This document shows, piece by piece, positions 1-64,000 of a stretch of DNA of 64,000 nt. Below the pieces are notes generated by a model that saw only the letters and a program-made list of their open reading frames with translations, was not told where the DNA came from and made no database searches. This stretch comes from Mesorhizobium loti. Lineage in GTDB: Bacteria > Pseudomonadota > Alphaproteobacteria > Rhizobiales > Rhizobiaceae. Numbering within the stretch: position 1 is the stretch's first letter; every line of letters begins with the position of its first letter. The translations under genes were made by a program, and so were the position numbers. The stretch is taken from the NCBI GenBank assembly GCA_002356515.1, contig AP017605.1, forward strand, positions 1,426,001 through 1,490,000, in the 5' to 3' direction.

Positions 1-189
1 GGCGAGCAGCGCGGCAAGGCCGGGTTTGCGGACCGGCTCAATGATCAGGCGGTCGCCTTCACGGCTGATCAGAACCTTGTCGCCAGGGAGCTCGAATTCG
101 ACAGGAATGCGCACCGCCTGGCTGCGGTTGTTGCGGAACAGTTTCGCCTCCTTCGGTGGCGGCGTTGCTGTGTGGCGATGTTGGGGCAT
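1..189 (-). CDS. VapB/AbrB-type antitoxin, partial at window edge
   Basis: The visible 63 residues start at an ATG preceded by a strong GGAGG ribosome site and continue past base 1. Residues 15-52 carry the AbrB/MazE-like swapped-hairpin pattern (AKLFRNNRSQAVRIP, then a D-V-I-R-E-G-like strand region ending in LIIEPV), typical of VapB antitoxins that bind DNA as dimers and neutralise a PIN-domain VapC RNase. The toxin gene would be expected downstream, outside the window. A repeated motif just upstream (203-225) fits autoregulation. The family call is good; whether the full toxin-antitoxin pair is present cannot be seen. Confidence 0.8.
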   Translation of the reverse strand, partial: MPQHRHTATPPPKEAKLFRNNRSQAVRIPVEFELPGDKVLISREGDRLIIEPVRKPGLAALLA

Positions 190-202
190 GACTGCCTCCG
201 TT

Positions 203-225
203 TGTATATGCCATATGTATATGCC
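203..225 (-). promoter_or_regulatory. Direct repeat upstream of the antitoxin gene, candidate operator
   Basis: The ten bases TGTATATGCC occur at 203-212 and again at 216-225, a 13-bp period, starting 14 bp upstream of the antitoxin start codon. VapB-type antitoxins normally repress their own promoter by binding repeated or palindromic AT-rich boxes, so this is a plausible operator overlapping the -10 region. Inferred from position and repetition only. Confidence 0.5.
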
Positions 226-411
226 AAACAGCAGCTCCAGGCAAGCAACAGAAAAACGCAGGCCGAAGTCTGGAACAGAATTCTAAGGAACCGTTTTGTT
301 GGCCATATCTTTTCTCGCGGCAAGGTCGCGGAGCCACCCCCCATGCCTCGCCCCGCCCCCTGCGCCACGGCTATGGTCGAGCCATAACGCATTGCATCCG
401 GAGCCTTTTTC

Positions 412-1398
412 ATGAAGCGATTTTTCCTCGGCATCGCCACCGTTGCCGGCCTGATCCTCGCATCCTCCCAAGCTTGGTCGGCCGACAAGCTGCTCAACGC
501 CTCCTATGACGTCGGCCGCGAACTGTTCGTTCAGGTCAACAAGGCCTTCGTCGCCGGGCATCCGGGCGTCACCGTCGACCAGTCGCATGCCGGCACCTCG
601 GCGCAGGCGCGCGCCATCGCCGAGGGGCTGGGCGCCGATGTCGTCACCTTCAATCAGGTCACCGACGTCGATTTCCTGGTCAAGAAGGGGTTCGTCTCCG
701 CCGACTGGCAGAAGGACTTTCCCAACAACGCCTCGCCCTTCTATTCGCTGCCGTCCTTCCTTGTCCGCGCCGGCAACCCCAAGCACATCAAGGACTGGAA
801 CGATCTGGTGCGCGATGACGTGCAGGTGATCTTCCCCAACCCGAAAACGTCGGGCAATGCGCGCTACACCTATCTGGCGGCCACCGCCTACGCCAAGGAA
901 GCGTTCAAGGGCGATGACGCCAAGGTGAAGGAGTTCATCACCAAGCTGTTCAACAATGTGCCGATCTTCGACACGGGCGGCCGCGCCGCGACCACCACCT
1001 TCGTGCAGCGCGAGATCGGCGACGTGCTGATCACCTTCGAATCCGAGACGCGCGGCATCCGTAAGGAATATGGCGACGACAAGTTCGAGCAGGTCACGCC
1101 TTCGGTCAGCCTGCTTGCCGAATTCCCGGTGGCGATCGTCGACAAGGTCGCCGACGAGCATGGCACCCGCGATCTGGCCAAGACCTATCTCGACTTCCTC
1201 TACACGCCCGAAGGCCAGGACATCCTCGCCCAGAACGGCAACCGGGTGCGTGACGCAGCCGTCGCCGACAAATACAAGGCTGATTTCCCGGACGTGCGCC
1301 TGCTGACGGTGGAAGACGTCTTCGGCGGCTGGGACAAGATCCAGAAAGAGCATTTCGCCGCCGGAGGCCTGCTCGACCAGGCCTATGGCAGCCGCTGA
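412..1398 (+). CDS. sbp: Sulfate ABC transporter periplasmic substrate-binding protein
   Basis: A 328-residue protein with a classic signal peptide (about residues 1-23, ending in AWSA) and full-length similarity in pattern to Sbp/CysP. The N-terminus ASYDVGRELF, the stretch GADVVTFNQVTDVDFL and FPNPKTSGNARYT are family hallmarks of the sulfate/thiosulfate pocket. It should deliver sulfate to a CysTWA importer, but no cysT, cysW or cysA gene lies nearby, so it is an orphan binding protein that must share a membrane complex encoded elsewhere. A CCGGAG ribosome site precedes the ATG, and a strong terminator follows. The Rrf2-type gene downstream is a candidate regulator. Confidence 0.93.
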   Translation: MKRFFLGIATVAGLILASSQAWSADKLLNASYDVGRELFVQVNKAFVAGHPGVTVDQSHAGTSAQARAIAEGLGADVVTFNQVTDVDFLVKKGFVSADWQKDFPNNASPFYSLPSFLVRAGNPKHIKDWNDLVRDDVQVIFPNPKTSGNARYTYLAATAYAKEAFKGDDAKVKEFITKLFNNVPIFDTGGRAATTTFVQREIGDVLITFESETRGIRKEYGDDKFEQVTPSVSLLAEFPVAIVDKVADEHGTRDLAKTYLDFLYTPEGQDILAQNGNRVRDAAVADKYKADFPDVRLLTVEDVFGGWDKIQKEHFAAGGLLDQAYGSR

Positions 1399-1427
1399 CG
1401 GCTACAGCATACAAAGAACAGATAAGG

Positions 1428-1461
1428 GAAAGCCGGCAATGAGCCGGCTTTCTTCGTTTTT
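1428..1461 (+). terminator. Rho-independent terminator of sbp
   Basis: A perfect 10-bp stem (GAAAGCCGGC at 1428-1437 pairing with GCCGGCTTTC at 1443-1452) with loop AATGA is followed by TTCGTTTTT. It lies 30 bp after the sbp stop codon. Confidence 0.9.
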
Positions 1462-1647
1462 GCCATCGGCCATGACAAATACGGCGCCATCCCGGCAAAA
1501 CGTTACAAAGAATCAACGCGTTTATGCCTAACGTGCCATTTGGTGTCTTGTTTTCGCGAAATGCCATCGCGCGGCGAAACCGTCATTATTTGCACACAAA
1601 CAGCCGCCAGATGCGGGGTGGTTGGGGCTTCAAGGGTTGACTCGGGC

Positions 1648-2097
1648 ATGCTGACAAAAAAAGGCAAATACGGCCTCAAGGCCCTTGTGCATCTGTCTGG
1701 CCTGCCGGCGGGCCAATTGGCCTTCGTCAACGACATCGCCGTCGCCAACAACATCCCGAAGAAATTCCTCGACGCCATCCTCGGTGAATTGCGCAACGCC
1801 GGCTTCGTCCTGAGCCGCAAGGGCAAGGAAGGCGGCTATCGGCTCGCCCGTCCGGCCTCCGAGATCAAGATCGGCCATGTCGTTCGCGTGCTGGACGGAC
1901 CGCTGGCGCCGATACCTTGCGCCAGCCGCACGCAATACCAGCGCTGCGAGGATTGCGACGAAGCGACCTGCCAGGTCCGGCACATGATGCTGGAAGTGCG
2001 CCAGGCGATCGCCGAGGTGCTGGATAACAGAAGCCTCGCCGCCATGCGCGATGCCGACAACGACGATTTCCCGGTCGAGCTGTCCTCGCAAATCTGA
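1648..2097 (+). CDS. Rrf2-family transcriptional regulator with cysteine cluster
   Basis: A 149-residue Rrf2-type winged-helix protein. The start MLTKKGKYGLKAL is the usual family N-terminus, so the ATG at 1648 is preferred over upstream in-frame starts. The helix-turn-helix covers about residues 25-65, with the wing GKEGGYRLAR at 59-68. Cysteines 91, 100, 103 and 108 occupy the region where IscR, RirA and NsrR ligate an Fe-S cluster, but the spacing differs from the IscR C-x5-C-x5-C pattern. Position next to sbp suggests a role in sulfur or cysteine metabolism, though an Fe-S or redox sensor is equally possible. Confidence 0.8.
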   Translation: MLTKKGKYGLKALVHLSGLPAGQLAFVNDIAVANNIPKKFLDAILGELRNAGFVLSRKGKEGGYRLARPASEIKIGHVVRVLDGPLAPIPCASRTQYQRCEDCDEATCQVRHMMLEVRQAIAEVLDNRSLAAMRDADNDDFPVELSSQI

Positions 2098-2179
2098 GCC
2101 TCTGCGTGGCGCCCGGCGTCGCAAGGTTGCACGGTCCATGCCAACGCAGTAAAGCGGTCTTGGACAACAGGCTGGACCG

Positions 2180-3310
2180 ATGAGGCTGTCGTGGTTCGCA
2201 AAATCCCGCAACCACAAGCCGCCATCCGCGGCCACCTTCCGCAGTGAAATCATCGCCGACATTCTCGTTCCGGAACGGGCTGAGGAGGTGCGCTTCTTCA
2301 GCCGCAAGGTCGTCCACCCCGGCAGGGTGCGCCGGTTCTCGAACCAGGATTTGCGCGACAGCCTGCTCGCTGCCTTCTATCTTCTCGTCGCGGCTTCAGT
2401 GCCAGTGCGCTGGTGGGCGTCGATCTGCGACCGGATGTCCAGGCTTCGCCTGAAACGCCATATGCGCAAGCAATTTCCTGGCTACGCAGCCGCGACGCGC
2501 GCAGTGCTTGGCGGCAGCATCGACGCGCGCAAGCTGTTCGAGGCATTGCTCGCGGCGCGCCACCGCCGCCGGCTGCAGCTTGCCGCGCACATTGCCGGCT
2601 TCCGATGGGCCCCGACAATCCGGCTGGAGGGACAGGAGGGGCTGCAGGCGGCCTTGCAGCGCGGCCACGGCGCCATCGTCTGGTGCGACCAGTTCACCTC
2701 CCAGACCATCTTCGGCAAGCGCGCCCTGCACGAGGCGGGCATCGAGGCACATCAGGTGAGTGTCAATTCCCACGGCATCTCGGAATCGATGTTCGGCCTG
2801 CGTTTCCTGAACCCGCCGCTGGTCAAGGTGGAGAACCGCTACCTCAAAAGCCGCATCGTCTTCGAGCGCGACGATGCCTATCAGGTCACCATCCGCATCC
2901 AGAAGATCCTGAAGCGCAATGGTGTGGTGCTGATGACCAACACCATCCATGCAGGCTCCACCTTTACGGAGGTCGCGATCGGCGAAAGCGGCTGGACACA
3001 TCTTGCGTCGGCGCCGGCGAATTTCGCCGCAAGGGGCAGAGCGGCGCTGTTTGCCATGTCGACCTTCGAGACGGTTCCCTTCCGCGACTACCGAGCCGTC
3101 ATCAGCCCGGAATTGTTGCCGGCTGAAGCGGAGATGGGACGGGACGGAGCCAAGGACATGGTGCTGCAGGCACGCTATATCCTGCTCAAGCGCGACCGGC
3201 TGCTCGAAGCGCTGAAACTGCTTCCCGAACAGATGCTGATCTGGTCCAGCAGCCGGAGGCTGACGGAAGCCTCGGACCATATCACGACAGGCGACGATAC
3301 CGGCTCATGA
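2180..3310 (+). CDS. LpxL/HtrB-like (LPLAT superfamily) protein, divergent
   Basis: A 376-residue protein with a basic N-terminal half (about 1-140) and a C-terminal region whose strand-helix pattern recalls lysophospholipid acyltransferases: GHGAIVWCDQF near 160-170, NRYLKSRIVFERDD, KRNGVVLMTNTIHAGS and ASAPANFAARGRAALF correspond in order to the four conserved blocks of the LpxL/HtrB type. The canonical catalytic H-x4-D/E at block one is not visible (WCDQFTSQT sits there), so activity is doubtful or altered. A role in lipid A or ornithine-lipid acylation is only a guess. Its 3' end overlaps the convergent gluconokinase gene by six bases. Confidence 0.45.
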   Translation: MRLSWFAKSRNHKPPSAATFRSEIIADILVPERAEEVRFFSRKVVHPGRVRRFSNQDLRDSLLAAFYLLVAASVPVRWWASICDRMSRLRLKRHMRKQFPGYAAATRAVLGGSIDARKLFEALLAARHRRRLQLAAHIAGFRWAPTIRLEGQEGLQAALQRGHGAIVWCDQFTSQTIFGKRALHEAGIEAHQVSVNSHGISESMFGLRFLNPPLVKVENRYLKSRIVFERDDAYQVTIRIQKILKRNGVVLMTNTIHAGSTFTEVAIGESGWTHLASAPANFAARGRAALFAMSTFETVPFRDYRAVISPELLPAEAEMGRDGAKDMVLQARYILLKRDRLLEALKLLPEQMLIWSSSRRLTEASDHITTGDDTGS

Positions 3311-3853
3311 CCTGGCCAGAAGCCGGATCGCGTCGGTAACGGCATCGGCAACCGGACGCGTCGCATCGATTGTCAGGGCCCGCTCATCCCTCCCTGGCGG
3401 CTCCAGGATGGCGAACTGGCTGTCTACCAGGCTTGCCGGCATGAAATGGCCCTTGCGGCCGGCGACCCGCTCACGCGCCGTCGCCGGATCGATCTCCAGA
3501 TAGAGGAAGACGATGTCGGCGCAAAAGCCCCGCAGGCGTTCGCGATAGTTGCGCTTCAGAGCGGAACAGGCCGCGACCACACCTTGCCCTTCGGCGATCG
3601 ATGCCGCGATGCGCTCACCGATGGCGTCGAGCCAGCCCTCGCGCAACTGGTCGGTGAGCGGCTCGCCGCTTGCCATGCGCGCCACATTCTCCGGCGGATG
3701 AAGCCTGTCGCCTTCGATGAAGACGGCGTCCAGCTTGGCCGCCAGCGCGATGCCGACAGCCGACTTGCCGCAGCCGGCAACGCCCATCACGACGATGGCC
3801 GGAGGCACTGAGCCGGGAGCGCCCGTCGGCGCCTTCGCTGCTTCTTCGTCCAC
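3305..3853 (-). CDS. gntK: Gluconokinase
   Basis: A 182-residue thermoresistant-type gluconokinase that phosphorylates D-gluconate to 6-phosphogluconate, the entry to the Entner-Doudoroff and pentose phosphate pathways. The P-loop MGVAGCGKSAVG is near residues 20-31, followed by FIEGDRLHPPENVARM and the substrate-binding GEPLTDQLREGWL segment. CSALKRNYRERLR and GHFMPASLVDSQF are also diagnostic. I chose the GTG at 3853, two bases after the permease stop codon, because it gives the normal family length; no strong ribosome site precedes it, suggesting translational coupling. It is the last gene of the CUT2 operon, implying that the imported compound yields gluconate or a related sugar acid. Confidence 0.9.
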   Translation of the reverse strand: MDEEAAKAPTGAPGSVPPAIVVMGVAGCGKSAVGIALAAKLDAVFIEGDRLHPPENVARMASGEPLTDQLREGWLDAIGERIAASIAEGQGVVAACSALKRNYRERLRGFCADIVFLYLEIDPATARERVAGRKGHFMPASLVDSQFAILEPPGRDERALTIDATRPVADAVTDAIRLLARS

Positions 3854-3855
3854 TG

Positions 3856-4860
3856 TCAGCGGCTTGCCGGCGCGCGGCCGTAGAGCAGCAGCATGGCGAC
3901 GATGACGACGCCATAGATGATCTGCCGCCCCGCCTCCGGCATCTGCATGACCGACAAGATGGATTGCAGCAGCGTGATCAGGATGACGCCGGCGACGGTG
4001 CCGAGATAGGAGCCGCGCCCGCCCAAGATCGAGGTGCCGCCGAGCACCACGGCGGCGATCGACGGCAGCAGGTAGGCATCGCCCATCGACTGAGCCGCCT
4101 TGGAGGCATAACCGGCCAGAAGCACACCACCAAAGGCGGAGAGCCCACCGGAGACGGCGAAGGCGATCATCACCACGCGCCTTGTGTCGATGCCGGAGAG
4201 ATAGGCGGCGCGCTCGCGGTTGCCGATGCCGTAGACCGTGCGGCCAAAGCCGGTGCGGGTCAGCACGAACACCATTGCCGCCCCGATCAGGGCCCAGATG
4301 ATGACGGCGTTGGGCACGCCGGGGATGGCAAAGCCGGTGGCGAGGTAACGCATGGCGCCGGTGGCCGAATCCTGCGGCGAGAAGCCGCCGGTGTAGACCA
4401 CCATCAGCCCTTGCGCGACGGCGTTGGTGGCGAGCGTGATGATCATCGAGGGAATGCGCAGATAGGCGACGCCGATGCCGTTGACGATGCCGATCAGCAC
4501 GCCGCAGAAGATGCCGAACGGGATAGCCAGCACCACGCCCGCCGGACCATAGGCGGCCGCCGCGCAGGCCATCATCGCGCCCGCCGCCACCGACCACGGC
4601 ACCGACAGATCGATCTGGCCGAGCAGCACGACCAGCATCATGCCGGTGGCGATGACGCCGAGGAACGAGGCGACCTTGAGCTGCTGCAGCAGATATTCAG
4701 GCGACAGGAAGCTTCTGGAATAGAGACTGCCGAGGAACAGCAACAACACGATGCAGGCAAAGGCCGTCAGCACCGCCGGGTCGGCGCGGCGGATGAATTT
4801 CGGCATGCGGCCGGCAATGCCGCCGTTGCTCTTCCCAACCATCGGCGTCGTTTCGCTCAC
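3856..4860 (-). CDS. CUT2 sugar ABC transporter permease (RbsC family), second copy
   Basis: A 334-residue hydrophobic protein with the RbsC-type layout: eight to ten membrane segments, the motif GQIDLSVPWSVAAGAMM in the first third and GGTSILGGRGSYLGTVAG in the C-terminal EAA-like region. It forms half of the membrane pore of a ribose-type importer. The GTG at 4860 is preferred since it sits in a GTGA overlap with the preceding permease stop codon and has GGAG eight bases upstream; another in-frame GTG lies at 4869. Two different permease genes in one CUT2 operon suggest a heterodimeric channel. Confidence 0.88.
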   Translation of the reverse strand: MSETTPMVGKSNGGIAGRMPKFIRRADPAVLTAFACIVLLLFLGSLYSRSFLSPEYLLQQLKVASFLGVIATGMMLVVLLGQIDLSVPWSVAAGAMMACAAAAYGPAGVVLAIPFGIFCGVLIGIVNGIGVAYLRIPSMIITLATNAVAQGLMVVYTGGFSPQDSATGAMRYLATGFAIPGVPNAVIIWALIGAAMVFVLTRTGFGRTVYGIGNRERAAYLSGIDTRRVVMIAFAVSGGLSAFGGVLLAGYASKAAQSMGDAYLLPSIAAVVLGGTSILGGRGSYLGTVAGVILITLLQSILSVMQMPEAGRQIIYGVVIVAMLLLYGRAPASR

Positions 4861-5837
4861 AGGAACCACTCCAGCCGGTTGCGGACCCGAAACAGGGCGA
4901 AGGCGCCGAGGCTGACGGCGACCAGCAGGATAACGCCCTGGAACAGCGGCTGCCAGAGCGGATCGAAATCGAACACGAACAACAGATCGCCGATGGTGCG
5001 GAAGGCCAGCGCGCCGAAGATGGCGCCGATGGCGCTGCCCTTGCCGCCGAACAGCGAGACGCCGCCGAGCACCACGGCGGCGATCGAGAACAGCGTGTAG
5101 GCGTTGCCGCTGGCATAGGCCGCATCGCCCGTATAGGTGAAGAAGGTGAGGAACAGCCCGCCGATCGCGGCCAGCAGCCCGGCCAGCGTGTAGGCGGCGA
5201 ATTTGCCGCGCCTTATCGGCACGCCCGACATATAGGCGGCCGTCTCCGAAGACCCCGCCGCGTAGGCAGCCCGGCCAAGCACCGAGCGACTGAACGGCAC
5301 CCAGATCACCAGCACGATGGCGAGCAGCACGACGAGGCTCGCCGGCACCACATCGAAGACACGGCCGGTCATCGCATCGGCCAGATCCTCATTGACCGAA
5401 CCGCCCGGGAAGGGCCGCAGCAAGAGGCCGATGCCGTAATAGACGGCCCCGGTTGCGATGGTGGCGACGATCGGCTGCAGCCGGCCGTAGATGACGATGG
5501 CGCCGTTGATGGCGCCGCAGAGAAGGCCGACCGCCAGCACGGCGATGACGCCGAGCGTCGTCTGCATCGGCGTGCCCACCACCAGCCAGGAGGCCAGGCA
5601 GTTGGTGAGGAGAAAGATCATGCCGACGGACAGGTCGATGCCGGCGGTGATGACCACCAGCGTCTGTGCCATGGCGACGAAGGCGAGCAGCACGCCCTTG
5701 TTCGCCGCCGTCTGCACCACATTGGCGGTGAAGCCGGCCGGATGGTTCGAGGTGTAGATGACGAACATGACGATGAAGATGCCGAACGCCAGCAGCGTTC
5801 CGCGCTGCTCGGCCAGCCAATAGCGCCAATCCTTCAC
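4857..5837 (-). CDS. CUT2 sugar ABC transporter permease (RbsC family), first copy
   Basis: A 326-residue RbsC-family membrane protein with ITAGIDLSVGMIFLLTN in the second third of the N-terminal half and LGGVSLFGGKGSAIGAIFG near the C-terminus, both family signatures. The start is a GTG at 5837 that overlaps the ATPase stop codon as GTGA, indicating translational coupling. It should pair with the downstream permease to form the channel driven by the two-domain ATPase. No substrate can be deduced from the permease itself. Confidence 0.88.
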   Translation of the reverse strand: MKDWRYWLAEQRGTLLAFGIFIVMFVIYTSNHPAGFTANVVQTAANKGVLLAFVAMAQTLVVITAGIDLSVGMIFLLTNCLASWLVVGTPMQTTLGVIAVLAVGLLCGAINGAIVIYGRLQPIVATIATGAVYYGIGLLLRPFPGGSVNEDLADAMTGRVFDVVPASLVVLLAIVLVIWVPFSRSVLGRAAYAAGSSETAAYMSGVPIRRGKFAAYTLAGLLAAIGGLFLTFFTYTGDAAYASGNAYTLFSIAAVVLGGVSLFGGKGSAIGAIFGALAFRTIGDLLFVFDFDPLWQPLFQGVILLVAVSLGAFALFRVRNRLEWFL

Positions 5838-7381
5838 GCGTCTGCTCCCAGGCCCACCGGGCTCTCCTCGCCATGGATGTTGAGCGCGCTTGATATCAAC
5901 GCCCGCTCGGTGATCTCGGCACCGACCAGCTCGCGCTTGACCGCGCCGTCATAGAGCACCAGCACGCGGTCGCAGCAGCCGATCAGCTCGTCATAGTCGG
6001 TCGAATAGAACAGGATCGCCGCACCGGCATCCGCCAGCTTGCGCATCAGCTGGTAGAGTTCCTGTTTGGTGCCGACATCGATGCCGCGCGTCGGGTCGTT
6101 GAGCAGGATGATGCGCGGCTGGCGCATCAGCCACTTGGCGATAACCACCTTCTGCTGGTTGCCGCCCGACAGCGCGCCGACCGGAATGTCGAGACCCGCC
6201 GTCTTGATGGCCAGAAGGCCGACCATGTCGTCGATCAGCCGCTGCTCGGCGGCGCGGTCGATAATGCCGCCTTTGGACAGCCGGTCGAGCGCGGCGAAGG
6301 ACAGGTTTTCGCGCACCGTCATCGGCAGCATCAACCCTTCGGTCTTGCGGTCTTCCGGGATCAGCGCCATGCCGATGTCATCCTGCCGCGCCTTGGCGGG
6401 ACTGCTGATCGTCACCGGCCTGCCGTCGATCAGCACCTCGCCGGAAAGGCCGCGCAGCACACCAAAGAAAGCGAGCAGCAATTCGCGCTGTCCCTGGCCG
6501 TCGAGACCGCCGAGACCAACCACCTCGCCTGCCCTGACGGTCAACGAGATATTGTGCAGCCGGTCAGTCCATGAGAGCTTGCGGGCTTCAAGCCTGGGTG
6601 CGGCTGAAGCCGGCACTGCCGCAGGCTTGGGCGGGAAGATGTGACTGTATTCGCGGCCGATCATCAATTCGACCACCTCATTGTCGCTCTTCGAGCCGGC
6701 CTTGTAGCTGGCGACGTTGCGGCCGTTGCGGAACACCGTGCACTGATCGGCGAGTTCCGCGATCTCGTTCATGCGATGCGAGATGTAGAGCAGCGCCAGT
6801 CCTTCCCTGCGCAGCCGCTTCAGCACGCCAAAAATGTTCGAGACATCCGCCGCGGTGAGCGCGGACGTCGCCTCGTCGAGGATCAGGATACGCGGCTTTC
6901 TGGCGAGCGCCTTGGCGATCTCGACCATCTGCCGGCGCGACAAGGGCAAGTCCTTGACCAACGCCAACGGGTGGATGTCGCCCGCGCCCGCGCGGGCAAG
7001 CGCTTCCTCCGCGATACTGCGTTGCGCCTTGCGATCGATCATGCCGAAGCGCTTGGGCGGATCTGATATGACGATGTTGTCGGCGACGCTGAGTTCGGGA
7101 ACCAGCGACAGTTCCTGGAAGATACAGACGATGCCTGCCTTGTTGGCGGCAGCAGGCGAAGCGAAGGTCACCTCACGGCCATCCAGCGTCATGCGGCCTT
7201 CGTCGGCCGCGACAACGCCCGCCATCACCTTGATCAGCGTCGATTTGCCGGCGCCGTTTTCGCCAAGGATGGCGTGGATGCTGCCGGATGTGACGACAAG
7301 CTCCGCCTTTTCCAGCGCCCGCACGCCACCATAGCGCTTGGATATGCCTTCCATCTGGAAGAGCGGAACCGCAGCGTCCAT
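5834..7381 (-). CDS. CUT2 sugar ABC transporter ATP-binding protein, two ABC domains (RbsA/MglA type)
   Basis: A 515-residue tandem ATPase. The first domain has Walker A GENGAGKST near residue 39, a weakened signature LSRRQ and Walker B LILDEATSAL. The second has the usual degenerate Walker A of RbsA-type proteins, a normal LSGGNQQKV signature near residue 400, and an unusual Walker B reading ILLNDPTRGIDVG, where the normal D-E pair is N-D. Hydrolysis is probably concentrated in the first domain. The ATG at 7381 is chosen because GGAGGG precedes it at proper spacing and the protein then starts just before the first ABC domain. It is separated from the binding-protein gene by a hairpin. Confidence 0.9.
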   Translation of the reverse strand: MDAAVPLFQMEGISKRYGGVRALEKAELVVTSGSIHAILGENGAGKSTLIKVMAGVVAADEGRMTLDGREVTFASPAAANKAGIVCIFQELSLVPELSVADNIVISDPPKRFGMIDRKAQRSIAEEALARAGAGDIHPLALVKDLPLSRRQMVEIAKALARKPRILILDEATSALTAADVSNIFGVLKRLRREGLALLYISHRMNEIAELADQCTVFRNGRNVASYKAGSKSDNEVVELMIGREYSHIFPPKPAAVPASAAPRLEARKLSWTDRLHNISLTVRAGEVVGLGGLDGQGQRELLLAFFGVLRGLSGEVLIDGRPVTISSPAKARQDDIGMALIPEDRKTEGLMLPMTVRENLSFAALDRLSKGGIIDRAAEQRLIDDMVGLLAIKTAGLDIPVGALSGGNQQKVVIAKWLMRQPRIILLNDPTRGIDVGTKQELYQLMRKLADAGAAILFYSTDYDELIGCCDRVLVLYDGAVKRELVGAEITERALISSALNIHGEESPVGLGADA

Positions 7382-7423
7382 AGGCCCTCCCGAGGCACTT
7401 TGACGACCAGAGATATCGAGTGG

Positions 7424-7454
7424 CCGGCGCCGTGAGAGAATCCCACGGCGCCGG
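7424..7454 (-). terminator. Intercistronic hairpin after the binding-protein gene
   Basis: CCGGCGCCGTG (7424-7434) pairs perfectly with CACGGCGCCGG (7444-7454) around a nine-base loop. There is no U-tract, so it is more likely an RNA-stabilising or partially attenuating hairpin that keeps binding-protein mRNA in excess over the membrane components. Confidence 0.65.
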
Positions 7455-7463
7455 GAGTGCAGT

Positions 7464-8591
7464 CTACTGGTCCGCCTTGGTCTGGCCCATGATTTCCTGC
7501 GCGGTGAAATTGATGCCGCAGGTCGGGAAGGAATTGCCGACGAAGAAATTGTCGGACTGGTCGGGGAAGAAATCCTGACCGGCCTTGAAGTTCGGATCCT
7601 CGACGATCGCCAGCGGCAGCTTAACCGACTGCGGGACGACATTGCCTTCAAGCGCTGCGATCGCCGTCTTGATGGCAACCGCCACCTGTGCCGGGCCGGT
7701 ACCGGCTGACGAGCATTTCAGCCCGTCGGCCGCGTGGGCCGCGCAGAACTTGCGGAAGCCGTTCTCGGTCTCCCCGCCGAACGGCACGAACGGATGCTTG
7801 GCATCGATCATCGCCTGCACGATGCCGGTGTCACCGCCCTGTCCCGTGACGCCGTCGAAGGGGCCGTTGGTGGCGATCGCGTCGGCCGAAGCCTTTTGCG
7901 CAACGCCGTCATCCCACTTGCCGACGACCTCGGTGACCGCCCATTTCTTGCCGGAGGCGTCGAGCACTTCATGGATGCCGTTGTGGCGGTCGGTGTCGAC
8001 CGATGTCCCGGCAACGCCGCGCACTTCAAGCACCTTGCCGCCATTCGGCACATGCGAGACCAACCATTTGCCCCACAGTTCGCCAAGACCCTTCTGGTCG
8101 ACGTTGACGTTGATGGCGTCCTTGGTGTCGAGAATGTTATCGAAGGCAACCAGCACGACGCCGGCTTCCTTGGCGCGCTTGATCACCGGCCCGAAGGCGG
8201 TCGGGTTCTGCGCGTTGACGACGATCGCGTCGTAGCCGGAATCAATGAAGTTGTTGATCGCCGAAATCTGCGCCGGCACGTCTTCGCCGGTCGAGACGAC
8301 CTTGAATTCCTTCAGCTTCGCCGCGACATCCTTCTGCGCCGCATAGGCCTTCGCGGTCTGCACCATCTGGATACGCCAGGTGTTTGCGATATAGCCGTTG
8401 GCGAGCGCAATGCGGTATGGGCCGGCCTTCTTGGGAAACTTGAAGAACAGTGTGTCCGCAGCCCAGGGTGCGAAGCAATCCGGCTCGGCAGCCGGGCCCT
8501 TGACGATTTCAGGGCCTGCGGCAATCGCCGACGAGCTCAACATAACGAATGCAGTGGCGGCAACGATGCCACCGACAAGTGACTTGATCAT
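7464..8591 (-). CDS. CUT2 sugar ABC transporter substrate-binding protein
   Basis: A 375-residue periplasmic protein with a signal peptide (about 1-24, ending SSAIAAG). The body follows the two-lobed RbsB-like fold: AKLKEFKVVSTGEDVPAQISA, SGYDAIVVNAQNPTAFGPVI, GVAGTSVDTDRHNGI and DGVTGQGGDTGIVQAM mark the strands that line the sugar pocket. Cysteine pairs near residues 39 and 280-295 may form disulfides. GGGAGG lies just upstream of the ATG. It is the first gene of an operon with ATPase, two permeases and gluconokinase, so a sugar acid or its precursor is a reasonable ligand guess, not established. Confidence 0.9.
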   Translation of the reverse strand: MIKSLVGGIVAATAFVMLSSSAIAAGPEIVKGPAAEPDCFAPWAADTLFFKFPKKAGPYRIALANGYIANTWRIQMVQTAKAYAAQKDVAAKLKEFKVVSTGEDVPAQISAINNFIDSGYDAIVVNAQNPTAFGPVIKRAKEAGVVLVAFDNILDTKDAINVNVDQKGLGELWGKWLVSHVPNGGKVLEVRGVAGTSVDTDRHNGIHEVLDASGKKWAVTEVVGKWDDGVAQKASADAIATNGPFDGVTGQGGDTGIVQAMIDAKHPFVPFGGETENGFRKFCAAHAADGLKCSSAGTGPAQVAVAIKTAIAALEGNVVPQSVKLPLAIVEDPNFKAGQDFFPDQSDNFFVGNSFPTCGINFTAQEIMGQTKADQ

Positions 8592-8754
8592 CGATAATCC
8601 TCCCAGTTGCAGTTCTGATTTGTCGGTTCAGTTTTTGTGGAATTTTCGCGCTTCTGGGCGGCTCCTCCGCCTTGCCCAGTCACGCCTGCCAGGTGCCGAA
8701 GACCTCCGCGCCCCCTCCCTTTGCCGTCCCCTTCAGCCGGTGAAATTTATCATA

Positions 8755-8801
8755 TTATCCATAATAAACAAGCGTGAGCTGTTGCTTATGTATAATAAAC
8801 A
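8755..8801 (-). repeat. Direct repeat in an AT-rich promoter region
   Basis: Between 8592 and 8898 (307 bp, no gene) an AT-rich island stands out. TTATCCATAATAAACA (8755-8770) recurs as TTATGTATAATAAACA (8786-8801), 14 of 16 matches, starts 31 bp apart or about three helical turns. It lies upstream of the binding-protein gene at 8591 and could be tandem regulator sites or stacked promoter elements. Confidence 0.5.
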
Positions 8802-8838
8802 GACCCAGCGCCTAAGTGGCGATACTCGTTCAGGGAAA

Positions 8839-8854
8839 ATGGTAGCGCTACCAT
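8839..8854. promoter_or_regulatory. LacI-family operator, perfect palindrome
   Basis: ATGGTAGCGCTACCAT is a perfect 16-bp palindrome with the central CG typical of LacI/GntR-family operators. It lies between the regulator gene (stop codon side, 8899) and the CUT2 operon start (8591), so the regulator at 8899-9933 is the natural candidate to bind it. A close variant lies at 43313-43328. Confidence 0.75.
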
Positions 8855-8898
8855 GACGTGGTGTAAAGCGCCATTTGCAGGCCTTCTCGAAAGCCTGT

Positions 8899-9933
8899 TC
8901 AGCGCGCCGTGCTCTCCCGGCGCATGAGCTCGAAGCCGAGGTCGACGATCCGCTGCTGCGGCCTGTCACCGGCGATCGCCGCCAGCGCCATGGCGACCGC
9001 GCGCCTGCCGATTTCGTAGCGGTAGGTGCGGATGCTGGTGATCGAGGGAAAGGCCACCTGCATCATGTCGAGATCGTTGAAGCCGACGATACCGATCGTC
9101 TTCGGCACGTCGATCGAGGCCCGACGGCACTCGAACAGCACGCCGAGCGCGATGTCGTCATTGTTGCAGAACACGCCATCGAGCGTCGGCATCTTGGCCA
9201 GCGCGTCGCGGAACAATTCGCGGCCGAGCGGCACGCTGGACAGCACGGGCGTGGTGGTGACCAGCCGTGGGTCGAACAGGCCGGCCTTCTCCATCGCCGC
9301 GCGATAGCCGGCAAGGCGCCGCTGCGAGCGCGGGTCCATGCGCGCGCCAATGAAGCCGATCCGCCGGTAGCCTGCCTCGATCAGGTGTTCGGTCGCCGTC
9401 CTGCCGCCATCGAAATGCGAGAAGCCGACCAGCATGTCGACCGGATCTGGCCCGGTCTCCATCACCTGCACCACCGGGCAACCGGCATTTTCGAGCAGTT
9501 TCCGCGAGGTTGGCGTCTGGTCGATGCCGGCGACGATCAGTGCTGCCGGCCGCTGCGAACCGAACACTTGTAAGAGCCGCTCTTCCTCCAGCCCGGAATA
9601 ATGCGTGTTGCCGAGCTGGATGCGGAACGGACTGTCCGACAGGCTGTCATAGATGCCGCGCACCACCTCGGCGAAGACGTTGTTGGTGAGCGAAGGCACC
9701 AGCACGCCAAACACCTCGGCACGCGCCGAGGCCAGCGCCCTTGCATTGGGATCCGGCACATAGCCGAGCTCATCGACGGCAGCCTGGATCTGGCGGCGCA
9801 AATCCTGGCTGACGCGCTCCGGCTCGCGTAGCGCGCGCGACACGGTGATGGCGCCGACGCCGGCCTTGCGCGCGACATCCGCTATGGTCGGGCGGCCGCC
9901 GCCCCGGCGCGAGCGCGGCTTGATCAAGGCCAA
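8899..9933 (-). CDS. LacI-family transcriptional regulator, GntR (gluconate repressor) type
   Basis: A 344-residue LacI-family repressor: helix-turn-helix at about residues 15-60 (IADVARKAGVGAITVSRALR, hinge helix DPNARALASAR) and a periplasmic-binding-protein-like effector domain from about 70 to the end. The pattern LIVAGIDQTPTSRKLL and GIVGFNDLDMMQVAFPSITSI resembles gluconate repressors. The neighbouring gluconokinase supports control by gluconate or a related acid. No ATG is available in frame; a TTG at 9933 gives the longest product but has no clear ribosome site, so the exact start is uncertain by a few residues. Confidence 0.85.
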   Translation of the reverse strand: MALIKPRSRRGGGRPTIADVARKAGVGAITVSRALREPERVSQDLRRQIQAAVDELGYVPDPNARALASARAEVFGVLVPSLTNNVFAEVVRGIYDSLSDSPFRIQLGNTHYSGLEEERLLQVFGSQRPAALIVAGIDQTPTSRKLLENAGCPVVQVMETGPDPVDMLVGFSHFDGGRTATEHLIEAGYRRIGFIGARMDPRSQRRLAGYRAAMEKAGLFDPRLVTTTPVLSSVPLGRELFRDALAKMPTLDGVFCNNDDIALGVLFECRRASIDVPKTIGIVGFNDLDMMQVAFPSITSIRTYRYEIGRRAVAMALAAIAGDRPQQRIVDLGFELMRRESTAR

Positions 9934-10082
9934 GGCCCGTACGCATGGCCGAAGTGCACCCGCAATAGGATTGTCTCAGCTGTTGCCATCTCACCGGCCT
10001 GTTGCCCCTTGGTCTCTGGGGTCGCGCAGTGCCTGCCCGTTGTCAAGCCGAGGTGCCTCGGGCGGCCACGCTCCCGCTTTCC

Positions 10083-11309
10083 TCAGGCTGCCACGACAGT
10101 CCTTTGCCTTGCCTTCCACATGAACAGGCCGACGGCCAATATGTTCAGCAAATTCCAGGCGATGCCGTTGAGGAACGCCGCGGCGTAGGAACCCGTCAGG
10201 TCGTAGATCCAGCCTGACATCCAGCCACCGATCGCCATGCCGAAAATCGTTGCCATCATGACGATGCCGATACGCTGGCCAGCCTCCTTGGCGGGCAGAT
10301 ATTCGCGCACGATGATCGCATAGCAAGGCACGATGCCGCCTTGCGACAGGCCGAACACCAGCGACACGACATAGAGCGAGGCGAGCCCATCGAACGGGAT
10401 GTAGAACAGCAGCGACAGGCATTGCAGCACCGAGCCGATGACCAGGGTTTTCGCGCCGCCGATGCGATCGGCGATGAAGCCGGAGGCAAGCCGGCTGACG
10501 ACGCCCGCCGCCATCATGATCGACAGCATGTCGGCGCCGTGCGCCATGCCGTAGCCGAGATCCATGCAATAGGCGACGATGTGCACCTGCGGCATCGACA
10601 TCGCCACGCAGCAGCCGAGGCCGGCGATGACCAGCAGCACCTGCAACGCCGCCGGCGACATGGGAATCGGCTGCACCGACCGGCTTCCCGGCGAACCGGC
10701 GGCGGCCTCCGGAGCGCCGCGCCGCAACATCAGCACCAGCGGCACCATGGTGACCAGGCAGAAGATGCCGATCGCCGCATAGGTGAAGCGCCAGCCTTCC
10801 GCCTTGATCAGCGTCGGCATGATGGTCGGCCAGAGCGCCCCGGCGAGATAGTTGCCGGCGGCCGCCGCCGTGACGGCGACGCCGCGCCGGCGGTTGAACC
10901 AGTGCGAGATGTCGGCGATCAGCGGCCCGAAGATCACCGACGTGCCGACACCGATCAGCACGCCCTGGGCAAGGGTGAATTGCAGGATCGAGGTCGACAA
11001 CGCCGCGAGCAGGAGGCCGGCCGAGAGCGCCACGGAAGAAATCAACGCCGGAATCCAATAGCCCATGCGGTCGATGGCGCGGCCGACCAGCACATTGCCG
11101 GCGGCGAAGCCCACCATGGTCGCGGTGTAGGGCATGGATGCCGCGGCGCGGTCGACGCCGAACTCGGCCTGCACGGCGGGCAGCACCACGACCACGGCCC
11201 ACATACCGACCGCACCGATCGTCGCCAGCAGCATCGAGATGGCCAGCCGCATCCAGGCGTAGGAGCTGTCGATGCCGGGGCTCGGCCGGCTCAAATCGGT
11301 TCGGGTCAA
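10083..11309 (-). CDS. Major facilitator superfamily transporter (OFA/MCT-like)
   Basis: A 408-residue protein with about twelve membrane segments. The loop motif GRAIDRMGYWI between segments two and three and ADRIGGAKTLVIG in the second half are MFS signatures; the general layout, with a charged HWFNRRRGVAV cytoplasmic loop, recalls oxalate/formate or monocarboxylate antiporters. I prefer the TTG at 11309, which has AGGAAA at correct spacing and places the first membrane segment about 20 residues in; an upstream TTG at 11399 would add 30 uncharacteristic residues. It is transcribed alone, divergently from the DUF3175 gene. Substrate unknown. Confidence 0.8.
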   Translation of the reverse strand: MTRTDLSRPSPGIDSSYAWMRLAISMLLATIGAVGMWAVVVVLPAVQAEFGVDRAAASMPYTATMVGFAAGNVLVGRAIDRMGYWIPALISSVALSAGLLLAALSTSILQFTLAQGVLIGVGTSVIFGPLIADISHWFNRRRGVAVTAAAAGNYLAGALWPTIMPTLIKAEGWRFTYAAIGIFCLVTMVPLVLMLRRGAPEAAAGSPGSRSVQPIPMSPAALQVLLVIAGLGCCVAMSMPQVHIVAYCMDLGYGMAHGADMLSIMMAAGVVSRLASGFIADRIGGAKTLVIGSVLQCLSLLFYIPFDGLASLYVVSLVFGLSQGGIVPCYAIIVREYLPAKEAGQRIGIVMMATIFGMAIGGWMSGWIYDLTGSYAAAFLNGIAWNLLNILAVGLFMWKARQRTVVAA

Positions 11310-11488
11310 AGGCGTTTCCTGTCGGCGGTCTCGAAAACCGGCTGCCGTTTGCACCACTATCGACGCATTCTCGGTACACAGCAGCGCCACGGCGGGCAAA
11401 TCCGTGGCTCCAGAGGCGACAAGGTGGCGGGAACCGACGCCAACGTGTGGAGTTTTCCGATCAGCAAGCCTGCAAAGGAGTCCCAGCC

Positions 11489-11776
11489 ATGACAGCCGCC
11501 AAAAAGTGGTCAGCCGAGGTGATCGAGCACAGCGACGCGATGGATCTTGAGGATCACATCTTCGAATCCGACGATGCCAAAAAGATCGCCGCCTCGCTCA
11601 AGCGGTCGGCCGAACACAGCCACCGCCGCAAGGCCGAACCATTCCAGTCAGCCATGTCGATGCTGAATTTCTACATCAATCGCGCCGGCAAGAATCTTCC
11701 CGCCGCGCGCAGGCAAGTGCTCGAGCACGCCAAGGATGAACTGCGCGTGGTCTTCGGCCGCGAGAAGGAAGATTAG
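11489..11776 (+). CDS. DUF3175 family small protein
   Basis: A 95-residue, strongly charged protein (AAKKWSAEVIEHSDAMDLE, then KIAASLKRSAEHSHRRK and SMLNFYINRAGKNL) that matches the pattern of the DUF3175 family found in proteobacteria. AAAGGAG lies eight bases before the ATG. No membrane segment or signal peptide is visible, and no function is known for the family. It ends four bases before the convergent regulator gene at 11781. Confidence 0.75.
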   Translation: MTAAKKWSAEVIEHSDAMDLEDHIFESDDAKKIAASLKRSAEHSHRRKAEPFQSAMSMLNFYINRAGKNLPAARRQVLEHAKDELRVVFGREKED

Positions 11777-11780
11777 CGGC

Positions 11781-12557
11781 CTAGCGTGATTTGATCACGT
11801 GGTCGGTGTTGGCCAGCAATTTCCGCACCGCAGCGCGTGCTGCATCCGGGCGCTGCAGCCGGATGTTCTTCTCGATCGCCTCATGCAGCTTCTGCGCATG
11901 GTTGAGGTCGTCGACCGCCCGCGTCGTATAGGCGAACAGATGATCGAATGCGGATTCGATCAGCACGCCGAGCGGCACCAGAAGGTCATTGCCGGAGGCC
12001 CGCAGGATGGCAAGGTGGAAGCGCGTGTCGGCGCGCGTGCGCTCCTGCAGGCTGGCCGCCTCCCCCATCTCGCGGCAGGCCTGGCTGATCTCGGCCATCT
12101 GTTCGTCGGTCCGCCGCAGGGCGGCGAAGGCCGTCGCTTCCGGCTCGATGATGTGGCGGAATTCCTGCACCGTCTTCAGGAACACCTCGCGGTCGGGCGA
12201 TGTCGCGTACCAGGCAAGCACGTCGCGGTCGAGCAGGTTCCAGCGTTCTTTCGGCTCGACCCAGCTGCCGATCTTGGGACGTGAAGCCAAAAGGCTCTTG
12301 GCCATCAGCATCTTGATTGCCTCGCGTACCGCCGAGCGGCTGACGCTGAAGGTCTCCGACCATTTGGCCTCGTTGGGCAGGATGGTGCCGGGCGGATAAT
12401 CGCCGCGCACGATCCGCAGCCCAATTTCGCTGGCCAGCGATGTGTGCACGCTGGCGCCGGGAATGCGTGCCGCGTCGGGTCGACGAACGCCAGCCTGGCG
12501 CTCGCCGGATGCCGGCTTCTTCGGCGGTTTTTCCTTGTTCGGCTTTGCGTCCCGCAT
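11781..12557 (-). CDS. FadR-subfamily GntR regulator, copy A
   Basis: A 258-residue regulator. After a basic, proline-rich leader the winged helix spans about residues 40-105 (LASEIGLRIVRGDYPPG, SVSRSAVREAIKMLMAK, PKIGSWVEP) and an FCD effector domain fills about 120-245, with DTRFH as one of its metal-binding signatures. It differs from copy B (14719-15501) at only about 27 of 215 aligned positions, and the recognition helices are almost identical, so both should bind the same operator, most likely the GTC-N-GAC palindromes at 13591 and 16922-16977. The ATG at 12557 is chosen by alignment with copy B; a TTG lies upstream at 12617. Confidence 0.9.
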   Translation of the reverse strand: MRDAKPNKEKPPKKPASGERQAGVRRPDAARIPGASVHTSLASEIGLRIVRGDYPPGTILPNEAKWSETFSVSRSAVREAIKMLMAKSLLASRPKIGSWVEPKERWNLLDRDVLAWYATSPDREVFLKTVQEFRHIIEPEATAFAALRRTDEQMAEISQACREMGEAASLQERTRADTRFHLAILRASGNDLLVPLGVLIESAFDHLFAYTTRAVDDLNHAQKLHEAIEKNIRLQRPDAARAAVRKLLANTDHVIKSR

Positions 12558-12659
12558 ATGCTTCAGAAAGGCCGGTTTGTGGAAGCTGTCAAGCACCACC
12601 GAACGCTTGGGCCGCAAAGCGCGCCGCTATACACAAGCCAGCCTCATTCAGCCGCTTGC

Positions 12660-13556
12660 TCAAGCAGTTTTTACATATTTGCGCCAACTATGTTCCGGGC
12701 GGAAGCCGAGCATGTCGCGCGCCTTGCGGTTCGACAGCAGCGTCTCGTATTCGCCGAGTTCTGCCTTGACCGGCACGTTGGGATAAAACCGCTTCAGGAG
12801 CTCGGCCGTCGGCAGGTCGGACGAAGTGTCGTCATTGGCGGCGTTGAACACCTGGTAGCCGAGCCCGTCCTTTTCGATGGCGCGCAGCGTGATCTGGCCG
12901 AGGTCGCGCGCATCGATATAGCTCCAGGCGATGCGCTTGCGGAAACCGGGATCGGCGAACCATTTCGGGAACAGCGAATACTCATGCGGCTCGATGACAT
13001 TGCCGATGCGCAGCGCGTAGATATCGGTGCCGTTGCGCTGCGCGAAGGCACGCGCGGTCTTCTCGTTGACGATTTTCGACAGCGCATAGCTGTCCATCGG
13101 GTCGACGTCATACTCCTCGTCGAGCGGGAAATATTTGGGATCGCGCGGCTCGTTGGCGAAGACCAGGCCATAGGTCGTCTCACTGGAGGCGACGATCACC
13201 TTGCGGATGCCGAGCTTCACCGCCGCCTCGATGACATTGTAGGTGCCCATTGCATTGATGCGGAACACCTCATTGTCCGGCGTGATCATGATGCGCGGGA
13301 TGGCGGCGAAATGCACCACCGCGTCCACCGGCTGCGGGCGCAGCGAGGGATCGAACTCATGCAGGCCCATATAGCTCGACAGCGCGTTGAACACCTGCCC
13401 GCTGTCGGTGATGTCGGTGATCAGCGTGCGCACCTTGGGATTGTCGAGCGGCTTGGTGTCGATGTTGAGCACCTGGCAGCCCTGCTCGACAAGATATTGC
13501 ACGACATGACGCCCAGCCTTGCCGCTGCCGCCGGTGAACATGATCCGCTTCGTCAT
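12660..13556 (-). CDS. NAD(P)-dependent extended short-chain dehydrogenase/epimerase
   Basis: A 298-residue protein of the NAD-dependent epimerase/dehydratase family. The Rossmann motif TGGSGKAGRH is at about residues 8-17, the active-site pair is S-x-Y-x3-K (SETTYG then YALSK near 155), and DAVVHFAAIPR marks the fourth strand. It probably oxidises or epimerises a sugar or sugar acid; uronate-dehydrogenase-like function is possible but not shown. The ATG at 13556 has GGAG six bases upstream. The promoter is shared with the divergent dehydrogenase gene and contains the FadR-type palindrome at 13591. Confidence 0.8.
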   Translation of the reverse strand: MTKRIMFTGGSGKAGRHVVQYLVEQGCQVLNIDTKPLDNPKVRTLITDITDSGQVFNALSSYMGLHEFDPSLRPQPVDAVVHFAAIPRIMITPDNEVFRINAMGTYNVIEAAVKLGIRKVIVASSETTYGLVFANEPRDPKYFPLDEEYDVDPMDSYALSKIVNEKTARAFAQRNGTDIYALRIGNVIEPHEYSLFPKWFADPGFRKRIAWSYIDARDLGQITLRAIEKDGLGYQVFNAANDDTSSDLPTAELLKRFYPNVPVKAELGEYETLLSNRKARDMLGFRPEHSWRKYVKTA

Positions 13557-13590
13557 TCTGGTCTCCACTACAGGCTCTGGAATAACCGTC

Positions 13591-13605
13591 TATTGTCAGA
13601 CAATA
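13591..13605. promoter_or_regulatory. GntR/FadR-type operator, perfect palindrome
   Basis: TATTGTC-A-GACAATA is a perfect 15-bp palindrome with a single central base, matching the usual GTC-N-GAC class bound by FadR-subfamily regulators. It sits between divergent genes (12660-13556 minus, 13675-14613 plus). On the minus strand it falls between a TTGCAG -35 and a CAATAG -10 candidate 17 bp apart, a position suited to repression. Confidence 0.8.
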
Positions 13606-13674
13606 TTGCTTTCTGCAACCGCATATGGCTAAAACGCCAGTGCAATTATCGATAATCCGGGATAGGACGACGAC

Positions 13675-14613
13675 ATGAACACCACCACCGCGCGCGAAAA
13701 GATCGGCTTCATCGGCCTTGGCCTGATGGGGCACGGCATCGCCAAGAACATCGTCGACAAGGGCTATCCGCTGACATTCCTTGGCCGCAAGAACCGCAAG
13801 CCGGCGGAGGATCTGCTGGGCCGGGGCGCCAAGGAAGCCGCCACCTCGCGCGATGTCGCGGCAGCGTCCGACATCGTCTTCATCTGCGTCACCGGGTCGC
13901 GCGAAGTGGAAGCCATCATTCGCGGCCCCGGCGGCCTCAAGGAAGGCTTGAAAAAAGGCTCGGTCGTCGTCGACTGCTCGACCTCGGATCCGGTCTCGAC
14001 CATGGCGCTTGCGGCCGAGCTCAAGGCGCTGGGCATCGACTATGTCGACGCGCCGCTCAGCCGCACGCCGAAAGAGGCTTGGGAAGGCACGCTCGACGCC
14101 ATGGTCGGCGCCCCCGACGCTCTCTTTGCCCGGGTCAAGCCGGTGATCGAAACCTGGGCCGGCCGCATCGTCCATATAGGCGACACTGGCGACGGCCACC
14201 GCATGAAACTCCTCAACAATTTCATCTCGCTGGGCTACGCCGCCATCTATTCCGAGGCGCTGGCGCTGGCCGAGAAGGTCGGCATCTCGCCACCGCGTTT
14301 CGACAGCGTCATCCGCAACGGCCGCATGGACTGCGGCTTCTACCAGACCTTCATGCGCTGGACGTTGGAAGGCGACCGCGACGCCCATAAATTCACCATC
14401 GCCAACGCCTTCAAGGACCTGACCTATCTCGAGTCGATGGCGGGTGCGGCCGGTATCGCCAACCCGCTAGGCAACGCCACCAAGAATTCCTTCGCCGGCG
14501 CCCATGCCACCGGTCCAGCCGAGCAGTTCGTGCCGATGCTGGCAACGCATATCGCCAAGGTGAATGGCGTCGACCTGATGCCGACCAAGGATGGCAAGAA
14601 GCAGACGATTTAA
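13675..14613 (+). CDS. 3-hydroxyisobutyrate/tartronate semialdehyde-type beta-hydroxyacid dehydrogenase
   Basis: A 312-residue NAD(P)-dependent beta-hydroxyacid dehydrogenase. IGFIGLGLMGHGIAKNI (about 10-26) is the dinucleotide fold; DYVDAPLSRTPKEAWEGTL holds the substrate-binding serine region (normally D-A-P-V-S-G, here D-A-P-L-S-R), and GHRMKLLNNFISLG contains the catalytic lysine (K in MKLLNN). The G-to-R change in the substrate loop hints at a substrate different from 3-hydroxyisobutyrate or tartronate semialdehyde. AGGACGACGAC precedes the ATG. Divergent from the SDR gene and flanked by the two FadR paralogues, it likely acts in the same catabolic route. Confidence 0.85.
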   Translation: MNTTTAREKIGFIGLGLMGHGIAKNIVDKGYPLTFLGRKNRKPAEDLLGRGAKEAATSRDVAAASDIVFICVTGSREVEAIIRGPGGLKEGLKKGSVVVDCSTSDPVSTMALAAELKALGIDYVDAPLSRTPKEAWEGTLDAMVGAPDALFARVKPVIETWAGRIVHIGDTGDGHRMKLLNNFISLGYAAIYSEALALAEKVGISPPRFDSVIRNGRMDCGFYQTFMRWTLEGDRDAHKFTIANAFKDLTYLESMAGAAGIANPLGNATKNSFAGAHATGPAEQFVPMLATHIAKVNGVDLMPTKDGKKQTI

Positions 14614-14635
14614 GGCTCAAACTCTTTGTTTTGAC

Positions 14636-14701
14636 GCAATTCCCATGGGAAAGCGCTACGCGCTTTCCCGGGAAAACAGTTTCACACTTTCCTGGAATTG
14701 C
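14636..14701. repeat. Nested palindromic intergenic repeat
   Basis: GCAATTCC (14636-14643) pairs with GGAATTGC (14694-14701), enclosing a perfect 10-bp hairpin GGGAAAGCGC/GCGCTTTCCC (14647-14669, loop TAC). It lies between convergent genes (14613 and 14719) and resembles intergenic palindromes common in rhizobial genomes; it may also terminate transcription from both sides. Confidence 0.65.
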
Positions 14702-14718
14702 TCTGGCGGCCGGACGGC

Positions 14719-15501
14719 TTACCGCCGCCGGCTTCCAATCCCCTCATCGGTGTCGGCGAGCAGCTTGTGCACGGCGTTGCGCGCGGCCGCCGGCCGCTGC
14801 AGGCGGATGTTCTTCTCGATCGCCTCGTGCAGCTTCTGCGCCCGGTTCTGGTCGCCGACCTGGCGTGTCGTGAAGACGAAGAGATGGTCGAGTGCGGACT
14901 CGATCAGCACGCCGAGCGGCACCAGAAGGTCGTTGCCCGAGGCCCGCAGGATGGCGAGGTGAAAGCGGGTGTCGGCGCGGATGCGTTCCGGCAGGTTCGC
15001 CGCCTCGCCCATCTCGCGGCAGGCGAGGCTGATCTCGGCCATCTGCTCGTCGCTGCGCCGCATGGCGGCAAAGGCGGAGGCTTCCGGTTCGATGATGTGG
15101 CGGAATTCCTGCACGGTGCGCAGGAAGGCTTCGCGGTCGGGTGCGGTCGCGTACCAGGCAAGGACATCACGGTCGAGCAGGTTCCAGCGCTCCTTCGGCT
15201 CGACCCAGCTGCCGATCTTGGGGCGTGATGCCAAAAGGCTCTTGGCCATCAGCATCTTGATCGCCTCGCGCACCGCCGAGCGGCTGACGTTGAAGGTTTC
15301 GGCCCATTTGGCCTCATTGGGCAGGATGCTGCCGGGCGGATAGTCGCCGCGCACGATCCGCAGACCAATCTCGCTGGCGAGCGAGACATGAACGCTGGAC
15401 CCGGGAAAGTGTACCGCATCCGCCCTGCGCACGACCGCCGGATCGCGGTTGGCTTGCGCCTTGGCCCGGCTGGCTTGTTTCTTTGCCTTTTCGTCCGGCA
15501 T
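14719..15501 (-). CDS. FadR-subfamily GntR regulator, copy B
   Basis: A 260-residue FadR-type repressor nearly identical to copy A outside its N-terminal 38 residues. Winged helix at about 40-107 (LASEIGLRIVRGDYPPG, NVSRSAVREAIKMLMAK) and an FCD domain to residue 250. The ATG at 15501 is preceded by TGGAACGTGA. It lies between the hydroxyacid dehydrogenase and the CUT2 binding-protein gene. The two copies are in the same orientation about 2.9 kb apart and could recombine, deleting the dehydrogenase genes between them. Divergence is concentrated in the effector domain tail, so the two may respond to different ligands at a shared operator. Confidence 0.9.
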   Translation of the reverse strand: MPDEKAKKQASRAKAQANRDPAVVRRADAVHFPGSSVHVSLASEIGLRIVRGDYPPGSILPNEAKWAETFNVSRSAVREAIKMLMAKSLLASRPKIGSWVEPKERWNLLDRDVLAWYATAPDREAFLRTVQEFRHIIEPEASAFAAMRRSDEQMAEISLACREMGEAANLPERIRADTRFHLAILRASGNDLLVPLGVLIESALDHLFVFTTRQVGDQNRAQKLHEAIEKNIRLQRPAAARNAVHKLLADTDEGIGSRRR

Positions 15502-15644
15502 TCACGTTCCAGTAGGTCGGCCGTCTGTCACCCGGATTGATCCGGAGCTGCACGGCGCCGATCCCGTTGCCGAAATCCAAACTACGGACGCATCAAGGCC
15601 GGAGCCCGTTGCCCCTCGCCACAGCGTCTTGTCCAGGAATTCAA

Positions 15645-15676
15645 AGGGAAGGGGCGCCCGCTGCCGAGCGCCCCGA
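15645..15676 (-). terminator. Terminator-like hairpin after the CUT2 binding-protein gene
   Basis: GGGGCGC (15651-15657) pairs with GCGCCCC (15668-15674). Read on the minus strand it follows the stop codon at 15687 and is followed by TTCCCTTTG, a weak U-rich tract. Confidence 0.6.
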
Positions 15677-15686
15677 AATCATCAGC

Positions 15687-16676
15687 TTACTTCTGGATGC
15701 AGGTGTCGACCGTGTCCTTGGTGCATTCGTCGAGACCGGTGAACACCGGATCGGCGACCTTGGTGCCCTTGATGAGATCGATCATCACCGAAGGCGCCTT
15801 GTAGCCCATTTCGAAGGGCCGCTGGCCGACCAGCGCGGTGACCAGGCCATCCCTGGCGATCGCTACTTCGTCGCCGATCGTGTCGGCGGCGCCGATGACG
15901 AAGTCGTTCTTGGCTATCCGGTCCTTGAGCGGCCCGAACAGATCGCGATAGGGCTGCGGCGCGCCGAACAGCGGCCAGCCGCCCATGATGCCGAAGGCAT
16001 CGAGCTTGGGATTGGCGGCGAGGATGTCGGTCATCGCCTGCACGCCCTTGGCACCGTCATCATTGGTGAACACCGGACAGCCGGCAACTTCCGTCCAGCC
16101 GCCTTCACCGGCAAGTGCAGCGAGGCCTTCCTTGCCCGACAGTGCGTCGCGCATGCCCTGGGCACGGCGCAGGATGTTGTCGGCCGCGGGATTGCCCTCA
16201 ATGGTGCAGATCGTGCCGCCATTCGGCTTGCCCTTCTTGATATACTCGCCGATCTTGTGACCCATCAGATAGTTGTCGGTGCCGAGATAGGTTTTGCGAA
16301 GTGCCGCATCTTCCTTGCTGAGGTCGGCGTCGACGGTCATGATCGGGATCGTCGGATTGGCGGTCTTGATCGTCTGCGCGATCAGCGGCGCGTTGGACGG
16401 TGAAATCGCCATCGCCACCGTGTCGGCCTTGCTCAGCATATCCTGGACGATCTGTGCCTCGCCGGCCTCATCGGAAGTCGACGCCGGACCGGTGTAGAAG
16501 CACTCATATTCCGAGCTGGCGTTTTCCTTGTTCCATTTCTCGCAGCCCTGATGAATGGCTTCGAAGAATGGATTGTCGAGACCTTTCACCACGATGACGA
16601 GCTGCTTCTTGGCCAAAGCCGGCCCGGCGCCCAGCGCCATGGCGGCGACGGCGGCGAGCAATACTGTTTTCCTCAT
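15687..16676 (-). CDS. CUT2 sugar ABC transporter substrate-binding protein
   Basis: A 329-residue periplasmic protein with signal peptide (about 1-22, ending GPALA). KKQLVIVVKGLDNPFFEAIH is the first strand of an RbsB-like fold; SNAPLIAQTIKTANPTIPI, MTVDADL and GTDNYLMGHKIGEYI follow in order. Cysteines at about 45, 56, 163 and 209 suggest disulfides. The ATG at 16676 is chosen over an upstream in-frame start because of the GGGAGGACTGAC ribosome site and the signal peptide. It is transcribed away from its ATPase and permease genes (17118-18915), an unusual arrangement, with a shared operator region between. Confidence 0.9.
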   Translation of the reverse strand: MRKTVLLAAVAAMALGAGPALAKKQLVIVVKGLDNPFFEAIHQGCEKWNKENASSEYECFYTGPASTSDEAGEAQIVQDMLSKADTVAMAISPSNAPLIAQTIKTANPTIPIMTVDADLSKEDAALRKTYLGTDNYLMGHKIGEYIKKGKPNGGTICTIEGNPAADNILRRAQGMRDALSGKEGLAALAGEGGWTEVAGCPVFTNDDGAKGVQAMTDILAANPKLDAFGIMGGWPLFGAPQPYRDLFGPLKDRIAKNDFVIGAADTIGDEVAIARDGLVTALVGQRPFEMGYKAPSVMIDLIKGTKVADPVFTGLDECTKDTVDTCIQK

Positions 16677-16921
16677 GTCAGTCCTCCCTTGGAAACAGAC
16701 GGACACGGCGTGCCCGCCATACAAATCGACCTGATGCGAGATGGCAGAGCCAACGCTCGTGCCGCCGGGCAAGGCCGATAAGCATTTTCAGATGCGACCG
16801 GACCGGCAACGTGCCGGAACAGCCGATAACCTCCCGCCGGTCCCGCTGCAACGACGGCTTGGGACCAGGTATCTTTCTCCGACCATCAACTAATAACGGC
16901 GCGGCGCCAACGTCAATTGCT

Positions 16922-16977
16922 ATTTGTCCTACAAAACGGATTTTTCGGAACCGCATGTCACTATTCGTCTGACAAAT
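16922..16977. promoter_or_regulatory. Two FadR-type operators in the divergent CUT2 promoter region
   Basis: The 441-bp gap 16677-17117 has no gene. It holds ATTCGTC-T-GACAAAT (16963-16977, one mismatch from a perfect palindrome) and ATTTGTC-C-TACAAAA (16922-16936, weaker). Both match the TATTGTC-A-GACAATA site at 13591, and their centres are 41 bp apart, about four helical turns. Near the weaker site a minus-strand TTGACG (16911-16916) may be the -35 of the binding-protein promoter. These are good candidates for sites of the two FadR paralogues. Confidence 0.7.
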
Positions 16978-16992
16978 AGCCTATTTCGACAA

Positions 16993-17021
16993 TTGACGCA
17001 CGCGCGAGCATTCGCGTAAAT
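16993..17021 (+). promoter_or_regulatory. Candidate promoter of the ATPase-permease operon
   Basis: TTGACG (16993-16998), a 17-bp spacer and GTAAAT (17016-17021) form a plausible sigma-70-type promoter about 100 bp before the GTG at 17118 and 15 bp downstream of the stronger FadR-type operator. Confidence 0.45.
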
Positions 17022-17117
17022 GCCGCTCAACGTTGCTTCCGGGAGGAATGGGGAGCACGATGTAAGAGCTGCGAGCCGGAACAGGCAGGCAGCAAGGCAT
17101 GGGGAGGCTATAGGCTG

Positions 17118-17861
17118 GTGGCGGTTCTCGAACTCACCAATATCTCGAAGCATTTTGGCGCCATCCAGGCGGTCAACGACGTGTCGCTGTCGATCGAACC
17201 CGGCCAGGTCGTCGGCCTGATGGGCGACAATGGCGCGGGCAAGTCGACACTGGTCAAGATGATCGCCGGCAATTTCCACCCAAGCCATGGCGTCATGCGC
17301 ATGGACGGCAAGGAATTGATCCTGAACAAGCCGGCGGAAGCCCGCCAGCACGGCATCGAGATCGTCCACCAGGATCTTGCGCTCTGCAACAATCTGACGG
17401 CCGCCGCCAATGTCTATCTCGGCCGTGAGCTGCGGCGCGGCGTCGGCCCGTTCCGCATCCTCGACTATGCCGCGATGTACAGGCGCGCCGGCCAGCTCTT
17501 TGCCGAATTGAAATCCGAGACCCGCCCGCGCGATCTCGTCAAGCAGATGTCGGGCGGCCAGCGCCAGGCGGTTGCGATCGCCCGCACCATGCTGTCGCAG
17601 GCCAAGATCGTGCTGATGGACGAACCGACGGCGGCGATCTCGGTCCGGCAAGTCGCCGAAGTGCTCAACCTGATCCGCCATCTGCGCGACCAGGGCATCG
17701 CGGTTGTGCTGATCAGCCACCGCATGCCCGACGTGTTCGACGTCGCCGACCGCGTTATCGTCATGCGGCGCGGACGCAAGGTCGCCGACAAGACAATCGC
17801 CTCGAGCTCGCCCGAGGAAGTCACCGGGCTCATCACTGGCGCCATCGAGCAGGTCTCGTAA
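17118..17861 (+). CDS. CUT2 sugar ABC transporter ATP-binding protein, single ABC domain (FrcA-like)
   Basis: A 247-residue ATPase with one ABC domain, like FrcA of the Sinorhizobium fructose importer, unlike the two-domain RbsA type. Walker A GDNGAGKST is near residue 36, signature MSGGQRQAV near 142, Walker B VLMDEPTAA near 165 and H-loop ISHRM near 195, all intact. Two copies should form the ATPase dimer. It starts with GTG at 17118 after GGGGAGGC. The permease follows after 55 bp and the binding protein is divergent. Fructose-type sugars are a possible substrate by family resemblance only. Confidence 0.9.
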   Translation: MAVLELTNISKHFGAIQAVNDVSLSIEPGQVVGLMGDNGAGKSTLVKMIAGNFHPSHGVMRMDGKELILNKPAEARQHGIEIVHQDLALCNNLTAAANVYLGRELRRGVGPFRILDYAAMYRRAGQLFAELKSETRPRDLVKQMSGGQRQAVAIARTMLSQAKIVLMDEPTAAISVRQVAEVLNLIRHLRDQGIAVVLISHRMPDVFDVADRVIVMRRGRKVADKTIASSSPEEVTGLITGAIEQVS

Positions 17862-17916
17862 GCGCGGCTAATTTCACCAGGCTGGCGCGTATCGCAGCTG
17901 GCAGGAAAGGTCGATA

Positions 17917-18915
17917 ATGGCAGTCACCCTTGACCAGACGATCGCACAGAAGCAGCACAGTTTCCTGTCGCGGCTGTTCTCCACCCAGACCTTCTGGGTG
18001 GTGATAGCCGTCATCCTCGCCTGCATTTTCCTGTCGTTCGCCACCGACGCCTTCGCGACGTCGAAGAACCTCTACAACATCACCCGAAACATCACCTTCG
18101 TCGCCATCATCGCGCTCGGCATGACCTTCGTCATCATCACCGGCGGCATCGACCTGTCGGTCGGCTCGGTGCTGTGCCTGTCGTCGATGGTATTGGCCGT
18201 TACCATGCATGCCGGCTACTCGATCGAAATCGGCATCCTGGCCTCGATCGCCACCGCGCTCGCCATCGGCGCATTCAACGGCATTCTGATCGCCTATCTC
18301 GGCTTCCCGCCCTTCGTGGTGACGCTCGGCATGCTGTCGATTGCCCGCAGCCTGGCCATGGTCGCCTCCAACAACACGGTCGTCTTTCAGTTCGGGCCGG
18401 ACCACGACAAGTTGCTGGCGCTCGGCGGCGGCGCCTGGGTGTTTGGTATCGCCAATCCCGTGCTCTACATGATCCTGCTGGCGCTCATCACCGGCTTCAT
18501 CCTGCGTTGGACCAAATTCGGCCGCCACATCTTCGCCATTGGCGGCAATGAGCACGCGGCAACGCTGACCGGCGTTCCCGTGAAGCAGATCAAGGTCGCG
18601 GTTTACATGATCTCGGCGCTGTCGGCGGGCATTGCCGGCATCATCCAGACCGGCTGGCTGGGCGCCGTCACCACCAATCTCGGCACCGGCATGGAATTGC
18701 AGGTCATCGCCGCCACCGTCATCGGCGGCGCCAACCTGGCCGGCGGCGTCGGCACCGCCTTCGGCGCCATTGTCGGTGCGGCCCTCATCGAGGTGATCCG
18801 CAACAGCCTTGGCCTGCTTGGCATCAACGCCTTCTGGCAGGGCGTGTTCATCGGCGGCGCCATCCTGCTGGCGGTGCTGTTCGACCGCATCCGCAATTTC
18901 AGGCGCAGCGACTGA
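17917..18915 (+). CDS. CUT2 sugar ABC transporter permease (RbsC/FrcC family)
   Basis: A 332-residue membrane protein with TGGIDLSVGSVLCLSSM in the N-terminal third and GGANLAGGVGTAFGAIVGA in the C-terminal third, the two diagnostic blocks of CUT2 permeases. About eight to ten membrane segments are visible. It is downstream of the FrcA-like ATPase and probably homodimeric as it is the only permease of this locus. A hairpin follows the stop codon. Confidence 0.9.
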   Translation: MAVTLDQTIAQKQHSFLSRLFSTQTFWVVIAVILACIFLSFATDAFATSKNLYNITRNITFVAIIALGMTFVIITGGIDLSVGSVLCLSSMVLAVTMHAGYSIEIGILASIATALAIGAFNGILIAYLGFPPFVVTLGMLSIARSLAMVASNNTVVFQFGPDHDKLLALGGGAWVFGIANPVLYMILLALITGFILRWTKFGRHIFAIGGNEHAATLTGVPVKQIKVAVYMISALSAGIAGIIQTGWLGAVTTNLGTGMELQVIAATVIGGANLAGGVGTAFGAIVGAALIEVIRNSLGLLGINAFWQGVFIGGAILLAVLFDRIRNFRRSD

Positions 18916-18932
18916 CGTTCAGGCGCGCCTTT

Positions 18933-18956
18933 CCTTCTCCCCTTGCGGGGAGAAGG
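18933..18956 (+). terminator. Hairpin terminator/repeat after the permease
   Basis: CCTTCTCCCC (18933-18942) pairs with GGGGAGAAGG (18947-18956) around TTGC. The same CCTTCTCCCC arm recurs in the repeat at 27342-29842, so this is probably a short member of a repeat family used as a terminator. Confidence 0.65.
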
Positions 18957-19104
18957 GGAAACCTATCGCTCAGTCTGAAAATCGGCCGAAGCGGTCCGCC
19001 ATGGCTACCGGCCAACAGCCGATATCTTGACGGAAACCGGAATCCGGCCGCACAATCCTCGATGCAGGCGAAGGGAGGCCAGTCGTCTGCGGGAGGATAT
19101 ACCC

Positions 19105-19932
19105 ATGACGGACGCGATCAGGCTCTACTGGGGCCGGTTCGGACATGTTTCTGTCCTGAATGTCGCGAGCGACTTCGTCACCCATGCCCATGTCGAGGCG
19201 CATCTCATCATCTGGCTCGAAGGCACCGCCGGCGAGATGACCATCGGCCGCGAAACGGTCCGGCTCGGGCCCCGCACCGCCGCCGGCATCAATTCCTTCC
19301 AGCCGCATAGCCATGTCCTGTCGCAGAACGGCCGGCCGGGCCTGTTCCTCGCCTTCTACATCGATCCTGACTGGGCGCGTCGCCGCCGCGACCTGCCCTC
19401 CTCCGCGCCACTGTTTGCCCAGGCCGCGATCACGCTGGAGCCCTGGCTGCACCAGGCCGCCGCCAGCCTGCTCGACCATCTGACTGACAATGAAAGCGTC
19501 GACGATGTCGCCAATTACGAGATCGAGCGCTTCATCGATTCGGTGCTCGATGCCGCCGATGCCTCGGCGCCGCAGGAGGCGCGCACCCGCATCAACACCA
19601 TGCAGGATTTCCGTGTCCGCAAGGCCATCCAGCTGATGAAGGCCAATGTCTGCGAGCGCATTTCCTTCGACGACGTGGCCCGCAGCGTCGGCCTGTCGCG
19701 GCCGCATTTCTTCGCTTTGTTCAAGGAACAGACCAATCTGACGCCCAACGTCTACTGGAACACGCTGCGCATGGAGGAAGCGGTGCGGCAGCTGCAGTGG
19801 TCGCAGGAGCCGCTGATCTCGGTCGCCTGCAATCTCGGCTTCACCACGCAGGGCAATTTCTCGCGCTTCTTCCGCGACCATGTCGGCGTGCCGCCGACAC
19901 TTTACCGCGAGGCCGCGCGGGCGAATGCCTGA
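19105..19932 (+). CDS. AraC-family transcriptional regulator
   Basis: A 275-residue activator-type regulator: an N-terminal cupin-like sensory domain (about 1-150, HAHVEAHLIIWLEG at 25-38) and two C-terminal helix-turn-helix motifs from about 175 to 270 (ISFDDVARSVGLSRPHFFALFK and PLISVACNLGFTTQGNFSRF, each family-typical). The ATG at 19105 has GGGAGG seven bases upstream. Placed immediately before the molybdenum hydroxylase operon in the same direction, it is the obvious candidate regulator of that operon, responding to its substrate. Confidence 0.88.
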   Translation: MTDAIRLYWGRFGHVSVLNVASDFVTHAHVEAHLIIWLEGTAGEMTIGRETVRLGPRTAAGINSFQPHSHVLSQNGRPGLFLAFYIDPDWARRRRDLPSSAPLFAQAAITLEPWLHQAAASLLDHLTDNESVDDVANYEIERFIDSVLDAADASAPQEARTRINTMQDFRVRKAIQLMKANVCERISFDDVARSVGLSRPHFFALFKEQTNLTPNVYWNTLRMEEAVRQLQWSQEPLISVACNLGFTTQGNFSRFFRDHVGVPPTLYREAARANA

Positions 19933-20052
19933 GCCGGCCCGCCAGGGCCGTATTTTCAGACTCCTTGATACGCGCGCAAGACGCATTGATAAGCGTCGCT
20001 CGGGCCACCGCCCTACCCTTGCCCGACTGTCGCATTCGCAAGGGAACGTCCT

Positions 20053-20496
20053 ATGGCAAAAGTCACCATCTCCAGCGTCATCGACGCGCCGGTCGAAAAG
20101 GTCTGGGCGCGCATACGCGACTTCAACGGCCTGCCGGGCTGGCATCCGCGCATGGTCGAGAGCCATATCGAGGATGGCAAGGACGCCTCGACGATCGGCT
20201 GCGTGCGCAATTTCGAGCTGATCACCGGCGCGCGGCTGCGCGAAAAACTGCTCGACTTCTCCGATGACAATTTCCTCGTCAGCTATTCCATCCTGGAAAC
20301 GCCGCAGCCGCTGACCAACCACAAGGCGACGCTGCAATTGCGCCGCGTCACCGATGGCGACCGCACCTATGCCGAATGGACCGCCAGCTTCGATGCGGCA
20401 CCCGAGGAAGCCGACAAGATCGCCGCCGGCATGGGCGCCAACGTCTTCCAGGGTGGCTTCAACGCCCTGAAGAGCCATTTTGCCGGCCAGAGCTGA
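20053..20496 (+). CDS. SRPBCC (START/Bet v1-like) family protein
   Basis: A 147-residue protein with the polyketide-cyclase/MxaD-like pattern of the SRPBCC superfamily: IDAPVEKVWARIRDFNGLPGWHP at the N-terminus, ending with a long amphipathic helix (VFQGGFNALKSHF). The family binds hydrophobic ligands. CoxG, another SRPBCC member, is associated with CO-dehydrogenase-type molybdenum enzymes and thought to anchor them to the membrane; the position at the head of a molybdenum hydroxylase operon makes an equivalent accessory role plausible. AAGGGAACG precedes the ATG. Confidence 0.75.
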   Translation: MAKVTISSVIDAPVEKVWARIRDFNGLPGWHPRMVESHIEDGKDASTIGCVRNFELITGARLREKLLDFSDDNFLVSYSILETPQPLTNHKATLQLRRVTDGDRTYAEWTASFDAAPEEADKIAAGMGANVFQGGFNALKSHFAGQS

Positions 20497-20507
20497 AGGA
20501 GCGGGCC

Positions 20508-21302
20508 ATGGCTCTGGCGCTGCAGACTTTTGCAACCGTAAAAGACGCCAACGCGGCGCTGAAGGCGGTCGGCACCCGCTATCTCGGCGGGGGCACACTC
20601 GTGGTCCGCGCGGCCAATGAAGGCGATGTTTCGGTCTCCAGCCTTGTCAGGTCGACCGACCCGGCCCAGTCGGCCATTGCAGTCGCCGGCGGCAAGGCCC
20701 GCATTGGCGCTTCGGTGACCATGGCGGCGATCGCCCGTCATCCTGGGCTCGCCATCCTTGCCAAGGCCGCACGCGCTGTCGGCGGCCCAGCGATCCGCAA
20801 CATGGCGACCGTCGGCGGCAATCTGTTCGCGCCCGCGCCCTATGGCGATTTCGCCGTGGCGCTGCTGGCGCTCGACGCCACGGTCGGCACCGAGGACGGC
20901 GAATTGCCGATCGAGACTTTTCTCCCGGGGCGGGATGGCAGCCGTGCCATCGTCACGTCGGTGAGCTTCACGCTGCCCAAGGCCGACGGCTTCCGCTTCC
21001 TGAAAGTGTCGCGGGTCAAGCCCAAGAGCGTCTCGGTGCTGAGCATCGCCGCGATTCTGGAACAGGCTGCCGACGGCACCGTGTCTTCGGCGCGGATCGC
21101 GCTCGGCTGCATGGCCGACCGGCCGATGCGTGCCAGGGCGGCGGAAAGGGCGCTCAAGGGAAAGTCGCTCGACCAAAACGGCATCGCAGCAGCGCTAACC
21201 GCCGCCTCCGAAGGCATCGCGCCCATCACCGATCCGATCGCCAGCGCCTGGTATCGCGCTGAAGTCCTGCCGGTCCATCTCGGCCGGCTGCTGCTGACCT
21301 GA
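20508..21302 (+). CDS. Molybdenum hydroxylase FAD-binding (medium) subunit
   Basis: A 264-residue FAD subunit of the xanthine dehydrogenase family. RYLGGGTLVV at 24-33 and IRNMATVGGN at 96-105 bind FAD, and a CO-dehydrogenase flavoprotein C-terminal domain follows (FRFLKVSRVKPKSVSVLSIA). It passes electrons from the 2Fe-2S subunit to the final acceptor. It is somewhat short compared with CoxM (about 285-290). GAAGGAG precedes the ATG; the gene starts 11 bp after the SRPBCC stop codon. Part of a four-subunit complex with the next three genes. Confidence 0.92.
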   Translation: MALALQTFATVKDANAALKAVGTRYLGGGTLVVRAANEGDVSVSSLVRSTDPAQSAIAVAGGKARIGASVTMAAIARHPGLAILAKAARAVGGPAIRNMATVGGNLFAPAPYGDFAVALLALDATVGTEDGELPIETFLPGRDGSRAIVTSVSFTLPKADGFRFLKVSRVKPKSVSVLSIAAILEQAADGTVSSARIALGCMADRPMRARAAERALKGKSLDQNGIAAALTAASEGIAPITDPIASAWYRAEVLPVHLGRLLLT

Positions 21303-21363
21303 AATCACCCGTTGGGGGGCGCGCGTCTGTCCGATCCGTCGGACAGGCGCGCAAGGAGGAAAC

Positions 21364-21846
21364 ATGGCGAAGGTCCCGGTTCAATTCACGCTCAACGGCT
21401 CGGAAAAGGCCGAATTCATCGACAGCGGCACGACGCTGCTCAACGCCTTGCGCGACAAGATCGGCGACACCTCGCCGAAAGGCGGCTGCCACCAGGGCAC
21501 CTGCGGCGCCTGCTCCGTCATCATCGACGGTGAGCTCCGGCTGTCCTGCCTGACGCTGGCAGAAACCTGCAACGGAACAACAATCACGACGACGTCGGGA
21601 CTGTCGGAAAGTGGCGTCCTGCATCCCTTGCAGCGCGCCTTCCTCGACACATTCGCCACACAATGCGGCTTCTGCACGCCGGGCATGATCATGGCCGCCA
21701 AGGTGCTGCTCGACCACACGCCCAACCCCAGCCGCGACGAGGTGGTGGAGGCACTGTCGGGCAACATCTGCCGCTGCACCGGCTACGAGCCGATCATCCA
21801 GGCGGTGCTGACGGCGGCCCGCGCCAATTCGCAGAACGCGGCCTGA
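21364..21846 (+). CDS. Molybdenum hydroxylase 2Fe-2S (small) subunit
   Basis: A 160-residue subunit holding two [2Fe-2S] clusters. Cysteines 42, 47, 50 and 62 (GCHQGTCGACSV then SC) form the plant-ferredoxin-type cluster and cysteines 101, 104, 136 and 138 (QCGFCTPGM, ICRCTGY) the second cluster near the molybdenum cofactor. All eight ligands are present. AAGGAGG precedes the ATG. It carries electrons from the molybdenum centre to the FAD subunit. Confidence 0.95.
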   Translation: MAKVPVQFTLNGSEKAEFIDSGTTLLNALRDKIGDTSPKGGCHQGTCGACSVIIDGELRLSCLTLAETCNGTTITTTSGLSESGVLHPLQRAFLDTFATQCGFCTPGMIMAAKVLLDHTPNPSRDEVVEALSGNICRCTGYEPIIQAVLTAARANSQNAA

Positions 21847-21856
21847 GGGATCAAAA

Positions 21857-23224
21857 ATGGAACTGCGCAAGAACTACTTCGCCGATGTCCGCAAGGACGA
21901 TCTGCACGAAATCGGCCAGCCCCGCCCCCGCTCGGATTCGCCTGGCCATGTCACCGGCAAGACCGCCTATTTCGCCGACCGCAACTTCCCCGGCATGCTG
22001 CACCTGAAGATGGTGCGCAGTCCGCATCACCACGCCCGCATCCGCTCAATCGACACATCGGAGGCGGAGAAGCATCCGGGCGTGGTCAAGGTGCTGACCG
22101 CCAAGGATGTGCCGCACAATGTCTACACCATTCTGATCCTGATCCAGATCGGCCCGGAGGACGAGACGGTGCTGGCCGACGGCAAGGTGCGTTGGAAGGG
22201 CGAGGCCGTGGTGGCGGTGCTGGCCGAGACCGAGCGTGCCGCCCAGGAAGCCGCCGCCAAGGTCAAGGTCGACTACGAAGTGCTGCCGGCCGTCTTCGAC
22301 ATGGAGGAAGCGCTGAAACCAGGCGCGCCTTTGGTCAACGAATATCATGGCCAGAACTATTATCTCTATGACAGCGGCGAATGCCGCAAGGTGCGCTTCG
22401 GCGATGTCGAAGCGGGCTTTGCCGGCGCCGACCACATCCTCGAACAGAGCTACCAGTCCTCGCCGATCGAGCACGCGCCAACCGAAACCACCGGCTGCGT
22501 GGTGGCGCCGGAAGGCAACGACCGCTTCACCTGCTACACCAACACGCAGGCGATGTTCTTCACCCTCGACAACACCTCGATCATCCTGCAGATGCCGGGC
22601 TCGAAGCTGCATTTCGTCGGCGGCACGGTCGGCGGCGGTTTTGGCGGCAAGGTCGACGTCATCGTCGAGCCGATCGCCATCCTCGGCGCCAAGCTCACTG
22701 GCCGGCCGGTCTCCTTCATCTACAGCCGCGAGGAGGAGATGCAGATCTCCTCGCCCCGCGCCGCCGAAAAGGTCGTCATCAAGGACGGCGTGATGACGGA
22801 CGGCCGCATCGTCGCGCGCAAGGTCACCGGCTACACCGATGCCGGTGCCTATTCGCGCCACTCGCCCTATGGCGCGCAGAAGGGCGCCGGCCACTATCCC
22901 GGCCCCTACACCATTCCCAATGTCTGGATCGATACCTACTGCGTTTACACCAACCGCACGCCGTCCTCGGCCATGCGCGGCTTCGGCGTCACCATCGGCG
23001 ACTTCGCGCTGGAGGTGCAGATGGACAAGCTGGCGAGGCTGATCGGCATGGACCCGCTCGAATTCCGCTTCATCAACGCCTATCGCGACGGCGACATGAA
23101 GGCGCATCGCCAGCCCACCGAAGGGGCGGCACTGATCGAATGCATGCAGGAAGCCTCGCGCGCCGCCAACTGGCCGGTGGCGGAGAAATTCATGGCGATG
23201 TCCTCCTACAAGAAGGGAGCCTGA
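21857..23224 (+). CDS. Molybdenum hydroxylase large subunit, N-terminal half (separate gene)
   Basis: A 455-residue protein corresponding to the N-terminal two-thirds of a xanthine-dehydrogenase-type molybdopterin subunit. VTGKTAYFADRNFPGMLHLKM at the start belongs to the a/b hammerhead domain (about 1-135); GGTVGGGFGGK near 254-264 and SSAMRGFGVTIGDFALE near 370 belong to the molybdopterin domain. It ends at a TGA one base before the ATG of the gene for the rest of the subunit. Two-gene large subunits of about this size are known for Eubacterium barkeri nicotinate dehydrogenase (NdhL and NdhM). The substrate here is unknown. Confidence 0.9.
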   Translation: MELRKNYFADVRKDDLHEIGQPRPRSDSPGHVTGKTAYFADRNFPGMLHLKMVRSPHHHARIRSIDTSEAEKHPGVVKVLTAKDVPHNVYTILILIQIGPEDETVLADGKVRWKGEAVVAVLAETERAAQEAAAKVKVDYEVLPAVFDMEEALKPGAPLVNEYHGQNYYLYDSGECRKVRFGDVEAGFAGADHILEQSYQSSPIEHAPTETTGCVVAPEGNDRFTCYTNTQAMFFTLDNTSIILQMPGSKLHFVGGTVGGGFGGKVDVIVEPIAILGAKLTGRPVSFIYSREEEMQISSPRAAEKVVIKDGVMTDGRIVARKVTGYTDAGAYSRHSPYGAQKGAGHYPGPYTIPNVWIDTYCVYTNRTPSSAMRGFGVTIGDFALEVQMDKLARLIGMDPLEFRFINAYRDGDMKAHRQPTEGAALIECMQEASRAANWPVAEKFMAMSSYKKGA

Positions 23225-23225
23225 T

Positions 23226-24230
23226 ATGGCGATCCGGCGTGGACGCGGCGTTGCCGCGATCAACTATCCCACCGGCATGAATCTCGGCGGCGACCCGACC
23301 CAGGCGCTGGTGCATTCGACGCCGACCGGCAATTTCATGGTGACGCTGTCCTCGGTCGATCTCGGCCAGGGCATGAAGCAGATCATGGCGCAGATCTGCG
23401 CCGAGACGATCGGCGTGCCCACCGACCGCGTCGTCGTCGACACCGCCGACACCGATACCGGCCCGCACTGCATGGGCACCTTCGCCTCACGCGGCACCCA
23501 CCGCGCCGGCAATGCCGTCATCCAGGCGGCAAGGGAAGCACGCCAGGTGATGCTGGAAGTGGCGGCCGAGGAACTGGAGGTCAACGCCTCCGACCTCGAG
23601 ACCGACGGCCAGGGCAACATTCTGGTCAAGGGCGCGCCGCAGAAATCGATCTCGATCTACGATGTCGCTTTGTCGGCGCATTTCAAGCGCGGCCGCTCGA
23701 TCTCAGGCCGCGGCATGTTCCTGATCCCGCGCTCCTACCCCGAGAAAGAAACCGGCGCGATGAAGCCCTCGACCTGCTACGCGCACGCCTGCACCGTGGC
23801 CGAAGTCGAGGTCGACGACGAGACCGGCGAAGTGACCGTGCTGACCGTGAAGAACGTCTTCGAGATCGGCCGGGCGCTGAACCCGAAAATGGTCGAACAG
23901 CAGCTCGTCGGCGGCTCCTGGATGGGCATCAGTCACGCGCTCTATGAAACCACTGAGCCCTATTACCCCAACCGCGACCATGGCGGCACCGACTTCAACC
24001 AGTATCTGATGCCTGGTCCCGGCGACCTCGCGCAAACCGAGATCATCGTGCTGGAGCGGCCCTCGGCGGACGGGCCTTATGGCGCCAAGGGGCCGGGCGA
24101 AATGTGCGCCAACCCACAGATCCCAGCCGTCGCCAACGCCGTCTTCGACGCCGTCGGCGTGCGTATCGACACGCTGCCGATCACGCCGGAGCGCATTTTG
24201 CGCGCGCTCAAGGCGCAAGCGGCGAACTGA
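23226..24230 (+). CDS. Molybdenum hydroxylase large subunit, C-terminal half (separate gene)
   Basis: A 334-residue protein that continues the molybdopterin subunit. RGRGVAAINYPTGMN starts at the place where this block follows directly in undivided homologues. TDTGPHCMGTFASRGTHRAGNA and GPYGAKGPGEMCANP (about 283-297) contain cofactor-binding residues and the catalytic glutamate of the hydroxylase (E in GPGE). The gene has its own AAGGGAG ribosome site 5 bp before the ATG, inside the end of the previous gene, and lies in a different frame, so the split looks genuine rather than a simple stop mutation. Confidence 0.9.
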   Translation: MAIRRGRGVAAINYPTGMNLGGDPTQALVHSTPTGNFMVTLSSVDLGQGMKQIMAQICAETIGVPTDRVVVDTADTDTGPHCMGTFASRGTHRAGNAVIQAAREARQVMLEVAAEELEVNASDLETDGQGNILVKGAPQKSISIYDVALSAHFKRGRSISGRGMFLIPRSYPEKETGAMKPSTCYAHACTVAEVEVDDETGEVTVLTVKNVFEIGRALNPKMVEQQLVGGSWMGISHALYETTEPYYPNRDHGGTDFNQYLMPGPGDLAQTEIIVLERPSADGPYGAKGPGEMCANPQIPAVANAVFDAVGVRIDTLPITPERILRALKAQAAN

Positions 24231-24231
24231 C

Positions 24232-25113
24232 ATGCCCGAGGTGAACGCCGAGACTGTCGCGACCTCGCCGGAGGCGGTGGCGCAGCACCTCGCCGCCTCG
24301 CGCTATCTGGCCGACGACAGCCTGGCCACCGCCATCTTCCTGGCGATCCGCCTGGGCAAGCCGCTGCTGCTCGAGGGCGCGCCGGGCGTCGGCAAGACCG
24401 AAGCGGCCAAGGCAATCGCCGAACTGCTCGGCCGCGATCTGGTGCGGCTGCAGTGCTATGAAGGTATCGATGCCGCACATGCGCTCTATGAATGGAATTA
24501 CCAGCGCCAGTTGCTCGCCATCCGCCATGCCGGCGAGCACGAGATCGACATCTATGACGACCGTTTCCTGATCGCCCGCCCGCTCCTGCAGGTGCTGAAG
24601 GCGCCGGAGCAACGCGTGCTGCTGGTCGACGAGATCGACCGTTCCGACCATGAATTCGAGGCGCTGCTCTTGGAATTCCTCTCCGATTTCCAGATCAGCA
24701 TCCCCGAGCGCGGCACCATTCGTGCCGAGGCACAACCGATCGTCATCTTGACCTCCAACCGCACGCGCGAACTCGCCGAAGCGCTGCGCCGGCGCTGCGT
24801 CTACCACTGGATCGGCTACCCCGACGCCGAGCGCGAGGCCGCCATCATCATGCTACGCGCCGGCGATGTGGCTGAGGCCACCGCGCGCGCCGTGGCGGCA
24901 GCAGTGCAGACCATCCGCGCCCGCCCGCTGGCCAAGCCGCCCGGCATCGCCGAGGCGGTCGAATGGGCCAATGCCGCAACCATTCTGGAAAAAGGCGGCA
25001 GCCCGTGGCCGGAAGCCTTCCGCCGCGCCATCGGCGTATTGATCAAGGACGAGGAAGACCTATCCTACATCGCGCCCGAGCTCGGCCGGATCGTCGAGGA
25101 GGCGATGGGGTGA
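24232..25113 (+). CDS. MoxR-family AAA+ ATPase (CoxD-like)
   Basis: A 293-residue AAA+ protein: Walker A GAPGVGKTEA near 49-58, Walker B VLLVDEIDR near 129-137, sensor ILTSNRTRELAEALRRRC near 165-182 with the arginine finger. MoxR ATPases work with VWA-domain proteins as chaperones for metal-enzyme maturation; CoxD has this role for the active site of CO dehydrogenase. The gene begins two bases after the molybdenum subunit and is followed, after a repeat, by a VWA gene, so the pair is probably the maturation system of this hydroxylase. Confidence 0.88.
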   Translation: MPEVNAETVATSPEAVAQHLAASRYLADDSLATAIFLAIRLGKPLLLEGAPGVGKTEAAKAIAELLGRDLVRLQCYEGIDAAHALYEWNYQRQLLAIRHAGEHEIDIYDDRFLIARPLLQVLKAPEQRVLLVDEIDRSDHEFEALLLEFLSDFQISIPERGTIRAEAQPIVILTSNRTRELAEALRRRCVYHWIGYPDAEREAAIIMLRAGDVAEATARAVAAAVQTIRARPLAKPPGIAEAVEWANAATILEKGGSPWPEAFRRAIGVLIKDEEDLSYIAPELGRIVEEAMG

Positions 25114-25149
25114 GCCGGGACCTCATTCCGCAACGCTGGCGGGGCAGCA

Positions 25150-25303
25150 CCCCTCTCTGTCCTGCCGGACATCTCCCCCTCAAGGGGGGAGATCAGCGGT
25201 TATTTCGGCTTTCGCCAATCTCCAGCGTCGCAGAACCAGGCGAGGCGTCAAAGCTGCCAATCTCCCCCCTTGAGGGGGAGATGTCCGGCAGGACAGAGGG
25301 GGG
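25150..25303. repeat. Long inverted repeat inside the operon
   Basis: A 44-bp arm at 25150-25193 recurs inverted at 25260-25303 with one mismatch, separated by 66 bp. Arms include CCTGCCGGACATCTCCCCCT, and each arm has a smaller CCCCCTCAAGGGGGG-type hairpin. It lies between the MoxR and VWA genes, which otherwise would be adjacent. This resembles intergenic repeats found many times in mesorhizobial genomes. As RNA it could fold into a very stable cruciform-like stem that alters downstream expression. Confidence 0.85.
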
Positions 25304-25312
25304 CGACACGGA

Positions 25313-26449
25313 ATGATGCGGGAAACAAGCTTACCCCGAGCCGCCGCGCCATTCCTGGGTTTTGCCAGGCTCTTGCGCCGCCACGCCTTCGCCATCGCTT
25401 CCGAGCAGGTCTCCGGCTTCATGCAGGCGGTGACCCTGCTCGGACCGCGCTCGATGAACGATATCCGCGAGGCTGCGCTCGCAACGCTTGCGCCCCCACC
25501 CGATCGCCGCGACGAATTCGAGGCGCATTTCCAGAGCCATTTCTACGGCAACACTTCGGCCGTGGTCGAAGCCGACGCCGACGAGGAGACCCGCATCAAG
25601 GATGATGGCGGCGCCGACGACGAGCGGATTGAAGCCGAGCACAGCCAGGAAGGCGGCGAACTGTCATCGGCCCTGGAGCAGTTGAGCACACGCGACTTCC
25701 AGCGCGACGACGACAGACTGACCGCCTTCCGCCGCAAGTTGTCGACCGCGCTGCCCGCCCGCCGCTCCTTCCGCACCGTGCGCACCCATTCGCGTGGCAA
25801 GCTCGACCTGCGCCGCTCATTGCGCGAAATCGTCAGCGCCGATGGCGACGTGCCCTCGCCGCTGCTGCGCCGCCGCCAGACCGTGCCGCGCAAGCTGCTG
25901 ATGTTGATCGACGTCTCCGGCTCAATGAAACTGCATACCGCCGATTACCTCAAGCTGGCGCATGCCGCCGTGCAAGGCGCCGACCGTGCCGAGATCTTCA
26001 CCTTCGGCACGCGGCTGACCCGCATCACCGCGGCGCTCCGCATTCGCGACCGCGATCAGGCGCTGGCCCGCGCGGCCGCCCAGGTCGACGACTGGGACGG
26101 CGGTACCCGCATGGGGCCGACACTGCTGGCCTTCCTCTCGGTGCCGCGCTTTTCGTCCTTTGCGCGCGGCGCCGCTGTCGTCATCCTGTCAGACGCGCTG
26201 GAGCGCGGCGACCATGCCGAGCTGGAGATGGCGATGCGAAGGCTGAGCGCCCGCGCTTTCCGGCTGTCGCTGGCCACACCTTTGGCCGGCGACCCGCGCT
26301 TCCGCCCAGTGACGGCGGCTCTCCGCGCCATACTGCCGGTGCTGGACGATCTGGTCGACGGCTCCTCGCTCGCCGGCCTCACCGATTTCATCCTGTCGCT
26401 GGCCCGCCCTGCTCCGGCCGCGGCGACAATCTGGAAAAGGGTTTCGTGA
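25313..26449 (+). CDS. VWA-domain protein (CoxE-like)
   Basis: A 378-residue protein of the CoxE type. An acidic N-terminal half (about 1-190, DADEETRIKDDGGADDERIE) precedes a von Willebrand A domain with the metal-ion-dependent adhesion motif LMLIDVSGSM near 196-205 and the second-loop threonine in GGTRMGP near 265. CoxE acts with the MoxR ATPase CoxD in maturing the CO dehydrogenase active site. ATG codons at 25313 and 25316 are both possible. The start lies ten bases after the inverted repeat. The gene overlaps the amidohydrolase start (TGATG). Confidence 0.85.
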   Translation: MMRETSLPRAAAPFLGFARLLRRHAFAIASEQVSGFMQAVTLLGPRSMNDIREAALATLAPPPDRRDEFEAHFQSHFYGNTSAVVEADADEETRIKDDGGADDERIEAEHSQEGGELSSALEQLSTRDFQRDDDRLTAFRRKLSTALPARRSFRTVRTHSRGKLDLRRSLREIVSADGDVPSPLLRRRQTVPRKLLMLIDVSGSMKLHTADYLKLAHAAVQGADRAEIFTFGTRLTRITAALRIRDRDQALARAAAQVDDWDGGTRMGPTLLAFLSVPRFSSFARGAAVVILSDALERGDHAELEMAMRRLSARAFRLSLATPLAGDPRFRPVTAALRAILPVLDDLVDGSSLAGLTDFILSLARPAPAAATIWKRVS

Positions 26450-27336
26450 TGCAGAAAGCCATCGACGCACATTTCCATATCTGGCGCCAACAGGACCAAC
26501 CCTGGCTGGTCGGGCCGATGGTACCGCGCATCTTCGGCCCCTACGAGCCGATCCGCCGCGACTACCCGATCGGGGAATTCCTCGAAGACCAGAAAGGCTC
26601 GGGCGTCGAAAAGGCCGTCTATGTTCAGACCAACTGGGCGAAGGAGGATTTCGAGAAGGAAGTCGCCTTCCTGCAGAAGACGGCTGACGAGACCGGCTGG
26701 CCGCACGCCGTCGTCGGCTATGCCGACATGACGGTCGACGATGTCAGGCCGCAGATCGACCGGCTGATGAAATACAAGCTGCTGCGCGGCGTGCGCATGC
26801 AACTCCACTGGCACGAAACACCGGCCTTTCGCTTCGCCGCCTCGGCGGATCAGGTCATCGACCCCAAGGTGCGCGCCAATGTCGCCAAGTTGAAAGACTA
26901 TGGCCTGTCCTTCGACCTGCAGCTCTTCCCCGCCCAGATGAAGGACGGGCTGGCGCTGGTCGGCGAGAATCCGCAAACCAATTTCATCCTAACCCATGCC
27001 GGCATGCTGACCGGCATGGAGCCGGAAACCACCGAGGCCTGGAAGGCCGGCCTGCGCACGCTCTCAGCCGCGCCGAATTTCTACGCCAAGCTGTCCGGTC
27101 TCGGCACCTTCGTCCACCGTAACGACCCGGCGTTGATCGCCTATATCGTCGACAATGCGATCGACATTCTGGGCTCGGACCATCTGATGTTCGGTTCGAA
27201 CTTCCCGATCGAGAAGCTGTGGACCAGCCACGCCGAACTGATCAAGGCGCACCGCGATGCGGTGGCCAGGCATGGTGCCGCCGCCGAGGCCGATATCTTC
27301 TGGAACACGGCCGAGAAGGTTTACAGGCCGGTCTAG
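26449..27336 (+). CDS. Amidohydrolase family 2 protein (COG3618 type lactonase/hydrolase)
   Basis: A 295-residue TIM-barrel amidohydrolase. The HxH metal motif is at residues 9 and 11 (DAHFHIW); THAGML near 181 and GSDHLMFGSNFPIEK near 243-257 are the later active-site blocks. Relatives include 2-pyrone-4,6-dicarboxylate lactonase and sugar lactonases. As the last gene of the molybdenum hydroxylase operon, overlapping the VWA gene by one base of TGATG, it may open a lactone or ring product made by the hydroxylase. Substrate unknown. Confidence 0.85.
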   Translation: MQKAIDAHFHIWRQQDQPWLVGPMVPRIFGPYEPIRRDYPIGEFLEDQKGSGVEKAVYVQTNWAKEDFEKEVAFLQKTADETGWPHAVVGYADMTVDDVRPQIDRLMKYKLLRGVRMQLHWHETPAFRFAASADQVIDPKVRANVAKLKDYGLSFDLQLFPAQMKDGLALVGENPQTNFILTHAGMLTGMEPETTEAWKAGLRTLSAAPNFYAKLSGLGTFVHRNDPALIAYIVDNAIDILGSDHLMFGSNFPIEKLWTSHAELIKAHRDAVARHGAAAEADIFWNTAEKVYRPV

Positions 27337-27443
27337 CGCAGCTTCTTCCTTCTCCCCTTGTGGGGTCCGAAGGACGGGGCGAGACCCGTGGCTCGCCCCA
27401 GGGCGGTGGACTCGCGAAGCGAGGTCGGATGAGCAACCGTGTT

Positions 27444-28576
<1,133 letters not shown>

Positions 28577-28665
28577 GGGTGTTCCAGGGAACACCGACGT
28601 CTCACTCCGCTGGAACACCCCTCATCCGTCTCGGCGCTGCGCGCCGATCCACCTTCTCCCACAAG

Positions 28666-29822
28666 GGGCCTGTTGCGTAATTGGCTGGTTGTGATTCTCT
28701 GAGACATAAGCTCGGAGGACGAACCGATGGCGGTGAAGCGGACAGGTCAGTTGAGTCTGGTGGAGGGATTTCTGGGCGACAAGCTGTCGGGTGGCTCCTC
28801 GCCGCTCGACCGGTTGTCTGGCCTTGTGAAGTGGTACCGCTTCGAGAAGCTGCTTAACCCTCTGCGCGATGACGGACCGGGTCGGGCGGCTTGGCCGCCG
28901 CTGGTGCTGTTCAAGGCACTGCTGCTGCAATCGCTTTATGGGCTGTCGGATCGCGAACTTGAGGAGGCGCTCGGCGACCGGCTGTCGTTCCGGCGTTTTG
29001 CCGGGCTTGGGTTGGGAGAGAGCATTCCCGACCACACGGTGCTCTCGCGCTTTCGCAATCTGCTTGTCGGTGAAGGGCTGCTAGAGAAGCTGTTTGGCGA
29101 ACTCGACCGGCAGCTGGAGAAGGCCGGCGTGATCCTGAAGCGCGGCACGATGCTGGATGCAACGCTGATCGATGCAGTCTCAGCGCCGCCGACAGCTGAG
29201 CGGCCTTCGAAAGATGCGGACGCCCGTGTCACCACGCGGCAGGGCAAGGGCGGTTTCACTTTTGGCTACAAGGCCCATGTCGGCGTGGATGAGGGCTCTG
29301 GCATCATCCGCACGGTGATCACCACACCGGCCAACGTCAACGACACGGTGATGGCCGATGACTTGATCCGCAGCGACGAGAAGACGGTGTGGGCCGATGC
29401 CGCCTACGACACGCACGCCCGGCGTGCCCGGCTCAAGGCCGAGGGCAAGAAGGTGCGCATCGCGCGCCGCCCCAACAAGCATCATCCGGAGCTGCCGTTG
29501 CGGCTCAAACGCTACAATCGCCTCATCGCCAGGCGTCGGGCGGCGGTGGAGACCACCTTCGCCACGCTCAAGAACCGCATGAAGCTGACCGCGATCCGCT
29601 ATGTCGGACTGGCCAAGGCGTCCGCCCAAGTGACGATGGCGGCGATCGCCTTCAACATGCGCCGATGGGCCGCCATCACGGGATAGGTGCGCCTGCAGTC
29701 CGGCCGTACGGGCCGAACCGCCACCTCAACCCCTCAAAACCAGACTCCAATCCACAAGCGCAAGCAACAACCCGCTGCATTCCACTCCCGTCCGCGCACT
29801 CCCGAAACTGCGCAACAGGCCC
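28666..29822 (+). mobile_element. IS5-family insertion sequence
   Basis: An element of about 1157 bp. Its left end GGGCCTGTTGCG (28666-28677) is repeated inverted at the right end (29811-29822), with partial matching beyond. ACAAG flanks it on both sides (28661-28665 and 29823-29827) as a target duplication; because the flank and ends share G/C runs the duplication could be read as 5, 7, 9 or 11 bp depending on the exact end chosen. The 135 bp after the transposase gene carry no recognisable gene. Confidence 0.88.
28727..29686 (+). CDS. IS5-family transposase (DDE type)
   Basis: A 319-residue transposase with an N-terminal DUF772-type domain (PLVLFKALLLQSLYGLSDRE) and a DDE domain: first D in MLDATLID near 145, second D in VWADAAYDT near 223 and the glutamate in RRRAAVETTFATLKNR near 275. 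GGAGGACGAACCG precedes the ATG. It is intact and full length, so the element is probably functional. Confidence 0.95.
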   Translation: MAVKRTGQLSLVEGFLGDKLSGGSSPLDRLSGLVKWYRFEKLLNPLRDDGPGRAAWPPLVLFKALLLQSLYGLSDRELEEALGDRLSFRRFAGLGLGESIPDHTVLSRFRNLLVGEGLLEKLFGELDRQLEKAGVILKRGTMLDATLIDAVSAPPTAERPSKDADARVTTRQGKGGFTFGYKAHVGVDEGSGIIRTVITTPANVNDTVMADDLIRSDEKTVWADAAYDTHARRARLKAEGKKVRIARRPNKHHPELPLRLKRYNRLIARRRAAVETTFATLKNRMKLTAIRYVGLAKASAQVTMAAIAFNMRRWAAITG

Positions 29823-29855
29823 ACAAGGGGAGAAGGAAGAAGGCGCCACAAGCCC

Positions 29856-31121
29856 TCACTGCGTCGGCAGCATGCCCTCGACGTCGCTGGCAGCATCCGT
29901 CAGCGCTTCCTTGGGCGAGGCCGACAGGTCGACGATGCGCGACAGATTGTCGACGATCGTCCGCGTTACCTTGACACCATTGGTTCCCGGGAAGGCATAC
30001 CACGGAACCATCAGCGGCATCTGGCTGAGCCCGGCCTGGAACAGCGGGTTCTTCTTGTAGAAATCGCCGAGATAGTCTGACGATTTCGCCGCCAGCTCGT
30101 TGTTGGGGACATAGCCGGTGCCCGGCACGACGACGGAAGCGCCATAGGGACCGGCGGCGAATTTCGCGAACTTCCAGGCGGCCTCCTGCTTGGCCTCGTC
30201 CTTGGTCAGGATGACGACGGCATTGCCGCCGGTCGGCAGATGGCCGTTGACCGGATCGATCAACGGGATTTTCGCTGTGCGCAGCGTGAATTTGTCACCG
30301 ACATTCTTGATCGTGTTGACCAGCGCACCTGTGGTTTGGAATTCGAAACCGACCTTGCCGGCCGCGAAGGCCTGCTCGCCTGCCGGCTTGGTGAACACCG
30401 GCATACCGCCCTCCTTCACCATCCGCTCGAGGATCTCCACAGCCTTCTCGCCTTCCGGCCCATTGAAGGCGACCTTGCTTTCGTCCTCGTTCAGCATCTT
30501 GCCGCCGGCGCCGAACAGCAGCGCCGAGAACATCCAGTCATCGCCCTGCCAGCGGAAGTCGATGCCGTCGACGCCATTGCCGAGCGCCTTGATCTTGCCG
30601 CCGAGCGCGATCACCTCGTCCCAGGTCTTGGGCGGATTGTCCGGATCGCCGCCGGCCGCCTTCACCAGGTCGGCATTGTAATACATGATCGGATTGGAGG
30701 TGGCGAAGGCGAGGCCGACCTGCTTGCCGTTGACCTGCGCCAGCTTCAGGATCGTGTCGGAGAAGCCGAGCTCCGCCATATTGCCTTCCTTCTTGACCAG
30801 CGGGCCGAGATCGACGGCGACGTCGCGTTCATTGAGCATGCGCAGGCGGTTGAGGCCGATGAAGGTGATGTCGGGCATCTCGTCGGTGCCGGCCTGGCGA
30901 AGAATGGTCTGGATGCCTTCCTCATAGGTCGCCGACGGGCTGGCGAACTGGATCTTGATGTCGGGATTTTCCTCCATGAACTTCTTCGAGATCGTGTCCA
31001 TCACGTTCTTGAAGAAGCCCGGCATCGGGTAGTGAACCGTCAGTGTCGTTTCGGCATAGGCCGGAAGGGCTGCCGCCAGCGACACCGCCGCTGCGGCGAA
31101 AATCCTGGAAAAATGCTTCAT
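29856..31121 (-). CDS. CUT1 ABC transporter substrate-binding protein
   Basis: A 421-residue extracytoplasmic protein with signal peptide (about 1-23, ending LPAYA) and the fold of MalE/UgpB-type binding proteins: MPDITFIGLNRLRMLNERDVAVD, YYNADLVKAAGG and DPDNPPKTWDEVIAL are characteristic. TGGNAVVILTKDEAKQEAAWKF is the C-terminal lobe signature. The ATG at 31121 is preceded by AAGGAG. It is the last gene of a five-gene operon (34888 to 29856), unusual as binding-protein genes often come first, and ends 14 bp from the interrupted repeat. Ligand unknown; glycerol phosphate or another phosphate-containing compound is possible given the phosphoesterase. Confidence 0.9.
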   Translation of the reverse strand: MKHFSRIFAAAAVSLAAALPAYAETTLTVHYPMPGFFKNVMDTISKKFMEENPDIKIQFASPSATYEEGIQTILRQAGTDEMPDITFIGLNRLRMLNERDVAVDLGPLVKKEGNMAELGFSDTILKLAQVNGKQVGLAFATSNPIMYYNADLVKAAGGDPDNPPKTWDEVIALGGKIKALGNGVDGIDFRWQGDDWMFSALLFGAGGKMLNEDESKVAFNGPEGEKAVEILERMVKEGGMPVFTKPAGEQAFAAGKVGFEFQTTGALVNTIKNVGDKFTLRTAKIPLIDPVNGHLPTGGNAVVILTKDEAKQEAAWKFAKFAAGPYGASVVVPGTGYVPNNELAAKSSDYLGDFYKKNPLFQAGLSQMPLMVPWYAFPGTNGVKVTRTIVDNLSRIVDLSASPKEALTDAASDVEGMLPTQ

Positions 31122-31160
31122 TGCTAGTGCTCCTTGTTGGCCCAATTGGTTGTAGGCAGA

Positions 31161-31991
31161 TCAGCCTTTGAGACCGGTCATGGTGATGCCTTCGACGAAG
31201 CGTTTCTGCGCGAGCAGGAAGGCGGCGACGAGTGGAAGGGTGATGATCAGCGTGGCGGCCATTAGCGCGCCGTAGTCGTCGCCGGCCTCGGCGGCGCGGA
31301 AATACATCAGGCCAAGCGGCGGCGTGGCGTAGGCCTGCTTGCTGACGACGATCAGCGGCCAGTAGAGGTCGTTCCAGTGCGCGACGACGGAAAAGATCGC
31401 GAAGGCGGTGACCGCCGGCCAGGCATTGGGCACGATGACGCGCGCCACGATGCCGAGTTCGGACATGCCGTCGAGCCGTGCCGCGTGCAGCAGATCATCG
31501 GGCATGGCGCGGAAGAACTGCAGGAACATGAAGATCGCGAACACCGATATGGTGAAGGGCGCGACCAGCGAGGTGTAGCTGTTCAAGAGCGACATCCGGT
31601 CGAAGGCGACATAGAGCGGCAGCGCCGTCGCATGGATCGGCACCAAGAGGCCGAGCATGACCAGCACCATCATCAGCCGCGCGGCGCGGAACTTCAGTTT
31701 GGCCATCGCATAGGCGCAAGGGATGGCGACCACCACTTGGAAGAAGAAGATCAGGCCGCAGACGACGACGCCGTTCCACAAAAGCGTCGCCATCGGCACC
31801 TTGGCAAACGCCTTGGCGAAATTCTCGGCGAAGTAGAAATGCTGCGGGATGAGCGTCAGCGACGAGGTGAAGATGTCGCTCTGCGTCTTGCCCGCTGTCG
31901 AGATCATGAAGATGTAGGGCGCAAGGATCATCAGCGCGCCGAGCGAAAGCAGCGCGAAGCGGATGATGCGGCCAGCCGGAATGCCTGTCAT
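31161..31991 (-). CDS. CUT1 ABC transporter permease (MalG/UgpE type)
   Basis: A 276-residue membrane protein with six predicted membrane segments and the EAA loop LLHAARLDGMSELGIVARVIVP near 185-206, whose form (E-A-A-x2-D-G-A-S) is characteristic of inner-membrane subunits that contact the ATPase. The ATG at 31991 overlaps the previous permease stop codon as ATGA. It pairs with the upstream MalF-like subunit. Confidence 0.9.
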   Translation of the reverse strand: MTGIPAGRIIRFALLSLGALMILAPYIFMISTAGKTQSDIFTSSLTLIPQHFYFAENFAKAFAKVPMATLLWNGVVVCGLIFFFQVVVAIPCAYAMAKLKFRAARLMMVLVMLGLLVPIHATALPLYVAFDRMSLLNSYTSLVAPFTISVFAIFMFLQFFRAMPDDLLHAARLDGMSELGIVARVIVPNAWPAVTAFAIFSVVAHWNDLYWPLIVVSKQAYATPPLGLMYFRAAEAGDDYGALMAATLIITLPLVAAFLLAQKRFVEGITMTGLKG

Positions 31992-32911
31992 GTGTAGTGC
32001 ACCCGCCGGTCGAGCACGCGGTATTGCAGAAGCATCAGCACGACCAGGATCGCCAGGAAGACGACGGTCATTGCCGAGGCGTAGCCGACGCGCAGATAGA
32101 CGAACCCTTCCTGGTAGATGGTGAAAAGCAGCACTTCCGACGCCTTGTTGGGCCCGCCGTCGGTCAGCATTTTCACCGTCTCGAAGACCTTCACCGCATT
32201 GGTGATGCTGATGGTGACGACGAACAGCGTCGTCGGTCCGAGCATCGGCCAGGTGACGAGGAAGAACCGGTCGAGCGCCGATTTCGCGCCATCGACGTGC
32301 GCGGCGGCATAGAGCTCGCGCGGGATCGCCGTCAGGCCGGCCAGGAACAGCACCATGTTGAAGCCGACCGACTGCCAGACGCCGATGATCGACAGGCTGT
32401 AAAGCACGGTGTTCGACGCGCCGAGCCAGTTCGGGCCGGGAATGCCGGCAAGCGAAAGCAGCGCGTTGAGCGGCCCGATCGTCGGGTGGAAGATGTATTG
32501 CCAGACCGTCGCCATGGCGACGATCAGCGAGGCGACGGGCAGGAAATAAACGGTGCGGAAAAAGCCGCGCGCCCGCCCCTCGCCTTCGATCAGCAGGGCA
32601 ACCCCCAGGCCAAGCACGATCGAGACCGGCGCGACAATCGCCGTGTAGACCGATGTGTTCCATAGCGACCGGCGGAAGGTGCGGTCGTTCAGGAGATGCG
32701 CGTAATTCTCGAAGCCGACAAAGCGGAACTTGCCGTAGCCGAGTTCGAAATCGGTGAAGCCGAGAAAGATGACGGCCGCCACCGGCAACAGCACGAACAG
32801 CAGCAACAGCAGGATGGCCGGCGCCGCCAGCAGCCAGGCGGTCCGATCCTCGCTGCGCGCGCGCAGTGCCGCGGCGCTCGGGACATTGCCCGCCAGCGCG
32901 ACGCTAGACAT
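31988..32911 (-). CDS. CUT1 ABC transporter permease (MalF/UgpA type)
   Basis: A 307-residue permease. A short cytoplasmic leader precedes the first membrane segment at about 25-45; ELYAAAHVDGAKSALDRFFLV near 210-230 is the EAA loop that docks on the ATPase. The ATG at 32911 overlaps the end of the ATPase gene by eight bases. It forms the membrane channel with the next gene. Confidence 0.9.
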   Translation of the reverse strand: MSSVALAGNVPSAAALRARSEDRTAWLLAAPAILLLLLFVLLPVAAVIFLGFTDFELGYGKFRFVGFENYAHLLNDRTFRRSLWNTSVYTAIVAPVSIVLGLGVALLIEGEGRARGFFRTVYFLPVASLIVAMATVWQYIFHPTIGPLNALLSLAGIPGPNWLGASNTVLYSLSIIGVWQSVGFNMVLFLAGLTAIPRELYAAAHVDGAKSALDRFFLVTWPMLGPTTLFVVTISITNAVKVFETVKMLTDGGPNKASEVLLFTIYQEGFVYLRVGYASAMTVVFLAILVVLMLLQYRVLDRRVHYT

Positions 32912-34055
32912 AGGCCGGCTCCTGCCGAGCGCCCGCCGCGATGCGCAGCCGCTTTCCTTCCGGTCCGAAGACCATCGCCTGTTCGGGGGCCAGAAGGACA
33001 CCCACCTTCATTCCGGCGATCAGGTCCCTTGCCTCTTGCGGCGCCAGCTTGGCGACGACGCTGTCGCCGGAGGCGTCGAGACGGCAATGGGCGATGACCT
33101 CCGAACCGAGGAATTCGAGGCGCTCGATCCGCCCGGCAAGGCCGCTGCGCCCGCTGGGGGACAGTTTGACGAATTCAGGCCGGATGCCGAGGCTGACCGG
33201 GCCGTTTGCCACTTTCTCCAGCAAAGCCAGCCGGATGCCTTCGAAGCCGACGCGGCCGTTTTCGGCCTGCGCCTGGATGATGTTGATCCTCGGCTGGCCG
33301 ACGAAACGCGCGACCTCGATATGAGCGGGGTCGTTGTAGATCATTTCGGGTGCTGCGAGCTGCAGCAGATTGCCGCCGATCATCACCGCCACGCGGTCGG
33401 CCATCGAAAGCGCCTCGGCCTGATCGTGCGTCACATAGAGCGTCGGCACGCCGGCGCGGCGGTGCAGCTCGACGATCTCGCCTCGGGCATGGACGCGCAG
33501 ATTGGCATCGAGGTTGGACAGCGGCTCGTCCATGAGAAAGATGCTGGGCTGGCGCACCATCGCTCGCGCCAGCGCCACACGCTGCCGCTGGCCGCCCGAC
33601 ATCTGCCCCGGCTTTCGGTCGAGCAGATGGTCGATCTTGAGCAAACCCGCCATCTCGCGGACATCGCGTGAAATACCGGTGCGGATCTCCTTCTGGCCGG
33701 GCAGCAGCGAGCCGACCAGCGGCAGGCGCTGCGACCGGCTCAGCCGCTTCATGGCGAGCGGCACGGCGATGTTCTGTCCCGCCGTCAAATGCGGGTAGAG
33801 CGCGTAGGACTGGAACACCATGGCGATGTTGCGGTCGGCCGCGGCAACCGGCGACATGTCCCTCCCGTCGACGAAGATGTCGCCGCTGTCGGCATGGTCG
33901 AGCCCCGCCAGAATGCGCAGCAAGGTGCTCTTGCCGCATCCGGAGGGGCCGACGAGCGCGATGAACTCACCGGCTTCGACATCAAGGCTGACGCCATTCA
34001 GGATGGCATTGCCGCCGAAGGATTTCTTCAGGCCGCGAAGCGACAGCGCGCTCAT
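32904..34055 (-). CDS. CUT1 ABC transporter ATP-binding protein (MalK/UgpC type)
   Basis: A 383-residue ATPase. Walker A GPSGCGKST near 37, Q-loop MVFQSYALYPHL near 83, signature MSGGQRQRV near 152, Walker B IFLMDEPLSNLD near 173 and H-loop YVTHDQ near 205 are all canonical. The C-terminal third holds the OB-fold (TOBE) regulatory domain. An insert-like stretch around 100-130 (RLPLVGSLLPGQKEIR) is longer than in typical MalK. It overlaps the phosphoesterase stop codon as ATGA. Two copies should form a symmetric ATPase dimer. Confidence 0.92.
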   Translation of the reverse strand: MSALSLRGLKKSFGGNAILNGVSLDVEAGEFIALVGPSGCGKSTLLRILAGLDHADSGDIFVDGRDMSPVAAADRNIAMVFQSYALYPHLTAGQNIAVPLAMKRLSRSQRLPLVGSLLPGQKEIRTGISRDVREMAGLLKIDHLLDRKPGQMSGGQRQRVALARAMVRQPSIFLMDEPLSNLDANLRVHARGEIVELHRRAGVPTLYVTHDQAEALSMADRVAVMIGGNLLQLAAPEMIYNDPAHIEVARFVGQPRINIIQAQAENGRVGFEGIRLALLEKVANGPVSLGIRPEFVKLSPSGRSGLAGRIERLEFLGSEVIAHCRLDASGDSVVAKLAPQEARDLIAGMKVGVLLAPEQAMVFGPEGKRLRIAAGARQEPAYV

Positions 34056-34888
34056 GACGCGACCCGCTTGCGAACCTTGTGCGCCTCGTGCGGATAGACA
34101 TCGGCCACCACATCGTCGAGGACGTAGGTGGTCATGCCGGGGATGGCGACGATCTCGCTGGCGACCGTGTCGCCGAATCGATGAATCACAGCGCCAAGCA
34201 GCCGCTCTCCCGGCATGTCGCGCTCCATGTCGCCGACCACGAAGGCCGCCGACGGACCCCAGACCAGCGAGGTGTTTTCGTAATGGCCTTGCCATGCCCG
34301 GTGCAAATGACCGCTTGCGAACAGCGCGACGTCGTGAGCCGCGATCAGATCATAGAGGCGCCGCCGCTGCGCCGGCCTGACGCTCCAGTAGCCGGTATCG
34401 CCCTCACCGGGTTCATCGATAAACAGCGGTTTGTGGGCGAAGAGCGCAACGCGCCGGCCGCCGCGACTTTCCAGCACGCTCCGCAGCCATTCGAACTGCG
34501 CCTCGTCCTCGGCATCGTCAAACCCCATCAACAGGCTGTCGAGCCCGATGAGGCGCCAGTTGCCAGTGTCCTCCATCCAGTAATCAGGGCCGACCAGCCG
34601 GCGCCAGCGCTCAAGGCGTCCGGCATTGACCGGCTGCAGCGAGCCGGGGAGATGGCCGACATCGTGATTGCCGGGCACCAGCTGCATCGGCGCGGAGATT
34701 TCCCGCATCAAATCCATGCAGAAGGCGATGTCGTCGTCCTTGTCGGCACCGTCGACGCTGAGGTCGCCGGTATGGATGACAAGGTCGGCGCCGCTCTGCG
34801 CGATCCAGGCGGCGAGCGGCTCCCAATTGCCGTTGAAGTGCGGCTTGGTCGGGCTGAAATGGGTGTCTGTGATCTGAACGATTTTCAT
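34052..34888 (-). CDS. Metallophosphoesterase (calcineurin-like, CpdA/GpdQ-like)
   Basis: A 278-residue metallophosphoesterase. The five metal-binding blocks are visible in order: ITDTHFS (6-12), HTGDLSVDG (42-50), VPGNHDVG (75-82), LFAHKPL (about 150) and ASGHLHRAW (about 190). Relatives cleave cAMP or glycerophosphodiesters. It is cytoplasmic (no signal peptide). As first gene of an operon with a CUT1 importer it may hydrolyse the imported phosphodiester. GGTGGAGCC precedes the ATG. Confidence 0.88.
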   Translation of the reverse strand: MKIVQITDTHFSPTKPHFNGNWEPLAAWIAQSGADLVIHTGDLSVDGADKDDDIAFCMDLMREISAPMQLVPGNHDVGHLPGSLQPVNAGRLERWRRLVGPDYWMEDTGNWRLIGLDSLLMGFDDAEDEAQFEWLRSVLESRGGRRVALFAHKPLFIDEPGEGDTGYWSVRPAQRRRLYDLIAAHDVALFASGHLHRAWQGHYENTSLVWGPSAAFVVGDMERDMPGERLLGAVIHRFGDTVASEIVAIPGMTTYVLDDVVADVYPHEAHKVRKRVAS

Positions 34889-35132
34889 GCCGGCTCCACC
34901 ATGCGAGCCGCGCCCCCAGGCGAGCGGCATCGCATGGGGCTTCCTTAGTGCCGTTCCATGTCACTTCCTTAACAGCCGCTGGGATAAATTGTGCAAATGC
35001 GAACAGCTGCCGACGAAGAGTATCAGCGAAGATCGCCGAAGCGCGGAAATTGAAGATATTTCAGACACTTGCTGCTGTTAGTCGGCGCATCGGCCGCGCT
35101 CACAATCCTGTGACACGCGACAGAAGTCAGGC

Positions 35133-35540
35133 TCACTTCACCTCGAATTGCGGATCGACCGGGATCTGCATCGCTGTCACCAGATGGTTGGTCTGGCCAG
35201 CGAGCCCGATGATCGACACCAGCTCGCCATGCTGCACGTCGGTCATGCCCTTGGCCCGGGCGGCGGCCGTATGCGAGTGGACACAGTAGGAACAGCCATT
35301 GGCTGTCGACACCGCGATGTAGATCATCTCCTTGGTCAGCGGATCGATGGCGCTATCCGCGACCATCACCGCCTTGAGCTGTTCCCACACCCGCTTCAGC
35401 GACGCCGGATCATTGGCCAGCCCGCGCCAGAAATTGTTGACGAAATCCGATTTGCGCGTCGCCCTGATGTCATCGAACACGGCCTTGACCGCCGGGATTT
35501 TTTCGACCTCGGCGTCGCTGAGGAGTCTTGTGGTGGTCAT
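35133..35540 (-). CDS. AhpD-like carboxymuconolactone decarboxylase family protein
   Basis: A 135-residue all-helical protein. The CxxC-x3-H redox motif NGCSYCVHSH near residues 81-90 is the AhpD active site, and IDPLTKEMIYIAVSTAN precedes it as usual. Such proteins reduce peroxiredoxins or act as alkylhydroperoxidases. GAAGGAAAACACC precedes the ATG. It is a single gene; upstream (35541-35640) is its promoter region and then a repeat. Confidence 0.88.
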   Translation of the reverse strand: MTTTRLLSDAEVEKIPAVKAVFDDIRATRKSDFVNNFWRGLANDPASLKRVWEQLKAVMVADSAIDPLTKEMIYIAVSTANGCSYCVHSHTAAARAKGMTDVQHGELVSIIGLAGQTNHLVTAMQIPVDPQFEVK

Positions 35541-35640
35541 GGTGTTTTCCTTCGTTGAACCGTAGCGTGAATTGAATCAGGTCCTAAGCAATCTCGGCTA
35601 ATCCCCTCGCCCGATTCACTTTTTCCAGCGCTGGCGTGGA

Positions 35641-35778
35641 GATTCAGGTCAGGCCGAGTCGAAAATGGTGGGTTCCGAGAACCGGAGCGGAGCGTACTTT
35701 TGGTACGTGAGCTCAGTTCTACTGCGACGCAGTAGAACGGGGAAGCGCAGGAAGCCGCCATTTGGCCTCACCTGAATC
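35641..35778. repeat. 138-bp palindromic intergenic repeat
   Basis: GATTCAGGT (35641-35649) is mirrored by ACCTGAATC (35770-35778). Inside, GTTCTACTGCG and CGCAGTAGAAC (35716-35738, one-base centre) form a perfect hairpin and a shorter CGTAC/GTACG hairpin lies at about 35693-35707. The repeat ends inside the last codon of the ATPase gene, so it likely supplies that operon's 3' end. It resembles mesorhizobial intergenic repeats. Confidence 0.75.
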
Positions 35779-37274
35779 TAATGCACCGCCGCGTACATGA
35801 TCTTCTCCTCCGTCGCCTCCGCCGGCGAAAACTCCTCGACGATACGCCCTTGCCGGCAGACCAAAATCCGATCCGACAGGTTCATGATCTCCGGCAGGTA
35901 GGACGAGATGACGACGGCGGCGAGCCCCTCGTCGGCCAGCCGGTTGATGATCTGGTGAATCTCGGCAATGGCGCCGACATCGACGCCGCGCGTCGGCTCG
36001 TCGAAGATGACGATGCGCGGCCGCTGCACCAGCCCCTTGCCGATCACCACTTTCTGCTGGTTGCCGCCGGAAAGCTCGACCACGCGGGCATTGTCGTTGA
36101 TCGCCTTGATGTTCAGCGTCTTTGTCCATTCGGCTGAGAGTGTCCGCATCTCCTGCGCATTGATCACCCAGGCCTTTTCGCGGCCGGCGGCCAAGAGCCC
36201 GCCGAACAGGTTCTCGGCAATGCCCATCGTCTCGAAAATCCCTTCGCTCTTGCGATCCTCGGTGACGTAGACGATGCCGTCGGCAACGGCTTCGCTCGGC
36301 ACGAGATAGCGCACCGGCCTGTCGTCCAGCTCGATCGCGCCACCGCGCAAAAAATCGCGCTTGTAGATGCCGGACACGATCTTGAAGGTCTCGGTGCGGC
36401 CGGAGCCGATGAGACCGAACACACCGGTGATCTGGCCCTCGAAGATCGAGAAGGAATTGTTGCGCACGACATTGCTCATCGAAATGTCCTGCACCGACAG
36501 CACCTTCTTGCCGGCCTTGCGCAGCCTGGCCTCGTCGCGTTGGCGGTAGATCTGCCCCGACAAAGTGCGACCGACCATGGCGGCGACAATCTTGTCGCGA
36601 TCGAAGGCCGACGTGTCGTCGGTGATCACCAGCTCGCCGTCGCGCAAAATGGTGATGCGGTCGGCAATGGCAAGCGCCTCTTCCAGCGCGTGGCTGATGA
36701 AGACGATCGAGACGCCACCCGCCTTCAGCCTCCGGATCAGCGCGAAGAAGTGGCGCTTTTCCTCCGGCGTCAGCGTCGCCGTCGGCTCGTCGAAGATGAT
36801 GATCTCAGCATTGTGGTGCACCGCGCGCGCGATCTCGACCATCTGCCGCTTGGCCGCGCCCAGCGTCGCCACCATGGCGTTCGGATCGACCGGGAAATTC
36901 AGCGACTGCAGGAACTGCTGTGCTGAAATATACGTGCCGCGCAGCCGGTTGAGGAATTTTTCAGTACCGAGATAGAGGTTCTGCGCCACGGTCATCGACG
37001 GCACCAGGCTGGTTTCCTGGAACACCATGGCGATGCCGGCTTCGAGAGCCGCATGCGGCGAGGCGTAGGCGATCTCGCGCCCCTTGTGGAACATCTTGCC
37101 GGATGTGGCATCGACCACGCCGGCGATGATCTTGGTCAGGGTCGATTTGCCGGCGCCATTCTCACCGAGCAGCGCGTGGATCTCGCCCTTGCGCAGGTCG
37201 AAGCTGACATTCTTGACCGCGGGCACGCCGCGATAGTTTTTGGTGACGTTTTCGAGGCGAACGATCGGTTCCAT
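35778..37274 (-). CDS. CUT2 sugar ABC transporter ATP-binding protein, two ABC domains
   Basis: A 498-residue tandem ATPase. First domain: Walker A GENGAGKST near 37, signature region LGAAKRQMVEIARAV (weak) near 140, Walker B IIIFDEPTATL. Second domain: degenerate Walker A (GLIGSGRTE), intact signature LSGGNQQKVVIGKGL near 393 and Walker B IVIFDEPTRGVDVG near 417. The ATG at 37274 is in a TGATG overlap with the upstream lactonase-like gene and has GGGAGG upstream. It is the last gene of the operon running from 43296. Confidence 0.92.
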   Translation of the reverse strand: MEPIVRLENVTKNYRGVPAVKNVSFDLRKGEIHALLGENGAGKSTLTKIIAGVVDATSGKMFHKGREIAYASPHAALEAGIAMVFQETSLVPSMTVAQNLYLGTEKFLNRLRGTYISAQQFLQSLNFPVDPNAMVATLGAAKRQMVEIARAVHHNAEIIIFDEPTATLTPEEKRHFFALIRRLKAGGVSIVFISHALEEALAIADRITILRDGELVITDDTSAFDRDKIVAAMVGRTLSGQIYRQRDEARLRKAGKKVLSVQDISMSNVVRNNSFSIFEGQITGVFGLIGSGRTETFKIVSGIYKRDFLRGGAIELDDRPVRYLVPSEAVADGIVYVTEDRKSEGIFETMGIAENLFGGLLAAGREKAWVINAQEMRTLSAEWTKTLNIKAINDNARVVELSGGNQQKVVIGKGLVQRPRIVIFDEPTRGVDVGAIAEIHQIINRLADEGLAAVVISSYLPEIMNLSDRILVCRQGRIVEEFSPAEATEEKIMYAAVH

Positions 37275-38329
37275 CAAAAAAAACCTCCCGAAGCGAGGTC
37301 GACAGTCAGCACGCAGTCGCCACCCTTGGAAGCAACGAGCAGCCGGCCGCCCTTTTCGGCGACGCTGCAGATGCCGTGGCGCGTGCCGTTGGCGCGGCTG
37401 TGCAGGCTGAACTGTGGCTGCATCTTTGCGTCGAGCCTGACCACCAATCCGTAGGACCGGCTCGGCGACCACGGCTTGTGGATGCCCATGGTGCGGATGC
37501 CGCCGCATTGCAGCGGTTCCAAAAAACTGCGGTTGGAGGCGAGCGCCGGCGCGATCCAATAGGTCGCCGGCACCTGGTCGATCATGTCCTGGCGGTAGTG
37601 CGTCTCCTGCAGCACGAATTCGATCAGCCGGTTGCGCGGCGCGAACAGCGCCAGCCACGCCCCGCCATCCGTGGCCGGCGACAGCCGCGCGGGATAGCCG
37701 GGCAGATGCGTCAGCACCGTGGCGCGATTGCCGTCTGCGCCGAAGCGCACCAATTGATGGCGCCAGCTTTCGCTCACCAGAACGCCCTCGCCTGCCGGGT
37801 GGAGACCGTTGGGGAACGCGATGTCGCCGGCAACTTTCTGGAATCCGATTGCTCCCGGGCCACATCGCCACAGCGAACCGGACGCGCCCTTCTTCATCAA
37901 GTCGGCGGCCCATTGCGATGGCGCGTGCTCAGCCGAACCATTGGCCAGCCAGAGCGTGCCATCATCGGCATAGGCAAGTGCCGTGATGCAACGCACATCC
38001 GTCGGCAGCGAAATTTCCTTGCCGGATATCAGCAGCTTGCCGCTTTCGAGCGCCACAGTCAGGTCATCCGATGGCGACAGTGCCAGCGCCGTGATGGGCG
38101 ACGGAAAGGTCTCGATCACCTTGGGTTCGCTTCCCGCAGCAAGCGCATAGACGGCGTTGCCGCTTGAGGCGAGCAGCCCGCTTCCTGAAACAACCAGATT
38201 GTCCGGCTCAGTCAGCTCGGCAAACGCCGGCGCGTCATCGAGTCGCGTGTTGGGCCGGAAAGCGCCGTCGAGCGGCGGGATGGTGACCGCCTTGCCGCGA
38301 AACATGTCCAGGATCGGATCGAGGATCAT
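37274..38329 (-). CDS. SMP-30/strictosidine-synthase-like beta-propeller protein
   Basis: A 351-residue protein with the repeated strand pattern of six-bladed beta-propellers of the SMP-30/gluconolactonase/strictosidine synthase superfamily: ITALAYADDGTLWLANGS, GDIAFPNGLHPAGEGVLVSESWRH (split here as GDIAFPNGLHP and VLVSESWRH) and LPGYPARLSPATDGGAWLALFA. No signal peptide is present, so it is cytoplasmic. It overlaps both neighbours by a few bases (ATGA with the fusion permease upstream, TGATG with the ATPase downstream). It is probably a sugar lactonase acting on the imported compound; the metal ligands cannot be assigned firmly. Confidence 0.8.
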   Translation of the reverse strand: MILDPILDMFRGKAVTIPPLDGAFRPNTRLDDAPAFAELTEPDNLVVSGSGLLASSGNAVYALAAGSEPKVIETFPSPITALALSPSDDLTVALESGKLLISGKEISLPTDVRCITALAYADDGTLWLANGSAEHAPSQWAADLMKKGASGSLWRCGPGAIGFQKVAGDIAFPNGLHPAGEGVLVSESWRHQLVRFGADGNRATVLTHLPGYPARLSPATDGGAWLALFAPRNRLIEFVLQETHYRQDMIDQVPATYWIAPALASNRSFLEPLQCGGIRTMGIHKPWSPSRSYGLVVRLDAKMQPQFSLHSRANGTRHGICSVAEKGGRLLVASKGGDCVLTVDLASGGFF

Positions 38330-40449
38330 GATTTCGCTCCCCAATAGGAAGCCGGGCTGGTCCAGGTCGGGTTGGCACTTGCTATCTTGTAGCGGCCGAT
38401 GCGGTTGTTCAGGATGCCGCCGACGAAGAGATATCCCTTGTGCTCGCGCATCGAGGTGACCATAGGATGCGCGCCGCCGGAGAGGTCGCCCATCGCCTCG
38501 ACAATGCCGCCCTTCTCCGTGAATTTCACCACACCGCCGGTGTTGATGTTGGGAAACAGCCACTCGTCTTGCGGCAGCCGGCGCGTCATGCGCTTGCGCA
38601 TGTCGGGGTGGCGCAGCGAGAGATCGAAGCTCGGTGTGCGCATGCCGAGCCACGCCATCCAGTAATTGCCGTCCGACGCCCGGTTGATGTTGTCGGGATA
38701 GCCCGGCATGTCGCGGATGACGCATTCGGCGGTGCCGGCCTTCGATCCCTCCAGCCAGTAGCGGTGCACCCGGCAGGCCCAGCTTTCGGCGAAGAACAGC
38801 GACTTGCCATCATGCGCCATGCACACGCCGTTGGTGTAGCGATAGCCGTCGAGCAGCGTCTTGGTCGAGCCGTCCTTGGGATCATAGACCAGCAGCCGGC
38901 CGGTGGCTCGGTTCTCGATCGAATCCAGCGCCCAATCGTGGGCGTCATAGCGCTTGGTCGAATCCGTGAAATAGATGCGCCCGTCCGGCGCGATGTCGCA
39001 GTCATTGGGGTCGCCCAGCCGCGCATCGTCGACGATCGAGGTCCAGGAGCGCGACGTCTCCGCCGACAGACGCTTCACCTCGCGCTCCGGCGAGACGGAG
39101 TAGAGCCCCATGGCGCCGACGCAGCTGATCAGATTGCCCGATTTGTCAAAGGCCAGACCCAGCGGGAAGCCGCCGATGTGGGCGAACACTTCCGATTTCA
39201 CATAATCCGGCGCGAAGAAACGCACGATCTCGCCATGGCGCGTGCCGCAATAAAGATGGTCGTCGCGGTCGAGGATGACGTCCTCGGGTCCTTCCAGCTC
39301 GCCGAGTCCGATATGGTCGGCAGCCGACAGCCGGTTGTCGAGTGCGTAAGGCGTGCCGGAGCCCGGCACAGCCGACTGTGTCTCGCCCATCTTGAGATAG
39401 ACCGGCGCGACATAGACCTCGTTCAGCACCTTGTGGCGGTTCTTCAGCCAGCGAATGTCGATGGTCACCGCCACCGCCAGCATGATGCCGAGCACCATCT
39501 GATTGGTGCCGGTGCCGTAGCCCAGCCGGATCAGCCCGTTGGTCATGGTCAAGACGATGATGGCGCCCATCAGCCCCTTGATCACCGAGCCGCGCCCGCC
39601 GCCGAGGCTGACGCCACCAACCACCGCTGCCGTCAGCGCCATGATTTCCAGGTTGAGGCCCGTGCCCGGCCCTGCCCCGCTCAGCCGGCAAGCGATGAGG
39701 AAGCCGCCGATCGAAGCGCAGAAGCCGGAGAAGACATAGGTCATGAACACGGTACGGCGCACGCGGATGCCGGCATTGTGCGCCGAGCGCCGGGAACCGC
39801 CGACCGCCAGCACATGCCATCCCGGCCGCGAACGCGTCAGCGCGATATGGGTGACGATGGCGAGGATAATCGCCAACCACACCGAGACCGACAGGCCCCA
39901 GAAGGTGCTGTCACCGATGAAATCCAACACATCCGAGGTGGCTGTCGATAGCTGCACATCGGCGGCATAGGTGGTGACGAGGATATCGAACAGCGCCCGG
40001 CCGAAGATGAAGGTGACCAGCGTGGTGAGAAAGGCGCGCAAGCGCAAGTAGCCGACGAGATAGCCATTGATGGCGCCGAAGATCAGGCCGGTGGCGAGCG
40101 AGGCGGCTAGCGCCAGCCAGATCGACTGTTCGAGGATGAAGAAGACATAGACGGCGGAGAAGCAGGACAGCGCGAAGATCGAGCCGACCGACAGATCGAT
40201 GCCGCCGCCCAGCATCACCACCGTCATGCCGGTGACGACCATGGAGAATTCGCCGAGCTGGCGGGTCGATTCCTGCAGCGCGTTCAGCTTGAAGAAGCCG
40301 GGAATGACCGAGCCGAAAGTCGCCAATGTCACCACCAGCGCCAGGAACGGAATGGCGTTGTCGGTCCAGCGTTTGGTCAGGATCTCGCCGACCAGATGGT
40401 CGGGCACGAGATTGTAGCGCCATGACTGGAGGCGTTCACGAAGGGACAT
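38326..40449 (-). CDS. CUT2 permease fused to SMP-30/strictosidine-synthase-like domain
   Basis: A 707-residue two-part protein in one uninterrupted frame. Residues about 1-345 are a complete RbsC-type permease (LGGGIDLSVGSIFALSCFSA near 82 and GGVSLGGGRGSVIKGLMGA near 285). After a linker (about 345-385) comes a six-bladed propeller to the end: GPEDVILDRDDHLYCGTRHGE, GDPNDCDIAPDGRIYFTDS, YTNGVCMAHDGKSLFFAES and PGYPDNINRASDGNYWMAW are its blades. The final membrane segment puts the propeller in the cytoplasm at the channel exit. It is followed by a second, separate propeller protein in the same operon. Confidence 0.92.
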   Translation of the reverse strand: MSLRERLQSWRYNLVPDHLVGEILTKRWTDNAIPFLALVVTLATFGSVIPGFFKLNALQESTRQLGEFSMVVTGMTVVMLGGGIDLSVGSIFALSCFSAVYVFFILEQSIWLALAASLATGLIFGAINGYLVGYLRLRAFLTTLVTFIFGRALFDILVTTYAADVQLSTATSDVLDFIGDSTFWGLSVSVWLAIILAIVTHIALTRSRPGWHVLAVGGSRRSAHNAGIRVRRTVFMTYVFSGFCASIGGFLIACRLSGAGPGTGLNLEIMALTAAVVGGVSLGGGRGSVIKGLMGAIIVLTMTNGLIRLGYGTGTNQMVLGIMLAVAVTIDIRWLKNRHKVLNEVYVAPVYLKMGETQSAVPGSGTPYALDNRLSAADHIGLGELEGPEDVILDRDDHLYCGTRHGEIVRFFAPDYVKSEVFAHIGGFPLGLAFDKSGNLISCVGAMGLYSVSPEREVKRLSAETSRSWTSIVDDARLGDPNDCDIAPDGRIYFTDSTKRYDAHDWALDSIENRATGRLLVYDPKDGSTKTLLDGYRYTNGVCMAHDGKSLFFAESWACRVHRYWLEGSKAGTAECVIRDMPGYPDNINRASDGNYWMAWLGMRTPSFDLSLRHPDMRKRMTRRLPQDEWLFPNINTGGVVKFTEKGGIVEAMGDLSGGAHPMVTSMREHKGYLFVGGILNNRIGRYKIASANPTWTSPASYWGAKS

Positions 40450-40479
40450 GGAAGAACGCCTTGATATGCACGAGGGTGA

Positions 40480-41115
40480 TCAATTCGAACCGCGCCTGGC
40501 GAGCGCCAGCGAGAAAGCCGAAGCCAGCAGCGCCCCACCGCAGACCCGCTCCAGCCAGTGCGCATAGCGGGACCGGATGAGCCGTACTCCACGCGCGCCA
40601 ACCAGCGCATAGCCGATCATGATCGCCAGCTCGGTAACCGAAAACGCCAGCGTCAGGACAGCAAACTGCTGGAGCTGCGGCTGAGCCGGATCGACAAACT
40701 GCGGCAGCAACGCCGAGAAAAACAGATAGGCCTTCGGATTGGTGATCGCGACGACCATGCTCCTCAGCCCGATCGCCAGCGCCGACCGCTCCGGATCGGA
40801 TTGCGTCCGTTGCGCCATGGACGCCAGGGTCTCGCGGGAACGGAGCATCTTGATGCCAAGCCAGGCCAGATAGGCAGCACCGACATATTTCAGCACCGAG
40901 AACCAGAATTCCGAGGCGGCCAGAAGCACGCCCAGCCCAGCTGCAACCGCAACGATCAGGATCAGGTCTGAAATCAGCACCCCGACCATGCCAGCGAAGG
41001 CGCGACGCATGCCGAAGCGCGAGCCGTTGACAAGCGCCAGGATCACGTCTGGACCGGGAGTCGCAACAGCGACAAATGTCACAGCCACAAAAGCCAGAAC
41101 GGTGGTGATATGCAT
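40480..41115 (-). CDS. LysE/RhtB-family exporter
   Basis: A 211-residue membrane protein with five to six membrane segments. The N-terminal TPGPDVILALVNGSRFG (about 19-35) and the middle NPKAYLFFSALLPQFV (about 125-140) are the LysE/RhtB signatures. Members export amino acids or related small molecules. It lies between the binding-protein gene and the fusion permease in the same direction, so it is probably co-transcribed with an importer, which is unusual. GAGGCGGC precedes the ATG. Confidence 0.9.
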   Translation of the reverse strand: MHITTVLAFVAVTFVAVATPGPDVILALVNGSRFGMRRAFAGMVGVLISDLILIVAVAAGLGVLLAASEFWFSVLKYVGAAYLAWLGIKMLRSRETLASMAQRTQSDPERSALAIGLRSMVVAITNPKAYLFFSALLPQFVDPAQPQLQQFAVLTLAFSVTELAIMIGYALVGARGVRLIRSRYAHWLERVCGGALLASAFSLALARRGSN

Positions 41116-41152
41116 GCCGCCTCACACGGTTTGGTGGTCGAGCCGAAAATGA

Positions 41153-41174
41153 TGGCGGCGGATATCCGCCGCCA
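41153..41174 (-). terminator. Intercistronic hairpin after the CUT2 binding-protein gene
   Basis: A perfect palindrome: TGGCGGCGGAT (41153-41163) faces ATCCGCCGCCA (41164-41174). It follows the binding-protein stop codon at 41197 on the minus strand. No U-tract, so an mRNA-stabilising or attenuating function is more likely than full termination. Confidence 0.65.
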
Positions 41175-41196
41175 CGCTTTCATTTGTCCATTGGGC

Positions 41197-42222
41197 CTAC
41201 TTCGCCGCCGCCTCGGCCTGCAGAGCCTTCAGGTCCCAGCAGCTGTCGGGCTTGAGGTCGGCCTTGGTCGTCGCCTTCTCCAGCGTGTAGATGTAGGTGT
41301 GCGAGGTGCCGGCCGGCTGGCCGCTCTGCAGCAGGAACTTGATGATGGCGTTCATGTCGCCCGACTGGCGGGCTAGCTCTGTCATGACGACCGCGCCATA
41401 GGTGCCGTCGGCCAGCTTGTCGCAGTCGGCCGCCTTCTCGCCGCCGCCGGTGGTGACCAGGAACACCTTGCCGTCGAGCTTGGCGTCGCGGATAGCGGCC
41501 GATGCGCCGGTGGCGTCACCATCCCAGAAATCGATGATCGAGCAGATGTCCGGGTTCTGCTGCAGCATCGTCGTCGTCACGTTGCGCGAGGTCGTCGCAT
41601 CCCAGTTGGCGTCGGGCTTGGCCACCACCTTGAAGTCGGGATGCTTGTCCAGCACTTTCATGATGCCGGCATATTGATAGAGGCTGGACGAGTTCGCCTG
41701 GTCGCCCTGCACCAGGCCGATCTTCTTCGACGAGTTTTCACCGCAGCCCTTGATCGCCGCTTCGGCCTCGAGCTGGCCGAGCCGGTCCCAGTCGCTGCCG
41801 ACAAAGGCGTCGGCCGGGAAGTTGGCGGGATTGTCGACCAAAAGCACGTAAGTTCCGGCGGCCTGCGCTTTCTTCATCAGCTTGGAATAGGAGTTGAGGT
41901 CCGGTGCGTGGATGATCAGCACGTCGGGCCTGGTGTCCGACGAGATCGCGTCGGTGATCGCCTGCGCGCCGGCATCGACCACCCAGTTCGGATCGCGCGT
42001 CTCGAACGTGCCGCCCCAGGCGTCGACCTCCTTCTTCAGGTAATGCGCCCAGCCTTGCGCCAGGTCGAAGCCCATCGCCAGCGGCACCAGCATGACGCGC
42101 TTGCCCTTGAGCGCCTGTGCATAGGCGGCCGGGCCCGGATCATCGGCGGCGAAGGTCGGCGCCACGAAGGCGGTAACGGCGAGCGCCGTCGCGGCGGCCA
42201 TGAGAGTTCTGATCAGTTTCAT
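41197..42222 (-). CDS. CUT2 sugar ABC transporter substrate-binding protein
   Basis: A 341-residue periplasmic protein with signal peptide (about 1-25, ending APTFA). KRVMLVPLAMGFDLAQGW is the first strand-loop of the RbsB-type fold; RPDVLIIHAPDLNSYSKLM, GSDWDRLGQLEAEAAIKGCG and IIDFWDGDATGASAAIRDA follow. GAGGACGTGAC precedes the ATG. It follows the first permease gene by 88 bp and belongs to the operon ending at 35778. Ligand unknown; nearby lactonase-like domains suggest an aldose or aldonolactone. Confidence 0.88.
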   Translation of the reverse strand: MKLIRTLMAAATALAVTAFVAPTFAADDPGPAAYAQALKGKRVMLVPLAMGFDLAQGWAHYLKKEVDAWGGTFETRDPNWVVDAGAQAITDAISSDTRPDVLIIHAPDLNSYSKLMKKAQAAGTYVLLVDNPANFPADAFVGSDWDRLGQLEAEAAIKGCGENSSKKIGLVQGDQANSSSLYQYAGIMKVLDKHPDFKVVAKPDANWDATTSRNVTTTMLQQNPDICSIIDFWDGDATGASAAIRDAKLDGKVFLVTTGGGEKAADCDKLADGTYGAVVMTELARQSGDMNAIIKFLLQSGQPAGTSHTYIYTLEKATTKADLKPDSCWDLKALQAEAAAK

Positions 42223-42309
42223 GTCACGTCCTCTGGTTCGGTTTTCATTGCCGGCCGATCGTCGCGATCGCGCCGGGTACCCCGAGCAAGATGGGCTAGC
42301 CCATCTGCT

Positions 42310-43296
42310 CTAAATGTCGCCCTGCTGCGCGGTCTGCTCGTCGCGCGGATTGATGATGCCGTCGACGATGATGGCGCCTAACAGGATCGCCGCCTTGATC
42401 AGGTTCTGGTAGAGCAGCGGAATGTCGATGATGGTCATGGCGTTGAGCAGGATGCCGATCAGCGCCGCCCCGACCAGCACATTGCGCACCCCGCCCCGCC
42501 CGCCCGACAGGCCGATGCCGCCGATCACCGCCACCAGCACGATGTCGTAGAGCAGCGTCGAATTGACGACGCGCGTGTTGATCGAATGCAAGCTGGCCGC
42601 CGTCAGCAGGCCGGCGATCAGGGCGACGAAGGCCGAAAGCATATAGCGCAGCACCAGCATCGGCCGCACCGGAATGCCGATGTTGCGGGCGGCCACCGGA
42701 TTGTCGCCGGCGAAATAGATGTAGCGGCCCCATTTGGTGTAGCGCAGGAACAGGAAGAACAGGAAGGCAAGACCTGCGAAGACGAACACCTCGATCGGGA
42801 TGTCGAGGAAGCGCAGGCCGCCGAGCAGCTCGACCCAATGGCCCTGCGGCACCGGCACGGCATCCTGCGTGATCAGTTGCGAGCGCACATAGCCGAAGAC
42901 GAAGGAGCCGGTGGCGAGCGTCACGAAAATCGCCGGCACATCGGCATAGGCGACGAGAAAGCCGTTGAGCAGCCCGATGGCCAGCACGCCTGCCAGCACA
43001 TAGGCGAAGGCCAGTCCGTCCGAGGTCCCGGTGTTGAGCAGTTGCAGATACCAGGCGACCGACATCGCCATGATCGCCACCGCCGACAGGTCGATGCCGC
43101 GCCCGATGATGACGACCGCCATGCCGAGCGCCAATATGCCCAGCACCGACACCGAGCGGACAATGGCGACGAGGTTGTTAGGATCGATGAAGCCCGGCAG
43201 GCCTATGGCAGCGGCAACGAACAGCACCACCGCAATGGCAAAGACAATGCCTTCCTGATTCAGGCTCCTGAGATTTGGCCAGCCAATCGCGTTCAT
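42310..43296 (-). CDS. CUT2 sugar ABC transporter permease (RbsC family)
   Basis: A 328-residue membrane protein with GRGIDLSAVAIMAMSVAW in the N-terminal third (family motif G-x-I-D-L-S-V-G with V-G replaced by A-V) and GGIGLSGGRGGVRNVLVGA in the C-terminal third. It is the first gene of the operon and probably forms a heterodimeric channel with the fused permease at 38326-40449. A LacI-type palindrome lies 16-33 bp upstream of its start codon. Confidence 0.88.
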   Translation of the reverse strand: MNAIGWPNLRSLNQEGIVFAIAVVLFVAAAIGLPGFIDPNNLVAIVRSVSVLGILALGMAVVIIGRGIDLSAVAIMAMSVAWYLQLLNTGTSDGLAFAYVLAGVLAIGLLNGFLVAYADVPAIFVTLATGSFVFGYVRSQLITQDAVPVPQGHWVELLGGLRFLDIPIEVFVFAGLAFLFFLFLRYTKWGRYIYFAGDNPVAARNIGIPVRPMLVLRYMLSAFVALIAGLLTAASLHSINTRVVNSTLLYDIVLVAVIGGIGLSGGRGGVRNVLVGAALIGILLNAMTIIDIPLLYQNLIKAAILLGAIIVDGIINPRDEQTAQQGDI

Positions 43297-43311
43297 GTCT
43301 GCATTCGCCCC

Positions 43312-43329
43312 GATGGCAGCGCTGCCATC
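43312..43329. promoter_or_regulatory. LacI-family operator, perfect palindrome
   Basis: GATGGCAGCGCTGCCATC is a perfect 18-bp palindrome with a central CG, starting 16 bp before the permease ATG at 43296, where bound repressor would block the transcription start or leader. It differs by one base per half-site from the operator at 8839-8854. No LacI-type gene is adjacent. The rest of 43297-43567 holds nothing recognisable. Confidence 0.7.
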
Positions 43330-43567
43330 CCGAAAGCAAAGGCTAATCGGCTCGGCGCCGGTTCGTCAAATGAATCCGCGTTCAGAATGCGGTCTTGTGC
43401 CGATATTTGCCGAGTGGACGCATCGATTGCCGAAACTGGCGCAATGCTCGGAAACTCCTGCGTTTTTGGCAATTGATTGCACCAACGCAGCCATTCGCGA
43501 AAGCGCTGCATCAAGGCGAAAGGATGAGGCGGAATTAATCTCCGCACCAGCCAAATAAATCCGATTT

Positions 43568-45001
43568 TCAGCTCCCCGGCGCGTGACCGGAAACCTCGGC
43601 ACCGGCGCCGGGCGGCAGCACCAGAAAACGCAGCGCCGCGACCAGCCCGATGGCGCCGATGACGAAAAAGGCGATTCGAAAATCGACGAGGTCGAGCGCA
43701 GGCTGGGCTCTTGCGATCTGCGACAGATTGAGGATCGCCGCCGCCACGGCAACGCCGAACAGCATCGCCACCTGCTGCAGCATCGAGGATAGCGTCGCCG
43801 CCGAACTGCGCTGCGCCGCATCGATATCGGCGAAGGCCAGCGTGTTGAGCGCGGTAAACTGCATCGAGCGCGACAGGCCGGCGATCAGCATCAGCGCCAC
43901 GACCAGCGCCTGCGGTGTTTGCGGCGAGATCGCCCCGCAAGCCATGATCGAGGCCGAAGCGATGATGCCGTTGACCACCATCACCGAGCGGAACCCGAAC
44001 CGCCGCAGCGTTGGCGTCGTCACCGTCTTCATGCCGAGATTGCCGAGGAAATAGGCCAGGATCATCAGGCCGGCATCGACGGGCGAGAGGCCGAAACCGA
44101 CCTGGAACAAAAGCGGCAGCAGGAACGGCGTGGCGTTGATCGCCACCCGGAAGATGGTGCCGGCGGCAAGTGTCGAGATGGCGAAGGTCAGCACCTTGAA
44201 CGAGGAAAGGTCGAGCAGCGGATGCGGAGCGCGCCGGAGATGCCGCACCGCCAGCCAGCCGACAACGATGCCCGCCGCGATCAGCGCCACGGTCGGCAGC
44301 ATGCCATCCTCGGGATGCGCGATGCGCTCGAGGCCGTAGAGCAGGCAGGCGAGCCCGAGCGAGGTCAGGAAAAACCCCGGCCAGTCCAACGGCTTGGGAT
44401 CAGCCTCGCGATCGCCCGGGATGAAGCGGGCGACCAGCGCCAGCCCGATCAGCCCAAGCGGGATGTTGATGAAGAAATTCCAGTGCCAGGACAGATAGGT
44501 GGTGATGAAGCCGCCGAGCACCGGCCCGACGACGGGCGCGAACAATGCCGGCCATGTGATCAGCGCGGTGGCGTTTAGCAGTTCGGATTTCGAGGCGTTG
44601 CGCAGGACGAGAATGCGTCCGACCGGCGTCATCAGCGCGCTGCCCAGCCCCTGCACGGCGCGCGCGGCGACGAATTGGGTCAAATTCCCGGAGAAGCCGC
44701 AGGCGAGCGAGGCCAGCGTGAACAGCGCGATCGCCACGAGGAAGATGTTGCGCGCGCCGAAGCGGTCGGCGAGCCAGCCCGAAAGCGGCACGAACACCGC
44801 CATGGTCAGCATATAGACGGTGATGCCGATGCTCATCGCCACCGCCGGCACGCCGAAGGACTGGCCCATCTGCGGCAGCGAGGTCGAGATGATCGTCGAA
44901 TCCAGCAGCTGCATGAAGAAGGCGATGGCCACGATCAGTGCCACGCGCCGCGCATTGGTGGCCGTTTCGGGTAAGGCTTCGGTGTCGGGAATGGCAGTCA
45001 T
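43568..45001 (-). CDS. MFS transporter, DHA2 (EmrB/QacA) drug:H+ antiporter type
   Basis: A 477-residue protein with about fourteen membrane segments. Motif A LADRFGARNIFLVAI follows segment two, and motif C, WPALFAPVVGPVLGGFITTYLSW (shortened: APVVGPVLGGF), in segment five marks drug-proton antiporters. LDSTIISTSLPQMG in segment one is the 14-TM family motif D1. The ATG at 45001 is chosen because it gives a normal short cytoplasmic leader. Divergent from the ornithine-cyclodeaminase-like gene, with about 120 bp between. Confidence 0.9.
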   Translation of the reverse strand: MTAIPDTEALPETATNARRVALIVAIAFFMQLLDSTIISTSLPQMGQSFGVPAVAMSIGITVYMLTMAVFVPLSGWLADRFGARNIFLVAIALFTLASLACGFSGNLTQFVAARAVQGLGSALMTPVGRILVLRNASKSELLNATALITWPALFAPVVGPVLGGFITTYLSWHWNFFINIPLGLIGLALVARFIPGDREADPKPLDWPGFFLTSLGLACLLYGLERIAHPEDGMLPTVALIAAGIVVGWLAVRHLRRAPHPLLDLSSFKVLTFAISTLAAGTIFRVAINATPFLLPLLFQVGFGLSPVDAGLMILAYFLGNLGMKTVTTPTLRRFGFRSVMVVNGIIASASIMACGAISPQTPQALVVALMLIAGLSRSMQFTALNTLAFADIDAAQRSSAATLSSMLQQVAMLFGVAVAAAILNLSQIARAQPALDLVDFRIAFFVIGAIGLVAALRFLVLPPGAGAEVSGHAPGS

Positions 45002-45121
45002 GTCGGTCTGGTTTGAACAGCATTTAGCCGGCAGCGTCCAGACACAGCGCAACAAACTTTCGTGTCACGCCGCGGCCTGCTATGGGATGAGCGGGGTGAC
45101 CGAGGAAAGTACGCGCATAAA

Positions 45122-46123
45122 ATGAAGCCCATCTATATCGATTATCTCAATGCCCTCGACATCGAAGCGCTGGATATGACCGATGGCGAAATCATCGCCG
45201 CTGTCGAGGCTGGTCTTGTCGCCCAGGGCAAAGGCCAGACGGTGATCGAGCCGCGCGTTCACCTCGAACCGGATCCGTCCTTCCACGGCCATTTCAACGT
45301 GCTGCGCGGCTATGTGGCGCCGCTCGACACGGCGGGCGTGAAAATCGTCGGTGACTATGTCGACAACTATCTGCACGGCCTGCCCTCGGAATTCGGCATC
45401 CTCAATCTGTTCGACCCGCGCACCGGCACACCGCGCGCCATTCTCGACGCCACCGTCATCACCGATATGCGCACCGGCGCCGTCACCGCCATCGGCGCCA
45501 AGCATCTGGCAAGGAAGAATTCCAAGGTGCTGGCCCATATCGGCGCGCGCGGAACCGCCTATTGGAATGTCCGGCTGCTCGACCATCTCTTCGATTTCGA
45601 AGAGATCCGCGTCCATTCGCGCCGCCCGGAAAGCCGCGACGGCTTTGCCGCCAAGCTCTCCGCTGATCTCGGCAAGAAGGTTACGGCAGTGGCCGACTGG
45701 GAGAGCTGCGTCAAGGGCGCCGACATCGTCGTCGAGGCCTCGCGTCTGCCGGAGCCGCAGCCGCTGCTCAAGACCGAATGGATCAAGCCCGGCGCGCTGG
45801 TCATGCCCTATGGCACGATGAGCGCGGTGGAGCTGTCGCTGACCGACATCATGCAGAAGATGGTCGTCGACGACTGGGGCCAGTGCAAGGGCGGCAAGTT
45901 CGGCTCGCTGCGCGCCCATGTCGAGACCGGCCGGTTGAGCGAAACGACGCTGCATGCCGAACTCGGCCAGATCGCCGCCGGTCTCAGGCCGGGCAGACAG
46001 AGCGACGACGAGACCATCCTGTTCTGGCATCGCGGCCTATCACTGTCCGACATTGCGTTGGGCAAGGCGATGCTGGCCAAGGCAGGCGAAAAGGGCATCG
46101 GCCAGAGGCTGCGTTTCGCATGA
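45122..46123 (+). CDS. Ornithine cyclodeaminase/mu-crystallin family protein
   Basis: A 333-residue protein of the OCD/mu-crystallin family, whose members are NAD(P)-dependent ornithine cyclodeaminases, alanine dehydrogenases, or imino-acid reductases. The N-terminal substrate domain has GVKIVGDYVDNYLHGLPS and ATVITDMRTGAVTAIGAKHLA; the dinucleotide motif is HIGARGTAYWNV (G-A-R-G-T-A in place of the usual G-A-G-x-Q-A). The stop codon overlaps the next start as ATGA, so it is translationally coupled to the ammonia-lyase homologue, and the two likely act in one pathway on an amino or imino acid. Confidence 0.85.
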   Translation: MKPIYIDYLNALDIEALDMTDGEIIAAVEAGLVAQGKGQTVIEPRVHLEPDPSFHGHFNVLRGYVAPLDTAGVKIVGDYVDNYLHGLPSEFGILNLFDPRTGTPRAILDATVITDMRTGAVTAIGAKHLARKNSKVLAHIGARGTAYWNVRLLDHLFDFEEIRVHSRRPESRDGFAAKLSADLGKKVTAVADWESCVKGADIVVEASRLPEPQPLLKTEWIKPGALVMPYGTMSAVELSLTDIMQKMVVDDWGQCKGGKFGSLRAHVETGRLSETTLHAELGQIAAGLRPGRQSDDETILFWHRGLSLSDIALGKAMLAKAGEKGIGQRLRFA

Positions 46124-47667
46124 GCGCGCTCGTCCTTACCGGAGCCGGTGTCAGTGTCAGCGATGTCGCTGCTGTGGCCCGCGAAACGCGCAAGGTGGAG
46201 ATCGGACCCGAAATCATCGGCAGGCTGGACAAGGCGCGAAAGGTGCTCGACCAGGCCGCCGCCTCCGGTCAGCAGATCTACGGCCTCAACACCGGGCTTG
46301 GCGCCAATCTCGGCACCTCAGTCGAAGGCGACGCCAGCGCCTTCCAACGTCAGTTGCTTGAGGGCCGCAGCGGAGCGGTCGGCGAAACCCTGCCGGTCGA
46401 GACCGTGCGGGCCACCATGGTCGCCCGCGCCTCGATGCTGTCGGCCGGCGGCTCCGGCCTGTCGCCCGCCGTGTTCACTGCTCTGGTCGATGCGCTCAAT
46501 GCCGGCGTCCATCCGGTGATGCCTTCGCTCGGCTCGATCGGCGCCGGCGACCTCGTGCTGATGACCGCGCTTGCCCGTCTGCTGATCGGCGAAGGCGAAG
46601 CCGATTACCAGGGCCGCCGCATGCCGGCGGCCAAGGCGCTGATGATGGCCCGCCTCGCCCCGATCAGCCTGGCGCCGAAAGATGGACTGTCCCTGATCAA
46701 CGCCTCGGCGGTCTCCTCCGGCAGCGGCGCCCTTGCGATAGCGGATGCGCTGTCGGCGCTGGCCCAGCAGCAGCAGGCCGGCGCGCTGACCATGGAAGGC
46801 TTTGGCGCCAACCGCACCATCCTCGATCCGCGCCTGCAGATGGCGCGGCCGGCCGCCGGACAGCAGGAAGCGGCGAAAGCCTTGCACGACCTTCTCGCCC
46901 GCGACGAGATGCCGGCGCCCACCACCTTGCAGGACCCGCTGTCGATCCGCTGCATGCCGTCGATCCACGGCGCGCTGATCGAGGCGATCGGTCAGGCAAA
47001 ACGCGCCGTCGAGATCGAACTCAACGCGGCCGCCGACAACCCGCTGGTGCTCGGTGACGACGAATTGGTGATGTCGACCGGCAACTTCCACACGGCGGCA
47101 CTTTCGCTTGCTTTCGAGACGCTCAGCCTGGCGATCGCGCAATGCGCCGCCGCGAGCGTCGCCCGCTTCATCCAGCTCACCGGTTCGGGCCGCAATGGGC
47201 TGAGCAAATATCTGTCGCCCATCGGTGGCGCATCGGCCGGTTTCGTGCCGCTGCAGAAGACGGCAACATCGATCCTGGCCGCCATCCGCCACAAGGCCAA
47301 TCCGGTGATGCTCGATTTTCTCCCGGTTTCGGAAGGCGTCGAGGACCACGCGACCCAGTCGCTCCTCGCCGTCTCGAAATGCGCCGGGATGATCGCGCTG
47401 TGGCGGCGGCTGATCGCCTTCGAGCTGATGGCCGCCGCCCAGGCCGTCGACCTGCGTGAAGGGTTGACGCTGGCACCACGCACCGGCGCGATCTATGCAG
47501 CAGTGCGCGCGCATGTATCGATGCTGAAGGACGACCGGCCGCTGGGAGCCGACGCCGAGGTGCTTCACGCCATGCTCGCCGACGGAGCGTGGCGAGGCGC
47601 TTCGACAGTCGACAAAGAAACCGAAATAGTCAGCTCTTTGCGCCTACCCTTTTCAGGAACAGACTGA
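46120..47667 (+). CDS. HAL/PAL-family ammonia-lyase homologue lacking the MIO serine
   Basis: A 515-residue protein with the full-length histidine/phenylalanine ammonia-lyase fold. Y54 (IYGLNTGLG), N (SLINASA), Q and R of LQDPLSIRC, GNFH and EDH blocks are retained. However, the tripeptide that cyclises to the MIO cofactor, Ala-Ser-Gly at 142-144 in Pseudomonas HutH, is not present: residues 138-145 read GSIGAGDL, one residue shorter, without the serine. The position of HutH His83 is Arg (LEGRSG) and that of Tyr280 is Leu (QDPLS). It therefore probably cannot make a MIO group and may catalyse something else or be non-enzymatic. It overlaps the convergent PanB-like gene by 38 bp. Confidence 0.85.
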   Translation: MSALVLTGAGVSVSDVAAVARETRKVEIGPEIIGRLDKARKVLDQAAASGQQIYGLNTGLGANLGTSVEGDASAFQRQLLEGRSGAVGETLPVETVRATMVARASMLSAGGSGLSPAVFTALVDALNAGVHPVMPSLGSIGAGDLVLMTALARLLIGEGEADYQGRRMPAAKALMMARLAPISLAPKDGLSLINASAVSSGSGALAIADALSALAQQQQAGALTMEGFGANRTILDPRLQMARPAAGQQEAAKALHDLLARDEMPAPTTLQDPLSIRCMPSIHGALIEAIGQAKRAVEIELNAAADNPLVLGDDELVMSTGNFHTAALSLAFETLSLAIAQCAAASVARFIQLTGSGRNGLSKYLSPIGGASAGFVPLQKTATSILAAIRHKANPVMLDFLPVSEGVEDHATQSLLAVSKCAGMIALWRRLIAFELMAAAQAVDLREGLTLAPRTGAIYAAVRAHVSMLKDDRPLGADAEVLHAMLADGAWRGASTVDKETEIVSSLRLPFSGTD

Positions 47668-48433
47668 GCTCGGCCGGCTCCATGTGCACAACGTGCCTGT
47701 CCTCGGGATAGGCGCCGCTGTTGACGTCGGCGACATATTCCGAGAAAGCCGCCACCCGCTCCGCCTGCAGCCGGTCATACTCGGCGGCGAAGTTGCGGTA
47801 GACCTTGGAGTGGCGCGGCATGTGGCCCCGGTTCTGGCCAAGGATGTCGTCGGCGAACAGATATTGCGCGTCGCAGCCGGTGCCCGCCCCCATCGACAGC
47901 ATGATCAGCGAGGTCCGCTCCGAAATTGCCTTGGCGACCTCGACCGGCACCACCTCGATCTCGGCGCCGACGGCGCCCGCAGCTTCCAGCTGCTTCACCG
48001 CCTCGAAAACCTCCAAGGCGGTGTCGGCAGTCTTGCCGACCGCCTTGAAGCCGCCGGTCCAGGTGGCGCGGGAGGGAATGAGGCCGACATGGCCGATGAC
48101 GGGGATGGCATCGTCCGCCATGCGCTTGATCGTCGCATAACCGGCGCTGCAATAGACCGCGTCGGCGCTTGCCTTGTAGAGCCGGAAGGCCCAGCGCACG
48201 AAATCATCCGCCGTGCCGATCTCGAAGAAGTTTTCGCCCGGCATGGTGAACAGGCTGGGCGCGGCATCGCGATACTGAGGGTTGAGCACCAGTTCGGGCG
48301 GCACCGAGACGATGTCGACCCCTGCCCGTTCGGCGGCCTCCGCCTCGTCCAGGTTGAGCACGCGCAGCATGGTAAGCTGGCGCTTGCCCTTCATCGCGCG
48401 CAGATCGGCGACGGTCGGTCTCTTTCGGCTCAT
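47630..48433 (-). CDS. Ketopantoate hydroxymethyltransferase (PanB) family protein
   Basis: A 267-residue TIM-barrel protein of the PanB/PEP-mutase superfamily. PTVADLRAMKGKRQLTMLRV, IPVIGHVGLIPS and a metal-binding aspartate/glutamate region (AVGAEIEVVPVEVAKAISE) follow the PanB order; PanB transfers a hydroxymethyl group to 2-oxoisovalerate in pantothenate synthesis. The usual K-R-G-R-K-x-S-M-V-T start is divergent, and the genetic context (no panC, at the end of a catabolic run) suggests a related aldol reaction rather than pantothenate synthesis. AGGGGACG precedes the ATG. Confidence 0.78.
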   Translation of the reverse strand: MSRKRPTVADLRAMKGKRQLTMLRVLNLDEAEAAERAGVDIVSVPPELVLNPQYRDAAPSLFTMPGENFFEIGTADDFVRWAFRLYKASADAVYCSAGYATIKRMADDAIPVIGHVGLIPSRATWTGGFKAVGKTADTALEVFEAVKQLEAAGAVGAEIEVVPVEVAKAISERTSLIMLSMGAGTGCDAQYLFADDILGQNRGHMPRHSKVYRNFAAEYDRLQAERVAAFSEYVADVNSGAYPEDRHVVHMEPAELSLFLKRVGAKS

Positions 48434-48471
48434 TAAAACGTCCCCTCTGTGATGCTGGATCGGTTGCCGCG

Positions 48472-48783
48472 TCAGATCTGGATCATCACCTTACCGGCCT
48501 CGACCTTCACCGGATAGGTCGCGAGATTGACGCAGACTGGCGCGCCCTTGGCCTGGCCGGTCTTGTAGTTGAAGCGGCCATTGTGCTTGGGGCATTCGAT
48601 GATGTCGTCCATCACCAGCCCGTCGGCCAGATGCGCCTTCTCATGCGTGCAATAGCCGTCTGTGGCGAAGAACTCGTCATCGGGCGAGCGGTAGACCGCG
48701 AAAGTCCGGCCGCCATGGTCGAAGCGGATGACGTCCTCTTCCTCCACATCGTCCACCGCGCACGCTTCAACCCAATCGGCCAT
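48472..48783 (-). CDS. Rieske [2Fe-2S] ferredoxin, MocE-like
   Basis: A 103-residue Rieske ferredoxin. The cluster ligands are C-T-H (GYCTHEKAH, near 45) and C-P-K-H (ECPKHNGRF, near 64). MocE of Sinorhizobium meliloti is such a ferredoxin and works with the MocD oxygenase in demethylating the rhizopine 3-O-methyl-scyllo-inosamine. The gene follows the MocD-like gene by 14 bp, supporting an electron-donor role for it. No ferredoxin reductase (MocF) is in the window. Confidence 0.9.
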   Translation of the reverse strand: MADWVEACAVDDVEEEDVIRFDHGGRTFAVYRSPDDEFFATDGYCTHEKAHLADGLVMDDIIECPKHNGRFNYKTGQAKGAPVCVNLATYPVKVEAGKVMIQI

Positions 48784-48797
48784 ATCGGTCTCCTCAG

Positions 48798-49880
48798 CTA
48801 TTCGGCCGCAGCCGACATATCGACCTCGTGGAACTCGCCGCGATAGGGCCTGGCCGTCGGCGGCAATTCGCGCTTGAGATAAAAATCCTCGTATTTCAGC
48901 TGCCGCAGCAGCACCGGCCAGACCTCGCGATAGGCATGCCACATGGACGGGTTCGGCTCCGGCAGGTCGTGCTTGATCAGCTCGTGCAGCCTGGGCAGCG
49001 CGTGATACGGCACCATCGGGAACATGTGGTGTTCGACATGGTAGTTCATGTTCCAGTAGATGAACCGGCTGATCGGGTTCATGTAGACCGTGCGGGTGTT
49101 GAGCCGGTGGTCGACCACATTGTCGGCCAGCCCGATATGCTGCAGCAAGCCGGTCGTCACCATGTGCCAGGTGCCGTAAAGGCGCGGCAGGCCGATCAGC
49201 ACCAGCGGGATCCATGATCCCAGCGCGACCGCGATAGCGATCGTGACGACATAGATGGCGACGTGCCAGCGGGCGGCGATCACCGCCTTGTGCTGTTCCA
49301 TTTCCGGGATGTAGCTCTTCTCCTCGTCCGACAGCGTGCCAAAGGCCTGGCGTACCAGCGTCGGCAGCGAATAGCGGAAGTCGAGAATGCCGGTGAAGGC
49401 CAGTGCCGCCTTCAACAGGTCGGGCGGGCGCATGACCGCGATCTCGGCGTCGCGGCCGACGATGATGGTGTCGGTGTGGTGGCGAGCATGGCTCCAGCGC
49501 CACTGCACGGGATTGCGCATCAGCATGAAGGAGGCAATGTGGTAGACGACATCGTTCATCCAGCGCGTGCGGAAAGCCGTGCCGTGGCCGCATTCGTGCC
49601 AGCGCGAGTCGCTCGACGAGCCGTAGAGCACGCCATAGACGAACAGGAACGGCACCACCCACCACGTGCCCCAGAACCAGACGATGCCGGCGGCCGAACC
49701 GACAATGACAGCTATCCAGATGATGGTGTCGCGGATCGCCGGGCCGTCGGAGCGCTGCATCAGCTCCTTCATCGCCTTGCGCGGCACGTCGGTGTGGTAC
49801 CACTCAGCCGAGGCCAGGCCAGTCTCGATCGCGGCCCGCGTGCTCTCGCCGACCAGGCTATAGTCGCGTTTTTTGCCCAT
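48798..49880 (-). CDS. Fatty-acid-desaturase-family di-iron protein, MocD-like
   Basis: A 360-residue membrane di-iron protein. Three histidine boxes are present: HECGH near 97, HARHH near 130 and HVEHH near 280, with four membrane segments between. MocD of rhizopine catabolism belongs to this family and hydroxylates or demethylates an O-methylated inositol amine using the MocE ferredoxin. The ATG at 49880 has GGAGG upstream. Its coupling to a MocE-like gene makes an oxygenase role on a sugar- or inositol-derived compound more likely than membrane lipid desaturation. Confidence 0.88.
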   Translation of the reverse strand: MGKKRDYSLVGESTRAAIETGLASAEWYHTDVPRKAMKELMQRSDGPAIRDTIIWIAVIVGSAAGIVWFWGTWWVVPFLFVYGVLYGSSSDSRWHECGHGTAFRTRWMNDVVYHIASFMLMRNPVQWRWSHARHHTDTIIVGRDAEIAVMRPPDLLKAALAFTGILDFRYSLPTLVRQAFGTLSDEEKSYIPEMEQHKAVIAARWHVAIYVVTIAIAVALGSWIPLVLIGLPRLYGTWHMVTTGLLQHIGLADNVVDHRLNTRTVYMNPISRFIYWNMNYHVEHHMFPMVPYHALPRLHELIKHDLPEPNPSMWHAYREVWPVLLRQLKYEDFYLKRELPPTARPYRGEFHEVDMSAAAE

Positions 49881-49929
49881 CACACCGACCTCCGGTTTCC
49901 GGCCCGCCAGCCGGAGCATTCCTGTCGCA

Positions 49930-51105
49930 TCATGCCCCCAATCTCGGAAAATTTCCCGACGGCCTGGGATAATCCTGCTCCGGCTGCCTGGCGATCGCGC
50001 CGATCCTGCCTTCCGCCGCCGCAATCTCCCCGGCGCCATCGAGGACACGAAACACCGCATCGTAGGCCCGGGCTTCGCCATGCTCCAGCCAGATCATCTC
50101 GCCGCGGTCACGCGCGGCGAGATCGCCGAGCACATGATGGGTCGAGGGCTCTATGCCCAGCGCATACTGCCCGGCCTGGAAATTCTGCCACTGATAGGCG
50201 CAGGGCAGTTGATCCTTGCGCGTCACCACTTCGAAGCCGAGGCCGAGCCGGTCGTTGACCACTGCCACCGGCACTTGGCCTTTATCGTCGGCGGCCATCT
50301 CGTGCTGCCAGACCTGCTCGCTGAACCCCAGCTGCGGCGCCGGCGCCGTGCGGTAGCCGACCTTCTGCGCCTCATAGCGCTCGCCGGCATGGCCGGCCCA
50401 CACCACGTCGCGGATCGGCGCCAGATAGCGCGAGCCCTGGTCGAGCAAGGGATGGCTGACATTGATGTGATAGAAATACATATGCGGCGTACGGTTGAAG
50501 CCGTGATTGACGACACGGTCGGAGAGCCGGATCTCGTTGCCGCCGACATCGGCCTCGATGCGACGGATGAGATGCAGATCTTCGCCGAACACCGCCGCCT
50601 GCTGGACGATGCCTTCGGCCCACAGCACGCAGCGGTCGCCATCCCAGCGCTCGCCGTAGCCGGTCAGCCGCGCCGGGATGGTGCCGACGCGGCCGTGCAG
50701 CGCATGGGTGACGGTCTTCTTGCTGGGGTAGTTGTAGTTTTCGGCAGGCACCTCTTCGCGGCCCAATATGTGGTCGAGGCCGCAGGTGACGAGCAGACCG
50801 GAAAAGGAGCGCGCCCAGGCGAGCCCGCTCTCCCCCTCATAGTCGTGCAGGCCGGGATGGCGAAAACCGCTCGGCGAATGCCAGCCGATCGCCTGGCCCT
50901 TGAAGTCACAGTCAGAGATATCAAGCGCCCGGTCGACCAGCGCGGTGAAGCGCAGGCCGGAGCCGGTGCGGAACTCCAGCATGCGGATGCCGCGTTCTAC
51001 GCCATCGCCAAGCGTCATCAACCGCACGCCGGCGAATTGAGACAGCATGCCGGAGCGCTCCGCCACTTGCCGTCGCGAAAGCGTCTTGCCGTAAAGCTCT
51101 ACCAT
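49930..51105 (-). CDS. Aldose 1-epimerase family protein (DUF4432)
   Basis: A 391-residue protein of the galactose-mutarotase-like superfamily, DUF4432 type. GLRFTALVDRALDISDCDFKG, THALHGRVGTIPAR (split THALHGRVG and TIPAR) and PHMYFYHINVSHPLLDQGS correspond to the strands and the catalytic histidines; the conserved glutamate is likely in the C-terminal ALGIEPSTHH block. Such proteins interconvert anomers or epimers of unusual sugars. It lies between the CUT2 ATPase and the MocD-like gene. GAAGGGCG precedes the ATG. Confidence 0.82.
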   Translation of the reverse strand: MVELYGKTLSRRQVAERSGMLSQFAGVRLMTLGDGVERGIRMLEFRTGSGLRFTALVDRALDISDCDFKGQAIGWHSPSGFRHPGLHDYEGESGLAWARSFSGLLVTCGLDHILGREEVPAENYNYPSKKTVTHALHGRVGTIPARLTGYGERWDGDRCVLWAEGIVQQAAVFGEDLHLIRRIEADVGGNEIRLSDRVVNHGFNRTPHMYFYHINVSHPLLDQGSRYLAPIRDVVWAGHAGERYEAQKVGYRTAPAPQLGFSEQVWQHEMAADDKGQVPVAVVNDRLGLGFEVVTRKDQLPCAYQWQNFQAGQYALGIEPSTHHVLGDLAARDRGEMIWLEHGEARAYDAVFRVLDGAGEIAAAEGRIGAIARQPEQDYPRPSGNFPRLGA

Positions 51106-51115
51106 GCGACGCCCT

Positions 51116-51892
51116 TCACTTTGCCCTCGCCTCCTTGAGCAAGGCCGACATATCGGCGCCGGTGATGATGCTTTCCACGGTTAGGAGGTCGGTGTCGGCG
51201 ACGATCTGCTCGGCGACGATCTCGCCGCGGCGCATGACGATGATGCGGTCGGCGACCTGAAACACGTGATGGATGTTGTGGGTGATGAGCAGCACCGAAT
51301 GGCCGGCATCGCGCACCTCCTTGACGAAGCGCAGCACGCCATGGGTTTCCTCGACGCCGAGATTGTTTGTCGGCTCGTCGAGGATGATCACCTTGGCGGC
51401 GAACTGCATGGCGCGCGAAATGGCGATCGACTGGCGCTCGCCGCCCGACAGCGTCGAGACCAGCGCATCGGCGTCGAGCTTCTTCGAGATGCCGACACGC
51501 TTGAGCAGTTCGGAAGCAGCCTTGCGCAACTTCGCCAGATCGAGCGGCGCGAACACGCCGAGCCAGCCGAAATTGACCGGCTCGCGGCCGAGGAAAAGAT
51601 TGCGGGCGATGCTAAGATCCGGCGCCAGCGACGTGTCCTGGTGGATGGTCTCGATGCCGAGGTCCATCGCATCGCGGGTCGAGCGGATCGAAACTTTTTC
51701 GCCGCGCACAAAGATGTCGCCCCGGTCGATGGGGACCACGCCCGAGATCGCCTTGATCAGCGTCGATTTGCCGGCGCCATTGTCGCCGAGCAGCGCCACC
51801 ACTTCGCCTTCCCTGAGTGTCAGCGAGGCATTCTTCAGCGCACGCACGCTGCCGAAGGATTTCTGCAAATTCTGCAGCCGCAGCACTTCCAT
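51116..51892 (-). CDS. CUT2 sugar ABC transporter ATP-binding protein, single ABC domain
   Basis: A 258-residue ATPase, single-domain FrcA-like type. Walker A GDNGAGKST near 35, Q-loop TIHQDTSL near 84, signature LSGGERQSI near 145, Walker B VIILDEPTNNLG near 167 and H-loop LITHNI near 200 are all intact. The ATG at 51892 follows the permease stop codon by two bases. It drives the importer with the permease at 51895 and the binding protein at 52958. Confidence 0.9.
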   Translation of the reverse strand: MEVLRLQNLQKSFGSVRALKNASLTLREGEVVALLGDNGAGKSTLIKAISGVVPIDRGDIFVRGEKVSIRSTRDAMDLGIETIHQDTSLAPDLSIARNLFLGREPVNFGWLGVFAPLDLAKLRKAASELLKRVGISKKLDADALVSTLSGGERQSIAISRAMQFAAKVIILDEPTNNLGVEETHGVLRFVKEVRDAGHSVLLITHNIHHVFQVADRIIVMRRGEIVAEQIVADTDLLTVESIITGADMSALLKEARAK

Positions 51893-51894
51893 CG

Positions 51895-52914
51895 TCAGCT
51901 CCTTGCGGCGTTCTTCTGCAGCAGAGCGTGCAGGATGAGCATGGCCAGGATGATGAGGCCGACGAAGATGTTGTAGGCGAGCCCCGGCACACCGATCAGC
52001 ACGATGCCGTTGCGGATGGCGCGCAGCATCAGCGCGCCGACAATGGTGCCGAGGATGGTGCCGCGCCCGCCGGTTAGCGCCGTGCCGCCGACCACCACCA
52101 TGGCGATCACTTCCAGCTCGTAGCCGGTGCCGGCCACCGGTGAAGCGGCCGATATGCGGAAGGCGCTGATCATGCCGGCAAGCCCGGCCAGCACCGAGGT
52201 CGCGATGAACAACCAGATCTTGACGGCGTCCGCCGGCACGCCGCGCGCCACCGCCGCGTTGCGATTGCTGCCGATGGCGCTGATCCAGTTGCCGAGCTTG
52301 GCGTAGCGCAGGATGTAGATGGCAAACAGCGACAGGCCGATGAACCACCACAGCGAGGTGTAGAAGCGGAACGAACCGACATTGAAGCTGCCTGCAAGCA
52401 GCGTCACGAAAAAGCCGGGCTGGTCCCAGGATTTCAGCGGAAACCCTTGCGTGATGTAGAGGGCCGCGCCGCGCACGACGAGCAGCATCGACAGCGTCAC
52501 CAGGAAGGACGAGATGCCGATCTTGGTGACGATCAGCCCGTTGATCGCGCCGATCGCGATGCAAAGGAGAAGGCCGGCCAGAAGGGCGACGCCGATATCC
52601 CAGCCGGCGTTCTGCACCAGAAGCATCACCACCACCGGCGCCAGGCCGAACACCGCGCCGACGGAGAGATCGAATTCGCCCGCCGTCAAAAGCAGCGTCA
52701 TGCCGAGCGCGATGATGCCGAGCTCGGGCAGGAACGCCATCATGTTGGAGATGTTGAGCGGCGACAGGAAATTGCGGTCGGCGATGGCGAACACAGCCAG
52801 CAGGACAATGAGGATGACGAGCGAGGAGAATTGCGGCGAGCGTATCAGGCTCGATCTGCGTTTCCCGACAGGCATCTCGTCTTCTGCGGCGATCGTCATG
52901 ACTGTTTGAACCAT
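51895..52914 (-). CDS. CUT2 sugar ABC transporter permease (RbsC family)
   Basis: A 339-residue membrane protein. LLTAGEFDLSVGAVFGLAPV near 85 (E-F replacing the usual G-I) and GGTALTGGRGTILGTIVGA near 285 are the CUT2 permease blocks. The ATG at 52914 lacks a clear ribosome site; a second in-frame ATG lies at 52899. It is the only permease of this locus, probably homodimeric. Confidence 0.88.
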   Translation of the reverse strand: MVQTVMTIAAEDEMPVGKRRSSLIRSPQFSSLVILIVLLAVFAIADRNFLSPLNISNMMAFLPELGIIALGMTLLLTAGEFDLSVGAVFGLAPVVVMLLVQNAGWDIGVALLAGLLLCIAIGAINGLIVTKIGISSFLVTLSMLLVVRGAALYITQGFPLKSWDQPGFFVTLLAGSFNVGSFRFYTSLWWFIGLSLFAIYILRYAKLGNWISAIGSNRNAAVARGVPADAVKIWLFIATSVLAGLAGMISAFRISAASPVAGTGYELEVIAMVVVGGTALTGGRGTILGTIVGALMLRAIRNGIVLIGVPGLAYNIFVGLIILAMLILHALLQKNAARS

Positions 52915-52923
52915 GCTTGAAAG

Positions 52924-52947
52924 ACGCCCGCCGCTTTCACAGCGGGC
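52924..52947 (-). terminator. Intercistronic hairpin after the CUT2 binding-protein gene
   Basis: CGCCCGC (52924-52930) pairs with GCGGGCG (52941-52947). It lies between the binding-protein stop codon (52958) and the permease start, like the hairpins at 7424 and 41153. Confidence 0.6.
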
Positions 52948-52957
52948 GCTGCTTTTC

Positions 52958-53902
52958 TCACTTCTTGTCGTAAAGCTTCAGGATCGGGTCGACGCTCGAG
53001 GCGTCGTAGAGACCGAACGTGTGAATGTCATAGCCAATCGGTTCGCCCGAAGCAGCAAGCCCGAGCAGCGCCACCGGCATGAAGCCTTGCGCCGACGGAT
53101 ACTGCCAGGCGGCGGCGTTGACGAAGCCGTCCTTGACGGCCTGCGCCGTCTCCTTGGAGTTGCCCCAGCCGACGACCGGGATCTTGCCGGCCGGCACGCT
53201 GGCGCCGTCGAACACCCGCTTGACGCTGGCCGCCACGGAATCGCCCAGCGCAATGATCGCCGGCGGATTGTTGGCGACCATATAGTCGGTCATCTTGGCG
53301 ATGATGCCAGCCGGATCGGTGCCGCAATCGACGACGTCATATTTGATCCCCAACGGATCGAAAACGCTGGCAATGCCTTCGGTTTCCAGCTGCTGATAGC
53401 TGGCGCCGGGAACCTCGACTGGCAGGAACACCTTGTCGCCCTGCTTCACCATCTTGTGGTCGACGAGATATTTCGCCCAGATCGCGCCGGCCTCCTTGAG
53501 GTCGGCGCCGACATAGGCCTGGCGGCCCGTCGCTGGATCGTCGGTGTTGAAGAACACGATCGGAATGCCGGCGGCCTTCGCCGCCTTCACTTCCTCGGTC
53601 CACAGACCCGGCTGCGCCGAGGTGGTGGCGATGCCGTCGGGCTTGGCCGCCAATGCTGAATTGAAGGCCTCCTTCTGCGCCGCCATGTCGCCGCCGCTGA
53701 AGGAGATCTTGCAGGTCACCTTGAGCTGGTCGCAGGCCTTGGTGGCACCGGCGTTCCAGTCGATCCAGAAGGCATCGGAAGGTCCGCCATGCGACAGCAG
53801 GTAAAACGTCTTCTGGCCGTCCTGCGCCTGCGCGGCCGAACCAAGCGCCACGCCAGCGAGCACCGTTGCGGCGGCCGCCAATTTCCAAGCGAATTTCAAC
53901 AT
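52958..53902 (-). CDS. CUT2 sugar ABC transporter substrate-binding protein (MocB/RbsB-like)
   Basis: A 314-residue periplasmic protein with signal peptide (about 1-26, ending SAAQA). TFYLLSHGGPSDAFWIDWNAG is the first strand and helix of the RbsB-type fold; KPDGIATTSAQPGLWTEEV and PPAIIALGDSVAASVKRVF follow. GTGGAGGAAACAAG precedes the ATG at 53902. The surrounding MocA-, MocC-, MocD- and MocE-like genes suggest an inositol- or rhizopine-like ligand, as MocB is the rhizopine-binding protein in Sinorhizobium; this is inference from context. Confidence 0.88.
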   Translation of the reverse strand: MLKFAWKLAAAATVLAGVALGSAAQAQDGQKTFYLLSHGGPSDAFWIDWNAGATKACDQLKVTCKISFSGGDMAAQKEAFNSALAAKPDGIATTSAQPGLWTEEVKAAKAAGIPIVFFNTDDPATGRQAYVGADLKEAGAIWAKYLVDHKMVKQGDKVFLPVEVPGASYQQLETEGIASVFDPLGIKYDVVDCGTDPAGIIAKMTDYMVANNPPAIIALGDSVAASVKRVFDGASVPAGKIPVVGWGNSKETAQAVKDGFVNAAAWQYPSAQGFMPVALLGLAASGEPIGYDIHTFGLYDASSVDPILKLYDKK

Positions 53903-53968
53903 CTTGTTTCCTCCACTTCGTGTCGTGCAAGTGCCGGCGCCGCCTTTCAAAGGCAGCGCCACCGCATC

Positions 53969-54883
53969 TCAAAGCCCGTTGGCGCGGAACTTCCCGTCGA
54001 GGAATTTTTTGGCGCGCGGCACGTCGTCTTCCGACAGATGCTCGATGATGACCGGGATGTTCGGGTGCTTTTCCGCCAGCCGCTTGAGGTAGAGATCGTA
54101 GTTCAGCGCGCCGAGGCCCGGCGCCGGCAGTTCGATCTCGCCGACACCGCGGAAGGTGTGGCTTTCCATCGCATCGGCGTCGCCGATATCGGCATGCTTC
54201 TCGGACTTGTCGTCACCCGAGCGCTTGACGTCCTTGGCGTGCGCGATCTTGATCTTGTCGGTCAGCGTGTCGAACACCTGGTTCAGGATCTGGTCCATCC
54301 TGTCGATGTTGTGGGTCTCGAAATAGTTGGTCGGATCCATAAGCAGGCCAAGGCCGGGATGGTCGACCTGCGCGAACATCTTCACCGTTTCCTCGACCGA
54401 GCCGACGACGTTGTTGACGTAGGTCTCGAGCAGGAACACCGCACCGTGGTCATAGGCCGTCTGGGCGAGGTCCGCGATCACCTTGCGGCATTCCTCGAAC
54501 CCTTCCTCGGTCTTGTTCTTGGGGTGATGCACCCAGTCGGACTCGGTGTTGTAGGTGCCGGTCTCCGAGATCACGTAAGGCGAGCCGAAATGGCGGGCGT
54601 TGCGGATGATCTCCTTTAGATAGCCGACGCGCCTGTCACGCTCGGCCTTGTCGGGATGGATGATGTTGGTGTAGCCCGACACGCAGCAGACCGGCAGATT
54701 GTGGTCGCGGAAGACGTCGCGCACCTTCTTCGCCTTGTCCTTGGTGATCTGCCCGGCCGACAGGTCGACATCCCTAAAGTGCAAGTCGAGCTGCACCGTG
54801 TTGAAACCGAGGCCGCGGATCTTCTTCGCCGTCTCTTCGAGGCCGTACGGGAAATAGCCCGTGAAAATACCTGCCTGCATCAT
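53969..54883 (-). CDS. Sugar phosphate isomerase/epimerase family TIM-barrel protein (MocC/IolE-like)
   Basis: A 304-residue xylose-isomerase-like TIM barrel. Candidate metal ligands lie in VFLLETYVNN, LGLLMDPTNYF, KIAHAKDVK and VIIEHLSEDD, the usual E-D-H-E order for the family. IolE (inosose dehydratase), IolI, MocC and allulose/erythrulose epimerases belong here. GGGAGG precedes tandem ATG codons (54883 and 54880). It lies between the Gfo/Idh/MocA-like gene and the binding-protein gene, an arrangement common in polyol or inositol catabolic operons. Confidence 0.85.
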   Translation of the reverse strand: MMQAGIFTGYFPYGLEETAKKIRGLGFNTVQLDLHFRDVDLSAGQITKDKAKKVRDVFRDHNLPVCCVSGYTNIIHPDKAERDRRVGYLKEIIRNARHFGSPYVISETGTYNTESDWVHHPKNKTEEGFEECRKVIADLAQTAYDHGAVFLLETYVNNVVGSVEETVKMFAQVDHPGLGLLMDPTNYFETHNIDRMDQILNQVFDTLTDKIKIAHAKDVKRSGDDKSEKHADIGDADAMESHTFRGVGEIELPAPGLGALNYDLYLKRLAEKHPNIPVIIEHLSEDDVPRAKKFLDGKFRANGL

Positions 54884-54939
54884 GGTGTGAATTCCTCCCT
54901 GTAAGCGATTCAGTTGTCTGGTGTTTCCAGTTGCGGTGA

Positions 54940-56025
54940 TCAGATAGTGATTTCGGAAAGCTTGACCGTGCGCCCCGATGCCATCGAGCGGTAGCCCGCT
55001 TCGACCAGCGCCATGGTCTTGACGTTGTCGGCGACGGAGAGCGCCGGCGGCGTGCCGGTCTTCACCGCATGCTGCAGCTGCTCCATGACGCCGATGAAGG
55101 CATGCGGGAACCACATCTTCTCCCAGCTAGGGGTCACCCACTCGCCGCCGGTGGTCTCGGCCGAAGCATAGGTCAGCGTGGAGGCAGCACCCGTCGGCCA
55201 GCCGATCGTGCCCTTGGCGACGCCCTTGGTGCCGTCGACGCGCCAGTTGATGTGCTGGTCGTCCTTGTATCCCTCCTGGCGCGGGCCGGACCAGACATCC
55301 TCCAGCGATACGGCAAGCACGCCGGACGGGAAACGCAGCGTCGACACGGTGATGCCGTCGGAATGGTCGAATGTCGTGCGCGGGTCTTTGCGCGTGAGTG
55401 TTGTGATCTCATCGGGATCACCGAACAGGAAGCGCAGCACGTCGAGATGGTGCACGCTCATATTGGCAAGCGTCAGCCGGTCGTAGCCCTGAAGGAAGGT
55501 CTGCCAGTGCGGGATGGCGTGCATGTCGATCTGCGCGAAGACGATGTCGCCCAACGCGCCGCTGTCCATGATCTGCTTCAGGACGCGCATCGACTGGTCG
55601 TAGCGCATGTTCTGGTTGACCGAGAGGATCTTGCCGGCCTTCGCCGCCTCGTCGCGCAGCTTCACGGCTTCCTCGACCGACAGCGCCAAGGGCTTCTGCG
55701 CCAGGATCGCCTTGATGTGCTTCTGTTTCAGCGCATGGCGGATCAGCGCCGGCTGCAGGTCGGGCGGAAAGGCAAGGTCGATGATCTCGACAGTCTCGTC
55801 CTCGATCAGTTGTTCCGGCGTATCATGCACGGTCGGGATGCCCCAGCGCGTGGCGACCTTCTGAGCATTGGCCTTGGTGCGTGAGGCGATCGCCACCACC
55901 GGGAACCCAGCCTCCTTGTAAGCAGCGAGATGGCACTCGGCCATGATCATGCCGGCGCCGACGCAACCGATCCTGTATTCCTTCGTGCGGACCTTAACGT
56001 CCGGCTCGAAGCCTTTGCCTGCCAT
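54940..56025 (-). CDS. Gfo/Idh/MocA-family oxidoreductase
   Basis: A 361-residue NAD(P)-dependent oxidoreductase. IGCVGAGMIMAECHLAAY (about 19-36) is the dinucleotide fold, AILAQKPLALS near 118 carries the catalytic lysine of the E-K-P motif (here Q-K-P), and VHHLDVLRFLFGDP near 200 has the family histidine and aspartate. Members oxidise inositols, sugars or amino-sugars. The ATG at 56025 has GGGAGG upstream, favouring it over longer versions. It follows the CUT1 ATPase gene by 35 bp and may be part of one long operon. Confidence 0.9.
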   Translation of the reverse strand: MAGKGFEPDVKVRTKEYRIGCVGAGMIMAECHLAAYKEAGFPVVAIASRTKANAQKVATRWGIPTVHDTPEQLIEDETVEIIDLAFPPDLQPALIRHALKQKHIKAILAQKPLALSVEEAVKLRDEAAKAGKILSVNQNMRYDQSMRVLKQIMDSGALGDIVFAQIDMHAIPHWQTFLQGYDRLTLANMSVHHLDVLRFLFGDPDEITTLTRKDPRTTFDHSDGITVSTLRFPSGVLAVSLEDVWSGPRQEGYKDDQHINWRVDGTKGVAKGTIGWPTGAASTLTYASAETTGGEWVTPSWEKMWFPHAFIGVMEQLQHAVKTGTPPALSVADNVKTMALVEAGYRSMASGRTVKLSEITI

Positions 56026-56060
56026 GTCTTCCTCCCGAAATTCTGTCCTCGCGGCCGCAG

Positions 56061-57137
56061 TCATCGTGCCAGCGCGCCTCCGCTCTGTCCGAAATAATGC
56101 ACGCGGGCCGGCTCGCATGATATCGCCACCATCGCATCGGGCCTGATGTCGGGCTGGCCGCGCAGCAGCGCCTTCAGCCGCGCATGCCCGGCGGCGAGTG
56201 TCACGACGGTGTAGCCGCCGAGCGGCTCGACCTCGAACACCCGCGCCGGGCGGCCCTGGCCGCCATCCTCTTTTCCATCAATGGGCCACGGCCTGACCTT
56301 GATATCCTCCGGCCTCAGCCCGATCTCGACGGCATCGGCGGGAACCGCGCGATCCGCAATCAGGATCGTGCCTTCGGCCGCCTCGACGCCGCCCTCACCG
56401 CGCGCCGATTTGAGGATGTTCATGACAGGCGAGCCGAGCAGCCGCGCCACATAGGTGCTGGCCGGACGATCATAGATCTCGGCCGGCGCGCCGATCTGCC
56501 TGATCCTGCCATTCTCCAGGATGGCGATGCGGTCGGCGATCGACATCGCCTCTTCCTGGTCGTGGGTGACATAGATCAGCGTCTTGCCCAATTCGCGCTG
56601 GATGCGCTTCAGCTCGACACGCGTTTCCTCGCGCAGCCGCGCATCGAGCGCCGAGATCGGATCGTCCATCAGATAGGCGTTGGGGTCGCGCACCAGCGCA
56701 CGCGCGATCGCCACACGCTGGCGCTCGCCGCCCGAAAGCTGCGCCGGCGGCTTGTGCAGGATGTGGCCGATATGCAGCTTGGCCGCGACGTCGGCGACCC
56801 GCTTTTTGATCTGGAGCTCGGCAACGCCGCGTTCGACCAGCGGAAAGCGCACATTGTCGAGCGCGCTCATATGCGGGAACAGCGCGAGGTTCTGGAACAC
56901 CATCGCCACATTGCGCTCGGCCGGCGACATCGCGTTGACCGGTCTGCCGCCGATAAGGATTTCGCCGGCGTCCGGGCTCTCCAGCCCGAGCACCAGGCGC
57001 AGGATCGTCGACTTGCCCGACAGCGGCGGCCCGAAGAAGCAGAAGAACTCGTTGTCGTTGACCGTGAACGACGCATCGTCGACGGCGAGCGTCTTGCCGT
57101 AGCGCTTGGTGACATTGCGAAAGACGATGTCGGCCAT
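56061..57137 (-). CDS. CUT1 ABC transporter ATP-binding protein with atypical Walker B (second ATPase)
   Basis: A 358-residue MalK/UgpC-type ATPase. Walker A reads FGPPLSGKST near 35 (fits G-x4-G-K-S), Q-loop MVFQNLALFPHM near 79, signature LSGGERQRV near 134 is canonical, but Walker B is YLMDDPISALD near 155: the catalytic glutamate is aspartate. H-loop YVTHDQ is normal. The C-terminal third is a TOBE domain. It lies four bases after its partner ATPase gene, and the two together resemble the paired GlpS/GlpT ATPases of rhizobial glycerol importers. With its partner it should form one normal and one impaired ATP site. Confidence 0.9.
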   Translation of the reverse strand: MADIVFRNVTKRYGKTLAVDDASFTVNDNEFFCFFGPPLSGKSTILRLVLGLESPDAGEILIGGRPVNAMSPAERNVAMVFQNLALFPHMSALDNVRFPLVERGVAELQIKKRVADVAAKLHIGHILHKPPAQLSGGERQRVAIARALVRDPNAYLMDDPISALDARLREETRVELKRIQRELGKTLIYVTHDQEEAMSIADRIAILENGRIRQIGAPAEIYDRPASTYVARLLGSPVMNILKSARGEGGVEAAEGTILIADRAVPADAVEIGLRPEDIKVRPWPIDGKEDGGQGRPARVFEVEPLGGYTVVTLAAGHARLKALLRGQPDIRPDAMVAISCEPARVHYFGQSGGALAR

Positions 57138-57140
57138 GGC

Positions 57141-58232
57141 TCAACCCACCCTCATCGCAAGGCCGCTGGCGGCGTCGAAAATGCGCACGGACGATGCCGC
57201 GGGCGCGACGACCGCGGTTTGCCCGATCGAGAGCCCGACATCATTGTCAAAGACCGCTTTGACAGCGCCCTCGCCCTGGCCGAGATGGACAATGGTGCGC
57301 GCACCAATGCGCTCGACGAAAGTGACAGGCATGGCAAGCCCGCGCCCATCTTGCGCCAGCGCCACTTGCTCCGGCCGGAAGCCGTAAAGCACATCGCCGC
57401 GTGCGCCCCGCAAGGTCGCCGCCAGTCCATCCGGCAGCGGCGGCGTGATGCCCAGCGGGCCGAGATCGACGACCAGCCCACGATCACTTTCCGCCGGTTT
57501 GCCCTTGAGCAGGTTCATGCCGGGCGCGCCGATGAAGCGGGCGACGAAGACATTGGCCGGATTGTTGTAGACTTCGAGCGGCGTGCCGACCTGTTGCAGC
57601 ACGCCATGGTCCATGACGGCGATGCGGTCGGCCATGGTCATGGCTTCGAGCTGGTCGTGGGTGACGTAGACCATGGTCTGCTTGAACTGGCGCTGCAGCT
57701 GTTTCAGTTCGGTGCGCATGACAGCCCGGAATGCCGCGTCGACATTGGACAGCGGCTCATCGAGCAGGAAGATCGCCGGCTCCATGATCGCCGAGCGGCC
57801 GATCGCCACGCGCTGCAAGACGTTGACCGACAGCCGGTCGGCCTTGCGGTCGAGCAGCAGCGTCAGTTGCAGCAGCTCGGCGATGGCGCCGACGCGGCGG
57901 TCGATCTCGGCTTTCGCCGCACCGCGCATCTTCGGCCCGTAGGCAAGGTTCTGGCGTACGCTCATATGGGTGAAGATGGCATAGTTCTGGAAGACGAAGC
58001 CGACGCCGCGCCGGCCCATCGGCACGCCGGCCATGTCGCGTTCGCCAAACAGGATCCTGCCGCTGGTCGGCTCTTCCATGCCGGCGATCATGTTCATCGT
58101 CGTCGACTTGCCGCAGCCGGACGGCCCGAGCAGCGCCATGAACTCGCCATCCGCTATGTCGAGGTCCATGGTCTTCAGTGCGGTGAAGTCGCCGAATGTC
58201 TTGGTGAGGTTACGCAGCTGGATGGCGCTCAT
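57141..58232 (-). CDS. CUT1 ABC transporter ATP-binding protein with atypical signature (first ATPase)
   Basis: A 363-residue MalK-type ATPase. Walker A GPSGCGKST near 36, Q-loop FVFQNYAIFTHM near 79, Walker B IFLLDEPLSNVD near 155 and H-loop YVTHDQ near 190 are canonical, but the ABC signature LSGGQ is replaced by LSVNVLQRVAIGRS near 134. A TOBE domain follows. The start overlaps the permease stop codon as ATGA. Its defects complement those of the next gene product, indicating an obligate heterodimer. Confidence 0.9.
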   Translation of the reverse strand: MSAIQLRNLTKTFGDFTALKTMDLDIADGEFMALLGPSGCGKSTTMNMIAGMEEPTSGRILFGERDMAGVPMGRRGVGFVFQNYAIFTHMSVRQNLAYGPKMRGAAKAEIDRRVGAIAELLQLTLLLDRKADRLSVNVLQRVAIGRSAIMEPAIFLLDEPLSNVDAAFRAVMRTELKQLQRQFKQTMVYVTHDQLEAMTMADRIAVMDHGVLQQVGTPLEVYNNPANVFVARFIGAPGMNLLKGKPAESDRGLVVDLGPLGITPPLPDGLAATLRGARGDVLYGFRPEQVALAQDGRGLAMPVTFVERIGARTIVHLGQGEGAVKAVFDNDVGLSIGQTAVVAPAASSVRIFDAASGLAMRVG

Positions 58233-59188
58233 GCCGCAACCTCCCTCGCCCGCGCCATGCGCTTCATGGCGAACACGGCAACGATGGAGAGCACGATCAG
58301 GATGGCCAGCGCGATCGCCGCCACATAGCCCCAGATCAGGTCTTGCGTGGTGACCTTGTAGATGTAGACGGAGATCGTTTCTGTGGCGACGCCGGGACCG
58401 CCGCCGGTCATGATATAGAGCGTGTCGAAGATCTTGAAGTTCTCGATTACCCGGATCGCCAGCGCGATGATGATGATGGTCTTCATCTTCGGCAGCACGA
58501 TGGTGACGAAGCGCTGCCACGGATTGGCGCCGAGCAAGGTCGCCGCCTTGATCTGGTCCTCCGGCACGCCGACCAGGCCGGCCAGCAGGATCAGGAACAT
58601 CAGCGGCGTCCACTGCCAGATGTCGGCGATCATCACCGCGATAAGCGCCAGGGTTGGGTCCGACAGCCAGGCGATGGTGACGGGAGAACCGGTAAGCGAA
58701 GACAGGATGTCGTTCACTGGGCCGCCAGACTGGAACAGCATAAAGAACATGTAGCCGGCCACCGCCGGCACCACCATCATCGGCATCAGCAGGATCGAAT
58801 AGAAGATGCGCTTGCCCGGAAAATCGTCGGCGAACAGCGTCGCCAGCGCGAGGCCCAGCAGGAACTCCGCCGGCACGCAGACGAGCATGACGATCGCCGT
58901 GCGCTTCAGTGCGCTCCAGAAGCGGGCATCGGCGGCGAGATCGGTGTAGTTGGCGAAACTGTTCCACATCTCCCAGGCATTCCACCAGCCGAGACCCGAA
59001 AGCGGCGACCAGTCGGTGACGCTGATGTAGAGCTGCATCAGAAGTGGAAAGGCCGAAATGAACAGCACCAGGACCTGCGCCGGCAGCGTCAGCCGGAAGC
59101 CCAGCCGGGCGCCTTCGTCGCGCAGGGCGGGCTTCGCAAGCGCGGCGCCCATGTCGTCCTCCGAACCAGTCACGGTCACCGCGCTCAT
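58229..59188 (-). CDS. CUT1 ABC transporter permease (MalF/UgpA/GlpP type)
   Basis: A 319-residue permease. A leader of about 35 residues precedes the first membrane segment ([19 protein letters not shown]). The EAA loop is [20 protein letters not shown] near 230-250, and [17 protein letters not shown] follows, typical of MalF-like subunits. Both ends overlap neighbours as ATGA. It forms the channel with the next upstream permease gene product. Confidence 0.9.
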
Positions 59189-60045
59189 TGCTTGAGCGCC
59201 CCAAAAGTCAGCCCGCGCACCAGATGGCGTTGGATGGCGATGCCCATGATGACCGGAGGGACGGCGGCGATCAGGCCGAGCGCCGCCTTGGCGCCATAGA
59301 GCTGGCCGGTCATCGAGGACGACAGCGAGGCCATGTAAACGGGGATGGTCACCCATTCGCGCGTCGTCAAAAGCAGCGCGATCAGATAGTCCGACCAGTT
59401 GAGGATGAAGACGAACAGGGCGGCACTGGCGAGCGGCGCGCGCATCATCGGCAGCGTGATGCGGGTGAAGACGCGCAGCCGCGAACAGCCCTCGACAAGT
59501 GCTGCTTCCTCGATCTCGCGCGGCATGTCGTCGAAGAAGGTCTTCATCAGCCAGAAGGCGAACGGCAGAGTGACGATGCCGTAGATCAGCGCCAGGCCCC
59601 ACCAGCTGTCGGTGAAGTTCAGGAAGGCCCACATGATCATGACAGGGATCATCACCGCCATCGGCGGAAACAGCCGCAACTGGATCAGCGCCAGCGGCAG
59701 GTTCTGGCCGGAGCCGAAACGCGACAGCCCGTAGGCCGCCGCCGTGCCCGCCGACATGGCGATGGCGGTGCCGAATACCGCCGACAGCAGCGACGACAGG
59801 ATCGGTTTCAGCGCCGTGCGGTCGAGCGCCACGATCAGGCTATTGGTGGATTCGCCGAACACGAAGCGGAAATTGCTGAGCGTCGGGTTCTTCGGCCACC
59901 ATGTCAGCTCAGCACCCGTCGCCGACCATTCGGCGATCGGCTTGAGGGCCATCGACACCATCCACAGGATCGGCACCAGCGTCACCGCCATCGCCGCGAG
60001 GATCGCGGCATAGCGGAATATCTCGAAAGGAACGGAACGCTTCAT
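59185..60045 (-). CDS. CUT1 ABC transporter permease (MalG/UgpE/GlpQ type)
   Basis: A 286-residue membrane protein with six membrane segments. The EAA loop is [19 protein letters not shown] near 180-198 and the [20 protein letters not shown] tail is the usual MalG-type C-terminus. Starts 80 bp after the binding-protein gene and overlaps the other permease gene as ATGA. Confidence 0.9.
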
Positions 60046-60125
60046 CTGGCTGCTTTGCTGGTCGCGTTGCTGACGAAGGGGAAGAGCTTCGCCCCTCCCC
60101 TCCGGCTCTGATCCAGGGAGACGGA

Positions 60126-61739
60126 TCAGCTGATCGGGTCGAGAACGGTCGGCCAGGCCTCCTTGTTGGTTCTGATGGCTTCGAGCAGTTTGTCCTCACC
60201 GATGCGCCGGGCGATCTTCTTCCACTCGGCCTCGGTGTCGGCCATCGCCTGTTCTGCGGTCTTGGCCTTGGTCAGCGAGGCCATGAGGTTTTCGTCGAGC
60301 GCATTGTGGAAGGCGGTGGCGCCGGGATAGTTGATGGTCGGCACCGTGCGGGCAACCGTCTCGCGCACCACATCCATGTGGTAGGCATGATAGGTCTGGC
60401 GCACCAGCGGATCGGAGAAATCCGAAAGCCGGAACGGATCGAGATAGCCGCCGGGATTGGCGCTCATCCAGGCATAGATGCGGGCCGAGCCCAGCCATTG
60501 CAGCAGGAGGTAGGCCACCTCCTGGTTTTTTGACTGCGACGAGACCATGCCGGTCAGCGAGAACCACAGCACCGAGCGGCTGATCAGCTTGCCGTCGATC
60601 TCGCGGCCAGGCGGCAGCATCGAGCCGATCTTGCCGGTGACCTGGGAATCCTTGTTGCCGGCATTGTCGAGGAATTTCGGCAGGTTGGAGAAGGCGCAGG
60701 TCATCGCCGCACCGCCCTTGGCGAAATTGCCGTACTGCTCCGGCCAACCCCACGAGATCGCGTCCGGCGAATGATGGACAAGTGAGCCGACATATTCGTT
60801 GGTGGCGGCGATGCCGTGTTCGGAATTGATCAGCGGCTTGCCGTCGTCGCCGAACAGGAACTGGTTGGGCGAGGCCATGGAGACATAGCGTTGGTACCAG
60901 TTGGTGTAGCCCCAACCCTGGTTGCGCAAATCGGTCGAGCCGAACAGGCCCTTGTCGGGACGCTGGAAGAAGGCGGCAATGTCGCCGTGCTGCTTCCAGG
61001 TCTTGGGCGGCGCCAGATCGTAGCCGTATTTGTCCTTGAAGGCCTTCTGCTCGGCTGCGTCACCGAACAAATCTGTGCGGTAGACCCAGGTCTGGAAGTC
61101 GCCGTCCAGCGACACGCCATAGTTCGAGCCGCGATATTTGTTGAGCAGCGACACGCCCTTGGCGCCGTCGACATAGCCGGTCTTGGGATCGTCCCATTCG
61201 GGCTTGTACTGGGCGACGAAGTCGTCGAGCTTGGCAATGCCGCCGGTTTCGGCGAGATCGCCAAGGCGGTTCCATTCGGTGGAATAGATGTCATAGGCCC
61301 CACCCTTGGTGGAGATGTCCTGCATCGTCTTGGTGAATTCCTGGCCGTTCGGCAGGCCGACGATCTCGATCGGAATGCCGGTCTCCTTTTCCCAGAGTTC
61401 CTTGATCGACGGCGCGCCGGCCGGGAAAGGTTGCGTCAGCTGGCCGATCGAACCGTCCGACAGGCCGAGCACGATCTTGGCCGGCGCCTTGCCGGCGCCC
61501 TTCAGCGCCTTGGCCGCCTCGATGGCGCGGCCTTCCGGCGTGTCGGCGCCATACTGGTAACGCTCGGCGCCCTCGAAGCCGGTCGGGCCGCCGATCATGC
61601 CCGGTGCCAGCGCGTCGGCCGCAAAGGCGCGGCCGGGACGAATGAATTGCGGTGCGATGCCGGCCGCGGCCACGAACGCCGCCGCCTTTCCTCCGGACGC
61701 CAGCAACCGGCGCCGCGATATGCGGATCAGATCAGACAT
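60126..61739 (-). CDS. CUT1 ABC transporter substrate-binding protein, Tat-exported
   Basis: A 537-residue binding protein, longer than most CUT1 receptors (about 420) and similar in size to rhizobial glycerol-binding GlpV. The N-terminus has a twin-arginine signal ([12 protein letters not shown], then a hydrophobic stretch ending GRAFA), so it is likely exported folded. [37 protein letters not shown] and [16 protein letters not shown] are in the first lobe; [19 protein letters not shown] in the hinge region. GAGGGAGG precedes the ATG at 61739. First gene of the 14-kb minus-strand run. Confidence 0.9.
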
Positions 61740-61789
61740 TGGAATTCCTCCCTCAGGGCTCAATGTTTCCTCCACGAGCCCATGAGGGA

Positions 61790-61818
61790 TATTGACGGCA
61801 GGATGGGAAGGCTGTCAA
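61790..61818 (-). promoter_or_regulatory. Candidate promoter of the CUT1 operon
   Basis: On the minus strand, a consensus TTGACA -35 (plus-strand 61813-61818), a 17-bp spacer and TCAATA -10 (61790-61795) lie about 50 bp before the binding-protein ATG at 61739, with an AT-rich stretch upstream. The 61740-62097 gap (358 bp) otherwise holds no gene. Confidence 0.55.
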
Positions 61819-61910
61819 CATCATAAATAATCAAAATACCTCACAACATCGCAATGAGGCGGGGAAATGCGTCATGCCAGGGTCCATATACCGCTCCAGA
61901 TGCCTCGATT

Positions 61911-62014
61911 TGATGGGAAATGTGTCTTCCCGTTCCGGAACAGCCGTGCCGGGCGAGCTGATTTAGCCCGACGGCTTGCGCTTCGGCCAAGGCCGGATAC
62001 ATCATTTCCCATCA
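61911..62014. repeat. Widely spaced inverted repeat in the divergent promoter region
   Basis: TGATGGGAAATG (61911-61922) recurs inverted as CATTTCCCATCA (62003-62014), 12 perfect bases per arm and 80 bp apart, between the CUT1 operon and the LacI-type gene. It may be two operator copies for looping or the ends of a small repeat; no LacI-type palindrome was found here. Confidence 0.5.
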
Positions 62015-62097
62015 GAATCGCCGATGGCGAGGAGTCGTGGCCATCGGGCCGGCTGCCGGCATTACGTGATCCTGATGCGTTGAGGAGATGAAAGACG

Positions 62098-63126
62098 GTG
62101 CGTTCCACCCTGACCGACATAGCCCGGGAAGCCGGCGTTTCCGCCGCCACCGTCGACCGCGTGCTCAACAACCGCCCTGGGGTCAGGGCACGCACGCGCG
62201 AGATCGTGCTCGAAATGGCGCAGCGCCTCGGCTACATCGCCGAAGGCCCGAACGGGGTGCCGCCGCGCGCTTTGCACGGCGACGTCATTCGGCTCGACTT
62301 CGCGCTGCCGGCCGGCACCAATTCCTTCATCAAGATGCTGCACCGGCACATCGAGGCGCAGGCTTTGGCGCGACCGGATCTCGACGTCCACATCGCCACC
62401 ATAGAAGGCTTCAATCCCGACCGGCTCGCCCGCCTGCTGCAGGATTTGCGTGGACAGACGCAAGGCGTCGGCGTCATCGCGCTCGACCATCCGACGGTGC
62501 GTGAGGCGCTCCGCTCGCTGTCGGCCAACGACGTCAAGGTGGTGACCATCGCCTCCGACATCCTGCATGTGCCGAGGGTGGCCTATATCGGCATCGACAA
62601 CCGCGCCGCGGGCCGACTGGCCGGCTATCTGCTCAACCGCTTCATGGGGCCGGAACGCCCCGGCAAGGTGGCGCTGTTCGCCGGCTCGCTCTCCTATCGC
62701 GGCCATGAGGAGCGCGAGATGGGGTTCCGGCACATATTGACCGAGGAATCCCCCAATCTCGAGATCGTCGAGATGCGTGAAATGCTCGACGACCGCGAAA
62801 AGGCCTATTTGGAGGCGTCAGCGCTTCTGGACCGGCACCCCGACCTTGCCGCGATCTACAATGTCGGCGCCGGCAACACCGGCATCGCCCGCGCCCTCAA
62901 GGAGCGCGGCCGCGCGCAATCCATGGTCTTCCTCGGCCATGAAGTGACGGACGGCACCAAGGATCTTCTGCTCGACGGCACGCTCGACGCGGTCATCGAC
63001 CAGAACCCGCGCGTCGAGGCCCGTGAAGCGCTCAACACGCTGACCCATGCGGTCCGGGGGCTGCCCTATGAACTGCACCAGCCGAGGCTGCAGGTGATCT
63101 TCAAGGAGAATATCCCGGAGATCTGA
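62098..63126 (+). CDS. LacI-family transcriptional regulator
   Basis: A 342-residue LacI-type regulator. Helix-turn-helix LTDIAREAGVSAATVDRVLN at 5-24 (the TVDRVLN variant, D in place of the usual S, is characteristic of one subfamily) and a periplasmic-binding-type effector domain from about 60. LARLLQDLRGQTQGVGVIAL and PDLAAIYNVGAGNTGIARAL lie in the two lobes. The start is GTG at 62098 with GAGGAGA upstream. It is divergent from the CUT1 operon at 61739 and likely controls it, sensing the transported polyol or sugar. Confidence 0.88.
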   Translation: MRSTLTDIAREAGVSAATVDRVLNNRPGVRARTREIVLEMAQRLGYIAEGPNGVPPRALHGDVIRLDFALPAGTNSFIKMLHRHIEAQALARPDLDVHIATIEGFNPDRLARLLQDLRGQTQGVGVIALDHPTVREALRSLSANDVKVVTIASDILHVPRVAYIGIDNRAAGRLAGYLLNRFMGPERPGKVALFAGSLSYRGHEEREMGFRHILTEESPNLEIVEMREMLDDREKAYLEASALLDRHPDLAAIYNVGAGNTGIARALKERGRAQSMVFLGHEVTDGTKDLLLDGTLDAVIDQNPRVEAREALNTLTHAVRGLPYELHQPRLQVIFKENIPEI

Positions 63127-63130
63127 GCGG

Positions 63131-63565
63131 CTAGCTTTCTGTTTTAGCTCTGACGATCGCCCGGCCGTCCGCGCCAGCGCCGATCGCTACCCTGTCGCCG
63201 GAAACAAGTCCGGCAACATCGCAGACCACCAGCGGCATGCTGATCCCATAAAGAAACTCGGCAACGATGGCGCCCACCGCCAGGATCGGGTCAGGACGCT
63301 CCATCAAGATACCCGCCGGCGCTGTCCCCCTACGGATCGCTTCTGCCAGAACCGAGGACGAGGACGACGACCCTCGCCCACTCGGCATGACGAGAATCAT
63401 GCCGGCGACATTCTGGCCAAGGCCCGGATGCGAATGGTCAATGATCTCGCCGGTCTCGGCATCGATGCCGCCCCAGAAGCTGAGCGGCTGCGAAAACACC
63501 AGCGCCTGGCCTTCGGCCTCGCCGACCAGCTGGAAGCTGCCGGATCGTTCTGCCGACCGCGTCAT
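63131..63565 (-). CDS. Aconitase-X-type dehydratase small subunit (DUF126/swivelling domain)
   Basis: A 144-residue protein matching the AcnX swivelling domain. ALVFSQPLSFWGGIDAETGEIID at the start and MPSGRGSSSSSSVLAEAIR (about 67-85) with its conserved serine, then GTAPAGILMERPDPIL, are the family blocks. Two-subunit AcnX enzymes include bacterial cis-3-hydroxy-L-proline dehydratases and archaeal mevalonate-5-phosphate dehydratase. The start overlaps the large-subunit stop codon as ATGA, so the two are coupled. Confidence 0.88.
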   Translation of the reverse strand: MTRSAERSGSFQLVGEAEGQALVFSQPLSFWGGIDAETGEIIDHSHPGLGQNVAGMILVMPSGRGSSSSSSVLAEAIRRGTAPAGILMERPDPILAVGAIVAEFLYGISMPLVVCDVAGLVSGDRVAIGAGADGRAIVRAKTES

Positions 63566-64000
63566 GAGGCACTCCGCACGACATGCCCGACCGCGGCGGA
63601 GCGGATGCAATCCTTCATGTCGGCGAAGGCGACGGTCACGCCGATATTGCCCGGCGCGTAATGTGCCCATTTGCCGGAATTGGTCATCACCACGCCGTCG
63701 AGCCGCTCGAGGATGGAGGTGACATAGGTGCAGGTGTCGGCGACAGGGATCAGGCCGAAAGCCTCCATGCCGGCCAACGCCCCTTCCTCCTGCAGCCGCG
63801 TCAGCGTCGCGCGTCCGGTGTTGACATAGATCGGGATGCCCTTGCCAGGTGCTGCCTCGCGCAGCAGCGGCAACAGGCGCATCCATTCCTCGTGCGAGAA
63901 ATGCGGCGTGCCCAGCGACACGGCCGCCAGCGGCGCCCCGTCAGCCACTCCGGACAATCTGGACAGCGCATGATCGATGTCTGCCTGGGTGATGCGGATC
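63562..64000 (-). CDS. Aconitase-X-type dehydratase large subunit, partial at window edge
   Basis: The C-terminal 145 codons of the AcnX catalytic subunit (DUF521); the reading frame is open to base 64000, so the start lies outside the window. SLGTPHFSHEEWMRLLPLL and MEAFGLIPVADTCTYVTSIL, then VMTNSGKWAHYAPGNIGVTV, contain family Fe-S/substrate residues (C in DTCTYV). The context with a sugar operon and LacI gene does not define the substrate; cis-3-hydroxy-L-proline is a possibility from the family. Confidence 0.88.
   Translation of the reverse strand, partial: IRITQADIDHALSRLSGVADGAPLAAVSLGTPHFSHEEWMRLLPLLREAAPGKGIPIYVNTGRATLTRLQEEGALAGMEAFGLIPVADTCTYVTSILERLDGVVMTNSGKWAHYAPGNIGVTVAFADMKDCIRSAAVGHVVRSAS

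Follow-up and report, generated by a model that had tools for sequence, protein, structure and literature searches.

Closest described systems

In MIO-dependent ammonia lyases the substrate becomes attached, through its amine or its ring, to the MIO electrophile, and ammonia then leaves. HAL, PAL and TAL enzymes of this kind possess an Ala-Ser-Gly tripeptide, within the stretch GSVGASGDL, as well as Tyr at the position of HutH 280. In P. putida HutH (1gkj/1b8f), His83 and Met382 take part in binding the ring within the pocket, while Arg283 and Glu414 serve acid/base chemistry and the binding of the carboxylate. (Entry 1gkj is itself the Y280F mutant of HutH.)

A second kind of lyase on the same fold is ergothionase, which releases trimethylamine from ergothioneine, a histidine derivative that contains sulphur. 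The Treponema denticola enzyme (6s7j/6s7q) has its MIO serine deleted and Leu in place of Tyr280, with Tyr53, Arg280 and Glu411 retained; Burkholderia sp. HME13 supplies a further ergothionase (BAM63550). PMC13405746 describes ergothionase as a characterised lyase that operates without MIO and as restricted to few genera, with divergent homologues which could be missed.

A lyase gene lacking the MIO serine codon

The window, by which is meant the whole 64-kb stretch of Mesorhizobium DNA that was analysed, holds a lyase frame free of internal stops (Table 1), a member by fold of PF00221 (435.5 bits). It scores below both of the NCBIfam HutH cut-offs, that is, 367.8 versus 539.15 bits for TIGR01225 and 382.8 versus 524 bits for PRK09367. 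Its homologues are named in databases histidine ammonia-lyase or HAL/PAL/TAL family, the best among the matches listed being 93% identical and named Mesorhizobium erdmanii, and its best PDB match, by a narrow margin, is ergothionase 6s7j. With P. putida HutH this lyase shares the fold, the PF00221 domain, and the equivalents of Tyr53, Arg283, Glu414 and Phe329, but it lacks the MIO serine and has Arg83, Leu274 and Lys380 where HutH has His83, Tyr280 and Val386, respectively.

A first-pass annotation, made from this DNA alone, had described that serine as deleted rather than substituted, and indeed alignment with P. putida HutH leaves exactly one residue unmatched, i.e., the MIO serine. Where MIO enzymes read GSVGASGDL the translated frame reads GSIGA-GDL, at the residues that had been given, and Ala-Ser-Gly thus is missing. 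Alignment also bears out the two substitutions that had been reported, at HutH His83 and Tyr280, and the translated frame contains the blocks described as intact, which are QDP (271-273), RC (277-278), GNF (321-323) and EDH (408-410).

Table 1. Features of the lyase locus (positions are those of the window).
Feature	Position	Strand	Remark
DHA2-type MFS transporter, divergent from OCD gene	43568..45055	-	neighbour by position only
OCD/mu-crystallin family partner gene	45122..46123	+	ORF open from GTG 45062; first Met codon 45122
ATGA overlap joining OCD gene and lyase	46120..46123	+	same 4-base overlap of annotated genes in L096-L098
MIO-less PF00221 lyase, 515 aa	46120..47667	+	relatives annotated hutH or HAL-PAL-TAL family
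Tyr54 codon (HutH Tyr53)	46279..46281	+	retained in all three aligned classes; class alignment
Arg83 codon (HutH His83 position)	46366..46368	+	alignment
MIO loop GSIGA-GDL, residues 138-145, serine codon absent	46531..46554	+	alignment and DNA
Leu274 codon (HutH Tyr280 position)	46939..46941	+	alignment
Arg277 codon (HutH Arg283)	46948..46950	+	retained; class alignment
Lys380 codon, clade-specific lysine (ergothionase Lys383; HutH Val386)	47257..47259	+	class alignment
Glu408 codon (HutH Glu414)	47341..47343	+	retained; class alignment
PanB-like protein, convergent, overlapping lyase 3' end	47630..48433	-	possible associate

The deletion is not peculiar to this one gene. Taking the window lyase together with its 120 best homologues out of 3961 matches, the MIO serine is missing in 121 of 121 proteins, 120 of which read GS[IV]G[AD]GDL and the remaining one (P0104) ASIGAGDL. 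Comparison with six Mesorhizobium orthologues gives dN/dS of 0.126-0.197 (0.13-0.20 upon rounding). Jointly these results speak against a pseudogene and also against a sequencing error, the latter being one of the objections that the first-pass annotation had itself allowed for.

A larger clade sharing the deletion

With the motif columns removed, the window lyase, ergothionase and 34 other deletion-bearing proteins constitute one clade which excludes MIO enzymes (SH-aLRT 99, with 36 rows on one side of the branch, by a quick method with no bootstrap). Thus the question that had been posed of whether a clade shares G-A-G-D is answered affirmatively, and the one-residue deletion extends further, to a larger clade that includes ergothionase. 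The accompanying suggestion of perhaps a new reaction is by the same token weakened, as a characterised MIO-less lyase already exists in ergothionase, which shares both the deletion and the Leu (PMC13405746).

For counting, class A was assigned by pattern, as PF00221 proteins with neither GS[VA]GY nor A[SC]G, ORFs under 400 aa being dropped (n=122). Tyr54, Arg277 and Glu408 are present in all 122. The clade lysine, which is Lys380 of the window lyase, is found in 119 of 122 class A but 0 of 45 canonical proteins, and the HutH-280 position is Leu in 117 of 122 versus 41 Tyr, 3 Leu and 1 Phe among the 45. In combining an absent serine with this lysine the window lyase resembles ergothionase. The two nevertheless are only ~30% identical and differ around the active site, where ergothionase has His83 with loops NRGVG and GEGDI, as opposed to Arg83 with NTGLG and GAGDL. 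It is instead L099 that is like 6s7j in having both His83 and NRGVG. Class A encompasses both His83 and Arg83 types. His83 is found in ergothionase and in Polaromonas and Paracoccus members, the latter two of which nonetheless own the OCD gene and the exporter. A homologue search with the Polaromonas lyase turned up no protein named ergothionase among the 120 matches listed.

Loss of MIO by the window lyase is, as judged from sequence, strongly supported, and the folded protein would accordingly be expected to lack it. That we are dealing with a non-MIO enzyme, as first proposed, appears to be borne out by the clade-wide deletion, by purifying selection, and by the retained Tyr54, Arg277 and Glu408. 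Could it be MIO-dependent after all, with the cofactor formed from a shifted loop? The fold along with several catalytic residues is in fact retained, but neither the query nor any of its 120 listed homologues has the serine from which the methylidene carbon derives, Tyr280 is lost, and ergothionase does without MIO given the same deletion (PMC13405746), which together make this very improbable.

The Mesorhizobium genome contains four PF00221 genes: that of the window, a canonical HutH (L001; GSVGASGDL, ~1 kb from hutU), and two MIO-less paralogues (L002, GSAGY---; L004, GAADL with His83). Given L001, the window lyase probably does not serve the cell as its histidine ammonia-lyase. A second, canonical copy might equally suit a pseudoenzyme or decaying hutH copy, but purifying selection, orthologues throughout Mesorhizobium, three residues kept without exception across class A, and coupling to a conserved partner gene make decay very improbable.

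The OCD-family partner

As was originally noted, the lyase is coupled to an ornithine-cyclodeaminase (OCD)-like gene, its ATG at 46120 overlapping the OCD stop, TGA, at 46121-46123. This coupled gene is among the differences from ergothionase. The protein carries an OCD/mu-crystallin domain (PF02423, 193.1 bits), its best PDB match is an archaeal alanine dehydrogenase (1omo), and the closest structures of the family are imine/amino-acid dehydrogenases. It shares PF02423 with 1omo, ketimine reductase, SbnB and EutC but falls under the cut-offs of 13 out of 13 NCBIfam models matched (best TIGR02371, 185.1 versus 409.15 bits), and so belongs to no named subfamily among alanine DH, EutC, SbnB, BhcD and OCD.

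This partner is better conserved than the lyase. Over 18 loci, OCD proteins are 65-83% identical to that of the window where lyases are 33-60% identical, and with lyase identity down to 33-45% that of the OCD still is 65-79%. Such a pattern argues for, or at least suggests, one intermediate that is shared across the pairs.

Of 27 genomes picked because they hold a class A lyase, a set that includes 7 from Mesorhizobium, 23 possess the OCD subfamily (E <= 1e-80), the copy of G671 being a fragment. All four misses belong to one genus (g396), possessing Arg83 lyases, of which four of five genomes lack the OCD and the fifth (G604) has it elsewhere. In an even draw from the class the subfamily occurs in 19 of 289 genomes, that is, the genome itself, 6 of 6 others with class A among opened loci, and 12 of the 282 remaining, the best 30 places having been classed as loci and weaker places counted as not class A. 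In a draw from the order it occurs in 16 of 249 genomes and, outside of Mesorhizobium, in 8 of 13 with class A versus 2 of 229 without. Fisher values for the association are 2.5e-8 and 2e-10 for class and order draws, respectively, for genomes which are not independent and with lyase cut-offs (1e-60, 1e-75) which may miss members. These counts, together with conservation of the partner, strongly support the importance that had been attached to it.

Association is not the same as exclusivity. The two genes are adjacent or clustered in several tree lineages, and the OCD is on another contig from or distant to the lyase in G087, G071, G277, G261, G034, G594 and G604, though in the first three the lyases are near contig ends, where adjacency could not show. 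In the 12 genomes of 282 the subfamily exists with no class A lyase detected (contexts L222, L224 and L227). It is found as well beside canonical MIO-type HALs (L100, and L263, where the match is partial), close to a PF00221 pair of unusual kind (L225), with no lyase in Terrarubrum, and elsewhere also alone. Occurring thus without class A lyases and beside canonical HALs, the OCD subfamily is not lyase-specific.

Gene contexts of the window and of relatives

Around the pair, the window holds sugar-type ABC and sugar-enzyme-like genes. A 36%-identical homologue of the overlapping PanB-like protein adjoins the OCD-lyase pair of Rhodobacteraceae M382. Searching the 64-kb window by tblastn (1e-5) with proteins from the relatives' clusters gave no PhnD-like, OpuAC, permease, YeiH, CoA-transferase, SDR, MaoC, LLM, hutU, hutI, MttB or glutaminase homologue, the sole match of that kind being to HutC (77 residues, 30%, 15160-15390). 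Genome-wide, the best PhnD-like match is 37% identical, has an in-frame TGA and is 444 kb away, and the best YeiH match is 34% identical. Any pathway for the window would consequently be assigned by transfer from relatives.

In those relatives, the genes that repeatedly accompany the OCD subfamily are those for quaternary-amine transporters, PhnD-like proteins, HutC and urocanate catabolism, joined in some cases by a YeiH-type exporter. On Rhizobium johnstonii pRL12 the cluster comprises LysR, putative sulfate exporter, CoA transferase, SDR, MaoC, hutC, lyase, glycine-betaine binding protein, OCD, PhnD-like and ABC genes; the OCD is found in 43 of 80 named loci and the full pRL12 set, exporter included, in 11 of 80. 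Nearest to the query in the plasmid collection are R. acidisoli, Sinorhizobium B11 and Rhizobium CC-CFT758, each with a betaine-type ABC system, two FMN monooxygenases (NtaA/DmoA family), the OCD and the lyase, with the same 4-base overlap, followed in the first two by a PhnD-like gene. Martelella has hutC, lyase, betaine-binding protein, OCD, PhnD-like and ABC genes, and Polaromonas has YeiH, lyase, TTT binding protein, OCD and PhnD-like genes. In Salinicola corii the series is urocanase, BCCT transporter, class B lyase, hutI homologue, a further ORF, class A lyase, OpuAC, OCD, PhnD-like and ABC permease. (As read in the sister S. peritrichatus, L138, the further ORF starts like N-formylglutamate deformylase.) Paracoccus saliphilus combines an ergothionase-like lyase, with signal-like N-terminus and cut at the locus end, with hutU, hutG, canonical hutH, hutI and formimidoylglutamate deiminase, as well as a putative sulfate exporter, OCD, PhnD-like, hutC and a TRAP transporter. 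Other class A members adjoin MttB. The relatives' YeiH-type exporters fall below the NCBIfam cut-off; YeiH presumably is linked to sulfite. The PhnD-like protein of L072, its N-terminus reading as having no obvious signal peptide, may work in the cytosol, either in binding or as an enzyme. The Azospirillum record carries no annotation.

Proposed chemistry

A trimethylammonium group can form no N-adduct with MIO and already is a good leaving group. Consequently, for a lyase acting on a quaternary amine, the MIO serine would be dispensable and could be lost, as in ergothionase. With its HAL fold, the window lyase would thus use acid/base catalysis to remove a pre-activated amine from an aromatic alpha-betaine, trimethylamine being a more likely leaving group than ammonia. 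The hut genes, HutC and quaternary-amine transporters near relatives point to an imidazole betaine and, less firmly, the YeiH-type exporters and FMN monooxygenases point to sulfur. Arg83, standing where HutH has the His83 that binds the ring, would interact with an acidic ring substituent; its presence at the position of ring selectivity suggests a negative charge there, which makes ergothioneine sulfonate or a close relative the likeliest substrate. Lys380 too would have a role.

The lyase product would in that case be a 2-sulfo-urocanate-like acid, to which the OCD-family dehydrogenase might add hydride with loss of sulfite, giving urocanate for the hut enzymes to finish. We put at about even (roughly 0.5) the odds that the window lyase acts on amines independently of MIO, as a member of the ergothionase clade serving as trimethylamine-lyase of an imidazole betaine, likeliest ergothioneine sulfonate, with the OCD turning its product towards urocanate. 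Weighing against this are the sugar-type neighbours of the pair, the absence from the window of matches to the relatives' accessory proteins apart from the short HutC one, the OCD's occurrence apart from class A lyases and beside canonical HALs, the Arg83 lyases of g396 that have no OCD or have it elsewhere, and the His83 of Polaromonas and Paracoccus members. Probably the lyase is part of a small pathway for sulphur-containing histidine derivatives. The more specific proposal, of trimethylamine and then sulfite being stripped from a sulfonated histidine betaine, by an Arg83 MIO-free lyase followed by reductive desulfonation of the imidazole ring by the OCD, is decidedly tentative; we know of no member of the OCD/mu-crystallin family that reductively desulfonates an aromatic ring.

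Two other readings take the same contexts differently. The enzyme could be a MIO-free trimethylamine-lyase of another aromatic betaine, whether hercynine, hypaphorine or some other plant betaine, with the OCD serving an unrelated step such as imine reduction. Betaine transporters recur near relatives, rhizobia in general encounter plant betaines, both His83 and Arg83 types exist in class A, and the lyases compared outside Mesorhizobium have, at 33-60% identity, diverged far enough from the query to leave room for different substrates. Hercynine, however, would yield urocanate directly, leaving the conserved OCD and the exporter unexplained, and constancy of the OCD across those divergent lyases points to one intermediate, so we consider another betaine unlikely. 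Somewhat less likely still is a lyase of a different good leaving group or of a secondary amine, opine- or aminopolycarboxylate-like, the OCD then being an opine/imine dehydrogenase and the relatives' monooxygenases acting on the same compound. Its appeal lies in the dehydrogenases that are structurally nearest to the OCD and in the NtaA/DmoA-family genes of the three nearest plasmid clusters, as against hut genes and HutC in other clusters, which indicate an imidazole product, and OpuAC-type binding proteins, which indicate quaternary amines.

The proposal of a sulfonated imidazole betaine has a possible precedent. Yan, Huang and Zhang (ACS Catal. 2022), going by the title, reportedly describe an ergothioneine-sulfonate catabolic pathway in Agrobacterium radiobacter, which is the chemistry proposed here. 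In Rhizobium rhizogenes (L109, L177) a class A lyase has OCD and PhnD-like genes beside it, and the taxonomy now gives that species name to A. radiobacter K84, A. radiobacter proper being a separate species. The pRL12-type branch therefore may already be covered by that pathway, as titled; the window lyase is ~42% identical to the L109-type enzyme. Among the titles and abstract openings listed, nothing otherwise concerned an OCD partner of MIO-less lyases or a MIO-less clade beyond ergothionase; a single paper, PMC8066212, contains both 'ornithine cyclodeaminase' and 'ergothioneine'.

Implications

Lyases that have the HAL fold but no MIO are a kind already known, in ergothionase, from which the Arg83 branch with its coupled OCD gene differs in defined ways. 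Many of these proteins are publicly annotated as histidine ammonia-lyase, and yet, given the deletion, should be unable to make the cofactor that defines the family. Whatever their exact substrate, class A proteins are candidates for the divergent ergothionase homologues that PMC13405746 allows for. Should the OCD step be as proposed, then the OCD family would gain one more reaction, and should the two-step reading be true, then the clade, as seen in rhizobia, Azospirillum, Rhodobacterales, Burkholderiales and Halomonadaceae, would be a widespread module mislabelled 'hutH'. The sister clade of ergothionase is large and keeps a conserved partner gene of its own, and it provides a directly testable map of environmental bacteria that may degrade ergothioneine-type betaines.

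Additional Lyase Types Lacking MIO

Besides class A, i.e., PF00221 lyases in which the MIO serine is deleted, a second MIO-less type is seen, with three residues missing from a GS[VA]GY loop and with Leu replacing Tyr280 (P. putida HutH numbering). His83, along with Met at the Met382 position, is retained in five of its six full rows as aligned, the L109 sequence being partial. The Salinicola gene is flanked by a BCCT betaine transporter on one side and a hutI homologue on the other, while that of L109 adjoins an ABC system and that of L057 a canonical HutH. This type is a candidate histidine-betaine (hercynine) lyase. A third non-MIO loop, GMGMDGE/ALGMDGE, is displayed by an overlapping gene pair (L225), with Thr aligning at the Glu414 position and an OCD-subfamily gene approximately 3 kb away.

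Locations of features
Feature	Location	Strand
GS[VA]GY type	L002 (G000:C1:112620-113984), L057, L109:1-1220, L139:4883-6514	
Overlapping PF00221 pair (G086)	L225:13442-14983, 14980-16506	
GAADL-type class A paralogue	L004 (G000:C1:6722221-6723594), L141-L170	
Ergothionase-like lyases	L099 (Polaromonas), CDS 7279-8898; L260:1-1204 (Paracoccus)	
Single 707-aa ORF	window 38326-40449	(-)
PanB-like, Rieske-type ferredoxin, fatty-acid-desaturase-like genes	window 47630-50081	(-)
Putative small Rieske-type ferredoxin	window ~48472-48783	(-)

Genomic Neighbors

Within the window, the first half of the 707-aa ORF is a sugar ABC permease, and its second half resembles an SMP-30/gluconolactonase-type domain. 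At three Mesorhizobium loci (L073-L075), the three-gene group is conserved next to the lyase; its PanB-like protein scores 122.3 bits, below the cut-off of 272, and its ferredoxin is read as such from CxH/CxxH motifs.

The GAADL-type paralogue is widespread in Mesorhizobium, with OCD not found around it in the stretches fetched; in the window's own genome, genes encoding FAD oxidoreductase, class III aminotransferase, and aldehyde dehydrogenase enzymes lie nearby. Elsewhere, class A lyases adjoin MttB-family trimethylamine methyltransferase genes (L065, L077, L081, L083, L084), and at L239 and L241 genes for a dipeptide-type ABC transporter, OCD, and a PhnD-like protein come after the MttB-family gene. 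The ergothionase-like lyases of Polaromonas and Paracoccus possess N-termini resembling a signal peptide, which suggests that elimination occurs in the periplasm and that the product is then taken up.
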